Origin: Azonexus sp.
Lineage (GTDB): Bacteria > Pseudomonadota > Gammaproteobacteria > Burkholderiales > Rhodocyclaceae
Length of the DNA stretch: 64,000 bases
Reading direction: 5' to 3'
NCBI RefSeq assembly: GCF_023150235.1
Contig: NZ_JAKLLH010000016.1
Location: 1-64,000, forward strand
Translations under genes and position numbers: made by a program
Shown: piece by piece, positions 1-64,000 of the stretch
Numbering within the stretch: the stretch's first letter is position 1
Layout of the letters: every line of letters starts with the position of its first letter
Notes under the pieces: generated by a model
The model's input: the letters and a program-made list of their open reading frames with translations, nothing else
Told to the model about the DNA's origin: nothing
The model's database searches: none

Positions 1-136
1 CCATCGGCTCGCAGATTACGATCCACGCTTCCTCCCCACACTCGGTCGCCCTCATGCAGTTGCGCTTCACTTCGTTCGCTGTGATCAACTTACGGCGGGA
101 CTTACACCCGCAGGAGTGCGCCCATGCTGGGCGCAC
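1..136 (-). mobile_element. 5' end of a group II intron (partial, probable class C)
   Basis: Read on the minus strand, the segment begins GTGCGCCCAGCATGGGCGCA, the conserved GUGYG-type start of bacterial group II introns. It continues with a GGGTGTAAGTCCCGCC stretch typical of domain I. The 5' splice junction is at position 136. The element runs off the left edge, so domains II-VI and any reverse transcriptase/maturase gene are outside the window. It lies one base beyond the T-tract of a rho-independent terminator, which is the known insertion preference of class C introns. Class C is inferred from that position, and the intron identity from the terminal sequence. A decayed intron fragment is the alternative. 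Confidence 0.72.
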
Positions 137-137
137 C

Positions 138-175
138 AAAAAAAAAAGGGGGACTGCCCCCGCAGCCCCCCTTTT
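138..175 (-). terminator. Rho-independent terminator of hemN
   Basis: On the minus strand an A-tract is followed by a GC-rich hairpin (GGGGG-CTGC stem, GGGG loop, GCAG-T-CCCCC with one bulge) and a run of ten T. It lies 27 bases after the hemN stop codon. The group II intron is inserted immediately after the T run. Confidence 0.85.
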
Positions 176-201
176 CCTCCCTACCCCCCAACAACAATCG
201 G

Positions 202-1605
202 TCAGATCACCTTCGAATAACGGGTGCGCTGACGGTCGGCCCGCAGATAGCGATCGAAGGCCATTGAAATCACGCGCACCAGCATGCGTCCCGGCGGTAG
301 AACGGTAATCCACTCGCGGTCGATCTTGACCAGGCCACCGCGCTCCAGCTCGCGCAGATCTTCGAGTTCGGCGGCGAAATATTTGTGGAAATCGATCAGG
401 TGAGCGCTTTCGATGCTTTCGATCGACAGCTCGAAGTGGCACATCAGCGCCTGGATGATCGAACGGCGCAGGATGTCGTCGGCGGTCAGCTCGATCCCTC
501 GAAACACCGGCAGCATCCCGGAGTCGAGGCGGTCGTAGTACTCGTCGAGCGTCTTCACGTTCTGGCTGTAGGTCGGCCCGACCTTGCTGATCGACGAGAT
601 GCCGAAGGACAGCATGTCGCAGTCGGCGTAGGTCGAATAGCCCTGGAAATTGCGGTGCAGGCGCCCTTGCCGCTGCGCCACGGCGAGCTCGTCGTCGGGC
701 TTGGCGAAGTGGTCCATGCCGATGAAGACATAACCGGCCTCGGTCAGCTTCTTGATCGCCAGCGCCAGGATCTGCAGCTTGCTGTCGGCCGACGGCAGGT
801 CGTCTTCGGCAATCCGCCGCTGCGGCTTGAACAGGCTGGGCAGGTGCGCATAGTTGTAGATCGACAGGCGATCCGGGTCCATCGCCAGCACCCGTTCCAG
901 GGTCCGGTTGAAGCCCATCACCGTCTGGTGCGGCAGGCCGTAGATCAGGTCCACCGAAATCGACTTGAAACCGTTGGCACGAGCCGCCTGGATCACGTTG
1001 GCGGTCTCTTCCTCGCTCTGGATGCGATTGACCGCCGCCTGAACGCGCTCGTCGAAATCCTGCACGCCGACGCTCATCCGGTTGAAGCCGAGTTCGCCGA
1101 GCAGCGCGACGGTCGCGGTATCGACCTTGCGCGGATCGACTTCAATCGAGAACTCGCCGCCCTCGAGCAGTTTGAAATGCTTGCGCGTTTCACCCATCAG
1201 CTGGCGCATTTCGTCGTGCGACAGGAAGGTCGGCGTACCGCCGCCCCAGTGCAGCTGAATCACCTCGTGCTCGCCTTCCGTACCTTCCAGCGCGGCACTC
1301 TGCAAGGCCAGTTCGCGGCCAAGATACTTCAGATACTTGGCGCTGCGCCCGTGATCCTTGGTGATGATCTTGTTGCAGGCGCAGTAGTAGCAGATGGTGT
1401 TGCAGAAAGGGATGTGGAAATACAACGACAAGGGCCGGCTGATGCCGCCGATGTTGCGTTTGCCCAGCCACAATTTGGCGGCATCGGAGTCGAATGCCTC
1501 GACGAAACGATCCGCGGTGGGGTAGGATGTGTAACGCGGTCCGTTGACGTCGAAACGACGGATGATTTCAGGATCGAAAACCAGATTTTCAGTGGCAAAA
1601 TTCAT
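202..1605 (-). CDS. hemN: Oxygen-independent coproporphyrinogen III oxidase HemN
   Basis: 467 residues, the usual length for HemN. It catalyses oxidative decarboxylation of coproporphyrinogen III to protoporphyrinogen IX in the cytoplasm without oxygen, for anaerobic heme synthesis. The radical-SAM cluster motif C-X3-C-X2-C is at Cys68, Cys72 and Cys75 with the extra Cys77 (context FCNTICYYCACNK), and a GGGTPT SAM-binding glycine motif follows. The N-terminal RYTSYPTA stretch is typical of true HemN and argues against HemW. It is divergent from fnr, and a perfect FNR-type site is centred about 62 bp upstream of its ATG, which fits anaerobic activation. A terminator follows the gene. Confidence 0.96.
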   Translation of the reverse strand: MNFATENLVFDPEIIRRFDVNGPRYTSYPTADRFVEAFDSDAAKLWLGKRNIGGISRPLSLYFHIPFCNTICYYCACNKIITKDHGRSAKYLKYLGRELALQSAALEGTEGEHEVIQLHWGGGTPTFLSHDEMRQLMGETRKHFKLLEGGEFSIEVDPRKVDTATVALLGELGFNRMSVGVQDFDERVQAAVNRIQSEEETANVIQAARANGFKSISVDLIYGLPHQTVMGFNRTLERVLAMDPDRLSIYNYAHLPSLFKPQRRIAEDDLPSADSKLQILALAIKKLTEAGYVFIGMDHFAKPDDELAVAQRQGRLHRNFQGYSTYADCDMLSFGISSISKVGPTYSQNVKTLDEYYDRLDSGMLPVFRGIELTADDILRRSIIQALMCHFELSIESIESAHLIDFHKYFAAELEDLRELERGGLVKIDREWITVLPPGRMLVRVISMAFDRYLRADRQRTRYSKVI

Positions 1606-1660
1606 TGAGCGTGGCGCCTTACTTTTTGCGGCATTATGTTCGGAAGGTCGATTTCAACGA

Positions 1661-1674
1661 TTGACTTGGATCAA
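1661..1674. promoter_or_regulatory. FNR box between hemN and fnr
   Basis: TTGACTTGGATCAA matches the FNR consensus TTGAT-N4-ATCAA at nine of ten positions. Its centre is about 62 bp upstream of the hemN ATG, a good distance for class II activation of a transcript with a short leader. It ends only 17 bp before the fnr ATG, where binding would repress fnr (autoregulation). The regulatory roles are inferred from position. Confidence 0.85.
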
Positions 1675-1691
1675 TCGATTGCAGGTTGCGT

Positions 1692-2432
1692 ATGGGTCAG
1701 CATAAACTGAGTGACGAAGTATCCCTCGCGGTCATCAAAAAGGCCTGTTCCAACTGCAATTTGCGCGAGCTGTGTCTGCCGCTGTGCCTGTCGCGGGAGG
1801 AAATGCTGCGACTCGACGATTTGGTATCGACACGACGGCGTGTCCGGCGTGGCGACCACCTCTATCGTGCAGGCGAAGAATTCGACGCCATCTACGCCAT
1901 TCGTAGCGGTTTTTTCAAAACCGGCGTCTTGCTCTCCGACGGTCGCGATCAGGTGACCGGCTTCCAGATGGCTGGCGAATTGCTGGGACTCGATGGTATC
2001 AGCACCGAGCGCCATACCTGCAACGCCATTGCCCTGGAAGACAGCGAGGTGTGCGCGATTCCCTTCTCGCGCCTGGAGTCGCTGTCGCGTGAGATCCATA
2101 CCCTGCAACACCATTTTCACAAGGTGATGAGCCGTGAAATCGTGCGCGACCACGGGGTGATGATGCTGCTTGGCACAATGCGTGCCGAGGAACGTCTCGC
2201 CGCCTTCCTGCTCAATCTGTCGCAACGCTTCACCGCCCGTGGCTTCTCGCCCTCGGAGTTTTACCTGCGGATGACACGCGAGGAAATCGGCAGCTACCTC
2301 GGATTGAAGCTGGAAACTGTTTCGCGCGCTTTCTCCCGCTTTCAGGAAGAAGGCCATATCGCCGTGCAGCAGAAGCACATTCGTATCCTCAATGTTGCCG
2401 GACTGAAGAGCTTGATGCACCCATCGCACTGA
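1692..2432 (+). CDS. fnr: Oxygen-sensing transcriptional regulator of the FNR family
   Basis: 246 residues with ATG at 1692; an in-frame TTG two codons earlier is less likely. It is a CRP/FNR-type global anaerobic regulator. The N-terminal cysteines Cys19, Cys22 and Cys28 plus Cys121 (context SEVCAIPF) match the four [4Fe-4S] ligands of E. coli FNR, so it should sense oxygen directly. The central cyclic-nucleotide-binding-like beta roll is followed by a C-terminal helix-turn-helix; the recognition segment ETVSRAFSRF is the FNR signature for TTGAT half-sites. It is transcribed away from hemN, and the FNR box overlaps its expected promoter. Several genes in this window carry matching sites. Confidence 0.95.
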   Translation: MGQHKLSDEVSLAVIKKACSNCNLRELCLPLCLSREEMLRLDDLVSTRRRVRRGDHLYRAGEEFDAIYAIRSGFFKTGVLLSDGRDQVTGFQMAGELLGLDGISTERHTCNAIALEDSEVCAIPFSRLESLSREIHTLQHHFHKVMSREIVRDHGVMMLLGTMRAEERLAAFLLNLSQRFTARGFSPSEFYLRMTREEIGSYLGLKLETVSRAFSRFQEEGHIAVQQKHIRILNVAGLKSLMHPSH

Positions 2433-2455
2433 ACGGCAATGCGGGCTTCCGGATT

Positions 2456-2836
2456 TCAGTTCCAGGGCCAGGGGTTGCGGCTGAAGGCAACGCTGACGAT
2501 GTAGGCGTAGGCAACAATGGCGAGAAGGAAAAAAACTGCTCGCGCCCTGCGCGTGCGAGCTCTTTTGAGCGCCAGTGCCCCGAGCACGATGTAGGCAAGC
2601 AAGCCGAAAAATTTTGCCGTCAGCCAGTCGAGTAGAAAAGGGTACTGGCTACTGAGCCAGGCCAGCAGCAAAGCACTTCCCAGAAGCAGGCTATCGACCA
2701 GATGCGGCAGAATGCGCGTCAGTCGGTGCGCCAGCAACGGTGAGCCGGACAACATCCAGTATCCGCGCAAGAAGAAGCCGATCCCGCTGAAAACGACACA
2801 GCCGACATGCACGTATTTGAGCAGCCAATAGCTCAT
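2456..2836 (-). CDS. SirB2 family small membrane protein
   Basis: 126 residues with four predicted membrane helices. It begins MSYWLLKYVHVGCVVFSGIG, which fits the SirB2 family (YWLLKxxHxxxxxxS...R). The ATG overlaps the stop of the upstream gene as ATGA (2833-2836), so translation is probably coupled. It is the last gene of a four-gene leftward operon that starts with a hemerythrin. The family has no firmly established biochemical role. Its conserved histidines near helix ends could bind heme or metal, but that is speculation. Confidence 0.8.
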   Translation of the reverse strand: MSYWLLKYVHVGCVVFSGIGFFLRGYWMLSGSPLLAHRLTRILPHLVDSLLLGSALLLAWLSSQYPFLLDWLTAKFFGLLAYIVLGALALKRARTRRARAVFFLLAIVAYAYIVSVAFSRNPWPWN

Positions 2837-4134
2837 ACCGCCTCCGAAAAGTGCTCGGCGATCCGACGCAGATGCTCGCGATAACGCCGCAACGCACGAA
2901 ACAGGTTCCAGGCCAGCATTCCCATCGCGATGGCAAACAATGCCCCTGCCGGACGAGCCAGCCAGGCTGGGAAAAACACCGCCAGGATCAGGCTTGCCAT
3001 GGCAAACAGATACAGACGCCATTGGCGCAGGTTTTCTTCCTCGGGCAGCAACTTCCCCATGCTTGGAGCCGTCAGCTTGCCGCGCCCCGCACTTTGCAGA
3101 TGCATCCAGCCGAGAAAAGGAACGATCTTGTAAAGCATGCCGGTAATCAGTGCGACGAATGTGCCGGGCAAGAGCAGGATGCCGATCAAAACCGGCCACC
3201 CCGGCCAGGAGAAGGCATCCGGAAGGGCATTCACGGTCAACACCAGCAGCAAGGCAAAAAGGCCGCAACCCAAACCGCTCTGCCAGAAACGGTAGATTGC
3301 ATCCGGGCGCGCTCGCCGACGTTTGGTCTGCAGATACATGGTCTGCGCAACGAAGGCCAGACCCAAGCCAGCGGCGCACTGCTTTCCGAGCAAAACCAGA
3401 GGGGGCAACGCAAAAATTTCGCCGGCGGACCAGAGCAACAGGGCGGCACTCATCGCGGGCGCAAAATACCAGCCCGAGCGCGCCTGATATGCCGGCGTCA
3501 GTTGAAACATCGGCACGACCACATAGGCCACGGCGGCCAGCAGCACCGTTGACCATGCTCCCAGCGCCCAGCCGGCATGGAGATTGGTCAACTCGGGCAG
3601 GGGCCAGGCCCAGCCGTGCGCCAAGGCCAGGGCCAGGGCGCCACCAAGGAGCAGGCTGACGCTCAAGGCCAGCAAGGCAATTTTCAGCCCCGCCACGGTC
3701 GGACTGGTTGACGGCGCCGACCACAACGCCCTCCCCGCGCTAGCGAGAAACAGGAGACCGCCGCTCAGCAAGAGCAGTGTTGCCACTTGCAGCAACTGCT
3801 GCTCCCCCGAGGCGAAACCACCGGCCAGTGCCAGCACACCGAAAGTGAGCAACGGGTGCAGGAGGCGCGCCAGCAGGAGCGGTGAACGCAGGCTGGCACC
3901 GGCAACCACCGGCAGGATCTGGATCAAGGCTCCCAGCATCACCATCAGCATGAAGCCCACCGTCAGGAGATGGGTCAGCGCGAGCGCACCGGGGTGCCAG
4001 CGCGACAACAGCAAGTCTCCCCCCTCCCAGAGCAGCAGCAAGCCGGCCAGTGCTGCCAGCAAGGGCGCGGTGATGAAAAAACGCAAGGGTGCGGTGAACG
4101 GCGGGGCATTCTCGAACGACAACAGCGCCTGCAT
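2833..4134 (-). CDS. Polytopic membrane protein resembling NnrS / heme-copper oxidase subunit I folds
   Basis: 433 residues, about 12 hydrophobic segments and very few charged residues. An early motif with His in a membrane helix followed by a GALIQILPVVAG segment recalls the heme-binding helices of cytochrome oxidase subunit I-like and NnrS-like proteins, which are linked to nitric oxide and denitrification stress. I do not see a full set of oxidase heme and copper ligands, so it is probably not an oxidase. It lies 15 bp downstream of the DUF2249 gene and overlaps the SirB2 gene, so it belongs to the hemerythrin operon. The assignment rests on hydropathy and short motifs only. Confidence 0.65.
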   Translation of the reverse strand: MQALLSFENAPPFTAPLRFFITAPLLAALAGLLLLWEGGDLLLSRWHPGALALTHLLTVGFMLMVMLGALIQILPVVAGASLRSPLLLARLLHPLLTFGVLALAGGFASGEQQLLQVATLLLLSGGLLFLASAGRALWSAPSTSPTVAGLKIALLALSVSLLLGGALALALAHGWAWPLPELTNLHAGWALGAWSTVLLAAVAYVVVPMFQLTPAYQARSGWYFAPAMSAALLLWSAGEIFALPPLVLLGKQCAAGLGLAFVAQTMYLQTKRRRARPDAIYRFWQSGLGCGLFALLLVLTVNALPDAFSWPGWPVLIGILLLPGTFVALITGMLYKIVPFLGWMHLQSAGRGKLTAPSMGKLLPEEENLRQWRLYLFAMASLILAVFFPAWLARPAGALFAIAMGMLAWNLFRALRRYREHLRRIAEHFSEAV

Positions 4135-4149
4135 GAAATCCGTCCCCGC

Positions 4150-4383
4150 TCAGCGCGTGATCAAAATCTCGAAAGTACCGTCCGGCAACAGTTCGGTTTC
4201 ATAGGCATGGCCGTTCTGGCGCAAAGCCTTGTAGAGCGGGTGCGGCTCGCGAAACAGCAGCAGGAGCATTTTTTCGCCGACCTTCAGCGTGTCGAGCATT
4301 TCCATGGTTTGGACGAAAGGCTCCGGCGGCTCCATGTAGCGAGCGTCGACGACATGCGGGGTCTTGGGGTGTGTCATGCTCAT
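4150..4383 (-). CDS. DUF2249 domain protein
   Basis: 77 residues covering one DUF2249 domain, recognised from the DARYMEPPEPF and FREPHPLYKAL stretches. DUF2249 proteins are small, SirA/TusA-like in fold, and commonly sit beside hemerythrins, NnrS and denitrification genes; no reaction is established. The start at 4383 is preferred because ATGA overlaps the hemerythrin stop; a second in-frame ATG at 4377 is possible. The context suggests a role in nitrogen-oxide or redox response. Confidence 0.8.
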   Translation of the reverse strand: MSMTHPKTPHVVDARYMEPPEPFVQTMEMLDTLKVGEKMLLLLFREPHPLYKALRQNGHAYETELLPDGTFEILITR

Positions 4384-4826
4384 TCGCCAGCCAGTTCGCT
4401 TTCCAGACGTGGCAGCAATTCGGGAAGCTCTTCCGAGAGATGCTGGTCGCACATCGGATAGAGCATGTTCTCTTCCTTCATGTTGTGCTGCTGCATCATG
4501 ATCAGCAAGGTCTCGGCAACGCCAAGGTATTCATCGGTATCACCGGAAGAGAGCGCCGTACCCGCCTCGTCGAAGAGTGCGCGCATTTGGGTGTGCTCCA
4601 TGCGCATCACCTGGGTCGGACCCATCGTCATCCCGGTCTTGGCTTCGAAGGTCGGGAAGAGGGTTTTTTCCTCACTGGCGAAGTGTGCCAGCGTTGCCTG
4701 GCGGAAATGAGCAAAGGCGGCCTGAGCGGCCTCGAGCTTGCCCTGGCCGATCGCCTGCTCGGCGTCGGCAAAGAAATCGTCACACCGACGGTGATCGTCG
4801 GTCATCAGGTTGCGGATGGTAGTCAT
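4380..4826 (-). CDS. Hemerythrin HHE-domain protein
   Basis: 148 residues, a four-helix hemerythrin-like protein. Likely di-iron ligands are His12 (DDHRR), the HFASEE histidine and glutamate, EHTQMR and HNMKEE, spaced as in the HHE family. Such proteins bind oxygen or nitric oxide or protect iron centres. It is the first gene of the leftward operon hemerythrin-DUF2249-membrane protein-SirB2, with overlapping starts throughout. A palindromic FNR/DNR-type site lies 61-74 bp upstream of the ATG, suggesting induction under low oxygen or by nitric oxide. Confidence 0.88.
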   Translation of the reverse strand: MTTIRNLMTDDHRRCDDFFADAEQAIGQGKLEAAQAAFAHFRQATLAHFASEEKTLFPTFEAKTGMTMGPTQVMRMEHTQMRALFDEAGTALSSGDTDEYLGVAETLLIMMQQHNMKEENMLYPMCDQHLSEELPELLPRLESELAGE

Positions 4827-4886
4827 TGGAATTCACAGCCTCGGAAACAGGTTTCCGATTGTCGGCGCGACCCTGCCTCTCACGCC

Positions 4887-4900
4887 TTGACAGCCGTCAA
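4887..4900. promoter_or_regulatory. FNR/DNR-type site upstream of the hemerythrin operon
   Basis: TTGACAGCCGTCAA is a perfect inverted repeat TTGAC-N4-GTCAA, within the range bound by FNR, DNR and NNR regulators. Its centre is about 67 bp before the hemerythrin ATG. The GTCAA arm is closer to the NO-responsive DNR/NNR type than to a strict FNR site. Confidence 0.65.
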
Positions 4901-4954
4901 ATCGATGAAATTAGCCCGTCGACCGTGAATGAGGCCAGACGGGCTCCAGCAGGC

Positions 4955-5695
4955 TCAATACTGGACGATACCAACCTGGAGTTCATCGAACCAGTTGATG
5001 AAACGCTGCACATCCGCACCGCGATAGATAGCTCCGTGCTGCGGGCAAAGCATGTCGATGCCGAGTTGTGAAACCCGTTCGCACCAACGCCGCTTGGCGT
5101 CGTTGGAGCCCATCCAGCGGCGATGAAAGCCCTCGGCATGGCGGATGTGGGTATCGAACTTTTCGACGAACAGACCTTCTTCACCGGCGGGCAGAACGGC
5201 AGCACCGACATCGCCGCTGAACAAGATTTTGGCTTGCCTGTCGTAGAGATGGAAATTGCCCGAGGAGTGCAGGTAGTGAGCCGGAATGGCCCGCAGAGGC
5301 AGGCCGTTGAGGGAAATGTCCATTCCCTCGTCGGGGATCGGGATGAAAGTATCGGAATTGCCGCCGAAATGCGGAATGAAACCTGCCCACAGCCAACTGA
5401 CGTAGCAGCGCATTTCGGGGTTGAATTCAAGCCACAGGGCCAGCGATGAACAAGTATCCGGATCCTGGTGCGAGGCGAAGATGGCGCTCAGTGCCGAAGG
5501 ATCGAACTCGGAAGACAAGGCGGAAAACACGGCAGGAAAAATCTCCGCCCCGCCGGGATCGAGCAACAGCCCCTGCTTGCCGTTGACCACCAGATATTCG
5601 TTGGTGTCGATCAGATAACCCGGGCGGTCCTGATCGCGGACAATGGCAAGCCATTTGTGGCTGCCATCCTGATAAATGGTTTCTGTTTTTTTCAT
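4955..5695 (-). CDS. Oxygen-binding di-iron protein (ODP), metallo-beta-lactamase fold
   Basis: 246 residues, matching the N-terminal di-iron domain of flavodiiron proteins but with no flavodoxin domain. Probable iron ligands are His76, Asp78, Asp80 (motif HQDPD), His143, Asp162 (GD) and His220 (PQHG). The usual second histidine of the HxExDH motif is replaced by Thr81. Stand-alone proteins of this kind (ODP of spirochaetes) bind oxygen stably and signal to the chemotaxis kinase CheA instead of reducing oxygen. The gene lies 22 bp downstream of a chemoreceptor-tip-like gene, supporting a sensory role. A detoxifying reductase is the alternative. The start at 5695 has an upstream GGAAAGGG. Confidence 0.85.
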   Translation of the reverse strand: MKKTETIYQDGSHKWLAIVRDQDRPGYLIDTNEYLVVNGKQGLLLDPGGAEIFPAVFSALSSEFDPSALSAIFASHQDPDTCSSLALWLEFNPEMRCYVSWLWAGFIPHFGGNSDTFIPIPDEGMDISLNGLPLRAIPAHYLHSSGNFHLYDRQAKILFSGDVGAAVLPAGEEGLFVEKFDTHIRHAEGFHRRWMGSNDAKRRWCERVSQLGIDMLCPQHGAIYRGADVQRFINWFDELQVGIVQY

Positions 5696-5717
5696 TTTTT
5701 CATCCCTTTCCGGGCAA

Positions 5718-6341
5718 TCAGCGAGCAGTCACGAAGGTTGATCGGCGCAAGGATTCCAGCGAGTTGCGGATTTCCTCGACGATGCCGTCGAACTCCCCCG
5801 AAACCTGGGCCAGGGCCCCGGCGAATCCCTGCCCATAGGCAGCCTCGATCTTGGCCGACTTGGCGAGAACCCCACCCAGCTCGACCATCTGGAAAGCGTC
5901 CTCAAGTGCCCGCTTCAGCTGCCTGCGCAATAACTGGAACTTGGCCTGGTGCCGATGATTCTCATCCTCGCAACGTGCCAGCGCCGCGCCAGCGGGAGAA
6001 TTCGGCGCCATCCGTGCCGCTTCGCGCAGAAGGCGGGTACGACGAACGTTTTTCAGGGTCACGGAGACCTCGCCGACACTCGAATGAATCAACTCGGTCA
6101 AGGTCAGCATGCAGGTTCGCAGGTCCTGGGAAAAAACACGCAACTCGTTCGACAGCACGCCGAAGCCGAGAGCGGCCGTTCCCGCCCGCTTGGCGAGAAA
6201 AATCGCATTCAGCGCCATGATGTTGATCTTGAAGGCGACATTGACAACAGACTTGATTTCCTCGTTGATACGCACGATACGCAACAGGTCGGTGCCCGCG
6301 GTCGACACGTCCCCTCTTGCCACTGACAATCCTGTGCTCAT
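5718..6341 (-). CDS. Soluble chemoreceptor-tip-like protein (degenerate MCP signalling domain)
   Basis: 207 residues with no signal peptide or membrane helix and mostly helical. Residues 26-74 (INEEI...NIMALNAIFLAKRAG...GFGVLSNELRVFS) resemble the conserved hairpin tip of methyl-accepting chemotaxis proteins (I..IA.QTNLLALNAAIEAARAGE..GFAVVA.EVR.LA). Key positions have changed: AAIEAA reads AIFLAK, and the glutamate after RAG is missing. The C-terminal part is long and helical with no sensor domain. It sits directly upstream of the di-iron ODP gene, so the pair may form an oxygen-sensing unit in which ODP is the sensor and this protein contacts CheA/CheW. It could instead be a non-signalling scaffold. 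Confidence 0.7.
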   Translation of the reverse strand: MSTGLSVARGDVSTAGTDLLRIVRINEEIKSVVNVAFKINIMALNAIFLAKRAGTAALGFGVLSNELRVFSQDLRTCMLTLTELIHSSVGEVSVTLKNVRRTRLLREAARMAPNSPAGAALARCEDENHRHQAKFQLLRRQLKRALEDAFQMVELGGVLAKSAKIEAAYGQGFAGALAQVSGEFDGIVEEIRNSLESLRRSTFVTAR

Positions 6342-6445
6342 AGCAGAACTTTCCCAATTGCTTTCCGAAGCAGGCGGTAATTTAGCAATTCAGGCCGCGA
6401 AGGCATAGTGAAAAACCCCGTGCCGGCAAGAAAAAACCGTGAAAA

Positions 6446-8191
6446 TCATTTTTCCCGCACATAATCGCCGGGTGCATCGGCCAGTGCCGGGTAGCGGGCA
6501 TTCGCTGCCGGATAGGGATCGACCAACGCTCCCGTGCGCTCGCCCAACCATTGCGTCCAGTCTTCCCACCAGGTTCCCGCCTTCTTCTCGGCACGAGCCA
6601 GCCAATGCTCCCAGTGTTCGTTGCGCTCGGGCTCGGCAATTCGATAGGCCCGCTTGGGCGGATTGGCCGGCGGATTGACGATGCCGAGAATGTGACCGGA
6701 AGTCGACAGTACGAAGCGTACCGGAGCGGCGACATTGACGTACTTGCGGATACGGTAGCACTGCTTCCACGGCGCGATATGGTCGTCTTCGGCAGTGACT
6801 GCATACAGCGGCTGAACAATGCGGTCGAGGTCGATTGCTTCGCCGGCAAGGCTCAAGCGATCGCGCTTGATCAGGTTGTTGTGCAGATACATTTCACGCA
6901 GGTAAAAAGCGTGCATCGCCTGCGGCATGCGCGTCGCATCCATGTTCCAGAACAGGACATCGAACGGCGGCAAAGGCTCGCCCAGCAGATAGCTGTGCAC
7001 CCAGTAATGCCAGATCAGGCCATTCGAGCGCAGCATGCGGAAAGACATGGCCATCTCGCCGCCGTCGAGATAGCCTTTCTTGGCCATCGATTCTTCCAGC
7101 GCTCCGATGCAGGCTTCGTCGATGAAAACATCGATATCGCCCGGATGTGAAAAATCGGTCAGGGTGGTAAACAACGTCCAGTGTGCAACCGGCATCTGTT
7201 CCGGTGGGAAATGCCGATTGGCCCAGGCCATGTAGCTTGTTACCAGCGTGCCGCCAATGCAGTAGCCGACCAGGTGCACCTGCTCCACCGCACAGAATTC
7301 GCGGACCACCCGCAGCACTTCGTTCACGCCTTCGAGCAGATAGTCGTCGAAACGGACATCGGACATCTCTACGTCCGGATTCTTCCAGCTCGTGATGAAG
7401 ACCGAGAACCCCTGATCGGTCAGGTATTTGACCATGCTCTTCCTGGCGGTGAGATCGAGGATGTAGAACTTGTTGATCCAGGGCGTGACGATCACGAGCG
7501 GCATGGCCCTCACCTTGTCGGTGCTCGGCTCGTAATGGATCAGTTCCAGCAGGCGATTGCGGAAGACGACCTTGCCCACCGTCGTTGCCAGGTCCTTGCC
7601 GATCTCGAAGGCATCGGGCTCGACCATCAGGATGTTCTTTGCCTGCAGATCGCGCTGAAAATTCTCCCATCCTCGGCGCAAGCTCTCACCCTGTGTCTCG
7701 ACGCAACGCTCCATCGCTACCGGGTTGAGCCAGAAGAAATTGGTCGGAGCGACCAGGTTCAGCCATTTGCGCAGCCAGAACGCAGCCCGGCGCCGCTCCT
7801 TGTCGGAAAGGCCGGGAGTCTCGAAAAACATGTCCTGCAAGCGGTGGGTAAAAGCGAGGTACCACTCTTTGATGATGTCCCAACTCGCCGAGTCGGTCCA
7901 GACCGGTGCCGAAAAACGCGCATCGTCGGCGTTCGGCGCGATGACATCAACCGAAGGCAGGCCCATCGCCCGCCGAGCCACGTGTGCCTGCAGGGCGAGC
8001 AGATCGCCGGAAAGCCCGTTGACTGCCCGCGCCAGTTCCTGCGGGTGCAAGGCCCAGGCCATCCAGGCATTGACCAAGGAGGTCGTGACCCCGAAAGGGT
8101 CGAGGCTTTTGCCAACGGCGCGGCCGATGTTTTCCAGCGAGCTCATGCCCGCAGGATCGTGATCGCCGGAAGTGTCGTGATTGCCGAACAT
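6446..8191 (-). CDS. phaC: Class I poly(3-hydroxyalkanoate) synthase PhaC
   Basis: 581 residues from the ATG at 8191, which has AGGTG seven bases upstream; a GTG at 8209 would add six residues. It polymerises (R)-3-hydroxyacyl-CoA, mainly hydroxybutyryl-CoA, on carbon-storage granules. The lipase-like box GYCIGG carries the catalytic cysteine (about residue 311). The downstream catalytic Asp (AEDDHIAP) and His (SGHILG) are visible, as is the N-terminal PhaC domain (FFWLNP). No phaA, phaB, phasin or phaR gene is adjacent. Confidence 0.95.
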   Translation of the reverse strand: MFGNHDTSGDHDPAGMSSLENIGRAVGKSLDPFGVTTSLVNAWMAWALHPQELARAVNGLSGDLLALQAHVARRAMGLPSVDVIAPNADDARFSAPVWTDSASWDIIKEWYLAFTHRLQDMFFETPGLSDKERRRAAFWLRKWLNLVAPTNFFWLNPVAMERCVETQGESLRRGWENFQRDLQAKNILMVEPDAFEIGKDLATTVGKVVFRNRLLELIHYEPSTDKVRAMPLVIVTPWINKFYILDLTARKSMVKYLTDQGFSVFITSWKNPDVEMSDVRFDDYLLEGVNEVLRVVREFCAVEQVHLVGYCIGGTLVTSYMAWANRHFPPEQMPVAHWTLFTTLTDFSHPGDIDVFIDEACIGALEESMAKKGYLDGGEMAMSFRMLRSNGLIWHYWVHSYLLGEPLPPFDVLFWNMDATRMPQAMHAFYLREMYLHNNLIKRDRLSLAGEAIDLDRIVQPLYAVTAEDDHIAPWKQCYRIRKYVNVAAPVRFVLSTSGHILGIVNPPANPPKRAYRIAEPERNEHWEHWLARAEKKAGTWWEDWTQWLGERTGALVDPYPAANARYPALADAPGDYVREK

Positions 8192-8486
8192 GGAATTCAC
8201 CTGATTCACCTATTCAATGATTGATGGAGGCGGGACGCCCATCTTACCCCCGAGTTTCTTCCGGCATCGTTGCATGGCGTAAAGCGGCTGTGTTTTTGCC
8301 AGGAAAATATGGCGGGCGAGCCGGCCAGATCGCGGATTCTCGTCCGGCAGCCCCCTGCCCGAGCGGCGTTCGGCAGGCGGTTTGCCTTCATCCACGCTTG
8401 GGCGTAGCATGGAAACGGAGTGGCACGATGGGCGGAAGAAGCCCGCCGGGCAAGGATTTGCAAGGGGATTCACAAGGAGTCAGACC
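8192..8486. other. Intergenic region between divergent phaC and usp
   Basis: 295 bases without a convincing gene; the short overlapping reading frames lack family features. It must hold the promoters for leftward phaC and the rightward universal stress protein, whose AAGGAG ribosome-binding site is at 8473-8478. I found no clear FNR site or terminator. Confidence 0.6.
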
Positions 8487-8930
8487 ATGTTCAAGCATAT
8501 TTTCGTCCCGACCGACGGCTCGGATCTGTCGCGAGCAACGGTGCAGCGTGCCGTGACCTTCGCACGCGAGGCCGGCGCCAGGATCACGGCCTTCTTCGCC
8601 AAGCCGGAGTATCCGATCGCTTACTTCGGCGAGGGGGCGCTGATCGACCCGACCACGCCGGAGAAGTTTGCTGAAATGGCAGAGCAGCAGGCCAGCGAGT
8701 ATCTCGGCGAGGTGGTCCGGATGTGCGAGGAAGCCGGCGTGCCCTGTGCCACATCCACGGCAACCAGCGACATTCCCTACGAAGCGATCATCGAAGCAGC
8801 CGAAAAGGCCGGGTGCGACCTGATTTTCATGGCTTCACACGGTCGACGCGGCATCAGCGGTTTTTTGCTCGGTAGCGAGACCAACAAGGTGCTGACGCAC
8901 TCCAGGATTCCGGTCCTCGTTTACCGCTGA
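8487..8930 (+). CDS. Universal stress protein, UspA family
   Basis: 147 residues, one Usp domain. It begins MFKHIFVPTDGSDLS and ends with the ATP-binding-type motif GRRGISGFLLGSETNKVL followed by IPVLVYR, which matches the G-2X-G-9X-G(S/T) nucleotide-binding signature of UspFG/MJ0577-type proteins. Such proteins accumulate in energy stress and anaerobiosis; the biochemical action is unknown. The ATG at 8487 is chosen because AAGGAG lies eight bases before it. It is monocistronic by position. Confidence 0.92.
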   Translation: MFKHIFVPTDGSDLSRATVQRAVTFAREAGARITAFFAKPEYPIAYFGEGALIDPTTPEKFAEMAEQQASEYLGEVVRMCEEAGVPCATSTATSDIPYEAIIEAAEKAGCDLIFMASHGRRGISGFLLGSETNKVLTHSRIPVLVYR

Positions 8931-8984
8931 ATCGCCACTTGGCCCCAGGACCAGGTGGCGGTGTCGTCGCCTTTCAGGTTCCAG

Positions 8985-9009
8985 ATTCCGGCGGTATCTC
9001 CGCCGGAAT
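8985..9009. terminator. Hairpin between usp and the convergent periplasmic-protein gene
   Basis: ATTCCGGCGG and CCGCCGGAAT form a perfect 10-bp stem with a five-base loop, two bases beyond the stop of the leftward gene. A second hairpin (about 8932-8961) precedes it on the usp side. Neither has a T tract, so this is a stem-loop with possible terminator or mRNA-stability function in a convergent gap. Confidence 0.45.
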
Positions 9010-9011
9010 TC

Positions 9012-9734
9012 CTACGGCTGACGCCGGCAGCGCCCATCCCCGCCGCGCTCGATCCGGCAAAGCGTCTCGCCATTCTGCCGGTCGAAGGCTTCGAGCAGTT
9101 GCAATTTGCCGATGAAATAGCGCTTCTTGAGTGTCAGGTCGCGCGGCTGGGCGTGAATGGCTTTCCAGAAAGTCGTACTTTCGGAAAGCGCAGTCTCTCC
9201 AAGCACCACCCGCGCCCGCAGGGCGACGCGCTCGCGAGGCAAGGGCGGCAGTTCGGCGTCGAACCCGGCCTCGTCGTCAACCCGGCGCGGATAGAAATCG
9301 TACAGGTTATCGAAAGCCAGGAAGTAGTCGTAACGCCAGACGATGCGCATTTTCTGAGCTTCGCCGATCTTGTCTTCGTGGGTGTATTCGCCGCGTTCCA
9401 CGGTCAACGACTGCAGGGGCAGGTATTTGAAACGGTAGTAATCTTCGCGTGCCGGGTCGGCCATCGGTTGCCAGCTCCAGCCCTCGGCCACCTGATTGCT
9501 GGCCATGCGGTAATGCAGGTACTGCTTGCCGCCCTCTTCCCGCAGCACAACATCGCTGGCAGCGAGATCGATATCGAGCGTCAACTCCCTGCCCTGCAGC
9601 GCCGCGCCGGCCTGCTGTTCCGTTTGCAGCAGCGAGAACTGCTGTTCCGCGTTCGCGCCGGCCTGGGCATGTGCGGCAATGGGAAAAAATGCGGCGACCG
9701 CAGTCGCCGCCAAAAAGTTTCTGAGGAAATGCAT
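9012..9734 (-). CDS. Exported protein of unknown function at the end of the hox cluster
   Basis: 240 residues with a clear Sec signal peptide (basic MHFLRN start, hydrophobic stretch, cleavage after AAHA about residue 23). I do not recognise the family. The mature part is rich in charged and aromatic residues, with predicted beta strands, and a C-terminal CRIERGGDGRCRR segment holds its only two cysteines; a single disulfide is possible. It lies 80 bp downstream of hoxW on the same strand and could be co-transcribed with the hydrogenase, although Hox enzymes are cytoplasmic. It may be an unrelated neighbour. Confidence 0.7.
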   Translation of the reverse strand: MHFLRNFLAATAVAAFFPIAAHAQAGANAEQQFSLLQTEQQAGAALQGRELTLDIDLAASDVVLREEGGKQYLHYRMASNQVAEGWSWQPMADPAREDYYRFKYLPLQSLTVERGEYTHEDKIGEAQKMRIVWRYDYFLAFDNLYDFYPRRVDDEAGFDAELPPLPRERVALRARVVLGETALSESTTFWKAIHAQPRDLTLKKRYFIGKLQLLEAFDRQNGETLCRIERGGDGRCRRQP

Positions 9735-9814
9735 GTCAACTCCGCCTTCTGCCGAAAGCGGCAGACACGGGGCCGCAGCTTAATCGATCGCTTCCCGGCA
9801 ACCCATGACGAAGA

Positions 9815-10372
9815 TCAATTCAGTCCCTTGCGCCATGCCGGAGAGGATATTGCCGCCGCTCGTTGCGCCGCCGAGGCGGGAGAGGCCAGCAAGTGCCGCA
9901 GCAAATCCAGCGCCGCCGCCGCATGGACGCTTGCCGCCGGGCTCAGCGGCTCGCCCAGGGCAAAGCTTTCGCCGCGCACGCACAGCACGTAGGCCGGCGG
10001 CGGCGGCATTCCCATCTGCAAGGCCACTTGCAGCACGCTTTCCGGCGGCAAGGCATGGGTCGAGTGACTGGCCACGGTCGACGCGGCCAGCGGGCGAAAA
10101 ACCACGGGCACCGGGGTTTCCACCCCGGCATCGACAAAGATCGCCAGTTGTCGCCCGGCCAAATCGAGCGCGTGCTCGATCTGCAACTGGAAATCCTCGA
10201 TCAGCTCGACCGTCGCATCGAGACCGGCACTTTTCAGCCAATTGTCCAGTTGACCGTGGACATACGGCCCGAGCGCGTCGTCGCCCCGGCTCGGGTTGCC
10301 GATACAGAACACCACTACGGGCGCCGGGACTGGTGCCGCAACTGTGTCTGAGCTTGCTTTGCAATCGATCAA
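9815..10372 (-). CDS. hoxW: [NiFe] hydrogenase maturation endopeptidase HoxW
   Basis: 185 residues in the M52/HybD-like hydrogenase maturation protease family. It removes the C-terminal extension of HoxH after nickel insertion. The N-terminal VVVFCIGNPSRGDDALGPYV is the conserved GNxxxxDDGxG-type nickel-binding start, and an internal FVDAG segment follows. The start is uncertain: I choose TTG at 10372, eight bases after the hoxH stop, because residues upstream of it overlap hoxH and look like out-of-frame coding sequence. It is the last hox gene of the leftward operon. Confidence 0.85.
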   Translation of the reverse strand: MIDCKASSDTVAAPVPAPVVVFCIGNPSRGDDALGPYVHGQLDNWLKSAGLDATVELIEDFQLQIEHALDLAGRQLAIFVDAGVETPVPVVFRPLAASTVASHSTHALPPESVLQVALQMGMPPPPAYVLCVRGESFALGEPLSPAASVHAAAALDLLRHLLASPASAAQRAAAISSPAWRKGLN

Positions 10373-10380
10373 GAGGCGCC

Positions 10381-11844
10381 TCAGCCCCGCGCCAGCGCGT
10401 GCAGGCGCTGGCCGGCGGCGTCGATCAGTTCGACTTCCAGCGGCATCCTGCCGAGCGCGTGGGTGGCACAGGAGAGGCAAGGATCGAAGGCGCGGATCGC
10501 GACCTCGATATGATTGAGCAGGCCCTCGGTGATTTCGCGCCCGTGCAGGTAACGGCGCGCGACATGGCGGATCGCCTCGTTCATCGCCTGGTTGTTGTTG
10601 GTGGTCGACACGATCAGGTTGGCCATCGTCACCAGGTCGTTTTCATCGACCCGGTAATGGTGGAACAAGGTGCCGCGCGGCGCCTCGATCACGCCGACGC
10701 CCTCAAAAGCCCGCTCACCCTCGACCAGCAGATTGTCCGCCAGCAGATCGTCGTCGTGCAGCAGGTCCTTGATCGTTTCGGCGGCGTGCAGCATCTCGAT
10801 CATCCGCGTCCAGTGGTAGGCCAACGGCGCATGCAGCGGCGAACCGCCGGCGTAATCGACGAATTCCTTGCGCTCGCGCTCGGCGAAGGGGGTCGGAATC
10901 TGGTCGCAGTTCTGCACCCGCGCCAGCGGCCCGACCTTGTACCAGCCGTGCTCCTTGCCCAGCGCCCGGAAGTACGGGAACTTCATGTAGCTCCACGGCT
11001 TCACTTCCTCTTCGATATAGCGCTCGTACTGGCAGTAATCGACGCCGTCGAAAATCGCCTTGCCGTTGTCGTCGCGGGCACGCAGGCTGCCGTGGTAGAA
11101 GTCGAGGTCGCCGTTGTGGCCGACCAGCGACATGAAGTTCGAGCGGAAGATACCGAAGCTGTTGTAGAGGCCGGGGTCCTGCATATGCACCTTCTGGATC
11201 AGGTGTACCGCATCGCGCGACCAGGCAATGATCTGGTAGATGTCGCGCAGCAGCTCATCGCGCTCGGCGACCGTCAGCGCCTTGTTCACCCCGCCCGGCA
11301 CCGCGCCGGTGCCATGTACCCGCTTGCCCGAAGTGACGCGAATCACCTCCTGACCGAACTTGCGCAGCAAGACGCCGCGCTTGGCGATCTCCGGGTGTTC
11401 CTGGGCGACGCCGACGATATTGCGGCGGGTCACCTCGCTGTCGAAACCGAACAGCAGATCGGGCGAACAGAGGTGGAAGAAATGCAGCGCGTGCGACTGC
11501 AGCATCTGCCCGTAATGCATCAGCCGGCGCAGCTTTTCGGCTGCCGGCGTGAGCTGGCGGGCGCCGACCACCTGGTCGAGCGCCTTGGCTGCCGCCAGAT
11601 GGTGCGATACCGGGCAGATCCCGCACAGGCGCTGGACCATCACCGGCACCTCCCAGTACGGGCGGCCCTGGATGAACTTCTCGAAACCGCGAAACTCGAC
11701 GATGTGCAGGCGCACCTGGTGCACCTTGTTCTGCTCGTCGAGCAACAACGTCACCTTGCCATGGCCCTCGACCCGCGACACCGGATCAATCGCCACCCGG
11801 CGCAAACTCTCGGGATGGGCAGCGGTTTCCAATTGGTAGCTCAT
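10381..11844 (-). CDS. hoxH: NAD-reducing hydrogenase large subunit HoxH
   Basis: 487 residues; ATG at 11844 has AAGGA six bases upstream. It is the catalytic subunit holding the [NiFe] site. The N-terminal RLCGICPVSHH (L2 motif) and C-terminal DPCLSCATH (L4 motif) give the four cysteine ligands. The 25 residues after the final His are the extension cut off by HoxW. With HoxY it forms the hydrogenase module of the cytoplasmic group 3d enzyme that couples H2 and NAD(H). It is separated from hoxY by an unusual 7-bp tandem repeat array of about 170 bases. Confidence 0.96.
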   Translation of the reverse strand: MSYQLETAAHPESLRRVAIDPVSRVEGHGKVTLLLDEQNKVHQVRLHIVEFRGFEKFIQGRPYWEVPVMVQRLCGICPVSHHLAAAKALDQVVGARQLTPAAEKLRRLMHYGQMLQSHALHFFHLCSPDLLFGFDSEVTRRNIVGVAQEHPEIAKRGVLLRKFGQEVIRVTSGKRVHGTGAVPGGVNKALTVAERDELLRDIYQIIAWSRDAVHLIQKVHMQDPGLYNSFGIFRSNFMSLVGHNGDLDFYHGSLRARDDNGKAIFDGVDYCQYERYIEEEVKPWSYMKFPYFRALGKEHGWYKVGPLARVQNCDQIPTPFAERERKEFVDYAGGSPLHAPLAYHWTRMIEMLHAAETIKDLLHDDDLLADNLLVEGERAFEGVGVIEAPRGTLFHHYRVDENDLVTMANLIVSTTNNNQAMNEAIRHVARRYLHGREITEGLLNHIEVAIRAFDPCLSCATHALGRMPLEVELIDAAGQRLHALARG

Positions 11845-11846
11845 GC

Positions 11847-12047
11847 TCAATCCTTCCTAATCAACACAACTCGCTTGATCCTTGATCCTTGATCCTTGAT
11901 CCTTGATCCTTGATCCTTGATCCTTGATCCTTGATCCTTGATCCTTGATCCTTGATCCTTGATCCTTGATCCTTGATCCTTGATCCTTGATCCTTGATCC
12001 TTGATCCTTGATCCGATCCTCGATCCTCGATCCTCGATCCTAGTCAT
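11847..12047 (-). CDS. Possible translated repeat ORF linking hoxY to hoxH
   Basis: A 66-codon frame opens with an ATG that overlaps the last two sense codons of hoxY (TATGACTAG). It runs through the 7-bp tandem array as a repeated heptapeptide (RIKDQGS) and stops two bases before the hoxH ATG (TGAGCATG). Because 7 is not a multiple of 3, all three frames encode the same heptapeptide cycle and stay open. It may not make a functional protein, but its placement would let ribosomes travel from hoxY to hoxH. Translation is unproven; it could be a by-product of the repeat. Confidence 0.3.
   Translation of the reverse strand: MTRIEDRGSRIGSRIKDQGSRIKDQGSRIKDQGSRIKDQGSRIKDQGSRIKDQGSRIKRVVLIRKD
11874..12013. 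repeat. Tandem repeat: 20 perfect copies of a 7-bp unit between hoxY and hoxH
   Basis: CTTGATC is repeated 20 times without error (140 bp), followed to about 12041 by three to four variant GATCCTC units that reach the hoxY stop codon. On the coding (minus) strand each unit reads AAGGATC, so the array is also a series of Shine-Dalgarno-like AAGGA motifs. Perfect short repeats of this length are prone to slippage, so copy number may vary. It occupies nearly all of the hoxY-hoxH gap. Confidence 0.97.
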
Positions 12048-12594
12048 AGTGCAGCAAGCCGTGCCCCAGCTCGGGTTCGCGGCCGGCCAGCAGGTCGCTC
12101 AGCACCTTCCAGATCGCATCGCCGGACGGCGGACAACCGGGGATGCAGTAATCGACCTTGACCACTTCGTGGATCGGGTGCACCTGGTTCAGCGGCAGCG
12201 GCAGCTCCGGGTCGTTCGGGATCAGGCCGTTGGCCAGGCCGGGGCTGGTGTGATAGACCTCTTCGAGGATCACCGGCAGCGGCAGATGGTTGCGCTGCGC
12301 CGGCAGACCGCCGTTGATCGCGCAGGCACCGATGGCGATCAGGACCTTGCACTGCTTGCGGAACTCGCGCAGCACATGCACGTTTTCGGCGTTGCACAGC
12401 CCGCCTTCGACGATCCCGATATCGCAGTCCGGGCTCACGGTCTTGATGTCGGTCAGCGGCGAGCGGTCGAATTCGATGTGTTCGAGCAGCGCGAACAAGC
12501 GCTCGTCGATGTCGAGGAAGGACATGTGGCAGCCGAAACAGCCGGCCAGCGAGGTGGTTGCGACCTTGAGCTTGCGCGGTGCGGTCGGGTTCAT
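12040..12594 (-). CDS. hoxY: NAD-reducing hydrogenase small subunit HoxY
   Basis: 184 residues. It carries the [4Fe-4S] cluster next to the [NiFe] site of HoxH. Cluster cysteines are visible at GCFGCHMSF (Cys19, Cys22), in GACAING (Cys91) and in CIPGCPPSG (Cys150, Cys154), as in small subunits of Hox enzymes. The ATG overlaps the hoxU stop as ATGA (12591-12594). Its own stop lies inside the first degenerate unit of the 7-bp repeat array. Confidence 0.95.
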   Translation of the reverse strand: MNPTAPRKLKVATTSLAGCFGCHMSFLDIDERLFALLEHIEFDRSPLTDIKTVSPDCDIGIVEGGLCNAENVHVLREFRKQCKVLIAIGACAINGGLPAQRNHLPLPVILEEVYHTSPGLANGLIPNDPELPLPLNQVHPIHEVVKVDYCIPGCPPSGDAIWKVLSDLLAGREPELGHGLLHYD

Positions 12595-13316
12595 ACGCCC
12601 TCCTCCCCGGCCGCAGCGGTCTCGGCCAGTGCGGTTTCGGACAAGGGCGCACGGTCGTAGGGCCGTTCGCCGATCGGCACTGCGAAACCCCGGCGCTTTT
12701 TGAGGATCACGCCGACCGGACAAATTTGCGCAGCCTTGTCGTCGACCGTGAAATCGGTGTCGGCCAGCCGGCCGGACTTGGCATTGACGATCAGCTGGGT
12801 GCGAATCCCGCGCCCGGACAGCGCGAACACGTTCTTGCCATCGACATCGCGGCTGGCACGCACGCACAGCGAGCAGAGGATGCAACGGTTGAAATCGAGC
12901 AGCACCTCGGGGTGCGAAGCGTCGACCGGCCGGTCGGGGAAGAAATGGTCGTAGTGCGGGCTCATCATCCCGAGGTGGTAGGCGGTGGCCTGCAACTGGC
13001 AGTGGCCGCTCTTCTCGCACGACGGGCAGAAATGGTTGCCCTCGACGAACAGCATCTGGGTCAGCGCCCGCCGCTCGGCGTTGAGTTCCTCGGTATTGTT
13101 CTCGACCACCATGCCGGCGGCGGCGCGCAAGGTGCACGATGCGGTATGGCGGCCATTGACCTTGACCGTGCACAGCTTGCACGAACCGTGCGGCTTGAAC
13201 TCCGGGTGGTAGCACAGGTGCGGGATGAAGACGCCGGCCCGGGTCGCCGCCTGGATGATGGTTTCGCCGTCGGTAAAGGGAATGCTCAGTCCGTCGAGGG
13301 TGAAGGTCTGGCTCAT
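12591..13316 (-). CDS. hoxU: NAD-reducing hydrogenase diaphorase iron-sulfur subunit HoxU
   Basis: 241 residues from the MSQTFTLDG start; an upstream in-frame ATG would overlap hoxF. It is related to the N-terminal part of NuoG. An N-terminal [2Fe-2S] ferredoxin-like domain (CYHPEFKPHGSCKLC and a later Cys), an NDUFS1-type HX3CX2C segment (HFCPSCEKSGHC) and a [4Fe-4S] motif (CILCSLC...CPVG) are visible. It passes electrons between HoxF and the HoxYH module. One base separates it from hoxF and it overlaps hoxY by four. Confidence 0.95.
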   Translation of the reverse strand: MSQTFTLDGLSIPFTDGETIIQAATRAGVFIPHLCYHPEFKPHGSCKLCTVKVNGRHTASCTLRAAAGMVVENNTEELNAERRALTQMLFVEGNHFCPSCEKSGHCQLQATAYHLGMMSPHYDHFFPDRPVDASHPEVLLDFNRCILCSLCVRASRDVDGKNVFALSGRGIRTQLIVNAKSGRLADTDFTVDDKAAQICPVGVILKKRRGFAVPIGERPYDRAPLSETALAETAAAGEEGV

Positions 13317-13317
13317 C

Positions 13318-15219
13318 TCATGCCTCCTGATCGAGGAAATGCGCGCCGGCATCGTCGCGCCCGGTCATCTGCCGCGCCGCCGCCAGCGCCCGGTCGAGGT
13401 CGAAGGCAGGGGCAAATTCCTGCTGCCGCATCCGCCGCTCGTAAGCCGGGCGGAAACGGGCGATGGTGTCGAGCACCGGGTTGCAGGCGGTATGGCCGAG
13501 GCCGCAATGGCTCATCGTCTGCAGCAACTGGTTGAGCTTTTCGATTTCGGCGAAGTCGTAGGGCGAACCGCAACCCTGGTGCAGCTTGTCCATCAGATTT
13601 TTCAACAGCGAGGTGCCGACCCGGCACGGGGTGCAGAAGCCGCAACTCTCGTGCTGGAAGAAATGCACGTAGTTGCGCGCCACCTCGAACATGTCGCGGC
13701 TGTGGTCGAAGACGGTGAAGGCGCCGGCGGTCGGGATGTCCTCGAAGCCGATGCAGCGGTCGAACTCGGCGGCGCCTAGGCAGACCCCTGACGGACCGCT
13801 GACCTGCACCGCCTGCGCATCGGCAGCGCCGCAATCAGCCAGCACCTGACGGATGCTGACGCCGAAGGGGTATTCGTAGATGCCCGGCCGGGCGCAGTCG
13901 CCGGCTACCGACAAGAGCTTGGTTCCGGCCGAATGGCGGGTGCCGATGGCGGCATACCAGTCGCCGCCATGCACCGCGATCAGCGCGGCGGCGGCGAAGG
14001 TTTCGACGTTATTGACCACCGTCGGCTGGTCGAGATAGCCGTTGGTCACCGGGAAGGGCGGACGGTTGCGCGGTGTGCCGCGCTTGCCTTCGAGCGACTC
14101 GATCAGCGCCGACTCCTCGCCGCAGACGTAAGCCCCGGCTCCAACATGAATCTCGATCTCGAAATCGGCTCCCGGCATGCCGGCAATATCGCTGCCGAGC
14201 AGACCGTCGCGACGGCGGCGTTCGAGCACCGCGTTGAGGTCGTCGAGCAGGTAGCGATATTCGCCGCGCAGGTAGAGAAAGCCGCGCCGGGCGCCGATGG
14301 CGTAGGCGGCAACGGTCATGCCCTCGAACACCAGGTCGGCACGCCTGCTCAATAGCACCCGGTCCTTGAAGGTGCCGGGCTCGCCCTCGTCGGCATTGCA
14401 GACCACGAAGCGCTGCTGCCCGGCCTTGAGCGGCGCGTTGCGGCAGGCCTCCCACTTGAGCCCGGTCATGAAACCGGCACCGCCGCGCCCGCGCAGGTTG
14501 GCGCGCTTGATTTCGTCGAGCATCGCCGCCGGGCCGCCGAGGCCGGTCGGCAGGCCTTCGCGCCAGGAACGCAGGTTGGCGGCGGCGAGACCATCGCTGG
14601 GCACCCGCGCCTGCGCCGCACGCAAGGCATCGCCGGGCGCGAAGGGGGTGGCGAGCAAGACATCGGTGCGGCGGATGTTGCCCTCGATCGCGAAGAACTC
14701 GGCCGGCCAGTCGGCCAGCGGCACCTCGTCGCGCACCAGTTCGACGATGCGGTCGATGCGTTCCACGGTCAACCGGCCGATGGCCCGCAAATTGACCAGC
14801 AGGCCCGGCCCCTGGTCGCACAGACCGGTGCAGGAAGTGCGGTCGACGCTGACCAGCCCGTCCTCGGAAACCTTGCCCGGCTCGATCCACAGCGCCGAAC
14901 AGAGGCGTTCGAGCAGTGCCGCCGAGCCCTGCATGCGGTCGGTGATGTTGTCGGAAAAGAGCAGCCGGTAGCGGCCGACCGGGCGGGTGTGGAAAAAGGA
15001 ATAAAAGCCGGCCACCCCCTCGATCTTGGTGCGTGGCACTCCCAGAACAGCCTGCAGCCGGTCAATGGCCTCCGGCGAAATCCAGCCGCACGCCTCCTGG
15101 ACTTCTCGCAGTATTTGCACCATGTACGAGGGGTCGTGGGCATAACGGGTCAGTACCCGGTCTACCGTCGATTGGGCCACCGCAGCCGTCGCCGGTGATT
15201 TTTTTTCGTTCGACAGCAT
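13318..15219 (-). CDS. hoxF: NAD-reducing hydrogenase diaphorase subunit HoxF
   Basis: 633 residues, first gene of the operon. The N-terminal third is NuoE-like (thioredoxin fold, [2Fe-2S] cysteines near residues 130-136 in SCTGLCDQGP). The rest is NuoF-like, with the FMN/NADH-binding stretch RGRGGAGFMTG, NADEGEPGTFKDR and the C-terminal [4Fe-4S] motif CGFCTPC...C. It oxidises or reduces NAD(H) for the hydrogenase. The ATG has GAGGG upstream. A near-consensus FNR site is centred about 61 bp before the start, the same spacing as in front of hemN. Confidence 0.96.
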   Translation of the reverse strand: MLSNEKKSPATAAVAQSTVDRVLTRYAHDPSYMVQILREVQEACGWISPEAIDRLQAVLGVPRTKIEGVAGFYSFFHTRPVGRYRLLFSDNITDRMQGSAALLERLCSALWIEPGKVSEDGLVSVDRTSCTGLCDQGPGLLVNLRAIGRLTVERIDRIVELVRDEVPLADWPAEFFAIEGNIRRTDVLLATPFAPGDALRAAQARVPSDGLAAANLRSWREGLPTGLGGPAAMLDEIKRANLRGRGGAGFMTGLKWEACRNAPLKAGQQRFVVCNADEGEPGTFKDRVLLSRRADLVFEGMTVAAYAIGARRGFLYLRGEYRYLLDDLNAVLERRRRDGLLGSDIAGMPGADFEIEIHVGAGAYVCGEESALIESLEGKRGTPRNRPPFPVTNGYLDQPTVVNNVETFAAAALIAVHGGDWYAAIGTRHSAGTKLLSVAGDCARPGIYEYPFGVSIRQVLADCGAADAQAVQVSGPSGVCLGAAEFDRCIGFEDIPTAGAFTVFDHSRDMFEVARNYVHFFQHESCGFCTPCRVGTSLLKNLMDKLHQGCGSPYDFAEIEKLNQLLQTMSHCGLGHTACNPVLDTIARFRPAYERRMRQQEFAPAFDLDRALAAARQMTGRDDAGAHFLDQEA

Positions 15220-15273
15220 CTTTATCCCTCCCCATTCGATGCCTGGAGGTTAGCAGTCGGCAACTTTGCTTTC

Positions 15274-15287
15274 TTGTTCCAGATCAA
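15274..15287. promoter_or_regulatory. FNR-like site in front of hoxF
   Basis: TTGTTCCAGATCAA differs from the consensus TTGAT-N4-ATCAA by one base. Its centre is about 61 bp upstream of the hoxF ATG and 173 bp upstream of fabI, so the hox operon is the likelier target. The role as an activating site is inferred from the matching hemN geometry. Confidence 0.55.
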
Positions 15288-15453
15288 GGGCAAAAAAGAT
15301 AGGGAATATGACAGTACGTCACTTTCTTGCAATGCGCCTGTGACACGATCCTGCTGCAGCACAGCATTGCAAGCCTCTTGCCTAGGATGCGCAAGAGGAG
15401 TTCAATTGATGCAGAGCAGCATTTTGAAAACCAAGCAAAGGGAAGAGAACAGA

Positions 15454-16236
15454 ATGAACGCCATCAACCAGGCCCTGCCGCTCGCCGGCAAAAAAGGCAT
15501 CGTCACCGGCATCGCCAACGACAAGTCCATCGCCTACGCAGTGGCCAAGGCCATCGTCGAACTCGGCGGCGAAATCGCCATTACCTACCAGAACGACAAG
15601 ACCGCCAAGTACACCCAGCCGCTGGCCGAAGCCCTCGGCGCCAAGTGCTTCCTCAAGCTCGACGTGGCCGAGCCGGGCTGCCTGGAAAACGTGATCGCCG
15701 AATGCGGCGCCGCCTTCGGCGAAATCGACTTCGCGATCCACTCAATGGCTTTCTGCAATGCCGACGACCTGCACGGCCGCGTCATCGACGCCACCGAAGA
15801 AGGTTTCGACGCGGCGATGAACGTTTCCTGCCACAGCTTCCTGCGCATGGCCAAGGCGCTGGAACCGCTGATGGCGCACGGCGGCTCGCTGATCACCATG
15901 TCCTACCTCGGCGCCGAGCGCGTGGTCCGCAACTACGGCGTGATGGGCATCATCAAGGCCGCGCTCGAATCGGCCGTCCGCTACATGGCCTACGACCTCG
16001 GCCCCAAGGGCATCCGCGTCTTCGCCGTCTCGCCCGGCCCGATCATGACCCGCGCCGCCTCCGGCATCGCCAACTTCAACAACCTGCTCGAATCCGACGC
16101 GCAGAAGGCGCCGCTCGGCCGCACCGTGACCATCGAGGAAGTCGGCGCGCTGACCGCCTTCCTGTGCACCCCGGGTTCGTCGGGGATGACCGGCCAGACC
16201 ATCTACGTCGACGCCGGCGCTCACATCGTCGCCTGA
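15454..16236 (+). CDS. fabI: Enoyl-ACP reductase (FabI type, SDR superfamily)
   Basis: 260 residues. It reduces trans-2-enoyl-ACP with NAD(P)H in fatty acid elongation. The divergent FabI nucleotide-binding start (GKKGIVTGIANDKSIAYAVAKAI), the HSMAFC segment, the catalytic Tyr/Lys region (YLGAERVVRNYGVMGIIKAALE) and the SPGPIMTRAASGI motif are all visible. ATG at 15454 is chosen because it leaves the normal short N-terminus and has GGGAAGAG upstream; an ATG at 15409 would add an atypical tail. It leads a rightward cluster with a kinase-like protein, a phosphatase, a MaoC-Pta fusion and ackA, so this copy may serve a specialised acyl pathway. Confidence 0.88.
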   Translation: MNAINQALPLAGKKGIVTGIANDKSIAYAVAKAIVELGGEIAITYQNDKTAKYTQPLAEALGAKCFLKLDVAEPGCLENVIAECGAAFGEIDFAIHSMAFCNADDLHGRVIDATEEGFDAAMNVSCHSFLRMAKALEPLMAHGGSLITMSYLGAERVVRNYGVMGIIKAALESAVRYMAYDLGPKGIRVFAVSPGPIMTRAASGIANFNNLLESDAQKAPLGRTVTIEEVGALTAFLCTPGSSGMTGQTIYVDAGAHIVA

Positions 16237-16326
16237 CCGCCACAAGCCCCCCGGCTTGAGCACATCACGCAGGATCGGGATGCCGCCAGCGGCATCCCCC
16301 TGCCCTTTTCCAAGGTGGAGTCGCCC

Positions 16327-16905
16327 ATGGACAGCAAGGACACACCGATCATTGCCGACCCGGTTCCCGAGCATCCCCTGCTCAAGGGGCGCCGGGAAAT
16401 CGGCCGCGGCGAAAGCACCATCGTCGTCGAAGCCGATACCGTCGACGGCCAGGAACGAGTTTTCAAAATTCTCTCATCGCCAACCGACTACGCTTATTAC
16501 ACCGCGCCCGACCGCCCGACCGGCCGCCATTTTCCGGTGGTGTTCGCCGATCACGGTACGGCCGGCAAGTCGAGCCGCGGCTTTCCCTTCCATATCGTCG
16601 AAGTCGAGCGACTCTATCCGCTGCCCGGCCAGGGCGATGCGGTCGAGCTGGCGACCAAGATTTCGACCTCGTACTTCGACGCCTGCATGGCCTGGCGCAA
16701 TTTCGCCCACGACATGGGCCGCATCGCGCTGCACCACCTGGCGGTAACGCCGATGGGCTGGAGCGACGCGCTGCAGGAGTCGCTGCAGGCACTGGAAGAA
16801 TTTTCCTCCGAGTACGATGCCTTGCCTGACCTGATCAAGGCCGACAATCTGATGATGCGCAAGGACGGCACACTGGTTTTTTCCGACCCGGTATTCATGG
16901 AATGA
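16327..16905 (+). CDS. Protein kinase-like protein lacking a clear catalytic HxD
   Basis: 192 residues, family not firmly recognised. A glycine-rich stretch with a following lysine (GRGESTIVV...VFKIL, residues about 30-53) looks like a kinase N-lobe. The C-terminus KADNLMMRKDGTLVFSDPVF resembles the catalytic-loop-to-DFG segment of small bacterial/phage kinase-like proteins (D..N......G.lv..DP). The usual HxD is not evident: the position before ADN reads LIK. It could be an active atypical kinase or a pseudokinase. GGTGGAG precedes the ATG at 16327. A Cys-based phosphatase gene follows 30 bases later, suggesting a phosphorylation pair. Confidence 0.6.
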   Translation: MDSKDTPIIADPVPEHPLLKGRREIGRGESTIVVEADTVDGQERVFKILSSPTDYAYYTAPDRPTGRHFPVVFADHGTAGKSSRGFPFHIVEVERLYPLPGQGDAVELATKISTSYFDACMAWRNFAHDMGRIALHHLAVTPMGWSDALQESLQALEEFSSEYDALPDLIKADNLMMRKDGTLVFSDPVFME

Positions 16906-16920
16906 AAAACAGCCTTTTTC

Positions 16921-16932
16921 ACGGTCGACCGT
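16921..16932. repeat. Iterated palindrome ACGGTCGACCGT, intergenic copy
   Basis: A perfect 12-bp palindrome, four bases before the phosphatase ATG, between the kinase-like and phosphatase genes. It is one of five perfect copies seen in the window; see the finding on this motif. It overlaps the place where a ribosome-binding site would be. Confidence 0.85.
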
Positions 16933-16935
16933 AAC

Positions 16936-17418
16936 ATGACGATCAATCACGTTTTCTACACCTCGCGCCAACTGGCCGAATCGCTGGCCGGTAGCCCCTA
17001 CATGGCGGTCATCTCGATCACCGACCCGACGACCCCGGAAGCCCGGCTCGATCCGCTGTTCCGGCACGTACTGCGGCTTTCCTTCTTCGATAGTGTTCCG
17101 GCCGACGAATTCATCCCGGCGCTTCCCGGCCTCTTCGATTTCGAGATGGCCCGCCGCATTCGCGATTTCATTGCCGAAATCGACGCGGCGCCGTTCGAGA
17201 TGTCGGTCATGGTGCATTGCGAATACGGCGTCAGCCGTTCCGCTGCCGTTGCGCTGTTCGTTGCCGCCTACAGCGGTGCACCGCTGGAAGCCCGCGAATT
17301 TACCTACGAGGCGAATCCCTGGGTCATCGAGCGGCTGCAAACGGTTTGCCCGGAGCTCGATATTGAAATTCCGGCGGCAACCGCAGCCCATGAACGACGT
17401 CAGGGCCAGCGCGCCTGA
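16936..17418 (+). CDS. Cysteine-based (dual-specificity/tyrosine-like) protein phosphatase
   Basis: 160 residues. The signature HCX5R is present as HCEYGVSRSAA (His about residue 94, Cys95, Arg101), the P-loop of tyrosine/dual-specificity phosphatases. An upstream aspartate-rich stretch (EFIPALPGLFDFEMA) may supply the general acid. There is no signal peptide, so it should be cytoplasmic. It follows a kinase-like gene and precedes the acetyl-phosphate genes pta-ackA. Its substrate is unknown. There is no strong ribosome-binding site; the iterated palindrome occupies that position. Confidence 0.8.
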   Translation: MTINHVFYTSRQLAESLAGSPYMAVISITDPTTPEARLDPLFRHVLRLSFFDSVPADEFIPALPGLFDFEMARRIRDFIAEIDAAPFEMSVMVHCEYGVSRSAAVALFVAAYSGAPLEAREFTYEANPWVIERLQTVCPELDIEIPAATAAHERRQGQRA

Positions 17419-17447
17419 CCCTCCATTTTCCAGTACGGAGAAACTGC

Positions 17448-18869
17448 ATGCAGCATCACCATGGCGAACAACGCCACGTGGTCAACAAGACCTTCGATGA
17501 AATTCCAATTGGCGAAAGCGCCTCGCTGACCAAGACCCTGATGCCCGAGGATGTCAAACTCTTCGCCGTCCTCACCGGCGAGATCAATCCCGGCGTCGCC
17601 AACCCCGAGTATTCGCACAGCGGCCTGTTCCGCGAGGTGATGGCGCACGGGATGTGGAGCGGTTCGCTGATCTCGACCATCCTCGGCACCCAGTTTCCCG
17701 GACCGGGCACGATCCTGATCGATCAGTCGCTGCATTTTGCCCGCCCGGTCAACATTGGCGATACGGTGACCATCACCGTCACCGCCAAGCAGAAATTCGC
17801 GCACAACAAGCACATCCTGTTCGATTGCGCCGGAACCAACCAAGAGGGTCTGGAGGTCGTGCGCGGCAGCGCGGAAGTGCTGGCGCCAAGCGAAAAGGTC
17901 AGCCACCTGCAGGAAGTGTACCTGCCGGAAATCCACATCGACGACAAACACGAGCGCTATACCCAATTGCTGCAACGGGTCAAGGGCCTGGAAGCGATCC
18001 CGACAGCGGTGGCCCACCCCTGCGACCGCGAATCGCTGAAAGGTCCGGTCCAGGCCTTCCAGGCCGGGATCATCGAACCGATCCTGGTCGGCCCGGAAAA
18101 CAAGATCCGCGCCGTTGCCGAGGAATTCGGCATCGACCTGCACGGCATCCGCATCGTTCATGCCGCGCACAGTCACGACGCCGCTGCGCTGGCCGTTTCG
18201 CTGGTGCGCACCGGCGACGCCGAGGCACTGATGAAGGGCAGCCTGCATACCGATGAACTGATGGGCGAAGTGGTCAGCCGGGCCGCCGGCCTGCGCACCT
18301 CGCGCCGGATCAGCCACGTCTTCCTGATGGACGTGCCGACCTACCACCGGCCGCTCTTGATCACCGATGCGGCGATCAACATCGCGCCGACGCTGGAAGA
18401 AAAGGTGCACATCATCCAGAACGCGATCGACCTCGCCCACGTGATCGGCATCCCCGAACCCAAGGTAGCGATCCTCTCGGCGGTCGAAACGGTCAACCCC
18501 AAGATCCAGTCCACGCTCGACGCCGCCGCGCTGTGCAAGATGGCCGACCGCGGCCAGATCAAGGGCGGCCTGCTCGACGGCCCGCTGGCCTTCGACAACG
18601 CGGTCTCGATCGTCGCCGCCAAGACCAAGGGGATCAAGTCGGCCGTCGCCGGCCACGCCGAAATCCTGGTCGTCCCCGACCTCGAATCCGGCAACATGGT
18701 CGCCAAGCAACTCGAATATCTCGCCAACGCGCTGACGGCCGGTATCGTCCTCGGCGCCAAGGTACCCATCGTCCTGACCAGCCGCGCCGACACCGCCGAA
18801 ACGCGGACCGCCTCGTGCGTGATCGCCGCGCTGGTCGCCCATGCCAATCGCAACAAGGGAGCACAGTAA
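17448..18869 (+). CDS. MaoC-domain / phosphate acetyltransferase fusion protein
   Basis: 473 residues with two domains. Residues about 10-150 form a MaoC-like hot-dog hydratase domain (FAVLTGEINPGVANPEYSHSGLFREVMAHGMW includes the hydratase Asp/Asn and His region). Residues about 165-470 form a phosphate acetyl/butyryltransferase domain, with the family's C-terminal stretch near LVVPDLESGNMVAKQLEY. It interconverts acyl-CoA and acyl phosphate, probably with acetyl-CoA, and passes acetyl phosphate to AckA, encoded three bases downstream. Such fusions are annotated as bifunctional enoyl-CoA hydratase/phosphate acetyltransferase. Hydratase activity is inferred. GGAG precedes the ATG. Confidence 0.93.
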   Translation: MQHHHGEQRHVVNKTFDEIPIGESASLTKTLMPEDVKLFAVLTGEINPGVANPEYSHSGLFREVMAHGMWSGSLISTILGTQFPGPGTILIDQSLHFARPVNIGDTVTITVTAKQKFAHNKHILFDCAGTNQEGLEVVRGSAEVLAPSEKVSHLQEVYLPEIHIDDKHERYTQLLQRVKGLEAIPTAVAHPCDRESLKGPVQAFQAGIIEPILVGPENKIRAVAEEFGIDLHGIRIVHAAHSHDAAALAVSLVRTGDAEALMKGSLHTDELMGEVVSRAAGLRTSRRISHVFLMDVPTYHRPLLITDAAINIAPTLEEKVHIIQNAIDLAHVIGIPEPKVAILSAVETVNPKIQSTLDAAALCKMADRGQIKGGLLDGPLAFDNAVSIVAAKTKGIKSAVAGHAEILVVPDLESGNMVAKQLEYLANALTAGIVLGAKVPIVLTSRADTAETRTASCVIAALVAHANRNKGAQ

Positions 18870-18872
18870 GTC

Positions 18873-20054
18873 ATGGCTCGTGGAATTCTCACCATCAACG
18901 CCGGTTCATCGTCGATCAAGTTTTCCTTGTATGGACACAACGGCCAACTGGCGGCCAAGCCGCTGCTCTCGGGGCAAATCGACGGTATCGGTGCCTCGGC
19001 CAAGCTGGTCGCCAAGGACCAGGACGGCAAATACGAAATCGCCCTCGACCTGAGCGGCGAACAGGAAGCGCAACATGCCGCCTCGCTCGATTTCCTGCTC
19101 AAGTGGATCGGCGAACACCTCAGCGGCGTCGAGCTTGCTGCCGTCGGCCACCGCGTCGTCCATGGTGGCGAACTTTTTTCGGCCCCGATGCAGGTTGACC
19201 GTGAAAAGCTCGCGCAACTCGAACAATTCATCAACCTGGCGCCGCTGCACCAGCCGCACAACCTCAACGGGATCAAGGCGATTGCCCGCACCCTGCCGCA
19301 ACTGCCGCAGGTCGCCTGCTTCGACACCGCCTTCCACCGCAGCAATCCGGCCGTTGCCCAGGCGTTCGCCATCCCCCGCGCACTCTCGGCTGAAGGCGTC
19401 AAGCGCTACGGTTTCCACGGTCTCTCCTACGAGTACATCGCCCGCGTCCTGCCCGAGCACAGCCAGCGCGCCGACGGCCGGGTGATCGTCTGCCACCTCG
19501 GCAACGGCTCGTCGGCCTGTGCCATGATCGGGCGTAAAAGCATTGCTTCGACGATGGGCTTCACCGCCATCGACGGGCTGATGATGGGCACCCGCACCGG
19601 CGCCATCGACCCCGGCGTGCTGCTCTACCTGATCGACAACAAGGGCATGGGTTCACAGGAGCTGACCCGGCTGCTTTACAAGGAATCCGGGCTGCTCGGC
19701 GTTTCCGGGATCAGCCAGGACATGCGCACCCTGCTCGCCGCCGACCAACCGGAAGCCGAGGAAGCGATCGCCCTCTACTGCTACCGCATCGTGCGCGAAA
19801 TCGGCTCGCTCGCCGCGGCCATCGGCGGCCTCGACGCGCTGGTGTTCACCGGCGGCATCGGCGAACACGCGGCCGAAGTCCGCCGCCGGGTCTGCACGCA
19901 ATCGGCCTGGCTCGGCATCACCCTCGACGAGCCCGCCAACGCCGCCGACCAACTCCGGATTTCCGGCAGCGACAGCGGCGTCGACGTGCTGGTGCTTCCG
20001 ACCAACGAGGAATGGATGATCGCGCAGCATGCCTGCGCCGTCCTCGCCCTGTAA
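18873..20054 (+). CDS. ackA: Acetate kinase
   Basis: 393 residues, the normal length. It transfers phosphate between acetyl phosphate and ADP, giving ATP and acetate, in the cytoplasm. The N-terminal ILTINAGSSSIKFSLY, the VGHRVVHGGE block, DTAFH (catalytic Asp), RYGFHGLSYEY, HLGNGSS, GLMMGTRTGAIDPG and FTGGIGEHAAEVR are all family signatures. It starts three bases after the phosphotransacetylase stop, so the two are translationally linked, and is followed by a strong terminator. Confidence 0.97.
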   Translation: MARGILTINAGSSSIKFSLYGHNGQLAAKPLLSGQIDGIGASAKLVAKDQDGKYEIALDLSGEQEAQHAASLDFLLKWIGEHLSGVELAAVGHRVVHGGELFSAPMQVDREKLAQLEQFINLAPLHQPHNLNGIKAIARTLPQLPQVACFDTAFHRSNPAVAQAFAIPRALSAEGVKRYGFHGLSYEYIARVLPEHSQRADGRVIVCHLGNGSSACAMIGRKSIASTMGFTAIDGLMMGTRTGAIDPGVLLYLIDNKGMGSQELTRLLYKESGLLGVSGISQDMRTLLAADQPEAEEAIALYCYRIVREIGSLAAAIGGLDALVFTGGIGEHAAEVRRRVCTQSAWLGITLDEPANAADQLRISGSDSGVDVLVLPTNEEWMIAQHACAVLAL

Positions 20055-20073
20055 GCCTTCTTTTCTTCCGCTC

Positions 20074-20110
20074 GGCCCCGGTCGCGAAAGCTGCCGGGGC
20101 CTTGTTTTTT
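20074..20110 (+). terminator. Rho-independent terminator of the fabI-ackA cluster
   Basis: GGCCCCGG and CCGGGGCC form a perfect 8-bp stem with a 12-base loop, followed by TTGTTTTTT. It lies 19 bases after the ackA stop. Confidence 0.9.
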
Positions 20111-20158
20111 CTCGACTTGCACAAAGACAAAAGCATTTTTTGCAAGCAAGGCACAAAC

Positions 20159-20202
20159 CACTGCATCTAGTCAACGGATTGCCTTCAACCACTATATATA
20201 GT
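20159..20202. promoter_or_regulatory. Tandem NrdR boxes upstream of nrdJ
   Basis: CACTGCATCTAGT (20159-20171) and CACTATATATAGT (20190-20202) both fit the NrdR-box pattern (acaCwATATwtwGtgt core). Their centres are 31 bp apart, three helical turns, the standard tandem arrangement. They lie about 60-105 bp upstream of the nrdJ start. NrdR should repress this class II ribonucleotide reductase when dATP is high; nrdR itself is not in the window. Confidence 0.85.
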
Positions 20203-20263
20203 AGATTTCGTCCTCAGGCACACTAAAAAACCCCCTAACAAAAACTCTCCCAAGGAGCAAGCG

Positions 20264-23161
20264 ATGGCCCCTTTAGCCGAACAACTTTCCCTGACTGAAA
20301 TCCCCGCGCCAACGGCTTTGCCACCGCTGCCCGAGCAAGAAATCTCGGCCGAAGTCCTGATCGAAAAATACGCCAAGGGCAAGGAAACCAACGTCCACGA
20401 CGTGCGCAAGCGGGTCGCCTGGGCACTCGCCCAGGTTGAGCAGGAAAAGGATCGCGCCCACTGGGAAGCGAAGTTCCTGTGGGCCCAGGAAAACGGCTTC
20501 ATCCCGGCCGGCCGCATCAACTCTGCCGCCGGCACCGACCTGCAGGCGACGCTGATCAACTGCTTCGTGCAACCGGTCGGCGACTCGATCGTCGAAACCG
20601 TCGATGGCCGCCCCGGCATCTACACCGCGCTCGCCCAGGCTGCCGAAACCATGCGCCGCGGCGGTGGCGTCGGCTACGACTTCTCGTCGATCCGGCCCCA
20701 GGGCGCGCTGGTCAAGGGCACGCAATCGCGCGCCTCCGGCCCGGTCTCATACATGCGGGTCTTTGACCGCTCCTGCGAAACCGTCGAATCCGCCGGTGCC
20801 CGCCGTGGCGCCCAGATGGGCGTACTGCGCTGCGACCACCCGGATATCGAGGAATTCATCCACGCCAAGGACCACGGCGACCTGACCAATTTCAACATTT
20901 CCATCGGCGTCACCGACGCCTTCATGGAAGCGGTCGACCAGGACGGCGAGGTCGAACTGCTGCACCGCAGTGAACCGAATACCGACATGCGTTCCGCCGG
21001 CGCCTACCAGCGCGAGGACGGCCTGTGGGTGTACCGCAAGGTGCGCGCCCGCGACCTGTGGGACCAGGTGATGAAGTCCACCTACGATCACGCCGAGCCG
21101 GGGATCCTCTTCCTCGACCGGATGAACAAGGACAACAACCTCAACTACTGCGAGCTGATCGAGGCCACCAATCCCTGCGCCGAACAACCGCTGCCGCCGT
21201 ACGGCTGCTGCTGCCTGGGTTCGCTGAACCTCACGCTGTACGTCCGCGACGCTTTCTCCGACAAGGCCAGCTTCGACTTCGAAGGCTTCGCCGAAGCCGT
21301 CCGCGTCTCGACCCGGATGCTCGACAACGTTCTCGACGCCACCCACTGGCCGCTCGCCCGCCAGGCCGAGGAAGCCGCCAACAAGCGCCGCGTCGGCCTC
21401 GGCTTCACCGGCCTCGGCGACACCCTGACCATGCTCCGCCTGCGCTACGACAAGCCGGAAGCGCGCGCCCTGGCCAGCCGCATCAGCGAATTCATGCGCG
21501 ACACCGCCTACCTCGCCTCGGTCGAACTAGCCAAGGAACGCGGTGCCTTCCCGCTGTTCAACGCCGAGCTCTACCTCTCCGGCGGCAATTTCGCCTCGCG
21601 CCTGCCCAACGACGTCAAGACCGAGATCCGCAAGCACGGCCTGCGCAACTCGCACCTGCTGTCGATCGCGCCGACCGGCACCATTTCGCTGGCCTTCGCC
21701 GACAACGCCTCGAACGGCATCGAACCGCCGTTCTCCTGGACCTACAACCGCAAGAAGCGGATGCCGGACGGCACGCTCAAGGAATATTCGGTCGAGGACT
21801 ACGCCTGGCGTCTGTACAAGCACCAGGGCGGCGATGTCTCCAAGCTGCCCGAGTATTTCGTGACCGCCCTCGAAATCTCGGCCAAGGCCCACGCCGACAT
21901 GGTCGCCGCCGTCGCACCGTACGTCGACACCTCGATCTCGAAGACGGTGAACGTCCCCGCCGACTACCCCTACGAAGACTTCCAGGACCTCTACATGCAG
22001 GCCTGGAAGGCCGGACTCAAGGGCCTCGCCACCTATCGCCCGAACAGCGTGCTCGGCTCTGTCCTCTCGGTCGAACCGAGCAAAACCGAGCCGGCGCCCG
22101 CCGCCGATGCCAAGTCGCCGCAGGACTTCATCTCCGACGCCAACCGCCGCCTCGAAATCAAGCACCTGCCGGCACCGGTGCTGGCCAGCCTGCGCTGGCC
22201 GGGCCGCCCGAACCTGCCGGAAGGCAATCTGTGCTGGACCTACATGCTCGACTCGGCGATCGGTAAATTCGCGCTCTTCGTCGGCCATGTCGAACCCGAA
22301 GGCCGCGCCTGGCCGTTCGAGGTGTGGACCAACGGCCCGGCCGAACCGCGCGGCCTCGGCGCCGTTGCCAAGACGCTGTCGATGGACATGCGCGCCAACG
22401 ACCACGGCTGGCTGGAAATGAAGCTCGAAGCCCTGGCCAAAACCCCGGGCGACGCAGTCGATATCGCCATGCCCCCGCACGGCGAAAAGAAGCGCCAGCC
22501 CTCGGTGGTTTCGGCGATGGCCCAGATCATCCGCTGGCGTTGCGAACAGCTCGGCGCCTTCAAGCACGAAGGCCCGACGCCGGTGAAGGACGCCCTGTTC
22601 AGCGCCAAGGAGCCGAAGACCGGCACCGACGGCACGCTGTCCTGGACGGTTGACGTCGGCAATCCCTCGACCGGCGAAGACTTCGTCCTCGGTCTCAAGG
22701 AAATCACCCTGCCCGACGGCACCTCCCGCCCCTACTCGATGTGGCTGGCCGGCAACTACCCGCGTGCCCTCGACGGCCTGTGCAAGCTCTTGTCGCTCGA
22801 CATGCGCGTGCTCGACCCGGCCTGGATCGGCATGAAGCTGCGCAAGCTGCTCGACTACTCCGAGCCGCTCGGCGATTTCATGGCCTTCGTTCCCGGTTCG
22901 CGCAAGCAGCAGACCTACCCCTCCACCGTCGCCTACATCGCGCACCTGATCATCCACCGCTACGCGATGCTCGGCATCCTCGACGAAGCCGGCTTCCCGC
23001 TGCAGCAGATGGGCATCCTCGAAGCCCCGGAAGACACCGTCAGTAACAAGGTGCTGCCGACCCAGGGCAAGCTGTGCAGCGAGTGCGGCAACCACACCGT
23101 GATCCGCAAGGACGGCTGCGACTTCTGCACCGCCTGCGGCGCGGTCGGCACCTGCGGCTGA
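20264..23161 (+). CDS. nrdJ: Adenosylcobalamin-dependent ribonucleotide reductase (class II)
   Basis: 965 residues. It reduces ribonucleotides to deoxyribonucleotides using coenzyme B12 to make the thiyl radical, with or without oxygen. Active-site features include [21 protein letters not shown], the [13 protein letters not shown] loop and [14 protein letters not shown]. The C-terminal region has duplicated DUF-like segments ([11 protein letters not shown] and [11 protein letters not shown] types) and ends with a CxxC pair set (CSECG...[14 protein letters not shown]) that re-reduces the active site or binds zinc. AAGGAG precedes the ATG. Tandem NrdR boxes lie upstream and a terminator downstream. 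I see no cobalamin riboswitch. Confidence 0.95.
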
Positions 23162-23174
23162 CCAAACCCCCGCT

Positions 23175-23217
23175 CCGGAAAAATCGATCTCCCGCTGCCT
23201 TGATTTTTCCGGTTTTT
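23175..23217 (+). terminator. Rho-independent terminator of nrdJ
   Basis: CCGGAAAAATC and GATTTTTCCGG form a perfect 11-bp stem followed by TTTTT, 13 bases after the nrdJ stop. The loop is 16 bases. Confidence 0.85.
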
Positions 23218-23253
23218 CAGCGTTGACCGTGAACGGGTAGAAATCCCTGCCGT

Positions 23254-23294
23254 CCTGCCTGGTGTTTGCTTATCCCGCAAAAAAACCAGGCAGG
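23254..23294. repeat. Inverted repeat downstream of the RND operon
   Basis: CCTGCCTGGT and ACCAGGCAGG form a 10-bp stem around a 21-base A-rich loop, beyond the stop of the leftward RND gene. There is no T tract on the minus strand after the stem, so it may stabilise the mRNA end and not terminate in the classical way. Confidence 0.4.
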
Positions 23295-23317
23295 GCCGGT
23301 CATGCCCGGCCCATTGC

Positions 23318-26300
23318 TCAGACCAGGTTCTTTTCCTGGCCCGCGGCAACGGCTTCGTCGCGGGTATAGCGGTCGAGGTAGAGGTAGATCACCGGCGTCA
23401 GGTAGAGGGTCAGGACTTGCGACAGCAGCAGCCCGCCAACGACGGCGAGGCCGAGCGGCTGGCGGACTTCGGCACCGGCACCGATGCCGAGGGCAATCGG
23501 GAGCGTCCCGACCAGCGCTGCCATGGTCGTCATCATGATCGGGCGGAAGCGGATCACACTGGCCTGGTAGATCGCGGTATAGGCGTCGGCGCCGTCCTTG
23601 CGGCGTTTTTCCAGTGCGAAGTCGATCATCATGATCGCGTTCTTCTTGACGATACCGATCAGCAGGATGACGCCGACAAAGGCGTAGAGGCTGAGGTCGA
23701 CCTTGAACAGCAGCAGCGTGATCAACGCGCCGAGGCCGGCCGAAGGCAGGCCGGAGAGGATGGTCAGCGGGTGGATGAAGCTCTCGTAGAGAATCCCGAG
23801 CACCAGATAAACCACCAGCACGGCGACCAGCAGCAGCACGCCGAGGCCTTGCAGCGAGGACTGGAAGGCCTGCGCCGTGCCTTGCAGGCTGGTGGCAAGC
23901 GAGGCCGGGACGCTGATTTCGGATTCCAGGGCCTTGATCCGGTCGACCGCGTCGCCCAGCGAAACCCCGGGTAGCAGGTTGAACGAGATGGTGACCGAAG
24001 GCAGCTGGCCCTGGTGGTTCACCGTCAGCGCCTGCGTTTTCTTGGTGAAGCGGGCCACGGTGTCGAGCGGGATCAGCTTGCCGCCGCCGCGCACGTAAAG
24101 CCGCGCCAGGACTTGCGGGTCGGCCTGGTATTCCGGCGCGACTTCGAGGATGACCTGGTACTGCGCGCTGCTGCCGTAGATGGTCGACACCTGGCGGGCG
24201 CTGAAGGCGCTCTGCAAGGCGTCTTCGACCTGGGCAAAGCTGAGCCCGAGCGCGCTCAGCTTGTCGCGGTCGACTTCGACGCCGACCACCGGGCTGAGAT
24301 TGTTGAGGTTGTTGGCGACGTCGACAAAACCCGGCAGCTGGCGGATTTTCTGGGTCAGCGTCCCGGTCCATTGGTACAACTCATCGAGGTCGGTGCTTTG
24401 CAGCGTGTACTGGTACTGCGCGGCGGTGACCTGGCCGCCGATGCGGATCACCGGCGGATTCTGCATGTAGACCTTGATTCCCGGCACCTGCGCCAGCTTG
24501 GGGCGCAGCCGCTGGATGATCTGGTCCGGCGTCGAACTGCGTTCGCTGCGCGGCTTGAGGATCATGAACACGGTCCCGGTGTTGGCCGTCGGGCGGATGC
24601 CGCCGGCGCCGACCGCCGACATGAAGGAAGCGATATCCGGGTCCTGCGCGACGATTTCGGCGACCATCCGCTGGTGCTGCACCATCGAAGCAAACGACGC
24701 ATCCTGGGCGCCTTCGGTAAAGGCGATGATCTGGCCGGAGTCGCCGCTGGGCAGGAAATCCTTGGGCACCAGCGTGAACAGCCAGACGCTCAGGCCGATG
24801 GTGGCAAAAAAGCTGGCCAGCACGCTGCGCTTGTGTGCCAGCGACCAGCGCAGGCTCTTTTCATAGCCGGCCAGCAGCGCCGCAAAAAAGCGCTCGAAGA
24901 GCATGAAGATGCGGCCATGCGCGTCCGGCTCGGCGTGCCGCACGTAGCGGCTGCAGAGCATCGGCGTCAGGGTCAGCGAGACGAAGCCGGAAACCAGGAT
25001 GGCAACGCAGATGGTGACCGCGAATTCGTTGAGCAGCCGGCCGACAATGCCCTGCATGAACAGCACCGGGATGAACACCGCAATCAGCGACAGGGTCATC
25101 GAGATGATCGTGAAGCCGATCTCCCCTGCCCCCTTGATCGCCGCCTGGAACGGCGTTTCGCCGGCTTCGACGTGGCGGATGATGTTTTCCAGCATCACGA
25201 TCGCGTCGTCGACGACAAAGCCGACCGAGAGCGTCAACGCCAGCAGCGACAGGTTATCCAGGCTGTAGCCGAGCAGGTGCATCACGGCGAAGGTGCCGAC
25301 CACTGAAATCGGCAGCGCCAGACTGGGAATCACCGTCGCCGACAGGTTGCGGAGGAAGAGCAGGATCACCATGATCACCAGGAAGCCCGAGAGCACCAGC
25401 GTGAATTGCACGTCCTCGATCGCGTCGCGGATCGAATGGCTGCGGTCGAACAGCACCTTCATCGTCAGCGCCGCCGGCAGCTTGGCCTGGAAAGCCGGCA
25501 GCACGTTCTTGATCGCATCGACGGTTTCGATGGTATTGGCCCCCGGCTGGCGCTGGATGGCGAGCACGATGGCGCGCTTGTCGATGTGCCAGCTGGCGAT
25601 GCGGATGTTCTCGACGCTGTCGATGGGCGTGGCCACGTCTTCGAGACGCACCGGCGCCCCGTTCTTCCAGCTCACGATCAATGGCCGGTAAGCGGCGGCG
25701 TTACTGAGCTGGCCGTTATCCTTGAGCGCGAAGGTCTGGCGGCTGCCATCGAGCTGGCCGACCGGCTGGTTGACGTTGCCCTGGGCAATCGCCTGCTGCA
25801 ATTCGTCGAGGCCGATGCCACGCGCCGCCAGCTGGTCCGGGTTGGCCTGGACGCGGACCGCGTACTTCTGCGACCCGTAGATCTGCACCTGGGCGACGCC
25901 GGGGATGGTCGACAGGCGTTGCGCCAGCTGGGTTTCAGCGTATTCGTGCACGAGCGATAGCGGCAGCGTCTCGGACGACATCGCGATGTAGAAAATCGGC
26001 GAGTCGGCCGGGTTCACCTTGCGGAACGACGGCGGCGTCGGCATGTTCGGCGGCAGCTTGCGCAAGGCCGCCGAAATCGCCGATTGCACATCCTGCGCCG
26101 CCGCGTCGATGTCGCGACTCAAGGCAAATTGCATTGTGATCGTGGTCGAGCCCTGGGCGCTGGTCGAGTTCATCGACTCCAGCCCGGCAATCGTCGAAAA
26201 CTGGCCTTCCAGCGGCGTTGCCACGGCGGCGGCCATGGTTTCTGGTGCAGCGCCGGGCAGGCTGGCCGAGACCGAAATGGTCGGAAAATCGACCGCCGGC

Positions 26301-26410
26301 AGTTCGGAAACCGGCAAGGCCCGGTAGCCAAGGATGCCGAAGACCAGAATCGCGGCCATCAGCAGCGTCGTCATCACCGGACGACGTATGCACAATTCGG
26401 GCAGATTCAT
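23318..26410 (-). CDS. RND-family multidrug efflux permease (MdtB/MdtC/AcrB type)
   Basis: 1030 residues, the full length of HAE1-type inner-membrane permeases. It exports drugs or solvents by proton antiport through a tripartite pump. The N-terminal helix and PTISVSASLPGA segment, the TM4 proton-relay aspartates (GFVVDDAIVMLEN) and the TM10 lysine (LIGIVKKNAIMMIDFA) are all present. The sequence is closer in style to MdtB/MdtC than to AcrB. It lies nine bases downstream of its adaptor gene. No outer-membrane channel gene is adjacent, so a TolC-like partner must be encoded elsewhere. Confidence 0.94.
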   Translation of the reverse strand: MNLPELCIRRPVMTTLLMAAILVFGILGYRALPVSELPAVDFPTISVSASLPGAAPETMAAAVATPLEGQFSTIAGLESMNSTSAQGSTTITMQFALSRDIDAAAQDVQSAISAALRKLPPNMPTPPSFRKVNPADSPIFYIAMSSETLPLSLVHEYAETQLAQRLSTIPGVAQVQIYGSQKYAVRVQANPDQLAARGIGLDELQQAIAQGNVNQPVGQLDGSRQTFALKDNGQLSNAAAYRPLIVSWKNGAPVRLEDVATPIDSVENIRIASWHIDKRAIVLAIQRQPGANTIETVDAIKNVLPAFQAKLPAALTMKVLFDRSHSIRDAIEDVQFTLVLSGFLVIMVILLFLRNLSATVIPSLALPISVVGTFAVMHLLGYSLDNLSLLALTLSVGFVVDDAIVMLENIIRHVEAGETPFQAAIKGAGEIGFTIISMTLSLIAVFIPVLFMQGIVGRLLNEFAVTICVAILVSGFVSLTLTPMLCSRYVRHAEPDAHGRIFMLFERFFAALLAGYEKSLRWSLAHKRSVLASFFATIGLSVWLFTLVPKDFLPSGDSGQIIAFTEGAQDASFASMVQHQRMVAEIVAQDPDIASFMSAVGAGGIRPTANTGTVFMILKPRSERSSTPDQIIQRLRPKLAQVPGIKVYMQNPPVIRIGGQVTAAQYQYTLQSTDLDELYQWTGTLTQKIRQLPGFVDVANNLNNLSPVVGVEVDRDKLSALGLSFAQVEDALQSAFSARQVSTIYGSSAQYQVILEVAPEYQADPQVLARLYVRGGGKLIPLDTVARFTKKTQALTVNHQGQLPSVTISFNLLPGVSLGDAVDRIKALESEISVPASLATSLQGTAQAFQSSLQGLGVLLLVAVLVVYLVLGILYESFIHPLTILSGLPSAGLGALITLLLFKVDLSLYAFVGVILLIGIVKKNAIMMIDFALEKRRKDGADAYTAIYQASVIRFRPIMMTTMAALVGTLPIALGIGAGAEVRQPLGLAVVGGLLLSQVLTLYLTPVIYLYLDRYTRDEAVAAGQEKNLV

Positions 26411-26419
26411 CGCGGCTCC

Positions 26420-27673
26420 TTAACGGACGCTGGCGCCGGTGGCGGCCTTGCCCGGCGTGGCGGAACCCTGCCCGGCTGCTGGCTCGCCCTCCTTGGTTTT
26501 CCCGGTAGCGTTATCTGCGGCTTTTTCGACAGGCTTCTCGGTACCCTTATCCCCGATCTTTTCCTTGACGCGGATCGCGGCTCCCGGCGTCAGCCGTAAC
26601 TGGCCATCGGTCACCACTGCCTCGCCGGCCACCAAGCCCTGGCCAATCGCCGATTTGCCCTGATGGCTGGCCAGCACCTCGATCTTGCGCATCTCGACCG
26701 TGTCATCGGTCTTGGCGACGTACAGGAAGTTGCCGTTTGCTCCCTGCTGTACCGCCTCGTTGGGGACCAGCACGGCATCGGCAAGCCGTTCCAGCGTGGT
26801 GCTGACGTTGATGAACTGCCCCGGCGTCAATTGGCCGCGCGGGTTATCGAACACCGCTTTCATCACGATGGTGCCGGTCGCCGGGTCGACTGCATTGTCG
26901 ATGAAGCGCACTTTGCCGTGCAGCTCTTCGCTCTTGCTGCCGGGCACGCTCAGTTGCACGGTCAACGGCCCCTGGGCCAGACTTTGGCGCAGGCGGCTCA
27001 GATGCCGCTCGGGCACCGAGAAGGTCACGTACAACGGATCGACCCGATTGACCACGGCCAGCGCCGTGTCGTTGGTCTTGACCGCCGAACCGGGGAAGAC
27101 CAGGCGAGCGCCGACCACGCCGGCAAACGGTGCGCGGATGGTGGTGTAGGAAAGCTGCAGTCGGGCGAGTTCCAGCGCTGCCCGGTCGGCCTTCAGCGTT
27201 GCCGCGACCGCCATTTCGTTGGTCCGCATCTCGTTGAGTTTTTCGTCCGAGACAAAACCGCGGGCCTTGAGCCCGGCATGGCGTTCGACATCGGCGTGCG
27301 CCTTGGCCAGCTGCGCCTCGTCGCGAGCCACCACTGCCTCGGCTTGCGCCACCCTGGCGGCAAAATCACCGGGATCGAGCTGGAGCAGGACTTCGCCCTT
27401 CTTCACCGCCTGACCTTCGGTATACCGCACGGCCTGGACCTGGCCGTCGACCCGCGACTTGAGGGTTACCCCCTCCCAGGCTTCGGCTCGCCCGACCGTG
27501 TTCAGCAGCAAGGGCATCTCGCTCAATTCGGCTTTGGCGACCGTTACCGGGACTGGCCCCGGCTTGGCGGGAAGCTTCCTGCCATTACCCTCCTGGCGTC
27601 CATACCAGAACCCCCCGGCGGCAAGCACGGCGACGAGAATGAAGGCAGGCAGGATGCGGCGGGAGGCAATCAT
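26420..27673 (-). CDS. RND efflux periplasmic adaptor (membrane fusion protein)
   Basis: 417 residues from the ATG at 27673, with GGAAG just upstream; an in-frame ATG at 27703 would add ten residues. There is an N-terminal membrane anchor (ILPAFILVAVLAAGGFWY), a lipoyl-like half motif (SRVDGQVQAVRYTEGQAVKKGEVLLQLDP), a coiled-coil hairpin and the second lipoyl half (LSYTTIRAPFAGVVG). The C-terminal 45 residues are a low-complexity Lys/Ala/Gly/Thr-rich tail not seen in typical MdtA. It bridges the permease and an outer-membrane channel. Confidence 0.92.
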   Translation of the reverse strand: MIASRRILPAFILVAVLAAGGFWYGRQEGNGRKLPAKPGPVPVTVAKAELSEMPLLLNTVGRAEAWEGVTLKSRVDGQVQAVRYTEGQAVKKGEVLLQLDPGDFAARVAQAEAVVARDEAQLAKAHADVERHAGLKARGFVSDEKLNEMRTNEMAVAATLKADRAALELARLQLSYTTIRAPFAGVVGARLVFPGSAVKTNDTALAVVNRVDPLYVTFSVPERHLSRLRQSLAQGPLTVQLSVPGSKSEELHGKVRFIDNAVDPATGTIVMKAVFDNPRGQLTPGQFINVSTTLERLADAVLVPNEAVQQGANGNFLYVAKTDDTVEMRKIEVLASHQGKSAIGQGLVAGEAVVTDGQLRLTPGAAIRVKEKIGDKGTEKPVEKAADNATGKTKEGEPAAGQGSATPGKAATGASVR

Positions 27674-27721
27674 GGTGCTTCCAGAGTCCGGAAAAAAGAG
27701 CATTTGAACACAAAAAACCTT

Positions 27722-27752
27722 TTAACAACAATGGTTTTTTACATTTTGTTAA
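27722..27752. promoter_or_regulatory. AT-rich inverted repeat in the RND operon promoter region
   Basis: TTAACAA and TTGTTAA face each other across 17 bp in the only AT-rich stretch of this area, about 50-80 bp upstream of the adaptor ATG. It may be the operator of an unlinked repressor; no regulator gene is adjacent. Confidence 0.35.
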
Positions 27753-27797
27753 AGTAGATAATCAGCTCTGGACCAGCCGAAGGGGAATGAAAAACAA

Positions 27798-28349
27798 CTA
27801 CTCGATGCTGCGATACAGCACTTCGAGAATATCGATTTCGCGGACACCGGCAGGGCTTTGAAAGCGCACCGTATCGCCCTCCCGTGCCTTGATCAAGGCA
27901 CGGGCCAGGGGAGAAATCCAGCTGATACGCCCGCGCGAGGCATCGGCTTCGTCAACCCCGACGATGGCATAGGTGTTTTCACTACCGTCACTGTCGGCCA
28001 CCGTGACGCTGGCACCAAAAAATATCTGGTCGTTGCGCCCCTGACGCAAAGGATCAACCACCTCGGCGACGTCCAGACGCTTGGTGAGAAAGCGGATGCG
28101 CCGGTCGATTTCGCGCAGGCGCCGCTTGCCGTAGATATAGTCGCCGTTTTCCGAGCGGTCGCCGTTCGAGGCTGCCCAGGCAACGACCTCCACCACTTGC
28201 GGCCGCTCGCGCTTGACCAGGTGTTCCAGTTCGTTCTTTAACCGGGCATGCCCGGCCGGCGTGATGTAATTGCGCACGCCCGCCGGCAGCTTCAATGAAG
28301 GTTCAACTTCATCGTCGTCATCGCTTTCGCGGACAAAGGCCTTGCTCAT
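27798..28349 (-). CDS. greB: Transcription elongation factor GreB
   Basis: 183 residues, about 25 longer than E. coli GreB because of an acidic N-terminus (MSKAFVRESDDDDEVEPS). It rescues backtracked RNA polymerase by stimulating transcript cleavage. The coiled-coil tip motif NGDRSENGDYIYGKRRLREIDRRI carries the acidic catalytic residues and is of GreB type. The C-terminal FKBP-like domain ends DTVRFQSPAGVREIDILEV. The ATG overlaps the upstream stop as TGATG, so it is coupled to the preceding small gene. Confidence 0.9.
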   Translation of the reverse strand: MSKAFVRESDDDDEVEPSLKLPAGVRNYITPAGHARLKNELEHLVKRERPQVVEVVAWAASNGDRSENGDYIYGKRRLREIDRRIRFLTKRLDVAEVVDPLRQGRNDQIFFGASVTVADSDGSENTYAIVGVDEADASRGRISWISPLARALIKAREGDTVRFQSPAGVREIDILEVLYRSIE

Positions 28350-28657
28350 CAATAACCGATGCTGTAGTTCCCGACGTCTACGCGAATCAACTCGCGACCG
28401 AGAATCGTGGCGGTATTGCGGGCAAACTGCTCGGCCCAAGTCTGCTGTTCGCGGAATCTTGCCTCGCCTGCATACTTGGCAACACTGAGAATGCGATCAA
28501 CCGCCAGGATTTTTCCGGTCGGCGTGGCCACATCGCATTCGAGCGAAACGAATTCACGCTCGAACCACTGACGAGCCTCGTCAGCAGCCCCTCCGGAGCT
28601 CAGCTTGTATTCAAATTCACGATCCTTGCCAAAAGCAACAATTACATGATGCTGCAT
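28349..28657 (-). CDS. Conserved-looking small protein of unknown function coupled to greB
   Basis: 102 residues, family not recognised. It has no signal peptide or membrane segment. The composition is mixed alpha/beta, with the centre rich in aromatic and acidic residues (ARQWFEREFVSLECD). GGAGGAG precedes the ATG with good spacing, and its stop overlaps the greB start (TGATG). This makes it very likely a real translated gene in an operon with greB. Confidence 0.7.
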   Translation of the reverse strand: MQHHVIVAFGKDREFEYKLSSGGAADEARQWFEREFVSLECDVATPTGKILAVDRILSVAKYAGEARFREQQTWAEQFARNTATILGRELIRVDVGNYSIGY

Positions 28658-28730
28658 GGTGTTCTCCTCCGTTATTGATTAAATTGCAGGTTTATTCTAG
28701 CAAAACATCGCTTGCTGTCAGGAGTCGTAC

Positions 28731-28952
28731 ATGGCGCTGCAACCGCTCTGCGAAGAAGAAATACAACAGATCCGCACCCAGCTGCTCGAACTGCGGCTTG
28801 AACACCGTGACCTGGATCAGGTCATCGAATGTCTGCTGGCACACATACCCTGCGACGAACTGCTGATACGCCGCATCAAGAAGCGCAAGCTGGCGCTCAA
28901 GGACCGGATACGTCAGCTTGAGGAAATGCTGGTTCCCGACATCCTGGCCTGA
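28731..28952 (+). CDS. YdcH-like (DUF465) small coiled-coil protein
   Basis: 73 residues, highly helical. The C-terminal RRIKKRKLALKDRIRQLEEML matches the DUF465/YdcH family, in which L(K)KxKLxLKDEI is the hallmark. The function is unknown. CAGGAG precedes the ATG. It is divergent from the greB pair and converges with the phosphate transporter, sharing a hairpin in the short gap. Confidence 0.75.
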   Translation: MALQPLCEEEIQQIRTQLLELRLEHRDLDQVIECLLAHIPCDELLIRRIKKRKLALKDRIRQLEEMLVPDILA

Positions 28953-28975
28953 AAAAACCCGGCCAGTACCGGGCT
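28952..28975 (-). terminator. Rho-independent terminator of the pit operon
   Basis: On the minus strand CCCGG-N6-CCGGG is followed by TTTTTT. It lies about 22 bases after the pit stop and touches the end of the convergent DUF465 gene, which it may also help terminate. Confidence 0.75.
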
Positions 28976-28996
28976 TGATGACGGAAAGTCGGCGGT

Positions 28997-30004
28997 TTAC
29001 AGGATCAGGGTGCCGAGATACCAGGCAATGGCAGCCATCAGGGCGCTACAGGGAACGGTGAGTATCCAGGCCCAGACGATGCCGCCGGCAACTCCCCAGC
29101 GCACGCGCCGGGTGCCACGTGTCGAACCGACGCCGGCAATGGCCCCAGTAATGGTGTGGGTGGTTGAAACCGGGATGCCGAAGGCGCTGGCCATGAACAG
29201 GGTGACGGCGCCGCCGCTGTTGGCACAGAAGCCCCGAGCCTGGTTGAGCTTGGTAATACGGTTGCCCATGGTCTTGACGATGCGCCAGCCACCGAACATC
29301 GTTCCCAGGCCCATCGCGGCATAACAAGAGAAGACCACCCAGCTCGGGACCGGCTCATTGCCCTGTGAAATTCCGGCAGCGATCAGCAACATCCAGATGA
29401 TGCCTACCGTTTTTTGGGCATCGTTACCGCCATGCCCGAGACTGTAGGCGGCAGCCGAAAGCAGCTGGAAGCGGCGAAAATGTTTGTCCACCTTGCGGGC
29501 AGCCATGTTGCGACATAGCCAGGAGACGAGCACCATCAGCGCTCCACCGATCACGAAACCGAACAGTGGGGCGATGAAGATGAAGGCAATGATCTTGAGT
29601 ACTCCGGAGGTGACAAGACCGGCAAAACCAGCCTTGGCCACGGCAGCGCCAACCAGGCCGCCGACCAGCGCATGCGACGACGACGAGGGAATGCCGTAGT
29701 ACCAAGTAATCACGTTCCAGACAATGGCGCCGACCAAGGCGCCGAAAATGATGTAGTGATCGACAATGGCTGGATCGATAGTGCCCTTGCCGATGGTGGA
29801 AGCGACTTTCAACTGGAACAGGAAGTAGGCGAGAAAGTTGAAGGCCGCCGCCCAGATGACTGCCTGGTGCGGCTTGAGAACACGGGTGGAGACGATGGTG
29901 GCAATCGAGTTCGCCGCATCGTGGAAGCCGTTCATGAAATCGAACAGCAGGGCCACGACGACCAGCGTGACGACGACCCAAAGACTGATTTGCAAGGAAT
30001 CCAT
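28997..30004 (-). CDS. Inorganic phosphate transporter, PiT family
   Basis: 335 residues with about ten membrane helices; shorter than E. coli PitA but typical of the Pit proteins that pair with DUF47. The N-terminal FDFMNGFHDAANSIATIVSTR and internal GHGGNDAQKTVGIIWM are the two PiT signature repeats (GxxDAANxxAT and GxNDAQK). It should import metal-phosphate by proton symport in the inner membrane. It lies 12 bases downstream of the DUF47 gene. Confidence 0.95.
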   Translation of the reverse strand: MDSLQISLWVVVTLVVVALLFDFMNGFHDAANSIATIVSTRVLKPHQAVIWAAAFNFLAYFLFQLKVASTIGKGTIDPAIVDHYIIFGALVGAIVWNVITWYYGIPSSSSHALVGGLVGAAVAKAGFAGLVTSGVLKIIAFIFIAPLFGFVIGGALMVLVSWLCRNMAARKVDKHFRRFQLLSAAAYSLGHGGNDAQKTVGIIWMLLIAAGISQGNEPVPSWVVFSCYAAMGLGTMFGGWRIVKTMGNRITKLNQARGFCANSGGAVTLFMASAFGIPVSTTHTITGAIAGVGSTRGTRRVRWGVAGGIVWAWILTVPCSALMAAIAWYLGTLIL

Positions 30005-30016
30005 TGCGCTTCCCGC

Positions 30017-30655
30017 TCAGGAGTTTTCGAGAACGATGGCTTCGATGGTGCCGGCGACGTCCTTGCAGCGGTCGGTGACGCTTTCGAGCAGTTCGTAGAT
30101 TTCCTTCAGCTTGATCAACTGGCGGACGTCGGATTCCTCGCGGAAGAGGCGCGACATGGCTTCGCGCAGGATACGGTCGGCGTCGGATTCGAGTTCGTCG
30201 ATTTCATTGCACTTGCGCAGGATGGTCGGCGCGTTGTCCATGCTGTGCAGCAGCTTGACCACGGCCCGGACGCTGGTACAGCATTGGTCGCTGACATCGG
30301 CGAGTCGCTTGGCATCCTGCGGCACCTGCTTGATATCGTAGAGCGCCATCGACTCGGCCACGTCCTGGATTACGTCCAGGATATTGTCCATGTCACTGAT
30401 CAAGGTATGGATTTCATCCCGGTCGAACGGCGTGATGAAGGAAGTGTGCAGTTGAGCGAGCGTATCGTGCGTAATCTTGTCGGCCTCGCGCTCGAGGCGA
30501 TCGATCCGGTCGGCATGAGCCGTGGCCTTTTCCGGTGTATCGACCAGCGCATTGATCAGGGCGGACAACTCGCCGCCACCCTCGGCGATCAGGTCCGCAT
30601 GCGCGTTGAATAGATCGAAATACTTGCCCTCCTTGGGCATCAGGCGACCGAACAT
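30017..30655 (-). CDS. DUF47 (PhoU-like) partner of the Pit transporter
   Basis: 212 residues, an all-helical PhoU-like protein of the DUF47 family. It begins MFGRLMPKEGKYFDLF and contains the family's acidic metal-binding runs (DRLEREADKITHDT and NEIDELESDADRIL). It probably regulates the adjacent low-affinity phosphate transporter. Two CTGTCA(C/T) elements 22 bp apart lie just before the ATG, at Pho-box-like spacing but with a poor middle element, so PhoB control is only a possibility. Confidence 0.9.
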   Translation of the reverse strand: MFGRLMPKEGKYFDLFNAHADLIAEGGGELSALINALVDTPEKATAHADRIDRLEREADKITHDTLAQLHTSFITPFDRDEIHTLISDMDNILDVIQDVAESMALYDIKQVPQDAKRLADVSDQCCTSVRAVVKLLHSMDNAPTILRKCNEIDELESDADRILREAMSRLFREESDVRQLIKLKEIYELLESVTDRCKDVAGTIEAIVLENS

Positions 30656-30831
30656 GACAGTTCCGTTAAGTTATTGTGACAGTCAGCGATTCTAACACGC
30701 ACCCCCTTCCAGAGCCCTCCCGATCCCGGCTTCTCCGCCCTCTTCCCGCCTCTCGCTTTCGCCCAAGGAGGGGCTTTTGCCATAATCCGGCCCCGGAACC
30801 GGCCCATTGCCCGCCAGGTCGAAGCAATCTC

Positions 30832-30859
30832 TTGGCGCGGTGGACGAGACCGCTACAAT
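30832..30859 (+). promoter_or_regulatory. Sigma70-like promoter giving a probable leaderless transcript
   Basis: TTGGCG (-35) and TACAAT (-10) are separated by 16 bp. The -10 ends six bases before the ATG at 30866, so transcription should start at or within a base or two of the ATG. There is no Shine-Dalgarno sequence. Confidence 0.55.
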
Positions 30860-30865
30860 ACGCCC

Positions 30866-31198
30866 ATGCCCGACCTCGCAATTCCCGTCGATACCTTCGG
30901 CGACCCCTTCGACATCGCAAGCCTGCCCTTGCCGCGCCCCGCCGTCGGCTACGGCGTTCAGCGCCTCGATACCGACTGCCTGCTCGACCGTGGCAGCGGT
31001 CATTTCCTGCCTGTACGCGATATACGCCTGCAAGCCTGTTTCGAGACCTTTGCCGCCGCCCACGCTGCCGCCGGCATCTGGCTGCATGAAACGGCCACGC
31101 CGACAAACGACCACGATCTCGCCATCGTCCCGCTCGGCTACGACCAAGGCCTGCAACGCCCGATCCTGATCCTCGGCGTCATCCGTAGCGAACCCTGA
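30866..31198 (+). CDS. Small protein of unknown function, probably from a leaderless mRNA
   Basis: 110 residues, family not recognised. There is no signal peptide or membrane helix; it is rich in Leu, Asp, Pro and Ala. The frame is open with codon use like its neighbours. Support comes from the well-formed promoter ending at the start codon and from the lack of a competing frame. It is flanked by the divergent Pit/DUF47 operon and the long leader of deaD. Confidence 0.5.
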   Translation: MPDLAIPVDTFGDPFDIASLPLPRPAVGYGVQRLDTDCLLDRGSGHFLPVRDIRLQACFETFAAAHAAAGIWLHETATPTNDHDLAIVPLGYDQGLQRPILILGVIRSEP

Positions 31199-31506
31199 AC
31201 GAGAGGGCCGCCGCACCCCGATCACCCTCCGGCGTATCGCCGCTAGCCGTGGCGGGAAAAAAAATGTAGAATAATCAGTTCAATGCGTTGATGTTTCGCC
31301 CGCAGTCATTCCGCGCAGCCGCCGGTATCACAGGTTTTTGAGCAGGTCACACCCGCATTTACTCATTGAAGCAATCAATCATTCGTTCCCCGGCATGGCT
31401 GCGTCGGGGTCACCCAGGACGCCCGCTTGAGCGGGCCTTGTGCGCACCGACCACCGCCCTTCATCGAAGCGGGCCGTGGTCGTCGTCGTGCTGAAAGGAA
31501 ACACCG
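31199..31506 (+). other. Long untranslated leader region of deaD
   Basis: 308 bases without a gene. It contains an AT-rich patch (GGGAAAAAAAATGTAGAATAATC, about 31254-31276) that can serve as a promoter. Closer to deaD there are two strong hairpins (CCCCG...CGGGG, 31388-31409; GCCCGC-TTGA-GCGGGC, 31421-31436). A structured leader fits autoregulation or cold-shock control of DeaD/CsdA helicases, but the mechanism is inferred. GAAAGGA precedes the deaD ATG. Confidence 0.55.
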
Positions 31507-33330
31507 ATGACGACTCCCGTCGAAAGCTTTGCCGATCTCGGCCTCAGCGAATCGCTGCTGAAAACCCTCTCCGAAATCGGTTACGAAACCCCCTCGCCGA
31601 TCCAGGCGCAATGCATCCCCATCCTGCTCGACGGTCACGACATCCTCGGCATGGCGCAGACCGGCACCGGCAAGACCGCCGCCTTCGCACTGCCGCTGAT
31701 GGAAACCATCGACATCAAGGTCAATAAGCCGCAAGCGCTGATCCTGACCCCGACCCGCGAACTCGCGATCCAGGTCGCCGAAGCCCTGCAGAGCTACGCC
31801 AAGAACCTGCCCGGCTTCCACGTGCTGCCGATCTACGGTGGCCAGAGCTACACCATCCAGCTCAAGCAGCTGGCACGCGGCGCCCACGTCATCGTCGGCA
31901 CGCCGGGCCGGGTCATGGACCACCTCGAGCGCAAGACGCTCAACCTCGACAGCCTGAAGACCCTGGTCCTCGACGAAGCCGACGAAATGCTGCGCATGGG
32001 CTTCATCGACGACGTCGAGTGGATTCTCGAACGTACCCCGGAACAGCACCAGACTGCGCTGTTCTCGGCGACCATGCCCGAGCAGATCCGCCGCGTCGCC
32101 CAGAAGTATCTGGTCGAACCGCGTGAAATCAAGATCAAGGCCGCGACCGCCACGGTCGCCGCAATCCGCCAGGTGTACTGGCAGGTTTCCGGCATGCACA
32201 AGCTCGATGCGCTGACCCGCATCCTCGAAGTCGAGGAAGATTTCGACGCCGCGATCATCTTCGTCCGCACCAAGACCGCCACCGTCGAACTGGCCGACAA
32301 GCTCTCCGCCCGCGGCTACGCCGCCGCTGCGCTGAACGGCGACTTGAACCAGCAGATGCGCGAACGCGTCATCGATCAGTTGAAGTCCGGCGCGCTGGAT
32401 ATCGTCATCGCCACCGACGTCGCCGCCCGCGGCATCGACGTGCCGCGCGTCAGCCACGTCGTCAACTACGACATTCCGTACGACACCGAAGCCTACGTGC
32501 ACCGCATCGGCCGTACCGGCCGCGCCGGCCGCAACGGCAACGCGATCCTGTTCGTGGCACCGCGCGAAATCCGCATGCTGCGCACCATCGAGCGCGCCAC
32601 CCGCCAGCCGATCGCACCGCTGACCCTGCCCTCGCGCGCCGACGTCACCAACAAGCGCGTGGCTTCCTTCAAGGAAAAGATCGCCGAAGTGATGAATGCC
32701 GAGGGCCTCGATTTCTTCAGCAACATCGTTGCCCAGATTTGCGAAGAACATAACGTCGGCGCCGAGGAAGTTGCCGCCGCGCTGGCGATGATGGCGCAGG
32801 AAGGCAAGCCGCTGCAGGTCGCCGGCGAAGATCCCCCGCCGCCGCGCGCTTTCGACCGCAACGAGCGCGGCAACGACCGCCGTCCAGCCAGTTTCGGCGA
32901 CCGCGCCGAGCGCAAGCCGCGCTTCGAGCGCGATGGCGAACGCAGCGAACGCCCGCGTTTCGACGACCGGGGCGAGCGCCCGCGCCGCGAAGACCGCCCG
33001 CCCCGCCCGGCACCGGCCGGCGACATGGTCCGCTACCGGATCGATGTCGGCCGGGAGCATGGCGTCGAAGTACGCGACATCGTCGGCGCGATCGCCAACG
33101 AAGCCGGCATCGAAAGCCGCTTCATCGGCCGCATCGGTCTCTACGAGGAATCGAGCACCGTCGAACTACCGGCCGGCATGCCGCATGAAGCCGCCAATGC
33201 CCTGAAGCGCACCCGCATCCGCGGCGTGCCGATCAACCTGCGCATCGACGAAGGCCGCCCCGGCGGCGGTTTCGCACCGCGTGGCGACGGCGAACGCAAG
33301 TTCCGGAGAAAGCCGGGTAGCGATCTGTAA
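31507..33330 (+). CDS. deaD: DEAD-box ATP-dependent RNA helicase DeaD/CsdA
   Basis: 607 residues. The Q motif (TPSPIQAQCIP), Walker A (AQTGTGKTAAF), PTRELAIQ, DEAD, SAT, and the late motifs RGIDVPRVSHV and HRIGRTGRAGR are all present. After the core come a linker very rich in Arg, Asp, Glu and Phe (about 455-500) and a DbpA-like RNA-binding domain (VRYRIDVGREHGV...GVPINLRID). This layout is that of DeaD/CsdA, which acts in ribosome assembly and mRNA decay, especially in the cold. It has a long leader and its own terminator. Confidence 0.94.
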   Translation: MTTPVESFADLGLSESLLKTLSEIGYETPSPIQAQCIPILLDGHDILGMAQTGTGKTAAFALPLMETIDIKVNKPQALILTPTRELAIQVAEALQSYAKNLPGFHVLPIYGGQSYTIQLKQLARGAHVIVGTPGRVMDHLERKTLNLDSLKTLVLDEADEMLRMGFIDDVEWILERTPEQHQTALFSATMPEQIRRVAQKYLVEPREIKIKAATATVAAIRQVYWQVSGMHKLDALTRILEVEEDFDAAIIFVRTKTATVELADKLSARGYAAAALNGDLNQQMRERVIDQLKSGALDIVIATDVAARGIDVPRVSHVVNYDIPYDTEAYVHRIGRTGRAGRNGNAILFVAPREIRMLRTIERATRQPIAPLTLPSRADVTNKRVASFKEKIAEVMNAEGLDFFSNIVAQICEEHNVGAEEVAAALAMMAQEGKPLQVAGEDPPPPRAFDRNERGNDRRPASFGDRAERKPRFERDGERSERPRFDDRGERPRREDRPPRPAPAGDMVRYRIDVGREHGVEVRDIVGAIANEAGIESRFIGRIGLYEESSTVELPAGMPHEAANALKRTRIRGVPINLRIDEGRPGGGFAPRGDGERKFRRKPGSDL

Positions 33331-33405
33331 GCAGGAAGATTTCTGCCGCCATTGCGGTGAGCCCAGGGCTTGCACGCGGATGAATTCGGCAAAAATGCAA
33401 CAAGG

Positions 33406-33435
33406 GGGCCGCGCTTGCGTGGCCCTTTTCTTTTT
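33406..33435 (+). terminator. Rho-independent terminator of deaD
   Basis: GGGCCGCGC and GCGTGGCCC form a 9-bp stem with one G-T pair and a two-base loop, followed by TTTTCTTTTT. It isolates deaD from the heme-uptake-like operon. Confidence 0.85.
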
Positions 33436-33461
33436 CGGGCTTCTCATTTGCCGCCCCGAGT

Positions 33462-33480
33462 GAAATAATAACGATTCTCA
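33462..33480. promoter_or_regulatory. Fur-like box upstream of the TonB receptor operon
   Basis: GAAATAATAACGATTCTCA resembles the Fur consensus (GATAATGATAATCATTATC), with ATAAT and ATTCTC half elements. It stands out as AT-rich in a GC-rich region and lies about 75 bp before the receptor ATG. Iron-repressed expression is inferred. Confidence 0.6.
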
Positions 33481-33552
33481 AATAAATTCAGCCAGCCACC
33501 CAGCCTTCGCCCGGTAGCCAGCCAGACCGAAAAACTCGATTTGGAGGTTTCC

Positions 33553-35472
33553 ATGCACGGTTCCACCCGTTTTGGGCTGCGCGCCATCCCGTTGGCATTG
33601 CTTGGCATTTTTTCCTTTTCCGCTGCTCAGGGCGCGGATAAGACCCTCAAGGACACCGTGGTCACCGCGACCATGTCCGAACACGACACGCGCACCGCAC
33701 CGGCCTCGGTGACGGTGATCGGACGCGAGGAGATCGAGGAGCGCAACGCGGCCGATCTCCTCGACATCGTTCGCGGCGCCCCCGGCATCACCCTGACGCC
33801 GCGACAAGTCGGCGGTCGCAAGACCCTGGCGCTGCGCGGTCTGGAAGGCCGGCATACCCTGACCCTGATCGACGGTCGCCGGATTTCCCCCTCGGACGAC
33901 GTTGTCGGCCATTCGGATTACCAATATGGCTGGCTGCCGGTATCGGCCATCGAGCGGGTCGAGATCATCCGTGGTCCGATGTCCACGCTTTACGGCTCGG
34001 AAGCCCTGGGCGGGGTCGTCAACCTCATCACCCGCCAGCCCAAGGACCGCTGGATCGGCTCGATGATGCTATCGGGCAATACTCTGGGCGGTGGCAACAA
34101 GGGCGGAGACGGCCAGCGCGCCTCGCTCTTCGCCGCCGGCCCGCTGGGCGAGCGCGTTGTCCTGCGAGTCAATGCCGAAACCCAGGATCGCGACCCGATT
34201 GCCAAGAAAGAAGACCGCCGTTACTCGGAAATCGAAGGGCGCCGACAGCAGAGCTACGGCCTGGGCAGCAGCATCCGTCTCAGCGAAAACCAGAGCCTCG
34301 ACCTGCAATGGAACGGCGGCGAGGAAACCCGACGCTATGATGATGTCAGTAGCGCCAAGGTCGCCTACCAGAATATCTACGACATCGAACGCAGCCAGCG
34401 CAGCCTGGCCTGGAAGGGTGAATTCGGCAGCTGGCGGGCACAGGCCCGGGTCTACGACAGCGAAATCGACATCACCAACCGACGCACCAACGGCGTGGCC
34501 ACGACCCGGCCGCAGAATATTCGCGATGAAGTGGTCGATGGCTTCGCGGCAATCAAGCTTGGCGGCCATATCCTGACCGTCGGCGGCGAACACCGGACCG
34601 AAACGCTGAAAAACAGTGGTCTGATCGGCGGCAAGGACGACGCGAAGCACAAGGCGCTGTTCATCCAGGACGAAATCGCGCTCGGCAAGAACCTGATGCT
34701 GACCGCCGGCATCCGCAACGATCACCACGAAATCTTCGGCAACGAGGCCAGTCCGCGCGCCTACCTGGTCTGGGAAGCCAGCCCGGAACTGGTGATCAAG
34801 GGCGGCTACGGCCACGCCTTCAAGGCCCCGACCCTGAAGCAGATTTCCCCCAGCTACGTTGGCGCCGAAGGCCCCCACACCTTCCTCGGCAACGCCGGCA
34901 TCAAGCCGGAAAGCGCCGATTCCATCGAAATCGGCGCCGACTGGACGCGCGGCCCGCTCAATCTGCGCGCGACGCTGTTCCACTCCCGCGTCGAAGACCT
35001 GATCACCTACAAGCTGCTCAGCGTTTCCGGTACACGCCGCACCTACCTCTACGACAACGTCGAAAAAGCGCGCATCACCGGCCTTGAGGGCGGTTTCAAC
35101 TGGGCAATTTCTTCCAGCCTGAGTTGGGGAGCGAACCTGATTGCGCTCGACGCCAAGAACGACATTACCGGCAAGGATTTGGCCGACCGCCCCGAATTGA
35201 CGCTGACCTCGCAGCTTGACTGGCGCCTGGCCGACGGCTGGGGAGTCCGCGCCGCCGTCGAATATTACGGTCGCCAGATCGACACCACCGGGGTACGCCT
35301 GCCGGCCTACTCGGTGTGGAATGCCAGCGTCGGCAAAAAGATCGGCAAGCATCTCAGCCTGCGTGCCGGGGTCAATAACCTGACCGATGTCCGCTTGGCG
35401 GAAAAATCGCCCAACTTCGGCTATGCCGAAATGGGCCGCAATGTCTTCCTGACACTGCGCAGCGATTTCTGA
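33553..35472 (+). CDS. TonB-dependent outer-membrane receptor (heme/siderophore type)
   Basis: 639 residues; ATG at 33553 has GGAGG seven bases upstream. A signal peptide (cleavage about after AQGA) is followed by a TonB-box-like start (KDTVVTATM), a plug domain (VTVIGREEIEERNAADLLDIVRGAPG, RIDGPxS-like VEIIRGPMSTLYGSEALGGVVNLIT) and a 22-strand barrel ending with terminal Phe (LRSDF). It resembles CirA/HmuR-type receptors for catecholates or heme. A Fur-like site precedes it. It heads the operon with a chelatase-like protein, second receptor, ExbB-like and DUF2149 proteins. Confidence 0.93.
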   Translation: MHGSTRFGLRAIPLALLGIFSFSAAQGADKTLKDTVVTATMSEHDTRTAPASVTVIGREEIEERNAADLLDIVRGAPGITLTPRQVGGRKTLALRGLEGRHTLTLIDGRRISPSDDVVGHSDYQYGWLPVSAIERVEIIRGPMSTLYGSEALGGVVNLITRQPKDRWIGSMMLSGNTLGGGNKGGDGQRASLFAAGPLGERVVLRVNAETQDRDPIAKKEDRRYSEIEGRRQQSYGLGSSIRLSENQSLDLQWNGGEETRRYDDVSSAKVAYQNIYDIERSQRSLAWKGEFGSWRAQARVYDSEIDITNRRTNGVATTRPQNIRDEVVDGFAAIKLGGHILTVGGEHRTETLKNSGLIGGKDDAKHKALFIQDEIALGKNLMLTAGIRNDHHEIFGNEASPRAYLVWEASPELVIKGGYGHAFKAPTLKQISPSYVGAEGPHTFLGNAGIKPESADSIEIGADWTRGPLNLRATLFHSRVEDLITYKLLSVSGTRRTYLYDNVEKARITGLEGGFNWAISSSLSWGANLIALDAKNDITGKDLADRPELTLTSQLDWRLADGWGVRAAVEYYGRQIDTTGVRLPAYSVWNASVGKKIGKHLSLRAGVNNLTDVRLAEKSPNFGYAEMGRNVFLTLRSDF

Positions 35473-35534
35473 TCGCTCCAGCCGGCTCCCGCCACGGAGC
35501 CGGCCCCACCTTTTTCCGCAGCCCCCGACTCGTC

Positions 35535-38500
35535 ATGCACCTGTTCCGCCAGCTCTTCCTTTTTCTGGTCGCCCTATTCCTGGCGCCGTTCGCGCTCTGC
35601 GAACCGCTCCCGACCGGACCCTCCCTCCTCTTCATCGCCACGACACCGGTGCCGCCTGGAAAATTCAGGGTACTGACGGAAATTGGCCAAAAGCACGGGT
35701 TGACCGTGGAAGCCCATTTTATTGAGCGCCTGGGCGGTGAACAGGCCGCGAAACTACTCCAGAAACGCGATTTCATCGTCTTCGACACCGCTCGCAGCCA
35801 TATGCAGGAAGTGGTCAAGAACAAGCTCGGAGCAAGCGTCGAACAACTGGCGACGGCACAGCTGTGGATGAAGGACAGCGGGGCCATGGGCAAAGGTCTG
35901 CCCAAGGCGCTGGCGGACACCCTGCACGCTTATTACACCAACGGCGGGCGCAGCAACTACGAAGCCTTTTTCACCCTGCTCGCCGCTCACCTGCGCGGCC
36001 AGCCGCTGCCGGCGGTTGCCCCACCCTTCGTCTTCCCGGACGAGGCGATCTACCATCCGCGCGCACCGCAACGGGTTTTCGCCAGCCCGGCCGAGTACTT
36101 CAAATGGCGCGGCATCGCCCCCGACCAACGGCCGCCGACCGTCGCCATCGCCATGCACCAGATCTACATCGGCGCCGAACAAACAGGCTTCATCGACGAC
36201 CTGGTCGCCCGCATCGAAGCTGCCGGCGCCATCGCCCTGCCTTATTACGCCAGCGTCCTCGGCGCCCACAAGAAAATGCTGACCGTTGGCGACCGGGTCA
36301 TTGCCGACGCGGTGATCAACACCCAGATCGTGCTCGACCCCGAAGGCCGGCGTAAAGAACTGGCTGAACTCGGCATTCCGGTGGTGCACGCGCTGAGCTA
36401 CCGCAAGGGCGACGAAGCCGCCTGGCGCGCCGATCCGCAAGGCGTGCCGCTGACCGACGTGCCTTTCTATCTGGCCCAGGGCGAATACGCCGGGATCATC
36501 GACGCCATCGTCGCCCACACCGTGGACAAGGCCAGCGGCGACACCACGGTGCTGCCCGAGCAAGCCGCCACGGTGGTCAACAAGGCGCTGCGGCTGATCC
36601 GCCTGCAGCGCCTGCCGAACGGTGAAAAGAAGGTCGCGCTGCTGTTCTGGAACTACCCGCCGGGCGAAAAGAACCTCTCGGCCTCGTTCATGAACGTACC
36701 GAAGAGCTTCGAGACCACGCTCAAGGCGCTGCAAGCCGCCGGCTACGACACCCACGGCGAAAGCGAAATCACCCTGATCGGCACCCTGCAACGCTTGCTC
36801 GCCCCCTTCTACCGCGACGGGCAGCTCGCCGCCCTGCTCCGCGACGGCCTGGCCGAAAAGCTGCCGGTCGCCACCTACAAGGCCTGGCTCCAGCGCCAGC
36901 CGCCGGCGATCCAGGATGAAATCCAACAGCGCTGGGGGGCGCCGGAAAAATCGGCCATGGTGCTGGTTGACCGTGGCGAAGCCTTTTTCGTCATCCCGCG
37001 CCTGGCCGTCGGCAAGCTCGTCTTCAGCCCGCAGGCACCGCGCGGCGAACGCTGGGAGGAAAAGGAAAAAGCCCTCTACCACTCATCCAGTGCCGCCCCG
37101 TCGCACTTCTACCTGGCGCACTACCTTTGGCTGCGCGAGCAATTCAAGGCCGACGCGCTGGTGCACTACGGCACCCACGGCTCGCAGGAATGGCTGCCGG
37201 GCAAGGAACGCGGCCTGCCGGTGACCGACTACCCGCTGCTCGCGGTCGGCGACCTGCCGGTGATCTATCCCTACATTGTCGACAACATCGGCGAGGCCCT
37301 GCAGGCCAAGCGGCGCGGCCGCGCGGTGATCGTCACCCACCAGACACCGCCCTTCGCCCCGGCCGGGCTGCACGATGCGCTGACCCAGATCCACGACCTG
37401 CTGCACCAATGGCTGGCGCAGGACGACGGCGCGGTGAAGGAAAAAATTGCGGTCGACCTGAAAAAACGGGTCAAAAAGGAACGCATCGACAAGGACATGG
37501 GCTGGAACGAGGCCCGCATCGACCGGGACTTCCGCGCCTTCATCGACGAACTGCACAACCACCTGCACGAACTGGCGCAGACCGCGCAGCCGCTCGGCCT
37601 GCACAGCTTCGGTACCGCGCCGCAGGAAAAGCACCGGCTCGGCACCGTGCTGCTGATGCTGGGCAAGGGCTTCCACGAAACCGCCGCCCGCATCATGGGA
37701 GTCAAGGAAGACGATCTGGACGAGATTTTCGTCGGCGACTACACCAAACTGAGCAGCACCCCGCCGTTCCGGATGCTCGCCGACGCGCTGGCGGGCAAGA
37801 CCGCCCTGCCCGCCGAACGGGGAGGTGCCGGTAAATCGCCGGCAGAAACGGCCTTGGCCGAAAAACTCGAACAAGGCCGCCGCTGGTACGCCGACCTCGG
37901 TGCCGAAGGCGAAATCGCCGGCCTGCTTTCCGCGCTCTCCGGCCAGCACCGCCCAACCTCCTACGGCGGCGACCCGATCAAGAACCCGGACGCCCTGCCC
38001 ACCGGCCGCAACCTCTATGGTTTCGATCCCTCGCGGGTACCGACCAAGCAGGCCTGGGAAGCCGGCAAGGAAGCCGCCGATGCCTTGATCGCGGCACACA
38101 CCGCCAAAGCCGGGCGTGCGCCGAAAAAGCTCGCCTTCTCGCTGTGGTCGGTCGAAACCATGCGCCACCAAGGCATTCTCGAAGCGCAGGCACTGTGGAC
38201 GCTGGGCGTTGAACCGGTATGGGACGCCGGCGGGCGGGTCGTCGATGTCAAGCTGGTGCCGCGCGAGGCGCTCAAGCGCCCGCGTATCGACGTCGTACTC
38301 TCGGCCACCGGCCTCTACCGCGACCATTTCCCGAACGCCATGAAGCAACTGGCCAAGGCGGTCGAACTCGCCGCCCGCGCCAATGAAGCCGACAACCCGG
38401 TCTACGCCAACAGCCACGCCCTCGCCGCCCGCCTGGTCAAGCAGGGCGTGCCGGAAAAAGCCGCGCAACGCGCCGCCGAAACCCGCATCTTCTCCAACGA

Positions 38501-39575
38501 ATCCGGACGCTACGGCACCGGGCTCGACGACGCCGCACTCGCCACCGACACCTGGAAAAGCAAGGGCGAAGCCGACAAGAAGCTGGCCAATCTTTACCTG
38601 TCGCGGATGCAGCACGCCTACGGCAGCGACGAAACGACCTGGGGCAGCAAGGGCATTGCCGGTGCCGATGCGGCCGGCAACGGCACCGGCGCCACCATCA
38701 ACCTCTACGCCGAACACCTGAAGGGCACCGAAGGCGCGATCCTGTCGCGCAGTTCCAACCTCTACGGCATGCTGACCACCGACGATCCTTTCCAGTACCT
38801 CGGCGGCATCGGTGCCGCGGTGCGCGCGCTCGACGGCAAGGCGCCGGAACTGTACATCGCCAACCTACGCAACAGCGGCGGCGACGGTACCGGCGGTAAA
38901 GGCGGCGGCAAGATCGAAGGTGCCGACCAGTTCCTGGCCAAGGAACTCGCCACCCGCAACTTCCACCCCGGCTACATCCAGGGCCTGATGGCCGAAGGCT
39001 ATGCCGGCACCTTGCAGGTACTCGACGGGATCAACAACTTCACCGGCTGGACCACCGTTTCGCGCGAAATCGTCCGCGACGACCAGTGGCAGGAGTTCGT
39101 CGAGGTCTATGTCCGCGACAAGCACCGGCTCGGCTTGAAGGACTGGTTCGAGAAGAACAATCCGCACGCCTTGGCGCAAAGCATCGAGAAGATGCTGGAA
39201 ATGGCCCGCCACGGCTACTGGCAGGCCGATGCGAAAACCGTCGCCGAACTGAAGCAGCGTTACCGCGAACTGGCCAAGCGTTTTGACGTGAAGAGCGACA
39301 ACGCCACCTTCGAGAAATTCGCCGGCGAAGGCTTTGGCCTGGTGGCACCGTTACCGGCACCGGTGCCGGCGCCGACCCGGCCACAAAGCGCGGCCGACCT
39401 GATCGCTCCACCGCCACCCGTCGCGCCGCCGCAAATCACCGGCATGAAGCTGGAAAAAGTGGACAACCGGCCCCCGGAAATACCGCCGCTGGCCCTGGCC
39501 GGTAGCGGATTGCTCTTGCTCGCCACACTCGGTGGCGCGCTGACCACCGTTCGCCGCCAAAGGAAAACCGCGTGA
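35535..39575 (+). CDS. Exported, membrane-anchored CobN-like chelatase/dechelatase (HmuS-like)
   Basis: 1346 residues of the CobN/BchH/ChlH chelatase large-subunit family. The family core is visible in HYGTHGSQEWLPGKERGLP (about residues 541-560), GEALQAKRRGRAVIV, FSNESGRYGTGLDD and NFHPGYIQGLMAEGYAGTLQ. Unlike cytoplasmic CobN it has an N-terminal signal peptide (MHLFRQLFLFLVALFLAPFA, cleavage near ALC/E) and a C-terminal Pro-rich linker plus membrane helix (PPLALAGSGLLLLATLGGAL) with a basic tail. The catalytic body should therefore be periplasmic and anchored to the inner membrane. With flanking TonB receptors, an ExbB-like protein and DUF2149 it matches hmu heme operons, where HmuS removes iron from heme. 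There are no cobS, cobT or other cobalamin genes nearby. Confidence 0.88.
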   Translation: MHLFRQLFLFLVALFLAPFALCEPLPTGPSLLFIATTPVPPGKFRVLTEIGQKHGLTVEAHFIERLGGEQAAKLLQKRDFIVFDTARSHMQEVVKNKLGASVEQLATAQLWMKDSGAMGKGLPKALADTLHAYYTNGGRSNYEAFFTLLAAHLRGQPLPAVAPPFVFPDEAIYHPRAPQRVFASPAEYFKWRGIAPDQRPPTVAIAMHQIYIGAEQTGFIDDLVARIEAAGAIALPYYASVLGAHKKMLTVGDRVIADAVINTQIVLDPEGRRKELAELGIPVVHALSYRKGDEAAWRADPQGVPLTDVPFYLAQGEYAGIIDAIVAHTVDKASGDTTVLPEQAATVVNKALRLIRLQRLPNGEKKVALLFWNYPPGEKNLSASFMNVPKSFETTLKALQAAGYDTHGESEITLIGTLQRLLAPFYRDGQLAALLRDGLAEKLPVATYKAWLQRQPPAIQDEIQQRWGAPEKSAMVLVDRGEAFFVIPRLAVGKLVFSPQAPRGERWEEKEKALYHSSSAAPSHFYLAHYLWLREQFKADALVHYGTHGSQEWLPGKERGLPVTDYPLLAVGDLPVIYPYIVDNIGEALQAKRRGRAVIVTHQTPPFAPAGLHDALTQIHDLLHQWLAQDDGAVKEKIAVDLKKRVKKERIDKDMGWNEARIDRDFRAFIDELHNHLHELAQTAQPLGLHSFGTAPQEKHRLGTVLLMLGKGFHETAARIMGVKEDDLDEIFVGDYTKLSSTPPFRMLADALAGKTALPAERGGAGKSPAETALAEKLEQGRRWYADLGAEGEIAGLLSALSGQHRPTSYGGDPIKNPDALPTGRNLYGFDPSRVPTKQAWEAGKEAADALIAAHTAKAGRAPKKLAFSLWSVETMRHQGILEAQALWTLGVEPVWDAGGRVVDVKLVPREALKRPRIDVVLSATGLYRDHFPNAMKQLAKAVELAARANEADNPVYANSHALAARLVKQGVPEKAAQRAAETRIFSNESGRYGTGLDDAALATDTWKSKGEADKKLANLYLSRMQHAYGSDETTWGSKGIAGADAAGNGTGATINLYAEHLKGTEGAILSRSSNLYGMLTTDDPFQYLGGIGAAVRALDGKAPELYIANLRNSGGDGTGGKGGGKIEGADQFLAKELATRNFHPGYIQGLMAEGYAGTLQVLDGINNFTGWTTVSREIVRDDQWQEFVEVYVRDKHRLGLKDWFEKNNPHALAQSIEKMLEMARHGYWQADAKTVAELKQRYRELAKRFDVKSDNATFEKFAGEGFGLVAPLPAPVPAPTRPQSAADLIAPPPPVAPPQITGMKLEKVDNRPPEIPPLALAGSGLLLLATLGGALTTVRRQRKTA

Positions 39576-41704
39576 TGCCTCGCCTTAAGCCGATGAATGC
39601 CCTCCTGGCCCTGAGCTTCGCCAGCCTCGCCCATGCCGATCCGACGACCACGCTCAAGGAAATCACCGTCACGGCAAACAGCGAAGCGGAAGCGGAACGG
39701 CACGCGGCCGTAACCCAGAAAACCGTGATCGACCATCGGGAAATCGAGTCTCTGGGCGGGTTGACCGTGAATGAGGTGATCCGCAAGCTGCCCGGCATCG
39801 ACGCCGGTGCCCACGGTGGCGATGGTAATCCGGCAGCCAATGCGCGCGGGATGGGCCGCGATGCGGTGCAGTTCCTGGTCGATGGCGAACGTCCATCGGC
39901 CAACGCCCGCTATGCGCTGACCACCGTCGGCCGCCTGCCGTCGGGCGAGCTGGAGCGCATCGAAATCCTGCGCGGCGCCTCGGCCGAACATGGCGGCGGA
40001 GCACCGGTGACCGTCAACCTGATCATGCGCAAGGCCAGGCCGACGACATCGACGTCCATTCGTGCCGCCGCCGGCCTGCGCGGCGATGAGCCGAACGGCC
40101 AGTTCACCGCCAGCCTGGGAGGAGGAGACAAGGCGTTTTCGTGGATTCTGCCGCTGACCATCAACCACCACGCCATGCCGCTGGAGAAAACCGGCAGCCG
40201 CCAGCAGGCCAACGGCGGCGGGCGCAATCAATGGCAGGAAGAAAAGGAAAGCAGCCCTTACCGTCTCGATGAATTCATCCTCTCGCCGCGCCTGACCTGG
40301 CGTGACGGCGACGGTAGCCTGTCGCTGTGGCCCAGCGTTTATCACAACCGGGGCGAACGCAACGGCGAGATGCTGCGTTCTGCCTACGCCAACCCGGCAG
40401 CCGGCAACGGCCTTGCCGCTGATGGCAGCCGCCGGGAACGCGAGGAAAGCCAGCTGAGCATTGCCCGGGTCCGTGCCGAGGGTGAGCGGAAAACCGGCCT
40501 CGGCAAGCTCTCCGGTCGCCTCGCGCTCATGGGCGCCCGTCGCGAGCAGGACACCGAGCGGACCTGGATCGACGCCGGCGGCAAGCAGACATCGGGGCGC
40601 GAGGAGATCAGCCGTGACGAACGCGAATTCTCCTCCGCCCTGCGTCTCGACCGCCCCGCCGGCGATGGCCTGCTCTCGGCCGGCATCGAGCAGAGCTGGC
40701 ACCGGCGCGAGGAAAGCCAGCGCGCCACGGGTAGCCACATTTACAGCGGCGAGCACGATGCCCGCGCCCGGCAATGGACTGCCTGGCTGCAGCACGAAGC
40801 ACCGCTGAACAAGACGCTGACCCTGACCTACGGCCTACGTGGCGAGCATCTCACGCTGGAAAGCGGCGGCGGACAGCGGCATAGCGCCAGCCAACTCGCC
40901 CCATCGCTGGCCGGTCGCTACGAACTCGCCCCCGATCTGATCTTGCGTACCTCACTCGGAGCGGGGATAAAGGCGCCGAAATTGGAGGAGATTTCCGGGT
41001 TGACCGTGCGCGGCGCCGGTTATAACAGCCCGCTCGAAGCAGACCGTGGCGGCAACGCCAATCTGCAGGCCGAGCGCAATCTCAACTGGGAGCTGGCCGT
41101 CGACAAACACCTGCCGAACCATGCCGGCACCCTGGGGGCGAATGTCTATCTCCGCCGCACCGAGGATTTCATCGAACGCCGGACCACGCTCGAAGCTAGC
41201 CGCTGGGTCGAGCGCCCCTACAACGAAGGCACGGCCCGCCACTGGGGTCTGGAGCTCGACGCCAAGCTGAAAGGCGATGCCTTCGGCTGGAAGGGCGCCA
41301 CGATCCGCAGCCACCTGACGCTGCCCAAGGCTCGCGTCGACGATGAGCGACTGGGCGTTACCCGCAATGCCCGCGACCTGCCGCGCTACCAATGGACCCT
41401 CGGCCTCGACCAGGCACTGCCCTTCTGGCAGGCAAGCGCCGGTTTTCAGCTCATCCAGCACGGTCGCAGTCAGAGCGATATTGCCGGCGAGCTGGTAACG
41501 CGGCAGAAAGCACGTTCGCTGCTTGACGTCTATCTCACCCGTCGCCTGACGCCGCAGCTGAACCTGCGCCTGGAAGCACAGAACGTCCTGGGCAGCGCCA
41601 CCCGGCGCCTGACCAATGCCTGGGCCGGCGACGACAGTTGGTCACTGACCAGCCGCGAACGGGGCCAACGTACCGTGATGCTCTCGCTGGAGGGCAAGTG
41701 GTAG
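39575..41704 (+). CDS. Second TonB-dependent receptor of the heme-uptake-like operon
   Basis: 709 residues; ATG at 39575 overlaps the chelatase stop (TGATG). A signal peptide is cleaved about after LAHA, followed by the TonB-box-like LKEITVTAN, a plug domain (VNEVIRKLPGIDAG, LERIEILRGASAEHGGGAPVTVNLIM) and a barrel. It is divergent from the first receptor, and the plug signature is shorter than in CirA. Two receptors bracketing the CobN-like gene suggest two ligands or two forms of a tetrapyrrole. The carboxy end is LEGKW, so it lacks the common terminal Phe but ends in an aromatic residue. Confidence 0.9.
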   Translation: MPRLKPMNALLALSFASLAHADPTTTLKEITVTANSEAEAERHAAVTQKTVIDHREIESLGGLTVNEVIRKLPGIDAGAHGGDGNPAANARGMGRDAVQFLVDGERPSANARYALTTVGRLPSGELERIEILRGASAEHGGGAPVTVNLIMRKARPTTSTSIRAAAGLRGDEPNGQFTASLGGGDKAFSWILPLTINHHAMPLEKTGSRQQANGGGRNQWQEEKESSPYRLDEFILSPRLTWRDGDGSLSLWPSVYHNRGERNGEMLRSAYANPAAGNGLAADGSRREREESQLSIARVRAEGERKTGLGKLSGRLALMGARREQDTERTWIDAGGKQTSGREEISRDEREFSSALRLDRPAGDGLLSAGIEQSWHRREESQRATGSHIYSGEHDARARQWTAWLQHEAPLNKTLTLTYGLRGEHLTLESGGGQRHSASQLAPSLAGRYELAPDLILRTSLGAGIKAPKLEEISGLTVRGAGYNSPLEADRGGNANLQAERNLNWELAVDKHLPNHAGTLGANVYLRRTEDFIERRTTLEASRWVERPYNEGTARHWGLELDAKLKGDAFGWKGATIRSHLTLPKARVDDERLGVTRNARDLPRYQWTLGLDQALPFWQASAGFQLIQHGRSQSDIAGELVTRQKARSLLDVYLTRRLTPQLNLRLEAQNVLGSATRRLTNAWAGDDSWSLTSRERGQRTVMLSLEGKW

Positions 41705-41789
41705 CCATGTCCCCCTCTGCCTCATCCGCGTAAAAACCACTTTTTTCCAACTTCATATCCCCAACATTGCTTTCACTGGAGTTATCGCC

Positions 41790-42275
41790 ATGCAACCCAA
41801 CATGATCGAACTGTCGATGTACGAAATTTCACAGTTCTTCCTCTTTCCCACCCTGCTGCTGATTGCCGCGCTCTTTCTCTACGCCTTCTGGGTCCTCGGC
41901 GAATTCGTGCTGCTGGCCTGGTATCGCCGCCAGGGCAAGGGGCGGGCACTGCTTGCCGAATTTCGCCGCAATTCCGGGTTGACCGTGGATGAGCTGGACC
42001 TGATCGCCCACCGGCATCTCGAAGCCCCGCGCATCGCCAGCCGGGTGACGCCCATGCTCGGCCTGGTCGCCACCATGATTCCCATGGGGCCGGCACTGAA
42101 ATCGCTCTCCGACGGCAATCTGGCCAGCGTTTCGCAAAATCTGACCATTGCCTTCTCCGCCGTCATCCTGGCGCTGATCGCCGCTTCGATCACCTACTGG
42201 GTGGTCAATGTGCGCCGTCGCTGGCTGGCCGAGGAAATCGTCGAGATCGAAACGCTGCGGGAGCAAACCGCATGA
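41790..42275 (+). CDS. MotA/TolQ/ExbB-family proton channel protein
   Basis: 161 residues with three membrane helices. The conserved pair of helices TPMLGLVATMIPMGPALKSL and IAFSAVILALIAASITYWV matches the MotA/TolQ/ExbB domain (TP.LGLLGTV.GM...L). GGAG precedes the ATG. It overlaps the DUF2149 gene by four bases. Together they probably form an energising ExbB/ExbD-like pair for the operon's TonB receptors or chelatase, corresponding by position to HmuU/HmuV of hmu operons. Confidence 0.85.
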   Translation: MQPNMIELSMYEISQFFLFPTLLLIAALFLYAFWVLGEFVLLAWYRRQGKGRALLAEFRRNSGLTVDELDLIAHRHLEAPRIASRVTPMLGLVATMIPMGPALKSLSDGNLASVSQNLTIAFSAVILALIAASITYWVVNVRRRWLAEEIVEIETLREQTA

Positions 42276-42625
42276 GCCTGAAACTACTGCACGAAACCGA
42301 GACCGAAGACCCGATCCTCTCGGTAGTTAACCTGATCGACATCTTCCTGGTGATCATCGCCGCACTGCTGATTACCGTGGCGCAGAACCCACTGATCAAT
42401 CCCTTCAACAAGCAGGACGTAACGGTAATTACCGACCCCGGCAAACCAAGCATGGAAGTCACGATCAAGAAGGGCGAAAAGATCGAAAAATACAAGGCCA
42501 ATGGCAGCATCGGCAGCGGCGACGGCGAAAAGGCCGGGGTGGCCTACCGGATGAAGGACGGCTCGATGGTCTACGTACCGGAAGGCGAGACCCCCGCCTC
42601 GGCGCCTGCGCTCGCCGGACAATAA
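42272..42625 (+). CDS. DUF2149 membrane protein (ExbD-like partner)
   Basis: 117 residues: one N-terminal membrane helix (LIDIFLVIIAALLITVA) preceded by a DPILSVVNLID segment and followed by a periplasmic domain. The arrangement is like ExbD/TolR, which have a membrane aspartate; here Asp23 sits at the helix start. DUF2149 genes typically accompany CobN-like and MotA/ExbB-like genes. The ATGA overlap with the preceding gene shows coupling. The C-terminus is Ala/Pro-rich. Confidence 0.82.
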   Translation: MSLKLLHETETEDPILSVVNLIDIFLVIIAALLITVAQNPLINPFNKQDVTVITDPGKPSMEVTIKKGEKIEKYKANGSIGSGDGEKAGVAYRMKDGSMVYVPEGETPASAPALAGQ

Positions 42626-42675
42626 GCGAGGCAGCGTAAAATGGCGGGCCAAGCGAATTTCCGCGAGCCCGCTGC

Positions 42676-43842
42676 ATGCTGCCCTCCTCCCCGCTACCGA
42701 TGAACAAGGAAGCCCCGCCTCAACCGGCTTCCGCCGCCATTCCACTATTCCTTCCGCAACTCGCCACCCTGCGCGAATGGCTCCGCCGGCATGGCGCCCG
42801 GACCTGCCACGAAGAGCGCGTGCTGCGCGCCTGGTGCCAGGTCCGCTCACTCGACAATCGCCACAGCGCCAGCGAAAACTTCCTGCCGCTGGCGCTGCGC
42901 GGCGCTCTGCCGGACATTGAGGCACAACTTGAAGGCCTCGCCCGGGTCGTCTCCGAACACCCCGGCGAAGACGGCTCGGCCCGGCTGCTGGTCGGCCTGG
43001 CCGACGGCCAGACGGTCGAAAGCGTGCTCCTGCCGCGCGACGGCGTCTGCGTCTCGACCCAGGTCGGCTGCGCCGTCGGCTGCGTTTTCTGCATGACCGG
43101 CAAGGACGGCCTGTTGCGCCAGCTCGGCAGCGCCGAAATCGTCGCCCAGGTGGTGCTGGCGCGGCGCCGGCGGCCGGTCAAGAAAGTGGTGTTCATGGGC
43201 ATGGGCGAGCCGGCGCACAACCTCGACAACGTGCTTGAAGCCATCGACTTCCTCGGCACTCTCGGCGGCATCGGCCACAAGAACCTGGTTTTCTCGACCG
43301 TCGGCGACCCGCGTGTTTTCGAGCGCCTCGGCCAGGGTCCGGTCAAGCCGGCGCTGGCACTGTCGCTGCACAGCACCCGCGCCGAGCTGCGCGCCGAGTT
43401 GCTGCCGCGTGCGCCACGAATGACGCCGGAAGAACTGGTTGCTGCCGGCGAAGCCTACGCCCGCGCCACCGGCTATCCGATCCAGTATCAATGGACGCTG
43501 ATCGACGGGGTCAATGACAGCGAGGAGGAGCTGGAAGGCATCGTCCGCCTGCTCTCCGGCAAGTACGCACTGATGAACATGATTCCCTACAACAGCGTAG
43601 CCGCCCTGCCCTACCGCCGCCCGGACCCGGAAAAAGCCCGCGCCATCGCCCGCTGGCTGCACGAGCGGCGCATCCTGACCAAGCTGCGCAACTCCGCCGG
43701 CCAGGATATCGACGGCGGCTGCGGCCAGCTGCGGGCGCGAATCACGGTCGACCGCCATATCGCGGCAAAATCACGCCGCCAACCCGGCACGACGAGCACC
43801 GATGATTGCCAGGCGTCGTTACCTGGCGCATCGCAACATTAG
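42676..43842 (+). CDS. RlmN/Cfr-family radical SAM methyltransferase (RlmN paralogue)
   Basis: 388 residues. The radical-SAM motif C-X3-C-X2-C is at Cys132, Cys136 and Cys139 (GCAVGCVFCMTG). The methyl-carrying cysteine near the C-terminus is visible in GGCGQLRA, and the FMGMGEPAHNLDNV and LALSLHS blocks match RlmN. It should methylate C2 of an adenine in RNA, but the N-terminal 80 residues are atypical and the canonical rlmN is usually elsewhere, so the target is uncertain. The first ATG is used; an ATG at 42700 is possible. The C-terminal tail contains a copy of the iterated palindrome encoding TVDR. Confidence 0.85.
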   Translation: MLPSSPLPMNKEAPPQPASAAIPLFLPQLATLREWLRRHGARTCHEERVLRAWCQVRSLDNRHSASENFLPLALRGALPDIEAQLEGLARVVSEHPGEDGSARLLVGLADGQTVESVLLPRDGVCVSTQVGCAVGCVFCMTGKDGLLRQLGSAEIVAQVVLARRRRPVKKVVFMGMGEPAHNLDNVLEAIDFLGTLGGIGHKNLVFSTVGDPRVFERLGQGPVKPALALSLHSTRAELRAELLPRAPRMTPEELVAAGEAYARATGYPIQYQWTLIDGVNDSEEELEGIVRLLSGKYALMNMIPYNSVAALPYRRPDPEKARAIARWLHERRILTKLRNSAGQDIDGGCGQLRARITVDRHIAAKSRRQPGTTSTDDCQASLPGASQH

Positions 43843-43849
43843 CGCCAGC

Positions 43850-44017
43850 ATGCTCTCCTGCCACGACCTGATCGATATCCTGCGGCACAAGCTGCCCAGC
43901 AAAATCAAAACCGACGACGATATGGCGGAGATGATCACAGAACGCCATCGACAACGACTTGAGGCCGTGCAATCTGCTGACGAAAATCAGGCCAAAACCC
44001 TCGGGGCATCAAACTGA
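43850..44017 (+). CDS. Doubtful small ORF after the RlmN-like gene
   Basis: 55 residues (MLSCHDLIDILRHKL...), amphipathic with many charged residues and no recognised family. No ribosome-binding site is evident. It fills the gap between the RlmN-like and PACE genes. An antisense frame of similar length also exists, so this is weakly supported. Confidence 0.2.
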   Translation: MLSCHDLIDILRHKLPSKIKTDDDMAEMITERHRQRLEAVQSADENQAKTLGASN

Positions 44018-44107
44018 TGCCGAATCCGACAAAGTAGAATCAACAATCCGTCACAGACCAGGCCCTGTCGATCCGTCAGGCTCGTCCCTTTGCCCGCCCC
44101 GCTTTTC

Positions 44108-44551
44108 ATGTCGCCCTCACCCCAACTCCGCAGCCTGCCCGACCGCATCCGCCAGGTGGCACTGTTTGAACTTGGCGGTCTGCTGCTGATCACCCCGCCC
44201 TTCATCTGGCTGAGCGGCATGCACGCCGGCGAATCGCTGCTGCTGCTGGCCCTCGTCGCGCTGCTCGCGGCGCTGTGGAACGCCGCCTACAACACCGGTT
44301 TCGACTGGCTCGAAGGCCGCCTCACTGGCCGACCGGCCGACCGGCGTCCGGTGTTCTGGCGGGCGGTGCACGCCATCGGTTTCGAGGCCGGCCTGCTGCT
44401 CGCCAGCCTGCCGCTGATCGTCTGGCTGACCGACATGGGCTGGCTCGAAGCCCTGATCGCCGACATCGGCCTGGCGCTCGCCTACGTCGTCCATGCCTTT
44501 TTCTTCAACCTGGCTTACGACCGGATCTTTCCCATCGCCAACGAGATATGA
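44108..44551 (+). CDS. PACE-family efflux transporter (AceI-like)
   Basis: 147 residues with four membrane helices in two bacterial-transmembrane-pair repeats. The AALWNAAYNTGFDWLEGR and HAIGFEAGLLLASLPLIVWLTDMGWLEAL stretches and the end FNLAYDRIFP match the PACE family, which exports biocides such as chlorhexidine and diamines by proton antiport. The membrane glutamate (FELGG/GFEAG) fits. ATG at 44108 is used; a TTG 18 bases earlier is the alternative. The ribosome-binding site is weak. Confidence 0.85.
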   Translation: MSPSPQLRSLPDRIRQVALFELGGLLLITPPFIWLSGMHAGESLLLLALVALLAALWNAAYNTGFDWLEGRLTGRPADRRPVFWRAVHAIGFEAGLLLASLPLIVWLTDMGWLEALIADIGLALAYVVHAFFFNLAYDRIFPIANEI

Positions 44552-44607
44552 GCGCGGCCCCGCCACGAATCCTGTAAAATCGCGCGTTTTATCGGACGAC
44601 CGGCAGC

Positions 44608-45057
44608 ATGAGCATCACCGTCAACAAGAAGGCCTTTCACGACTACTTCGTCGAAGAGAAGTACGAGGCTGGCATTGCCTTGCAGGGGTGGGAAGTCAAG
44701 GCGATCCGCGCCGGCCGGATGAACATCAAGGAATCCTACGTCGTCATCAGGAACGGCGAGATTTTCCTGATCGGCATGCACATCACCCCGCTGCCGACCG
44801 CCTCGACCCACGTCGATCCCGATCCGACCCGGACCCGCAAACTCCTGCTGCACGCCGCCGAGATCAACAAACTGATCGGCAAGGTCGAACGTTCCGGCTA
44901 CGCGCTGCTGCCCATCGACCTGCATTACACGCGCGGCCGGATCAAGCTCGAAGTCGGCCTGGCCAAGGGCAAGAAGCAGCACGACAAGCGCCACGACGCG
45001 GCCGACAAGGATGCCAAGCGCGAAGCCCAGCGCGCGATGAAGGAGCGCCAGCGCTAA
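44608..45057 (+). CDS. smpB: SsrA-binding protein SmpB
   Basis: 149 residues. It binds tmRNA and mediates trans-translation on stalled ribosomes. Family motifs [41 protein letters not shown], and the basic tail [20 protein letters not shown] are all present. A TGTAAAAT -10-like element lies about 30 bases upstream. The tmRNA gene itself is not in the window. Confidence 0.97.
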
Positions 45058-45078
45058 GCGGCGCGGCGCCGCTTGCGG

Positions 45079-45708
45079 ATGTCGCCCGCCCTCAGCGTCG
45101 ATCTGTTTTTGTACTGGCTGGGCATTGCCGCCGTCGCAGTCAATGCGCTGACCGGCGTGCTCGACGCGCAACGCAAGGAAATGGACCTGGTCGGCGCACT
45201 CTTGGTCGGCACCGCCACCGCACTTGGCGGCGGCACCGTGCGCGACCTGCTGCTCGACCGCAACGTTTTCTGGGTAGTCGACCAGACCTACCTGCTGACC
45301 AGCTTTGCGGCCGGCGCGCTGACCTTTTTCATCGCCCGCCGCTTTAACCTGCCCGAACGTTTGTTCCTGATCCCCGACGCCGTCGGGCTGGCGCTGTTCA
45401 CCGCGCTGGGTACCCAGGTCGCGCTGCAATGGCACGCGCCCTGGCTGGTCGCCAGCCTGATGGGAATGACCACCGGCGTGGTCGGCGGCGTGCTGCGCGA
45501 CATCCTCTGCAACGACGTGCCGCTGATCTTCCGCAAGGGCGAGCTGTACGCCTCGGCCGCCTGGCTCGGCGCGTTGACCGTGATCGGCCTCGGCCAACTC
45601 GGCGTCACGCCGATGAGCGCCGCCTGGGGCGGCATGGCGGTGACGCTGCTGCTGCGCCTGCTGGCGATGCGCTACCACATCACGCTACCGGCCTTTCGTT
45701 CGCGCTAG
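45079..45708 (+). CDS. TRIC-type cation channel (UPF0126/YicG family)
   Basis: 209 residues with about seven membrane helices in two UPF0126 repeats. GTATALGGGTVRDLLLDR and GMTTGVVGGVLRDILCNDVPLIF are the duplicated GGG/GG-x-x-RD motifs of prokaryotic TRIC channels. It probably conducts monovalent cations in the inner membrane. ATG at 45079 is used; it closely follows smpB. Confidence 0.9.
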   Translation: MSPALSVDLFLYWLGIAAVAVNALTGVLDAQRKEMDLVGALLVGTATALGGGTVRDLLLDRNVFWVVDQTYLLTSFAAGALTFFIARRFNLPERLFLIPDAVGLALFTALGTQVALQWHAPWLVASLMGMTTGVVGGVLRDILCNDVPLIFRKGELYASAAWLGALTVIGLGQLGVTPMSAAWGGMAVTLLLRLLAMRYHITLPAFRSR

Positions 45709-45741
45709 CCCTTTCACTTCGACCCACGGAACAGTTCGCGC

Positions 45742-47457
45742 ATGGATCCCGGCACCCTCAACTATCTTTCGGCGCAAGCCCTCGTCGCCGGTTTCGTCGC
45801 CGCCGGCGTCAGCGAAGCGGTGATCTCGCCGGGTTCCCGGTCCACGCCGCTGACCCTGGCGCTGCTGCGCCAGCCGGCGATCCGCTGCACGCTCGCGGTC
45901 GACGAGCGCAGCGCGGCCTTTTTTGCGCTCGGCCTGGGCAAGGCCAGCCGGCGCCCGGCACTGGTCGTCGCCACCTCCGGCACGGCCCCGGCCAACTGGC
46001 TGCCGGCAGTGATCGAAGCCAGCCAGGCCGAAGTGCCGCTGCTCCTGCTTTCGGCCGACCGGCCGCCGGAAATCCAGGGCTGGGGCGCCAACCAGACGGT
46101 ACGGCAAACCGGCCTGTTCGCCGACTACGTGCGCGCCCGGCATGCGCTGCCGGCACCGCAGCTGGCGCCGGGCCAGGTCTTTGTCCCGGACAGCCTGTGG
46201 CGGCTGGCCGCCCGCGCGGTCGAGGAAAGCTGCTGGCCGCAGGCCGGGCCGGTACATCTCAACCTGCCCTTCCCCGAGCCCCTGATCCCGATCGGCGTGA
46301 TCCCGGAGCAGGCCGCACCGCCGGCGCTGCTGCCCAGCCCGCCGCCGCAACTGCCGGCCGCCGACACCATCGCCCGACTGGCGGCGCAAATCTCCGGCCG
46401 CCCCGGCGCCATCGTCTGCGGCGAATTGCCGGCCGGCAACGCCGCCGGGAAAAACGCCCTGTTCGCGGCGTTGACCGCGTTATCCGCCCGTCTCGGCTGC
46501 CCGCTGCTGCTCGAACCGCTCTCCGGCCTGCGCTTCGGCCGGCACTGGCAAGAAGCAGCGCTCGCCGGCGCCCTGCCTTGCGTCGGCTACCCGCGCTGGC
46601 TGAACCAGCCGACGGTACAAGCCGAACTCGCGGCCGCACCGCCGGAATGGCTGCTGCGCATCGGACCGTGGCCGGTCACCCGGCAGTTGCAGAACTTTAC
46701 CGCCAGCGCCCGCTGGCAAGCCTTGATCGACCCGGCGCCGACCTGGCGCGACCCGCAGCAGCGGCTCAACCTACTGCTCCGCGCCGCGCCGCTGGCGACC
46801 TGCGAAACACTGCTGCAGCAAACGCTGCATCCGGCTCCGGTCGCCTGGGGAAAGCGCTTTGCCGCCTGGGAGTCGGCGGCCGCAACCGAACGGACGGGAG
46901 CAACGGCCACTGCAGCTGCACCCGAGGACACGGCGGATGCCACGGCCAACCCGGCGGCACGGCGGATCGCCGCCGTTCTCGCCGGACTGCCGGACGACAC
47001 CACCTGCTTCATCGGCAATTCGCTGGCGATCCGCGAACTCGACAGTTACTCGGGCCACGGCCCGCGGTCGCTGGATTTCTTCGCCAACCGCGGCGCCAGC
47101 GGCATCGACGGCAATATTTCGAGCGCCGCCGGAATCGCCGCCGTCCGTGGCCGCGCGCTGGCCTTGCTCGGCGACCTGACCACCCAGCACGACCTCGGCG
47201 GACTGGCGCTGGCGCAAGGCCGCAATCTGGTGATCGTCACGGTCAACAACGGCGGCGGCGGAATTTTCGACTACCTGCCGCAAGCGGCCCTGCCCGAGTT
47301 CGTCGCCGGCTGGCGCACGCCGCAGCGGATCGATTTCGCCGCCGCTGCCGCAACCTTCGGCCTGACCTATCGCCACGCAGCCGAACCGGAGGCGCTGACG
47401 GCGGTGATCCGTGCGGCGTTCGCCGCCGGCGGCCCGCACCTGCTCGAAACCGTCTGA
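45742..47457 (+). CDS. menD: 2-succinyl-5-enolpyruvyl-6-hydroxy-3-cyclohexene-1-carboxylate synthase MenD
   Basis: 571 residues, a thiamine-diphosphate enzyme that adds a 2-oxoglutarate-derived succinyl unit to isochorismate in menaquinone synthesis. The N-terminal ISPGSRSTPLTLALL, the ThDP glutamate region (AVDERSAAFFALG), TSGTAPANWLPAVIEA, ADRPPEIQGWGANQT and the cofactor motif NNGGGGIFDYLPQA are diagnostic. Other men genes are not adjacent. Its presence implies menaquinone in a lineage known mainly for ubiquinone. Confidence 0.93.
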   Translation: MDPGTLNYLSAQALVAGFVAAGVSEAVISPGSRSTPLTLALLRQPAIRCTLAVDERSAAFFALGLGKASRRPALVVATSGTAPANWLPAVIEASQAEVPLLLLSADRPPEIQGWGANQTVRQTGLFADYVRARHALPAPQLAPGQVFVPDSLWRLAARAVEESCWPQAGPVHLNLPFPEPLIPIGVIPEQAAPPALLPSPPPQLPAADTIARLAAQISGRPGAIVCGELPAGNAAGKNALFAALTALSARLGCPLLLEPLSGLRFGRHWQEAALAGALPCVGYPRWLNQPTVQAELAAAPPEWLLRIGPWPVTRQLQNFTASARWQALIDPAPTWRDPQQRLNLLLRAAPLATCETLLQQTLHPAPVAWGKRFAAWESAAATERTGATATAAAPEDTADATANPAARRIAAVLAGLPDDTTCFIGNSLAIRELDSYSGHGPRSLDFFANRGASGIDGNISSAAGIAAVRGRALALLGDLTTQHDLGGLALAQGRNLVIVTVNNGGGGIFDYLPQAALPEFVAGWRTPQRIDFAAAAATFGLTYRHAAEPEALTAVIRAAFAAGGPHLLETV

Positions 47458-47575
47458 TTCCGGATTCAAGCACGAAATCCAGGTCGATACCGGGGTTTTC
47501 GACTTGATGGCTGTTTCATCGAATTTTCATCCAGACCGGGGAAGATGCCCTCCGTCCCCCCCACGGAGTTTTCCC

Positions 47576-47782
47576 ATGAAACAGAACAATCCCCCGAGCG
47601 TCCATACCGCCATGCTCAATTTTTCCCGCGCCCTGGAGCGTTACGCCCGCTCGACCCACGAGGTGCGCCACGCCGCCGAACGCATGCACGGCCACGCCCG
47701 TTCGATTTCCAGCCACGCCAAGGCCATTTCGCACCACCCGCACCTGACCCCGGGCATCGGCCACCGCCTCCACGAAGGCTGA
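47576..47782 (+). CDS. Small His-rich basic protein of unknown function
   Basis: 68 residues starting at ATG 47576 with GGAG upstream. It contains ten histidines, mainly in the C-terminal half (HGHARSISSHAKAISHHPH), and is helical and basic. I do not recognise a family; nucleic-acid or metal binding is possible. It follows menD by 118 bases. Confidence 0.5.
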   Translation: MKQNNPPSVHTAMLNFSRALERYARSTHEVRHAAERMHGHARSISSHAKAISHHPHLTPGIGHRLHEG

Positions 47783-48284
47783 TCGCCACACCGCCAGCCG
47801 CCGGAAAATCCGTATTCAGCCACATCATCGCCCGCCTGACCCGCCCTTCCAATTCATCCTGGAAAAGGCAGTTCCGATGCGAATGACACAGCCTGGTCGC
47901 TGATGGCGCGGATTTTTCGGCGCATGCGGACAATCACCCGGCAGATACGTCGCAAGCGCTTGGACAAGTCATTGAAAAACTAGCGTTTATCGGCAAACTC
48001 CGGACCAGAACCGATGTTTCATCTTCATTCCATATCACTTCACCGGTGCTGGAGCATGAAATTTGATTCAGCCAGCACAGATACCGGACATTCAGGAAAT
48101 TCGATGCTCCGGCCCTGAAATCCGGGGAGGGAGTCTGGTCCCCCCGCAGCGATTCATGTCACAATCGAGGATTGTCCGGAAAGCCCGCCCGGCTCGCGCA
48201 TCCAGTGCCGCCCCGCACTGCCCGATGCTGCTGCGGCCCGCCCCAGCCCCGGATTCACTTATTCCATCCTTGAAGCCGACGACC
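47783..48284. other. Gene-poor region between the His-rich gene and lysS
   Basis: 502 bases with no convincing gene. A 26-codon highly basic frame (47903-47983) and shadow frames were seen, without ribosome-binding sites. A hairpin GGGGA...TCCCC lies near 48123-48142. It probably carries the lysS promoter and leader; I see no tRNA-like or T-box-like structure. Confidence 0.55.
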
Positions 48285-49787
48285 ATGACCGACACTACTC
48301 CGGCCACCGCCCCACAAGACGAAAACCAACTGATCGCCGAACGCCGTGCCAAGCTCGCTGAATGGCGCAAGGCCGGCCAGGCCTTCCCCAACGACTTCCT
48401 GCGCGAAAACGTCGCCGGCAAGCTGCACGAACTGTACGGTGAAAAATCTGCCGAAGAACTCGAAGGTCTGCCGGTCGAAGTCAAGGTCGCCGGTCGCATG
48501 ATGTTGAAGCGGGTCATGGGCAAGGCGGCGTTTGCCACCTTGCAGGACGTTTCCGGCCGCATCCAGATCTACGTCGCCCGCGACAAAGTCGGCGAGGACG
48601 TCTACGCCGCCTTCAAGGGCTGGGACCTCGGCGACATTCTCGGCGTGGTCGGTACGCTGATGAAGACCAAGACCGGCGAATTGACCGTCCAGGCCAGCGA
48701 GATCCGCCTGCTGACCAAGTCGCTGCGCCCGCTGCCGGACAAGTTCCACGGACTCGCCGACCAGGAGATGAAGTACCGCCAGCGCTACGTCGACCTGATC
48801 ATGAACGAGGAAACCCGTTTCACCTTCCGTGCCCGCTCGGCCATCGTCCAGTCGATCCGCAACTACATGTGCGGCCACGGCTTCATGGAAGTCGAGACGC
48901 CGATGATGCACCCGATTCCCGGCGGCGCCTCGGCCAAACCCTTCGTCACCCACCACAACGCGCTCGACATGCAGCAGTTCCTGCGCATCGCGCCCGAGCT
49001 CTACCTCAAGCGCCTGGTCGTCGGCGGTTTCGAGAAGGTCTTCGAGATCAACCGCAACTTCCGCAACGAAGGTCTCTCGCCGCGCCACAACCCCGAATTC
49101 ACGATGATGGAGTTCTACGAGGCGTATGCGAACTACCACACGCTGATGGATTTCACCGAAGGCCTGCTCCGCCACGCCGCCCGCGAAGCACTGGGCAAGG
49201 AAGTCTTCGTCTATCAGGGCCGCGAACTGGATCTGTCCAAGCCTTTCCACCGCCTGACCATCAACCAGGCGATCCAGCGCGAACACCCGGAATTCACCGA
49301 TGCCGAGCTGGCCGATGCGGAATTCCTCAAGGCCAAGATCAAGCACTTCGGCGAACCGGTCAAGGCCGGCGGCCTCGGCAGCCTGCAACTGCAGCTGTTT
49401 GAAGCCTGCGCCGAAGCCAAGTGCTGGGAACCGACCTTCATCATCGACTACCCGGTCGAAGTCTCGCCGCTGGCGCGTGCTTCCGACAGCAATCAGGAAA
49501 TCACCGAACGCTTCGAGTTGTTCATCGTCGGCCGCGAAATCGCCAACGGTTTCTCCGAATTGAACGATGCCGAAGACCAAGCCGCACGTTTCATGGAGCA
49601 GGCCAAGGCCAAGGATGCCGGCGACGAGGAAGCGATGTATTACGACGCCGATTTCATCCGGGCGCTGGAATACGGCCTACCCCCGACCGGCGGTTGCGGC
49701 ATCGGGATTGACCGGCTGATCATGTTGTTGACCGACAGCCCGGCGATTCGCGATGTCATTCTCTTCCCCTCGATGCGCCCCGAGTGA
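48285..49787 (+). CDS. lysS: Lysyl-tRNA synthetase, class II
   Basis: 500 residues; start at ATG 48285, as LysS normally begins shortly before the [15 protein letters not shown] helix. It has an N-terminal OB-fold anticodon-binding domain ([21 protein letters not shown]), then the class II core: motif 1 near [22 protein letters not shown], motif 2 [26 protein letters not shown] and motif 3 [16 protein letters not shown]. It charges tRNA-Lys in the cytoplasm. Confidence 0.97.
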
Positions 49788-49923
49788 TACCCGTCTGCGC
49801 TTGCCAACTCGGCGTTGCCGGCGGCCTTGCATGGCCTCTACGGGCCACCCCGTAGCGCTGCTATGCGGCGGCCACCGGCGCCTTGATTTGGCTGCACTCG
49901 CTCGGATATCGAATGATTGACTT

Positions 49924-50727
49924 GTGTTAACACCCCCTGACAACAGCTTGCTGATTGCTGCCGCGCGCACTGCGCTGGCGGGTGGCAAGGCGCGGGCGCG
50001 GCTGTTCGAGCTCGACGGGCGACGCTATGTGGTCAAGCGGCTGGCCGAGCAGCCGCGCAGCTGGTTGCAGATCGTGTTCATGCGCTGGCTGGTGCGGCGG
50101 GTGACCGGACAGGCCCTGCCTTTACGCACCCTGGCGCTGTCGGAAGCGGCCGGCAGCATGGGTTACGAAGCCGGCCGGCTGAAGCGGCTGGCGGCGGCCG
50201 GGGTGCGGGTACCGCCGGTGCGAGCCGAAGCCGATGATTTTTTCGTGCTCGATTACTGCGGCACAGTCGCGGCGACGCTGCTCGAAAAATGGACGCCGGC
50301 CGAGTGGCACGCCGAATTGCCGCGCCTGGCGCGCGAACTCGGCGAATTCCACGCCGCCGGCCACTGGCATGGCGGCGCTCAGATCAAGAACGTCACACTG
50401 CACGACGGGCAGAGCTGGCGCATCGATTTCGAGGAAAACTTCGGCGAATTCCTGCCGCTGGCGGCGGCGCAAACCGCTGATCTGCTGCTGTTCCTGAATT
50501 CGATCTCGCTGGCCGGGCCGATAGACGAAGCCGAAGCGCGGCAACTGCTGCCGCAACTGCTCGACGCCTACTTCGGCGCCCACCCCGAACCCGAAATCCG
50601 CCGCATCGTCCGCCGCGCCCACCCCTTGCTCCTCCGCCTGGCCACGCTTGCCCGGCCTTTCCGACGCTGGTCGAAAAAAGGTATCCGCCGCGTCGAAATT
50701 CTCGTCGATTTACTAGCCAAGGTTTGA
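49924..50727 (+). CDS. Kdo/WaaP-like kinase superfamily protein
   Basis: 267 residues from a GTG start. Kinase-like features: an N-lobe lysine (RRYVVKRL), the helix GEFHAAGHWHGGAQIKN, which aligns with the HGD-x-x-x-x-N catalytic loop but reads HGGAQ, and IDFEENF at the DFG position. It resembles lipopolysaccharide core kinases and related small bacterial kinases. The missing catalytic Asp in HGG is notable, although some families use a different residue. There is no lipid A gene nearby. The next gene starts three bases after its stop. Confidence 0.65.
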   Translation: MLTPPDNSLLIAAARTALAGGKARARLFELDGRRYVVKRLAEQPRSWLQIVFMRWLVRRVTGQALPLRTLALSEAAGSMGYEAGRLKRLAAAGVRVPPVRAEADDFFVLDYCGTVAATLLEKWTPAEWHAELPRLARELGEFHAAGHWHGGAQIKNVTLHDGQSWRIDFEENFGEFLPLAAAQTADLLLFLNSISLAGPIDEAEARQLLPQLLDAYFGAHPEPEIRRIVRRAHPLLLRLATLARPFRRWSKKGIRRVEILVDLLAKV

Positions 50728-50730
50728 ATC

Positions 50731-51258
50731 ATGCAATTGCGTCAGCTTCAAGTCGGCACCGACAGCATCCAGGACCGCCTGCTGTTGCGTTTCTCGACCG
50801 CACAGAACGAAGAATTCCGGGTCTGGCTGACTCGGCGTTTCCTGCGCCAGATCTGGTCGTCCATGCTGCAGATGTCCGAGCGCCTCGGCCCGCTGCCGTC
50901 CAGCATCCAGAACGGGGGGGACGAAACCGGACTACCTTCTGGAACAGGCACTTTCGAGCCGAACTTCATCGAAGAAGATCCGATCTATCCGCTGGGCAGG
51001 ATTCCAGTACTGGCCAGCGAGGCCAAGCTCGACCTGCTGGACAAGCGCAACTTCCGCCTCACCCTGAGCGAAGGTCGCGAACGCAGTTGTTCGCTCATTC
51101 TCGATGGTGAATTGCTGGATTTTCTGCTGTCCATGCTGCGCGCCGCCGAGCAGCAGTCGGACTGGGATCTGGATCTCGATTACGAGGACAGCCCGGCACC
51201 GCCCTCGCCGCCCCCGGTTGGCGAACCGCCCCCCGGCGGCAGCAAGCTGTTGCACTAA
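50731..51258 (+). CDS. Conserved-looking cytoplasmic protein of unknown function
   Basis: 175 residues, family not recognised. The N-terminal half has mixed alpha/beta character (LLLRFSTAQNEEFRVWLTRRFLRQIW), followed by a gap region and a LDLLDKRNFRLTLSEGRE block. The last 25 residues are acidic then Pro-rich (PAPPSPPPVGEPPPGG). It begins three bases after the kinase-like gene and is followed by mnmC, so the three may be co-transcribed. Confidence 0.65.
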   Translation: MQLRQLQVGTDSIQDRLLLRFSTAQNEEFRVWLTRRFLRQIWSSMLQMSERLGPLPSSIQNGGDETGLPSGTGTFEPNFIEEDPIYPLGRIPVLASEAKLDLLDKRNFRLTLSEGRERSCSLILDGELLDFLLSMLRAAEQQSDWDLDLDYEDSPAPPSPPPVGEPPPGGSKLLH

Positions 51259-51282
51259 GCGCCCGGCGATGACTCTCCGGCA

Positions 51283-53256
51283 ATGAGCGACACCCCGGAT
51301 TTCGCTCCGGCCCGGCTCGCGTTCGCCGCCGACGGCACCCCCTGGTCGGCGGCTTACGGCGACGTTTACCACTCGAACCACGGTGGACCGGAACAGGCCC
51401 GCCACGTCTTTCTCGCCGGCAACAATCTGCCACGGCGCTGGCAGGACCGCCACCGCTTCGTAATTCTGGAAACCGGCTTCGGACTCGGCCTCAACCTCCT
51501 CGCCACCTGGGACGCCTGGCGTCGCGATCCGCGAGGTTGTCGGCGACTGCATTTCGTTTCGCTCGAAAAACACCCCTTGCCCGCTGCCGACCTGGCCCGG
51601 GCGCAAGCTGCCTGGCCCGAATTCGCCCCCCTGGCCACACAGTTGCAAGCGGCCTGGCCACCGTTGATGCCGGGTATCCACCGGCTGCATATCGACGAGC
51701 CGGACGGCCGACAACTAATCCTGACCCTGGTCTTCGGCGATGCCAGCCGCTGCCTGCGCACGGTCGACGCCAGCGTCGATGCCTTTTTCCTCGACGGCTT
51801 TTCGCCCGCCAGAAACCCCGAACTATGGACGCCGGCGCTGTGCCAGGCACTCGCCCGCCTTGCCGCGCCCGCTGCAACACTCGCTACCTGGTCGGTTGCC
51901 GGCCAGGTCCGGCAGGCCTTGCAGGCCGCCGAGTTCGACGTGGAAAAGCGACCCGGTTTCGCCGGCAAGCGGCAGATGCTGGTCGGCCGTTTCCGCTCGC
52001 GGCGCCCGGACCGCCACGCGCCGCCACGGGATCGCCACGCCATTGTGCTCGGCGCCGGCATTGCCGGCAGCACCAGCGCCCACGCCCTGGCCCGAGCCGG
52101 CTGGCAAGTGACCGTGATCGACGCCGCCGCAACGCCCGGCTGCGGCGCCTCGGGCAATCTGGCCGGCGTTCTGCGCCCCTTGCCGAGCGCCGACGACAAC
52201 CGCCTGTCGCGCCTGACCCGCGCCGGCTACCTGGCCACCCGTGCCCTGCTGCGCGAACTGCCCGACACCCGCTGGGACGCCTGCGGGGTGCTCCACCTTG
52301 GCCGCGAAGCGATCCACGAAGCGCAGCAAAAACGTGCCGTCGAACAACTCGGCTGGCCACCGGAAGTGCTGCAATACCTCGATGCCACCGCCGCTTCCGC
52401 GCGCCTTGGTCGCCCGGTCGCCACCGGTGGCTGGTGGTTCCCGCAGGGCGGCTGGGTGCAACCGCCCTCGCTCTGCCGCGCCGCACTGGCAGCCTGCGGC
52501 CCGAAGCTCGTTTTTTTGCCCAATACCACGGTCGACCGTGTCGAACGGCAAAAAAACGCCGACGGCACGCCACTGTGGCAAGCACTGGCGGCCGACGGCA
52601 CACTGCTCGCCGAGGCCCCGGTGTTGATCGTCGCCAATGGCGCCGCGGCCACCCAATTGGAACCGCTGACCTGGCTGCCACAAAAGGCCGCGCGCGGCCA
52701 AGTCAGCCATTTGCCGGCCGCCGCACTGGCCGGCGACGACCTGCGGCATGTCGTCTGCAAGCTTGGCTACGTCGCCCCGGCGGTCGACGGCCTGGTACTG
52801 GCCGGCGCCACGCTGCAACCGGGCGACCCGGACAGCCATGAGCGCGTCGTCGACCATCGCGAAAACCTTGCCCGCCTGGAATTGATGCTACCCGGCTTTG
52901 CCACCGGAAAGGCTGGCCCGCTGGTGGCGGAAGACCTGCGCGGCCGGGTCGGTTTCCGCCCGATGTCGCCGGACCGCCTGCCCATCGTCGGCCCGGTCCC
53001 CGACGTCGCCGCCGTGCGCCCCAACCAGCGCCTGCCGGCACAGCCGAAGCTACCTGAATTGTGGTGCGTGCTCGGTTTCGGCGCCCGTGGCATCGTCTGG
53101 TCGACGCTGATGGCCGACCTGCTGGTTTCCCGCCTCGAAGGCGAGCCGCTACCGCTGGAAAGTGACCTGGTCGACGCCTGCGACCCCGGCCGTTTCCTGC
53201 TGCCGCGCCGGCCGCTCAAAGCCGCCGCCGAATCCAAGACAGCTCACGGCGAGTAA
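51283..53256 (+). CDS. mnmC: Bifunctional tRNA mnm5s2U34 enzyme MnmC
   Basis: 657 residues with both MnmC domains. The N-terminal methyltransferase (about 1-245, [21 protein letters not shown]) carries out the SAM step. The C-terminal FAD oxidoreductase (about 250-650, [21 protein letters not shown]) removes the carboxymethyl group. Together they finish mnm5s2U at tRNA position 34. [12 protein letters not shown] is the family signature in the methylase. A perfect copy of the iterated palindrome lies in the oxidoreductase part, encoding TVDR. Confidence 0.95.
52528..52539. repeat. Iterated palindrome ACGGTCGACCGT inside mnmC
   Basis: A perfect 12-bp palindrome in the oxidoreductase part of mnmC, encoding TVDR in frame. 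It is one of five perfect copies in the window. Confidence 0.85.
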
Positions 53257-53350
53257 GCAAAGGTAAGGTTTTGTTTCTGTCGTCGCCGCCGGGCGCCGGT
53301 GCCGCGTTATCCCCAGCATGATCGACTCCGAGCTGCCAAGGATACCTGCC

Positions 53351-54160
53351 ATGAACACCCCGCTTCGCCCCATTTTCCGTAAAACTCACCCCATGCTGCT
53401 GGTCGCCGCCGGAGCGGTGACGCTTGCCAGCCTGACCGCCACGGCCACCCTGCTTGGCTGGCTGCCGGCCGGCCATGCAACTTCGGCACAGAACCTGGCC
53501 AGTGCGGCACCGCCGGCATCGCTAGCCAATGCTCTGCCGAGCGGTGAATACGAGCTACCGGCAAGCAAGCCCGGCAAGCTGCGGCAGGTAACGGCAGAGC
53601 TGCCGGCGGCATCCCCGGCCAGCGAAAACCTCGCCAGCAAGCCGCATCAAATCGCCAGGACAAACGCCCGGCCGGGTAGCGAGCGTCGCGCCGTGGAAGT
53701 ACCAGCCAGCCCCTCTCTCGCCAGCACTCCCCTCACCGCCCCGCCGGAGCTTGTCCCTGCGACAGCACCGATGTCACCGCGCTCACCCGAAGTGCCGCGC
53801 TCGGCTCCCCTGCCCCCGGTACCGGCATGCGCGCATTGCGGCGAGGTGGAATCGATCCGCGAAATCGCTCGTCCCGGCGAAGGCAGTGGCCTCGGCGCAG
53901 TTGGCGGCGCAGTCGCCGGCGGCCTGCTCGGCAAGCAGATCGGCAAGGGCAAGGGCAACCAGCTGGCGACCTTGCTCGGCGTCGTCGGTGGCGCCTTCGC
54001 CGGTCACCAGGTCGAAAAGAACGCCCGCGCCGAACGCGACACCGAAGTGATCGTCCGCCTCGACGACGGCAGCACCCGCAGTATCGTTCACGACGGCACT
54101 CCGGTCTGGCGTCCCGGCGACCGGGTCCGGGTAGTGAACGGCCAGTTGCAATCGCTCTGA
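53351..54160 (+). CDS. Glycine-zipper envelope protein (Rickettsia 17-kDa-like)
   Basis: 269 residues from ATG 53351 (AAGGA upstream). An N-terminal membrane helix/signal anchor is followed by a long Ala/Pro/Ser-rich linker, a CAHCGEVESIREI segment and a glycine-zipper 2TM domain (GSGLGAVGGAVAGGLLGKQIGKGKGNQLATLLG). A C-terminal beta domain follows (VRLDDGSTRSIVHDGTPVWRPGDRVRVV). Proteins of this layout are envelope or outer-membrane proteins with unclear function. There is no lipobox. Confidence 0.8.
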   Translation: MNTPLRPIFRKTHPMLLVAAGAVTLASLTATATLLGWLPAGHATSAQNLASAAPPASLANALPSGEYELPASKPGKLRQVTAELPAASPASENLASKPHQIARTNARPGSERRAVEVPASPSLASTPLTAPPELVPATAPMSPRSPEVPRSAPLPPVPACAHCGEVESIREIARPGEGSGLGAVGGAVAGGLLGKQIGKGKGNQLATLLGVVGGAFAGHQVEKNARAERDTEVIVRLDDGSTRSIVHDGTPVWRPGDRVRVVNGQLQSL

Positions 54161-54248
54161 TCCCCTCAACAGCCGCCCCGGTCCCGGCCGGAGCGGCTTC
54201 CTGCTAGACTCTCGGCTTCCACCACTACAAGAACAGCGAGACTCAAGC

Positions 54249-55520
54249 ATGAAGATCGAAACCTTGGCCGTACACGGCGGCTACAGCCCGGACCCGACCA
54301 CCAAGGCAGTCGCCGTCCCGGTGTACCAGACCGCTTCCTACGCTTTCGACAGCACCCAGCACGGTGCCGACCTGTTCGACCTCAAGGTCGCCGGCAACAT
54401 CTACACCCGGATCATGAACCCGACCCAGGACGTGCTGGAAAAGCGCGTCGCCGCGATGGAAGGCGGCATTGCCGCGCTGGCCGTGGCCTCGGGCATGGCC
54501 GCGATCACCTACGCGATCCAGACGATCTGCGAAGCCGGCGACAACTTCGTGTCTGCTTCGACCCTCTACGGCGGCACCTACAACCTGTTCGCCCATACTT
54601 TCCCGCAGTACGGCATCGAAGTCCGCTTTGCCGACTACCGCGACCCGGAAGCCTTCGAGAAGCTGATCGACAGCCGCACCAAGGCCATCTACTGCGAATC
54701 GGTCGGCAACCCGCTGGGCAACATCACCGATTTTGAAAAGCTCGCCGAACTCGCCCACAAGCACGGCCTGCCGCTGATCGTCGACAACACCGTGCCCTCG
54801 CCCTACCTGTGCCGTCCCTTCGAGCATGGCGCCGACATCGTGGTGCACTCGCTGACCAAGTACCTCGGCGGCCATGGCAATTCCATCGGCGGCATCATCG
54901 TCGATAGCGGCAAGTTCCCGTGGGCCGAGCACAAGGCCCGCTTCAAGCGCCTGAATGAGCCGGATGTCTCCTACCACGGCGTGGTGTACACCGAAGCCCT
55001 CGGCCCCGCCGCCTTCATCGGCCGCGCCCGCGTCGTGCCGCTGCGCAACATGGGGGCCGCGATCAGCCCGATGAACGCCTTCCTGATCCTGCAAGGCATC
55101 GAGACCCTGGCCCTGCGCATGGACCGCACCTGCGAGAACACCACCGCGATTGCCAAGTTCCTGAAGAACCACCCCAAGGTCAGCTGGGTCAATTACGCCG
55201 GCCTCGAAGACCACAAGGACTTCCCGCTGGTGCAGAAGTACATGGGTGGCCGCGCCTCCGGCATCCTCAACTTCGGCGTCAAGGGTGGCCGCGACGGCGG
55301 CGCCCGCTTCCAGGACGCCTTGCAGCTGGTCACCCGCCTGGTCAACATCGGCGACTGCAAGTCGCTGGCCTGCCACCCGGCCTCGACCACGCACCGTCAG
55401 CTGTCGCCGGAAGAACTGGTCAAGGCCGGCGTCTCCGAAGACATGATTCGCCTCTCGGTCGGCATCGAGCACATCAACGACCTGATCGCCGATCTCGACC
55501 AGGCGCTCAACGCCGCCTGA
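54249..55520 (+). CDS. metY: O-acetylhomoserine sulfhydrylase (PLP-dependent)
   Basis: 423 residues in the Cys/Met metabolism PLP family. It makes homocysteine from O-acetylhomoserine and sulfide. The PLP lysine is in [11 protein letters not shown], and [46 protein letters not shown] and [15 protein letters not shown] are typical of MetY. The length favours MetY over MetZ/MetB. A TAGACT -10-like element lies upstream. Confidence 0.94.
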
Positions 55521-55703
55521 TCGAGCGCAACAGACGCAGGTTTTGCCGACAAATGCAGATTTTCCAATGATTTATCCGAGCGCTACCCAAGCGCTCACCG
55601 GGTGAATGCCCGCATACGCCCCAGAAGCCGGAAAATCCGCAGCATCGACCACGGATCCGCGTCATTTGCATTGAAACTGTTCTTTTTGCAGCAAGAAATT
55701 GGC

Positions 55704-55831
55704 GACAGGCATTCATGCCTGTCGGTCAAACATGTTTTGGAAGGGGTTTGCATCCCCTCCCAAAACGCTCGCCTGAAACCCCGGCCTTCAGGCCGGGGTC
55801 GGCTCCCACCGCCCTGAAGGGCGGGGTTTCA
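55704..55831. repeat. Multi-hairpin REP-like module downstream of metY
   Basis: Four adjacent perfect or near-perfect hairpins: GACAGGCA/TGCCTGTC (55704-55723), GTTTTGG...CCAAAAC (55734-55766), CCCCGGCCT/AGGCCGGGG (55779-55798) and CCGCCCT/AGGGCGG (55809-55824). The last two are enclosed by TGAAACCCC/GGGGTTTCA, forming a symmetrical unit. It looks like a REP/REPIN-type element or the hairpin end of an IS200/IS605-type element; no transposase is present. It begins about 180 bases after metY. Confidence 0.7.
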
Positions 55832-55943
55832 AACCGGAGTTAGTCTTACGATGAACAAGGCAGCCGGAAGGCTGCCTTTTTTCACCATCCTGGCGGCCCC
55901 CATTAGCGGCAGCCCCCGGGAAAGCTCATGCCGCAGAGGCGGG

Positions 55944-56240
55944 TCAACACCCTCCCCGGCCCTTGGGGCCTTCCGAAAGCGGGCCGAAAAGTTCCGGCTG
56001 CGATATCGGCAGGAGAGATTCGGCCACCTCGCGCGCGGCAGGCGAGGCAAGCAGCAGGGCCGCGAAGGCGTCCGGGGTAAACAGGGTAAATAATTTCTGC
56101 AGCAGGCTGGCGCAAGCCTGGTAGTACTCGGGGTCGAGGCGGACTTCGACTGCTCCGGCATCGCAGGCGTCGAGATAAGCGGCGGCGATGGTTGCACTCG
56201 CCTCGAAGGATTTGCTGCAGGCGGGACTCAGGGTTTTCAT
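55944..56240 (-). CDS. Small protein of unknown function
   Basis: 98 residues starting MKTLSPACSKSFEASATIAA, helical, Ala/Leu-rich and with five cysteines spread along it, including one at the C-terminal end. There is no signal peptide or recognised domain. AAAGAG precedes the ATG. A half copy of the iterated palindrome lies about 50 bases upstream. The frame is well formed but family support is lacking. Confidence 0.5.
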   Translation of the reverse strand: MKTLSPACSKSFEASATIAAAYLDACDAGAVEVRLDPEYYQACASLLQKLFTLFTPDAFAALLLASPAAREVAESLLPISQPELFGPLSEGPKGRGGC

Positions 56241-56433
56241 GTTGAACTCTTTCTGGACCGGGTCAGGTCTCGATTTCCGGCAAAAACGGCCGTCGACCGT
56301 AAACTCCATTACGCCCAAGCAAGGAGCATGCCCTAATCCAGGAAAGCAGCCGCTACCCACCTCCATCCCCTACTGGCTTGCATCCGGGCGCGCTTCGCGT
56401 TAGCGTGCCGCGGCTCAACACAGGAGAAGCTTC

Positions 56434-56838
56434 ATGTCAGTCAAGAAATTCCCGCTCATCGCCGCCCTGCTGCTTGCCGCTGGCGGTGTATTTGCCGGTC
56501 CGGCGGAAAAAACTGCCTCCGGCCTGATCTACGAATCGCTGAAGGAAGGCAGCGGCAGCCAGCCCAGCGCCCAGTCGACGGTCGAAGTGCATTACCGTGG
56601 CACGCTCGCCAACGGCAACGAATTCGATAGTTCCTACAAACACGGCCAGCCAGCGAGTTTCCCGCTCAACCGCGTCATTCCGTGCTGGACCGAAGGTGTG
56701 GCCAAGATGCGCGAAGGCGGCAAGGCCAGATTGACCTGCCCGCCTGATATCGCCTACGGCAGTCGCGGTGCCGGCGGCGTCATCCCGCCGAACGCCACCC
56801 TGACCTTCGAGGTCGAGTTGCTCAAGGTCGTTCGCTGA
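56434..56838 (+). CDS. Periplasmic FKBP-type peptidyl-prolyl isomerase
   Basis: 134 residues: a signal peptide (cleavage about after VFAG) and one FKBP domain. Family residues are in VEVHYRGTLANGNEFDSSY, FPLNRVIPCWTEGVAKMREGGKARLTCPPDIAYGS and IPPNATLTFEVELLKV. It should speed proline isomerisation of exported proteins. GGAGAAG precedes the ATG. Confidence 0.93.
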   Translation: MSVKKFPLIAALLLAAGGVFAGPAEKTASGLIYESLKEGSGSQPSAQSTVEVHYRGTLANGNEFDSSYKHGQPASFPLNRVIPCWTEGVAKMREGGKARLTCPPDIAYGSRGAGGVIPPNATLTFEVELLKVVR

Positions 56839-56872
56839 AACCTGTCCGGCGGGGAGGCGACAGCGAGCCGCC

Positions 56873-58078
56873 TCACCCTGCCTGGGTGCAGACCTGGGAG
56901 ACCTGTGACAGGGACTCCGGCGGGAAAGTGCAACCGATGATCCGGTCGCGGCCATTGGATTTGGCGTGATACATCCGCCGATCGGCAAGCTCGAGCAGTT
57001 GTTGCCAGTTCCGGCTGCGATCAAGCATGCGCTCGGCGACACCTATCGAAGCGGTGACCGGAGCATCGTCCGGACGCAGCCCGAAGCCCTGGGCACGGAG
57101 ACGTTCGAGGAAATGATCGGCGCAATCGCTGCGGGTATCCTGGAGAATCAGGATGAACTCCTCGCCGCCCCAGCGTACCAGCGTATCCGAGCGACGCAGC
57201 AAGGAAGCCAGCCTCGATGCGGCCTCGCGCAGTATCTGGTCGCCGGCTTCGTGGCCAAAATTGTCGTTGACGCTCTTGAAGTGGTCGAGATCGACGAAGG
57301 CGATGGAGAAGGGGCGGTTGTTGCGCTCGGCCAAGGCAAATTGCAGATCGAGGATTTCTTCTCCGCTGCGCCGCGAAAAGGCACCGGTCAGGGGATCGCG
57401 AATTGCCTGCCTGACCAGCGCGATCATGAAGGCCAGCTGGCTGATTCCCGCCAAGGCCGAAACCCCGGTGATCAGGGTCATCAACCAGAAAGCTCCGGCA
57501 AAGGAAGGCCATTCGAGCGTCGGCCAGTTGAGGTAACCGGAAAGCAAGTGGGCGCACAGAATGGGGCTGGCAACCATCAGACTCTCGAGCAAGGTCAGGG
57601 GGAAAATCGACAAACCGGCAAGGAGAACGAAAGGCAGGAAGGCATAACCGGTGGCAATTGCCGACGAAAGGCCGCTTAACTGCATGCCGGCCAGCATCTG
57701 GTGCGAAGCGACGTAAAAAACGGTCGGCACCGCAAAGAGCAAGCCGATGGCGCGATAGGCATCGCCCATCCGTCCGGCCGGCCGGTAACCGACGACGATG
57801 GCGAAGAAGGCGATGCTCGCCGACACGCGCAAGGCCACGAGTTGCAGCCACAGCAACTGGGGAAAGACGACGTAATCGATGATCGTCCATAGCGGTGTCA
57901 GGACACCGAAAAGCAGCGCGAGTATGCGCACGCGATTCACGATCATCGTTGCCCGCCGCCGCGTCAGCAGCTGGAAATGCGTGTGCGGCGAAACCAGCCA
58001 GACGAATTCGGAACGGTCCAGTTCGCCAGGCATCATCCCGGTCAACCGGGTCCAGAGCATATCGGTCAGTCTGCTCAT
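56873..58078 (-). CDS. Membrane-bound diguanylate cyclase (GGDEF domain)
   Basis: 401 residues. About six N-terminal membrane helices (residues 45-225, MASE-like sensor) precede a GGDEF domain with the active GGEEF motif (RWGGEEFILIL) and an RxxD inhibitory site (RRSD) five residues before it. The DPLTGAFSRRSGEE and FVDLDHFKSVNDNFGHEAGD blocks confirm the family. It makes cyclic di-GMP with product inhibition; the membrane signal sensed is unknown. GGGAGA precedes the ATG. Confidence 0.93.
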   Translation of the reverse strand: MSRLTDMLWTRLTGMMPGELDRSEFVWLVSPHTHFQLLTRRRATMIVNRVRILALLFGVLTPLWTIIDYVVFPQLLWLQLVALRVSASIAFFAIVVGYRPAGRMGDAYRAIGLLFAVPTVFYVASHQMLAGMQLSGLSSAIATGYAFLPFVLLAGLSIFPLTLLESLMVASPILCAHLLSGYLNWPTLEWPSFAGAFWLMTLITGVSALAGISQLAFMIALVRQAIRDPLTGAFSRRSGEEILDLQFALAERNNRPFSIAFVDLDHFKSVNDNFGHEAGDQILREAASRLASLLRRSDTLVRWGGEEFILILQDTRSDCADHFLERLRAQGFGLRPDDAPVTASIGVAERMLDRSRNWQQLLELADRRMYHAKSNGRDRIIGCTFPPESLSQVSQVCTQAG

Positions 58079-58200
58079 GCTGTCTCCCGTTTTCTCCGGC
58101 CCTTGCGGGAAGTGCCGGCCAGACGGTTATTCCATTATGTTTATCGGTCCATTATGACCCTACTCAATGAGGGGTTGCAAGGAAAAACCTTGCTTCGGGC

Positions 58201-61200
58201 TCAATGGAAATCGCGACTGGCCGTCGGCAGCGCCCCCAGCCAATGCGAAAGGTCGACCAGACGCCCGGCGACCAGATGGGTCACCCCGTCGGCGACCTGT
58301 AACTGACCGAAAACCCCGAGTAGCCGGCTGGCCAGCAATTCGCGGCGTTGCCGGGCGACCAGCTCGGGGCGGACCACGACATTGACCAGGCCGCTTTCGT
58401 CTTCGAGGGTGACAAACACAATGCCGGTGGCGGTGCCTGGCCGCTGGCGGCCGACCACGATGCCGGCGGCACGGAGCAAGGCGCGGTCGCCGTGGCGCGC
58501 CAGTTCGGCGGCCGGGACGAAGCGACGGGCAGCGAGTTGTGGCCGCAGCAGGCCGAGCGGATGCGGCCGCAAACTGAGGCCGAGGCTGCGGTAATCGGCG
58601 ACCAGTTCTTCACCCGGACTGGGCGCCTGCAGGCGACGTTGCCCCCCGCCCTGCTCCGGTAAGGCAGCGGCGCCGGCTGGCGTGGCAAAGAGATCGCCCT
58701 GCACCGCCGTCGCCGGGGCGATGAACTGGGCGGCCACCGCCCAGGCCGCCTGCCGGCGATGGCCGCTGAGGCTGAGCAAGGCATCGGCGGCGGCCAGCAG
58801 GTCGAGATCGCGCCGTGATGGACGAATCCGGGCGGAAAAGTCGGCGAGACTGGAAAATGGCCCGGATTCACGGTCGACCGTGATTTTTTGCCCGATTTCG
58901 GCTGTGAGCCCGCGAATCTCGCGCAGGCCCAGGCGCACGCGGCCGTCGGCCAGGCAACGGCTATCCCAGTCGCTGGCGCCGACATCGGGCGGCAAGACCT
59001 CAACGCCGTGGCGCCGTGCATCCTGGATCAGCAGCGACGGCGAGTAAAAGCCCATCGGCTGACTGTTGAGCAGGCCGCAGAGAAACGCCGCCGGTTCGTG
59101 GCATTTGAGCCAGGCCGAGGCGTAGACCAGCAACGCAAAGCTGGCGGCGTGCGACTCGGGAAAACCGTATTCGCCAAAGCCCTGGATCTGCTGCACGATG
59201 CGCTCGACGAAAGCCGGCGGTACGCCACGCTCGGCCATGCCGGCGCGCAGCCGGTCCTGAAAAGGTTCCAGCCCGCCCTTGCGCTTCCACGCCGCCATCG
59301 CCCGGCGCAGGCGGTCTGCCTCGCCGGGGCTGAAACCGGCGGCGACAATCGCCAGTTGCATCACCTGTTCCTGAAAAATCGGCACGCCGCAGGTGCGCGC
59401 CAGCACTGCATCGACCGCCGGCGAGATTGTCTCGATCGCCTCGCGCCCCTGCCGCCGCTTGAGATAGGGATGCACCATGTCGCCCTGGATCGGCCCCGGC
59501 CGCACCAACGAGACTTCGATCACCAGGTCGTAGTAATTCTTGGGCTTGAGGCGCGGCAGCATCGCCATTTGTGCCCGCGACTCGACCTGGAAGACGCCGA
59601 TGCTGTCGGCCCGGCCGAGCATCGCGTAGGTGGTCGGGTCTTCGGCCGGGATCGTAGCCAAGGTCCACGGTCGACCGTCGCGCTGCTGCAAAATTGCCAG
59701 GGTCCGGTGCAGCGCGCTGAGCATGCCGAGCGCCAGCACATCGACCTTCATCAGCCCGAGCGCGTCGATATCGTCCTTGTCCCACTGGATCACCGTGCGC
59801 TCCGGCATCGCGGTGTTTTCGACCGGCACCAGCCGGGCCAGTGGCCCGCGCGAGATCACGAAGCCGCCGACGTGCTGGGTCAGGTGGCGGGGAAAGCCGC
59901 GCAACTGGCCGGTCAGCCACAGCCATTTTTCGACCCGTGGCGCCTGCGGGTCGAGCCCGAGTTCGGCAAAACGCTGCGGCAATTGTTCGCGCTGGTCCCA
60001 CCAGGCCAGCGAGGCAGTCAGTGCATCGATGGTCGCCGGCTCGAAGCCGAGCGCCCGGCCGGCGTCGCGCAGTGCGCCCTTGGTCCGGTAGGTGATCAGC
60101 GCGGCGGTCAGCGCCGCCCGCTCACGGCCGTATTTGCGGTAGATATAGGCGATCACCTCGGGCCGCCGCTGGTGCTCGAAATCGACGTCAATGTCGGGCG
60201 GTTCGCCGCGTTCCTTCGATATGAAGCGCTCGAAGAGCATGCCGGCCCGCGCCGGATCGACCTCGGTGATGCCGAGCGCGAAGCAGACCGTCGAATTCGC
60301 CGCTGAACCGCGCCCCTGGCAGAGGATGCCAACGCTGCGGGCAAAGCAGACGATGTCGTAGACCGTCAGGAAATAAGCCTCGTAAGCCAGTTCGCCGATC
60401 AGCGCCAATTCGTGCTCGATCCGCTCCCGCACCGCAGCCGGCACGCCTCGCGGATAGCGACGACTGAGGCCGGCCTCAGTTTCGTGACGCAACCACGACG
60501 CCGGGCTGTGTCCGCCGGGAACGATTTCCTCCGGGTATTCGTAACGCAGCTCGGCCAGTGAAAAGCGGCACAAGGCGGCGATTTTCAGGCTCTCGGCGAG
60601 CAGTTCCGGCGGATAGAGGCGGGCCAGACGCAGGCGGCTGCGCAGGTGCCGTTCGCCATTCGGGAACAAGGCCTGGCCGGCGGCAAAAACCGTGGTCTTC
60701 AGGCGCAAGGCGGTGAGCACGTCCTGCACCGGCCGCCGCCCGCGCTGGTGCATGTGCACATCGCCGGCCGCCACCAGCGGCAGGCCGCAGGCCGCACCCA
60801 ATGCCTGCAGCGCCGCCAGTTGCCCGGCGTCGTCGGGGCCGGCGTGAAGTTCGACCGCCAGCCAGCAGCGACCGGGAAAGCGTTCGGCCAGCCAGCGCCC
60901 CTGCTCGACTGCTGCCGCATCCTTTGGATCGGCGATCCACAGCACCAGGCAATCGGGCAGCGCGCCGCGCGGTGACAGCGCGTTCAGATCGTGGCGCAGC
61001 AAGCAATAGTCACCTTTGTCGGCCCGCCGCCGGGCCAGGGTGATCAGGGCCGACAAATTGCCGTAGCCTTCGCGGTTCTGGGCGAGAAAGACCAGCTTCA
61101 AGCCATCGACGGTGGTCATTTCGCTGCCGATCAGCAGTTGTAGCGGTGGTTTTTCGTTTTTTTCACGGTCGACCGTGGAAAACGGCATTTTTTCCGGCGG

Positions 61201-61476
61201 CGCGACCGGGCCGGCGACCTCGGCCAGCGCACGCCAGGCCTGATAGGCGCGCACGACACCGGCCAGCGAACACTCGTCAGTCAGTGCCAGTGCACGGTAA
61301 CCCTGGGCGGCAGCGGCGGTGACCAGCTCCTCCGGATGCGAGGCGCCGCGCAAGAAACTGAAATTGGACAGACAGTGCAGCTCGGCGTAATCCGTCAGGC
61401 CGCGCTCGGAGTTTTCGCAGTTCTCGCAACTCTCGGTGCTCCCGGCGGCAGCGGGTGGGGGGCGCTCGGCGGACAT
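58201..61476 (-). CDS. dnaE2: Error-prone DNA polymerase DnaE2
   Basis: 1091 residues, a C-family polymerase of the ImuC/DnaE2 type. The PHP domain (ELHCLSNFSFLRGASHPEEL...LALTDECSL), catalytic aspartates (PPDIDVDFEHQRRPEVIAYI) and the C-terminal OB fold (GIVVGRQRPGTATGIVFVTLEDE) are visible. It lacks the long replicative C-terminus. With ImuA and ImuB it forms the damage-inducible mutasome for translesion synthesis. It starts nine bases after imuB. Three copies of the iterated palindrome lie within the gene. Confidence 0.95.
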   Translation of the reverse strand: MSAERPPPAAAGSTESCENCENSERGLTDYAELHCLSNFSFLRGASHPEELVTAAAAQGYRALALTDECSLAGVVRAYQAWRALAEVAGPVAPPEKMPFSTVDREKNEKPPLQLLIGSEMTTVDGLKLVFLAQNREGYGNLSALITLARRRADKGDYCLLRHDLNALSPRGALPDCLVLWIADPKDAAAVEQGRWLAERFPGRCWLAVELHAGPDDAGQLAALQALGAACGLPLVAAGDVHMHQRGRRPVQDVLTALRLKTTVFAAGQALFPNGERHLRSRLRLARLYPPELLAESLKIAALCRFSLAELRYEYPEEIVPGGHSPASWLRHETEAGLSRRYPRGVPAAVRERIEHELALIGELAYEAYFLTVYDIVCFARSVGILCQGRGSAANSTVCFALGITEVDPARAGMLFERFISKERGEPPDIDVDFEHQRRPEVIAYIYRKYGRERAALTAALITYRTKGALRDAGRALGFEPATIDALTASLAWWDQREQLPQRFAELGLDPQAPRVEKWLWLTGQLRGFPRHLTQHVGGFVISRGPLARLVPVENTAMPERTVIQWDKDDIDALGLMKVDVLALGMLSALHRTLAILQQRDGRPWTLATIPAEDPTTYAMLGRADSIGVFQVESRAQMAMLPRLKPKNYYDLVIEVSLVRPGPIQGDMVHPYLKRRQGREAIETISPAVDAVLARTCGVPIFQEQVMQLAIVAAGFSPGEADRLRRAMAAWKRKGGLEPFQDRLRAGMAERGVPPAFVERIVQQIQGFGEYGFPESHAASFALLVYASAWLKCHEPAAFLCGLLNSQPMGFYSPSLLIQDARRHGVEVLPPDVGASDWDSRCLADGRVRLGLREIRGLTAEIGQKITVDRESGPFSSLADFSARIRPSRRDLDLLAAADALLSLSGHRRQAAWAVAAQFIAPATAVQGDLFATPAGAAALPEQGGGQRRLQAPSPGEELVADYRSLGLSLRPHPLGLLRPQLAARRFVPAAELARHGDRALLRAAGIVVGRQRPGTATGIVFVTLEDESGLVNVVVRPELVARQRRELLASRLLGVFGQLQVADGVTHLVAGRLVDLSHWLGALPTASRDFH
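58870..58881. repeat. Iterated palindrome ACGGTCGACCGT inside dnaE2 (copy 1)
   Basis: A perfect 12-bp palindrome with flanks TTC and GATTTTTT; the gene reads ITVDRES here. Confidence 0.85.
59667..59678. repeat. Iterated palindrome ACGGTCGACCGT inside dnaE2 (copy 2)
   Basis: A perfect 12-bp palindrome read in a different frame (GRPWTL), so the repeat is conserved as DNA and not as a peptide. Confidence 0.85.
61165..61176. repeat. Iterated palindrome ACGGTCGACCGT inside dnaE2 (copy 3)
   Basis: A perfect 12-bp palindrome, extended to TTCACGGTCGACCGTGGAA; the gene reads FSTVDREK. Confidence 0.85.
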
Positions 61477-61485
61477 GCGGGCGGC

Positions 61486-62988
61486 TCAGGCAAACAAGCC
61501 GTGCAGGAACCAGCCGTCGGCGGTGCGAAAAATCCACAGCCATTGCCCGGCCGGATTACAGGCGACAAAGTAATCACGACGCACATCGCCCTCGCCTTCG
61601 CCGCTGTCCCACCAGCCGCTTTCGATCCGTTCGGCCGGCCCCTGCAGGCGCAAGGGGCCGCGCCAGCACGGCACGCCCTGGCGCTCGGCGAGCGCCTGTG
61701 GTTGCGGATACAACCATAAAGGCCGGGTCGCCGCCTGGTCCTGATCCGGTGCCGCACCCTGGCTAGCTCCAGTCGGCGGCTGTTGCGGTGACGGTGGCGC
61801 CGACAGCAGCGGCGACCGGGGTTGGCTGGCGCACTCCGGACGATGGTCGGCACATGCCGCCAGGCTGGATACCGCCGCTGCGCCGAGCCGGGCGCGCAAG
61901 CGTTCGATGCAGGCAGCCGCCCCTTCGCCGGCAGCCTGCTCGCCCCATAACCCAGCACTGCTACCGCTGATCGCGACCACCTGCTCGGCCTCCAGGCGCA
62001 GCGCCAGCACCGAAGCCGGCAAGGGTTGCCGCGCCAGGTGTTCGCGCAGCAGGCGCAGCCAGCGTTCGGGGTCGCAGCTCGGTTCGCCGAAACGCAACGC
62101 TATTTGCGTGCAGCTTGTCGCACTGTGCTCATGCTCGAGAGATAGAGAAGCCGCCAGCAACTGCAACTGGCGCACCTGCAACCAACCGGCGAGTGCCGCC
62201 AGCAGGCGCTGTGCCGCGCAGAGCAAGCCCTCGGCGAGCTCGACCCGGCCCGGCAACTCCAGTCGCTGCGCAAAATGTTCGGGGAAGGCAAAAGGCGGCA
62301 GCGGGTCGGGACGCAAGCCGCGCGCACGCTGCAGGTCGGCGACTGGCGCGCCGCCGATGCGCAAGTGCAGTTCCGCCTCGGACCAGGCCAGCAGATCGCC
62401 GAGTACGCGGCAGCCACAAGCCGCCAGCCGGGCGCCAACCGCCGGCGACCACTGGCTGACTGCCGCCACCAGCGACAAGGGCAGCACTGCCAGTACGTCA
62501 TCGAGCGCCTCGGCCGTCGCCGTGCGCAGCGGCGGCCCGTCCGGCTGGCCGGCCGCAGCGGCGGCCAGCCAGCGGGCGGCCAGCGGCGTCGGCGCCACGC
62601 CGCCGGCCACGCACCAGCCCTGCGCCTGCAACTGCTCGACGGCAGCAGTCAGCAAGGCTGCCAGTCCGCCAAACAGGCGCAGGCAGCCGCCAATTTCGAG
62701 CAGGATGGTCTGCGGTGGCGCCAGGCTGACGTCGGGCGAAAATTGCCCGGCCCAGCAGGCCAGCTGCTGCAAGGCGGCGGCTTCGCAGCCGGGGTCGCCC
62801 GCCAGCGCCTGCAAGCCGGGCGCCAGTGCCAGTGCCGTCGCCAGCCGCTGCCCGGGCAAAACCCCGGCGGCTGCGGCCTGCGCGTCGGCTACCCGTACCC
62901 GGCCGCGCTCGACCACCGCGCTAGGCGACGAGGGCGAGGCCAGCGCCTGCAGCGGCAATCGCGGAAATTCGAGAGCCAGCCACAGCAT
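61486..62988 (-). CDS. imuB: Y-family polymerase-like protein ImuB
   Basis: 500 residues from ATG 62988 (MLWLALEFPRLPL). It is related to DinB/UmuC but, as in ImuB proteins, acts as a scaffold linking ImuA, DnaE2 and the beta clamp and lacks polymerase acidic residues. LEIGGCLRLFGG is the family segment, followed by the thumb (LGDLLAWSEAELHLRIG...LQRARGLRPDPLPPF) and a C-terminal tail. It overlaps imuA by 68 bases. A 644-codon frame extends further upstream but only as a shadow of imuA. Confidence 0.92.
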   Translation of the reverse strand: MLWLALEFPRLPLQALASPSSPSAVVERGRVRVADAQAAAAGVLPGQRLATALALAPGLQALAGDPGCEAAALQQLACWAGQFSPDVSLAPPQTILLEIGGCLRLFGGLAALLTAAVEQLQAQGWCVAGGVAPTPLAARWLAAAAAGQPDGPPLRTATAEALDDVLAVLPLSLVAAVSQWSPAVGARLAACGCRVLGDLLAWSEAELHLRIGGAPVADLQRARGLRPDPLPPFAFPEHFAQRLELPGRVELAEGLLCAAQRLLAALAGWLQVRQLQLLAASLSLEHEHSATSCTQIALRFGEPSCDPERWLRLLREHLARQPLPASVLALRLEAEQVVAISGSSAGLWGEQAAGEGAAACIERLRARLGAAAVSSLAACADHRPECASQPRSPLLSAPPSPQQPPTGASQGAAPDQDQAATRPLWLYPQPQALAERQGVPCWRGPLRLQGPAERIESGWWDSGEGEGDVRRDYFVACNPAGQWLWIFRTADGWFLHGLFA

Positions 62989-63661
62989 GGGCCACCTTTC
63001 CGGGTCGGGAGAGTTCAAGGTCAATGGCGTGCGAGGCGGCAGCCCCCCGCCGCTTGAGAATGCGCAGCCGCAAGCGGCGACCCCGGCCCGCCGCCTGGGG
63101 CAACGGCTCGCAGTGCAGGCGCAGCGGTGCCGCCGAGGCCTGGGCCAGTTCCACGGTCGACCGCCAGAGCACGGCAAAAACCGATCGCTTTTCAACCGCC
63201 ACCTGCAAACGCCGGATCTGTGCCGGCGCCAGACGCTGCCCCGGCGCTTCAGCCCAGCCGAGTACGGCGGCAAAACTGCCGCTGGCGAGCAATTGCTCCA
63301 GGCACCAAGCCACCTGCCCCGGCGCCCGGCCGGGGTGTACCAGCAACAGCCGTTCCGGAGCGATGCCGGCAGCGGCCCAGGCCGGCGCATGCACTTGCCA
63401 GGGCGGCGCCACCAGGGCAATACGGCCGCCGGTGCCGGCCAATGCAGCCAAGGCCGGTAGCAACAAGCTCAATTCGCCGGCCCCGCCCGGCCCGCCGAGC
63501 AGTTCGGTCAGCCCCCCGCGCGGCCAGCCGCCACCGGGCAACTCGGCATCAAGCGCGGGATAGCCGCTGGCGATCGAGCCCAGTGCCGGTGCCGCCAGCG
63601 CATCGCCGCGCCAGACGTCACCACGGGCAAGCACATCGGTCAGGGACAGAGAGGAAGACAT
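62921..63661 (-). CDS. imuA: ImuA (SulA/RecA-like) mutasome protein
   Basis: 246 residues from ATG 63661. It is RecA-like in fold: ALDAELPGGGWPRGGLTELLG followed by GGAGELSLLLPALA at the degenerate Walker A position (no P-loop lysine, as usual for ImuA), and RIALVAPPWQVHAPAWAAAG. It binds RecA and ImuB in damage tolerance. It is the first gene of imuA-imuB-dnaE2. I do not see a clear LexA box (CTGT-N8-ACAG) in the 150 bases upstream. Confidence 0.9.
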   Translation of the reverse strand: MSSSLSLTDVLARGDVWRGDALAAPALGSIASGYPALDAELPGGGWPRGGLTELLGGPGGAGELSLLLPALAALAGTGGRIALVAPPWQVHAPAWAAAGIAPERLLLVHPGRAPGQVAWCLEQLLASGSFAAVLGWAEAPGQRLAPAQIRRLQVAVEKRSVFAVLWRSTVELAQASAAPLRLHCEPLPQAAGRGRRLRLRILKRRGAAASHAIDLELSRPGKVAHAVAGSRISAIAAAGAGLALVA

Positions 63662-64000
63662 GTGAAAAATACGGGCCTCGAAAAAGCTGAAAAAACCGCT
63701 AACGCCCCGAACGGTGCAGATTGCTCGCAGCGACAAGCGACCTTCTGGCACTGCCGACGCTGCTCACCAACATCTGGCTGCTGCGGCCAGACCCGGCACG
63801 CCCCACCCCGGGAATATCTGCATCCAGCCATGCACGCAGCGCCCGGGCAGTGGTTTTCAGGCTACCGGACAGACGCCGAGGCCGCACAGTAGCTGCGGGC
63901 ACGTTTCCCAACCCGACCGGCCCCAACCTGCCCCCAAGCGACCCGGTGGGCAAGGAATAGGCGAGACCTGAGCGGTAACCATGCAGCAACCGCGCCCCCC
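63662..64000. other. Right-edge region upstream of imuA
   Basis: 339 bases containing the imuA promoter region and only weak overlapping frames on both strands without recognised motifs. The region ends at the window edge, so a truncated gene cannot be excluded. No LexA box was identified. Confidence 0.4.

Follow-up and report, generated by a model that had tools for sequence, protein, structure and literature searches.

Exported CobN-like protein in a putative Fur-controlled operon for heme-iron acquisition in Azonexus sp.

A five-gene operon in Azonexus sp. is best explained as a Fur-controlled system for acquisition of heme iron (iron-tetrapyrrole), in which an exported CobN-like protein would release the iron in the periplasm, and we put the probability of this reading at roughly 60%. 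It is supported mainly by comparison with related loci, and the parts of it that we infer are Fur control, the nature of the substrate, the chemistry of dechelation, the path taken by the iron and the role of ExbB–DUF2149. Removal of iron from heme would most likely take place outside the cytoplasm and be oxygen-independent. The new observation is that ExbB and DUF2149 genes are tied to exported CobN-like genes across loci.

The window (the whole stretch of DNA analysed, 64,000 nucleotides) carries five co-directional open reading frames at 33462-42625, all on the plus strand; ORF calls and Pfam agree with the earlier note, which had described five adjacent rightward genes including two TonB receptors. 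The CirA-like TonB-dependent receptor 1 (Pfam plug and barrel domains, NCBIfam scores) occupies 33553-35472. Counted from a TTG its frame would be 33541-35472, but the ATG at 33553 is the better read, because GGAGG is found at 33543-33547. Downstream lie the gene of a 1346-aa CobN-like chelatase-superfamily protein, a predicted dechelatase (35535-39575; ORF call, Pfam CobN-Mg_chel with E = 2.6e-296, alignment, tree and model), TonB-dependent receptor 2 (39572-41704; ORF call, plug and barrel domains), an HmuU-like ExbB/MotA-family proton channel protein (41790-42275; Pfam MotA_ExbB, E = 8.5e-7, and six-frame profile search) and an HmuV-like DUF2149 protein (42272-42625; Pfam, E = 6.7e-29, profile search and helix alignment). 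Two gene junctions show a 4-nt overlap. Thus the window has the exported CobN-like gene with adjoining ExbB and DUF2149 genes that marks cassettes of the hmu/BtuS kind. No known RNA element, for example a cobalamin riboswitch, was matched by Rfam in 30000-45000.

The hydropathy profile of the CobN-like protein revealed a hydrophobic export signal at about residues 1-22 (35535-35600) and a single C-terminal membrane segment, with RRQRK after it, at about residues 1316-1337 (39480-39545; first residues of the hydropathy windows 1316-1321). On account of these two stretches the body of the protein should be located in the periplasm, which fits the exported, membrane-anchored protein proposed earlier. 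The AlphaFold model (pLDDT 89) gave TMq values of 0.81 with Mtb CobN, 0.78 with HmuS and 0.71 with ChlH, and the modelled fold is equally near CobN and HmuS, a point against the heme reading. In the phylogeny, from which CobN fragments shorter than 1000 aa were left out, the protein grouped with HmuS (local support 0.956) and apart from the references for CobN and BchH, which supports the earlier note.

However, identity with HmuS as published was not supported. The HmuS family is defined by sequence motifs and by an NADH-dependent reaction that frees protoporphyrin and Fe(II) from heme, and His-538 of HmuS is needed for turnover (PMC12583661). This histidine of H-x-G-(T/A)-H-G is kept as His-548 in HYGTHG (codon 37176-37178, by alignment), while His-1209 and Glu-1212 of LSLDHxxEFMGG are replaced, the window having LTTDDPFQYLGG with Asp-1084 and Gln-1087 (codons 38784-38795, by alignment and tree). 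Other residues stand at the positions aligned with the second-heme ligands Met-79 and His-254, the mismatch at Met-79 being less sure than that at His-254 since the head-domain alignment to HmuS is weak. The methionine-rich insertion was not found either (3 Met in 100 residues, versus 31 in 253 in L120 and 8 in 148 in L119). With HmuS, a gut-bacterial enzyme encoded in the hmu operon of Bacteroidota (PMC12583661; PDB 9d26), the protein shares an exported, membrane-anchored CobN-like fold and the catalytic histidine. In two annotated Bacteroidota operons the core gene order (TonB receptor, ExbB-like HmuU, DUF2149 HmuV) is as in the window, whereas the operon of the window lacks genes for HmuY and HmuT and has a second receptor; two plasmid-borne homologues of hmu operons show 27% identity to its CobN-like protein. 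The unmatched Met-79 and His-254 and the missing insertion count against the heme reading, as does the Asp/Gln pair, which most CobN-type proteins in the phylogeny also carry where HmuS has His/Glu.

CobN and ChlH/BchH subunits reside in the cytoplasm, where AAA+ partners drive them. The protein of the window has their fold and motif histidine in common, but it is predicted to be exported and its gene adjoins ExbB–DUF2149. Its NCBIfam label would make it CobN, the cobaltochelatase subunit in the vitamin B12 pathway (NF004644, 1392 bits, cut-off 1248), and the genome, which does possess B12 genes, has no other PF02514 match. Nevertheless, we regard this assignment as very improbable. NF004644 takes in DUF2149-linked proteins, as all seven genomes with a match above the cut-off also have DUF2149, and the protein falls outside the CobN references in the tree. 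The export stretch and anchor, as read from hydropathy, do not agree with the cytoplasmic protein of CobNST, and no match to PF06213 (CobT) was obtained in the genome. CbiD, which is present, marks the early-cobalt route to B12, and that route does not use CobN. The absence of cobalamin genes, put forward in the earlier note, is true of the window and fails for the whole genome, where CobB, CobO and CbiD occur. A route distinct from heme oxygenases agrees with the lack of any PF01126 match in the genome.

A pattern scan located the Fur-like site claimed earlier at 33466-33480 (strand not assigned), 72 nt from the ATG of receptor 1, where 11 of the 14 positions of TGATAATnATTATCA are matched. 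It is the sole match with up to three mismatches in the 64 kb (0.19 expected), and at least one match arose anywhere in 17 of 100 shuffles. To compare relatives, loci with Asp or His at the position equivalent to 1084 were called Asp-type or His-type. At the same threshold of at least 11/14 positions, Fur-like sites were detected upstream of 33 of 72 Asp-type loci versus 1 of 19 His-type loci, counts that come from non-independent samples; they hardly change (32/70 versus 1/19) when the near-identical pairs L005/L076 and L034/L085 are counted once. For intergenic regions 80 nt or longer the values were 28/68, 1/15 and, in control regions, 13/380. The three mismatches of the site in the window, and the 39 of 72 Asp-type loci without one at this threshold, tell against the heme reading.

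Related cassettes appear to take up a different metal (zinc, nickel or cobalt) or a metallophore, and the operon might do likewise, with the CobN-like protein stripping or holding that metal in the periplasm. Of the 19 His-type loci, 7 have Zur-like sites (at least 10/11 positions). NiFe-hydrogenase genes surround one relative, another is found near cobamide genes, and one branch adjoins CobD/CobO-family genes. Furthermore, the metal-regulated proteobacterial operon PA1922-PA1925 of P. aeruginosa, which also has a TonB receptor, a CobN-like gene and an ExbD-like gene, is Zur-controlled and zinc-linked, and is up 45-147 fold in a znuA mutant (PMC4542158). The window, however, has a Fur-like site, and the Zur-like site of the PA1922 type is absent upstream at 10/11 or better (best score 9/11); L051 is the only Asp-type locus with one, and a Fur-like site is found there too. 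The protein also carries Asp/Gln and not His/Glu, and it groups with loci containing ChaN genes. PA1923 was likened to it by description, and no Pseudomonas record appeared among the best 40 of the 150 matches listed or among the 22 rows of another search. A pattern search of the upstream regions scanned gave no NikR-type sites. We therefore hold uptake of another metal to be unlikely.

Heme itself is suggested by receptors and neighbouring genes of the relatives. The window's clade has 35 members (support 1.0), with a Fur-like site in 16, and a ChaN-family gene adjoins 11 of them, all 11 of these genes matching Pfam ChaN/Cofac_haem_bdg; the sister clade has Zur-like sites, a His/Glu metal site and none of the heme markers. 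Nine other Asp-type loci contain a gene of an HmuY-like cluster (7 of the 9 match Pfam HmuY), so that the earlier statement that no hemophore gene is present applies to this operon and not to related loci. Taken together, a ChaN-type or HmuY-cluster gene was found in 20/72 Asp-type loci and 0/19 His-type loci, and two NCBIfam models for heme/hemoglobin receptors were each matched (E ≤ 1e-94) by 25 of 48 receptors from Asp-type loci and none of 11 from His-type loci. Receptor 2 has relatives above 150 bits (tblastn) in eight other loci. In receptor 1, His-446 (numbered from the TTG frame start) lies between the FKAP and NPNL-type boxes; among similar receptors it is kept in 11/12 Asp-type versus 0/9 His-type loci, and His-425 in 10/12 versus 0/9. 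This histidine mark is not general, because the receptors of L048, L054 and L075 match heme models and yet, over the stretches compared, lack a histidine between these boxes. One scan confirmed no relatives in viral contigs.

The heme link of the window is accordingly one of kinship, since its receptors score below the TIGR01785 cut-off of 317 (197 bits for receptor 1, 105 for receptor 2) and its genome has no ChaN gene, two points against the heme reading. Instead of heme, the source of the iron might be a siderophore carrying ferric iron or an iron-tetrapyrrole in modified form, from which the CobN-like protein would remove it. Receptor 1 has its best NCBIfam match in the model for CirA, a receptor of catecholate siderophores (298 bits, cut-off 745, not reached), and the Asp/Gln pair resembles the CobN references. 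Where the substrate of a chelatase-superfamily member is known, however, it is a tetrapyrrole, and with the two receptor histidines and the ChaN, HmuY and heme-type receptor genes of relatives this makes such a source distinctly unlikely.

Of 64 long-flanked loci with exported CobN-like genes, 61 also contain ExbB and DUF2149, as counted by six-frame profile searches, mechanical gene calls having missed or fused genes (e.g., L043, L053 and L108). Similarly, 369 genomes yielded 20 DUF2149 genes above the cut-off, every one of them no more than 4 kb away from a match to the CobN family. DUF2149 has an ExbD-like membrane helix with a near-invariant Asp. When the profile of this helix alone, which carries Asp-23, was aligned with that of ExbD, hhalign gave E = 6.6e-4 at a probability of only 27%; the AlphaFold model of DUF2149 reached pLDDT 65 and pTM 0.27. 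PF09919 was matched in the control genome of Methanosarcina acetivorans, an archaeon without outer membrane. The tie of ExbB and DUF2149 to exported CobN-like genes suggests that a motor driven by protons replaces the AAA+ subunits. As a tentative idea, which we favour less than not, ExbB and DUF2149 might form a proton-motive-force motor on the anchored CobN-like protein instead of the ATP-driven ChlI/ChlD or CobS/CobT of cytoplasmic chelatases, since there is no ATP in the periplasm. Such a core might have been re-aimed at iron/heme, zinc, cobalt and nickel by swapping receptor, regulator and a pair of residues at the metal site (Asp/Gln versus His/Glu).

In the preferred heme-iron reading, one or both TonB receptors would carry heme into the periplasm, where the inner-membrane-anchored CobN-like protein, facing the periplasm, would bind it, free Fe(II) and leave the porphyrin. 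FeoB, which is present in the genome, could then move the iron to the cytoplasm, and ExbB and DUF2149 would serve either the CobN-like protein or the receptor as a dedicated partner driven by protons. According to PMC6460266, a B. fragilis btuS1 btuS2 double mutant grew poorly on heme as sole iron source; it still released protoporphyrin from heme, which weighs against this reading. BtuS1 and BtuS2 belong to Bacteroidota and were likened to the window by their description there, not by sequence.

If the heme-iron reading is true, oxygen-independent recovery of heme iron would be a patchy accessory trait of many Proteobacteria and not a Bacteroidota speciality, hidden behind a cobaltochelatase label. 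The Fur/Zur split, with its matching change at two metal-site residues, would offer a natural experiment on metal choice in the superfamily, and the tie of DUF2149 to exported CobN-like proteins may allow a direct test of how a dechelatase is powered without ATP.

Five ORFs lie on the plus strand at 33541-42625, and their family matches are, in order, a TonB receptor, the CobN/Mg-chelatase family, a second TonB receptor, MotA/TolQ/ExbB and DUF2149, which bears out the earlier note's description of five co-directional genes of these kinds. The probable start codon of receptor 1 is ATG 33553, preceded by GGAGG, and 4-nt overlaps are found between the CobN-like gene and receptor 2 and between ExbB and DUF2149. 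A gene at 42676-43842, which we take to be rlmN-like, starts 50 nt past DUF2149 and could be co-transcribed with the operon. By hydropathy, the CobN-like protein has a hydrophobic N-terminal stretch and a single C-terminal membrane segment followed by RRQRK. With the same measure, the N-terminal limit was passed by 76 of 91 family members and the C-terminal limit by 81 of 91; among 19 further proteins of CobN/BchH type that the class search returned, one (from locus L028) passed the C-terminal limit and five the N-terminal limit, so the two sets cannot be told apart by the N-terminal measure alone.

The host genome contains one PF02514 match, no CobT was found in it, and CbiD, CobB and CobO are present; B12 is therefore probably made via the CbiD route, without CobN. 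The absence of cobalamin genes stated in the earlier note thus holds for the window but not genome-wide. Neither ChaN nor heme oxygenase of family PF01126 was found in the host genome, which encodes FeoB with FeoB_N, Gate and FeoB_C domains.

The best solved relatives of the CobN-like protein by phmmer were HmuS, the Bacteroidota heme dechelatase (390 bits), CobN (353) and ChlH (344). An AlphaFold model of residues 25-1224 (28 sequences, pLDDT 89.2) matched Mycobacterium tuberculosis CobN, HmuS and ChlH alike in Foldseek (TMq 0.81, 0.78 and 0.71), and the fold is therefore not decisive among the three. Individual residues are more informative. His-548 is the equivalent of HmuS His-538, whose change to alanine abolished turnover according to the HmuS paper (PMC12583661). 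In contrast, HmuS His-1209 and Glu-1212 are replaced by Asp-1084 and Gln-1087, and Met-79, His-254 and the methionine-rich insertion of HmuS were not found. Judged by sequence, the window protein is not HmuS under the published definition.

A FastTree of 117 proteins grouped HmuS with the exported proteins (0.956), apart from the CobN and BchH references, with weak branching order just inside that node (0.151); the window protein belonged to a clade of 35 members (support 1.0). Among the 150 records from the plasmid search, 49 had a single place spanning at least 80% of the query (best match 62%, Diaphorobacter). At least 595 stretches were matched among genome contigs, at least 575 of these encoding a relative, and the best 80 loci were retained; the closest among the matches listed were an uncultured betaproteobacterium (82%), Dechloromonas (76%) and Azonexus (74%, partial). 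NF004644 was passed by 7/369 genomes class-wide (some match in 41/369) and by 19/60 genomes of the window's genus (match in 25/60), which makes for a patchy distribution; two copies occur in a few genomes. In all seven over-cut-off genomes of the class sample, the proteins captured by this NCBIfam model ('cobaltochelatase subunit CobN') include DUF2149-linked exported ones, and public annotations based on the model may be wrong.

Loci of relatives were labelled by the residue at window position 1084 (72 Asp-type and 19 His-type), and their upstream regions were scored against Fur and Zur consensus strings. Fur-like sites (at least 11 of 14 positions) were present in 33/72 Asp-type versus 1/19 His-type loci, and Zur-like sites (at least 10 of 11) in 1/72 versus 7/19, counts that are not independent trials because the loci are related by descent. 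Collapsing two near-identical pairs to one locus each gave 32/70 for Fur-like sites in Asp-type loci and left the other counts the same. When only intergenic regions 80 nt or longer were counted, Fur-like sites occurred in 28/68 Asp-type, 1/15 His-type and 13/380 control regions, and Zur-like sites in 1/68, 6/15 and 6/380, respectively. When 110 regions were each given one simple shuffle, a Fur score of 11 was reached once and a Zur score of 10 never. The sole His-type locus scoring Fur-like (L088) may do so by chance, and one Asp-type locus (L051) has both sites. The Lampropedia locus L093, placed within the Zur clade, has the Asp/Gln pair, possibly a reversal. At this threshold no Zur-like site was found in 12/19 His-type loci. 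Within Pseudomonas, Zur control of PA1922 seems peculiar to P. aeruginosa, according to passages of a review (PMC10393844).

Heme markers were also found among the relatives. One neighbour-gene cluster, from 11 loci all belonging to the window's 35-member clade, matched Pfam Cofac_haem_bdg (ChaN) in 11/11 members; a second, from nine loci (eight with L005 and L076 counted as one), matched Pfam HmuY in 7/9, its members in L005 and L103 being short pieces. A gene of either cluster was present in 20/72 Asp-type versus 0/19 His-type loci. Looking up to four genes upstream and taking the nearest receptor gave one for 48/72 Asp-type loci, nine opposite-strand receptors included, and for 12/19 His-type loci, reduced to 11 by excluding L115 with its opposite-strand receptor. 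At E ≤1e-94, by extrapolation about the curated cut-offs of the heme/hemoglobin receptor models TIGR01785 and TIGR01786, each model was matched by 25/48 Asp-type versus 0/11 His-type receptors, and CirA by 9/11 His-type receptors; window receptor 1 falls short of this limit on TIGR01785 (4.8e-58). In the receptor 1 subfamily (above 350 bits to window receptor 1), His-446, between the FKAP and NPNL-type boxes, was present in 11/12 Asp-type versus 0/9 His-type loci, and His-425 was kept in 10/12 versus 0/9. Heme receptors conserve His-128 and His-461 plus FRAP and NPNL motifs, as an excerpt of a review states (PMC6449446). No histidine was found between the boxes in the stretches inspected of three heme-model receptors (L048, L054 and L075), which counts against the histidine as a heme mark.

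Some related settings hint at other metals. In one branch of the CobN-like family, mostly Variovorax (L096, L098, L099, L104, L107, L111 and L112), cluster representatives of adjoining genes match the CobD/CbiB, CobO and nitroreductase families, and the exported chelatase-like protein of that branch may serve cobalt or cobamide uptake. A receptor-ExbB-DUF2149-CobN cassette in Runella (L037, 3110-13827) is embedded among NiFe-hydrogenase maturation genes, a setting that points to nickel.

Among the 64 loci extending more than 4.5 kb in both directions, 61 had ExbB and DUF2149 within 6 kb and on the same strand as CobN; over the full set examined, which contains two hmu operons, the count was 83/93, with profiles built from these same loci. 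For two of the three exceptions (L083 and L106), and for the shorter-flank L089, DUF2149 is elsewhere in the genome; the third is L038. Class-wide, DUF2149 was found in 21/369 genomes, 20 above the cut-off, and comparison of the two result tables placed all 20 on the same contig as a CobN-family match and no more than 4 kb away from it (in one genome, G066, on the opposite strand). A CobN-like gene was within 4 kb in 10/11 DUF2149 records of the plasmid collection. On a Paracoccus alcaliphilus plasmid, a DUF2149-like frame (L138, 4280-4576) follows repABC, and the 12.6 kb inspected there contains no gene annotated as CobN-like.

Trichlorobacter (L036, 3489-14898), downstream of cobamide genes, has ExbB-DUF2149 plus separate ExbB, ExbD and TonB genes, and this separate set suggests that the pair is distinct from the TonB motor. 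Asp-23 of DUF2149 lies in a helix aligning with the ExbD helix, the rest of the protein being without alignment, and is invariant in 55 rows and nearly invariant in 64. The control genome of Methanosarcina acetivorans, an archaeon that lacks an outer membrane, has matches to DUF2149 as well as to the CobN family, and this would be at odds with a TonB-receptor role for the pair. In the HmuS paper, HmuU (ExbB-like) and HmuV (DUF2149) are assigned, with the receptor HmuR, to heme import (PMC12583661); a P. gingivalis paper describes HmuV as without homology to any known family and raises the possibility of an effect of HmuT, HmuU and HmuV on the activity of HmuS (PMC13227078). We infer that ExbB-DUF2149 may be a motor for the chelatase itself.

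No statement of ExbB-DUF2149 driving a chelatase was found in the literature passages retrieved, and no Fur-controlled exported CobN-like operon of Proteobacteria in the titles and first lines of abstracts among the matches listed. The BtuS family goes back to a proposal by Rodionov et al. (2003), cited in PMC6460266. The operon is real and probably mislabelled, and it is best read as heme-iron acquisition via an HmuS-like protein distinct from HmuS itself. The motor hypothesis is testable and more novel than the heme-iron reading.
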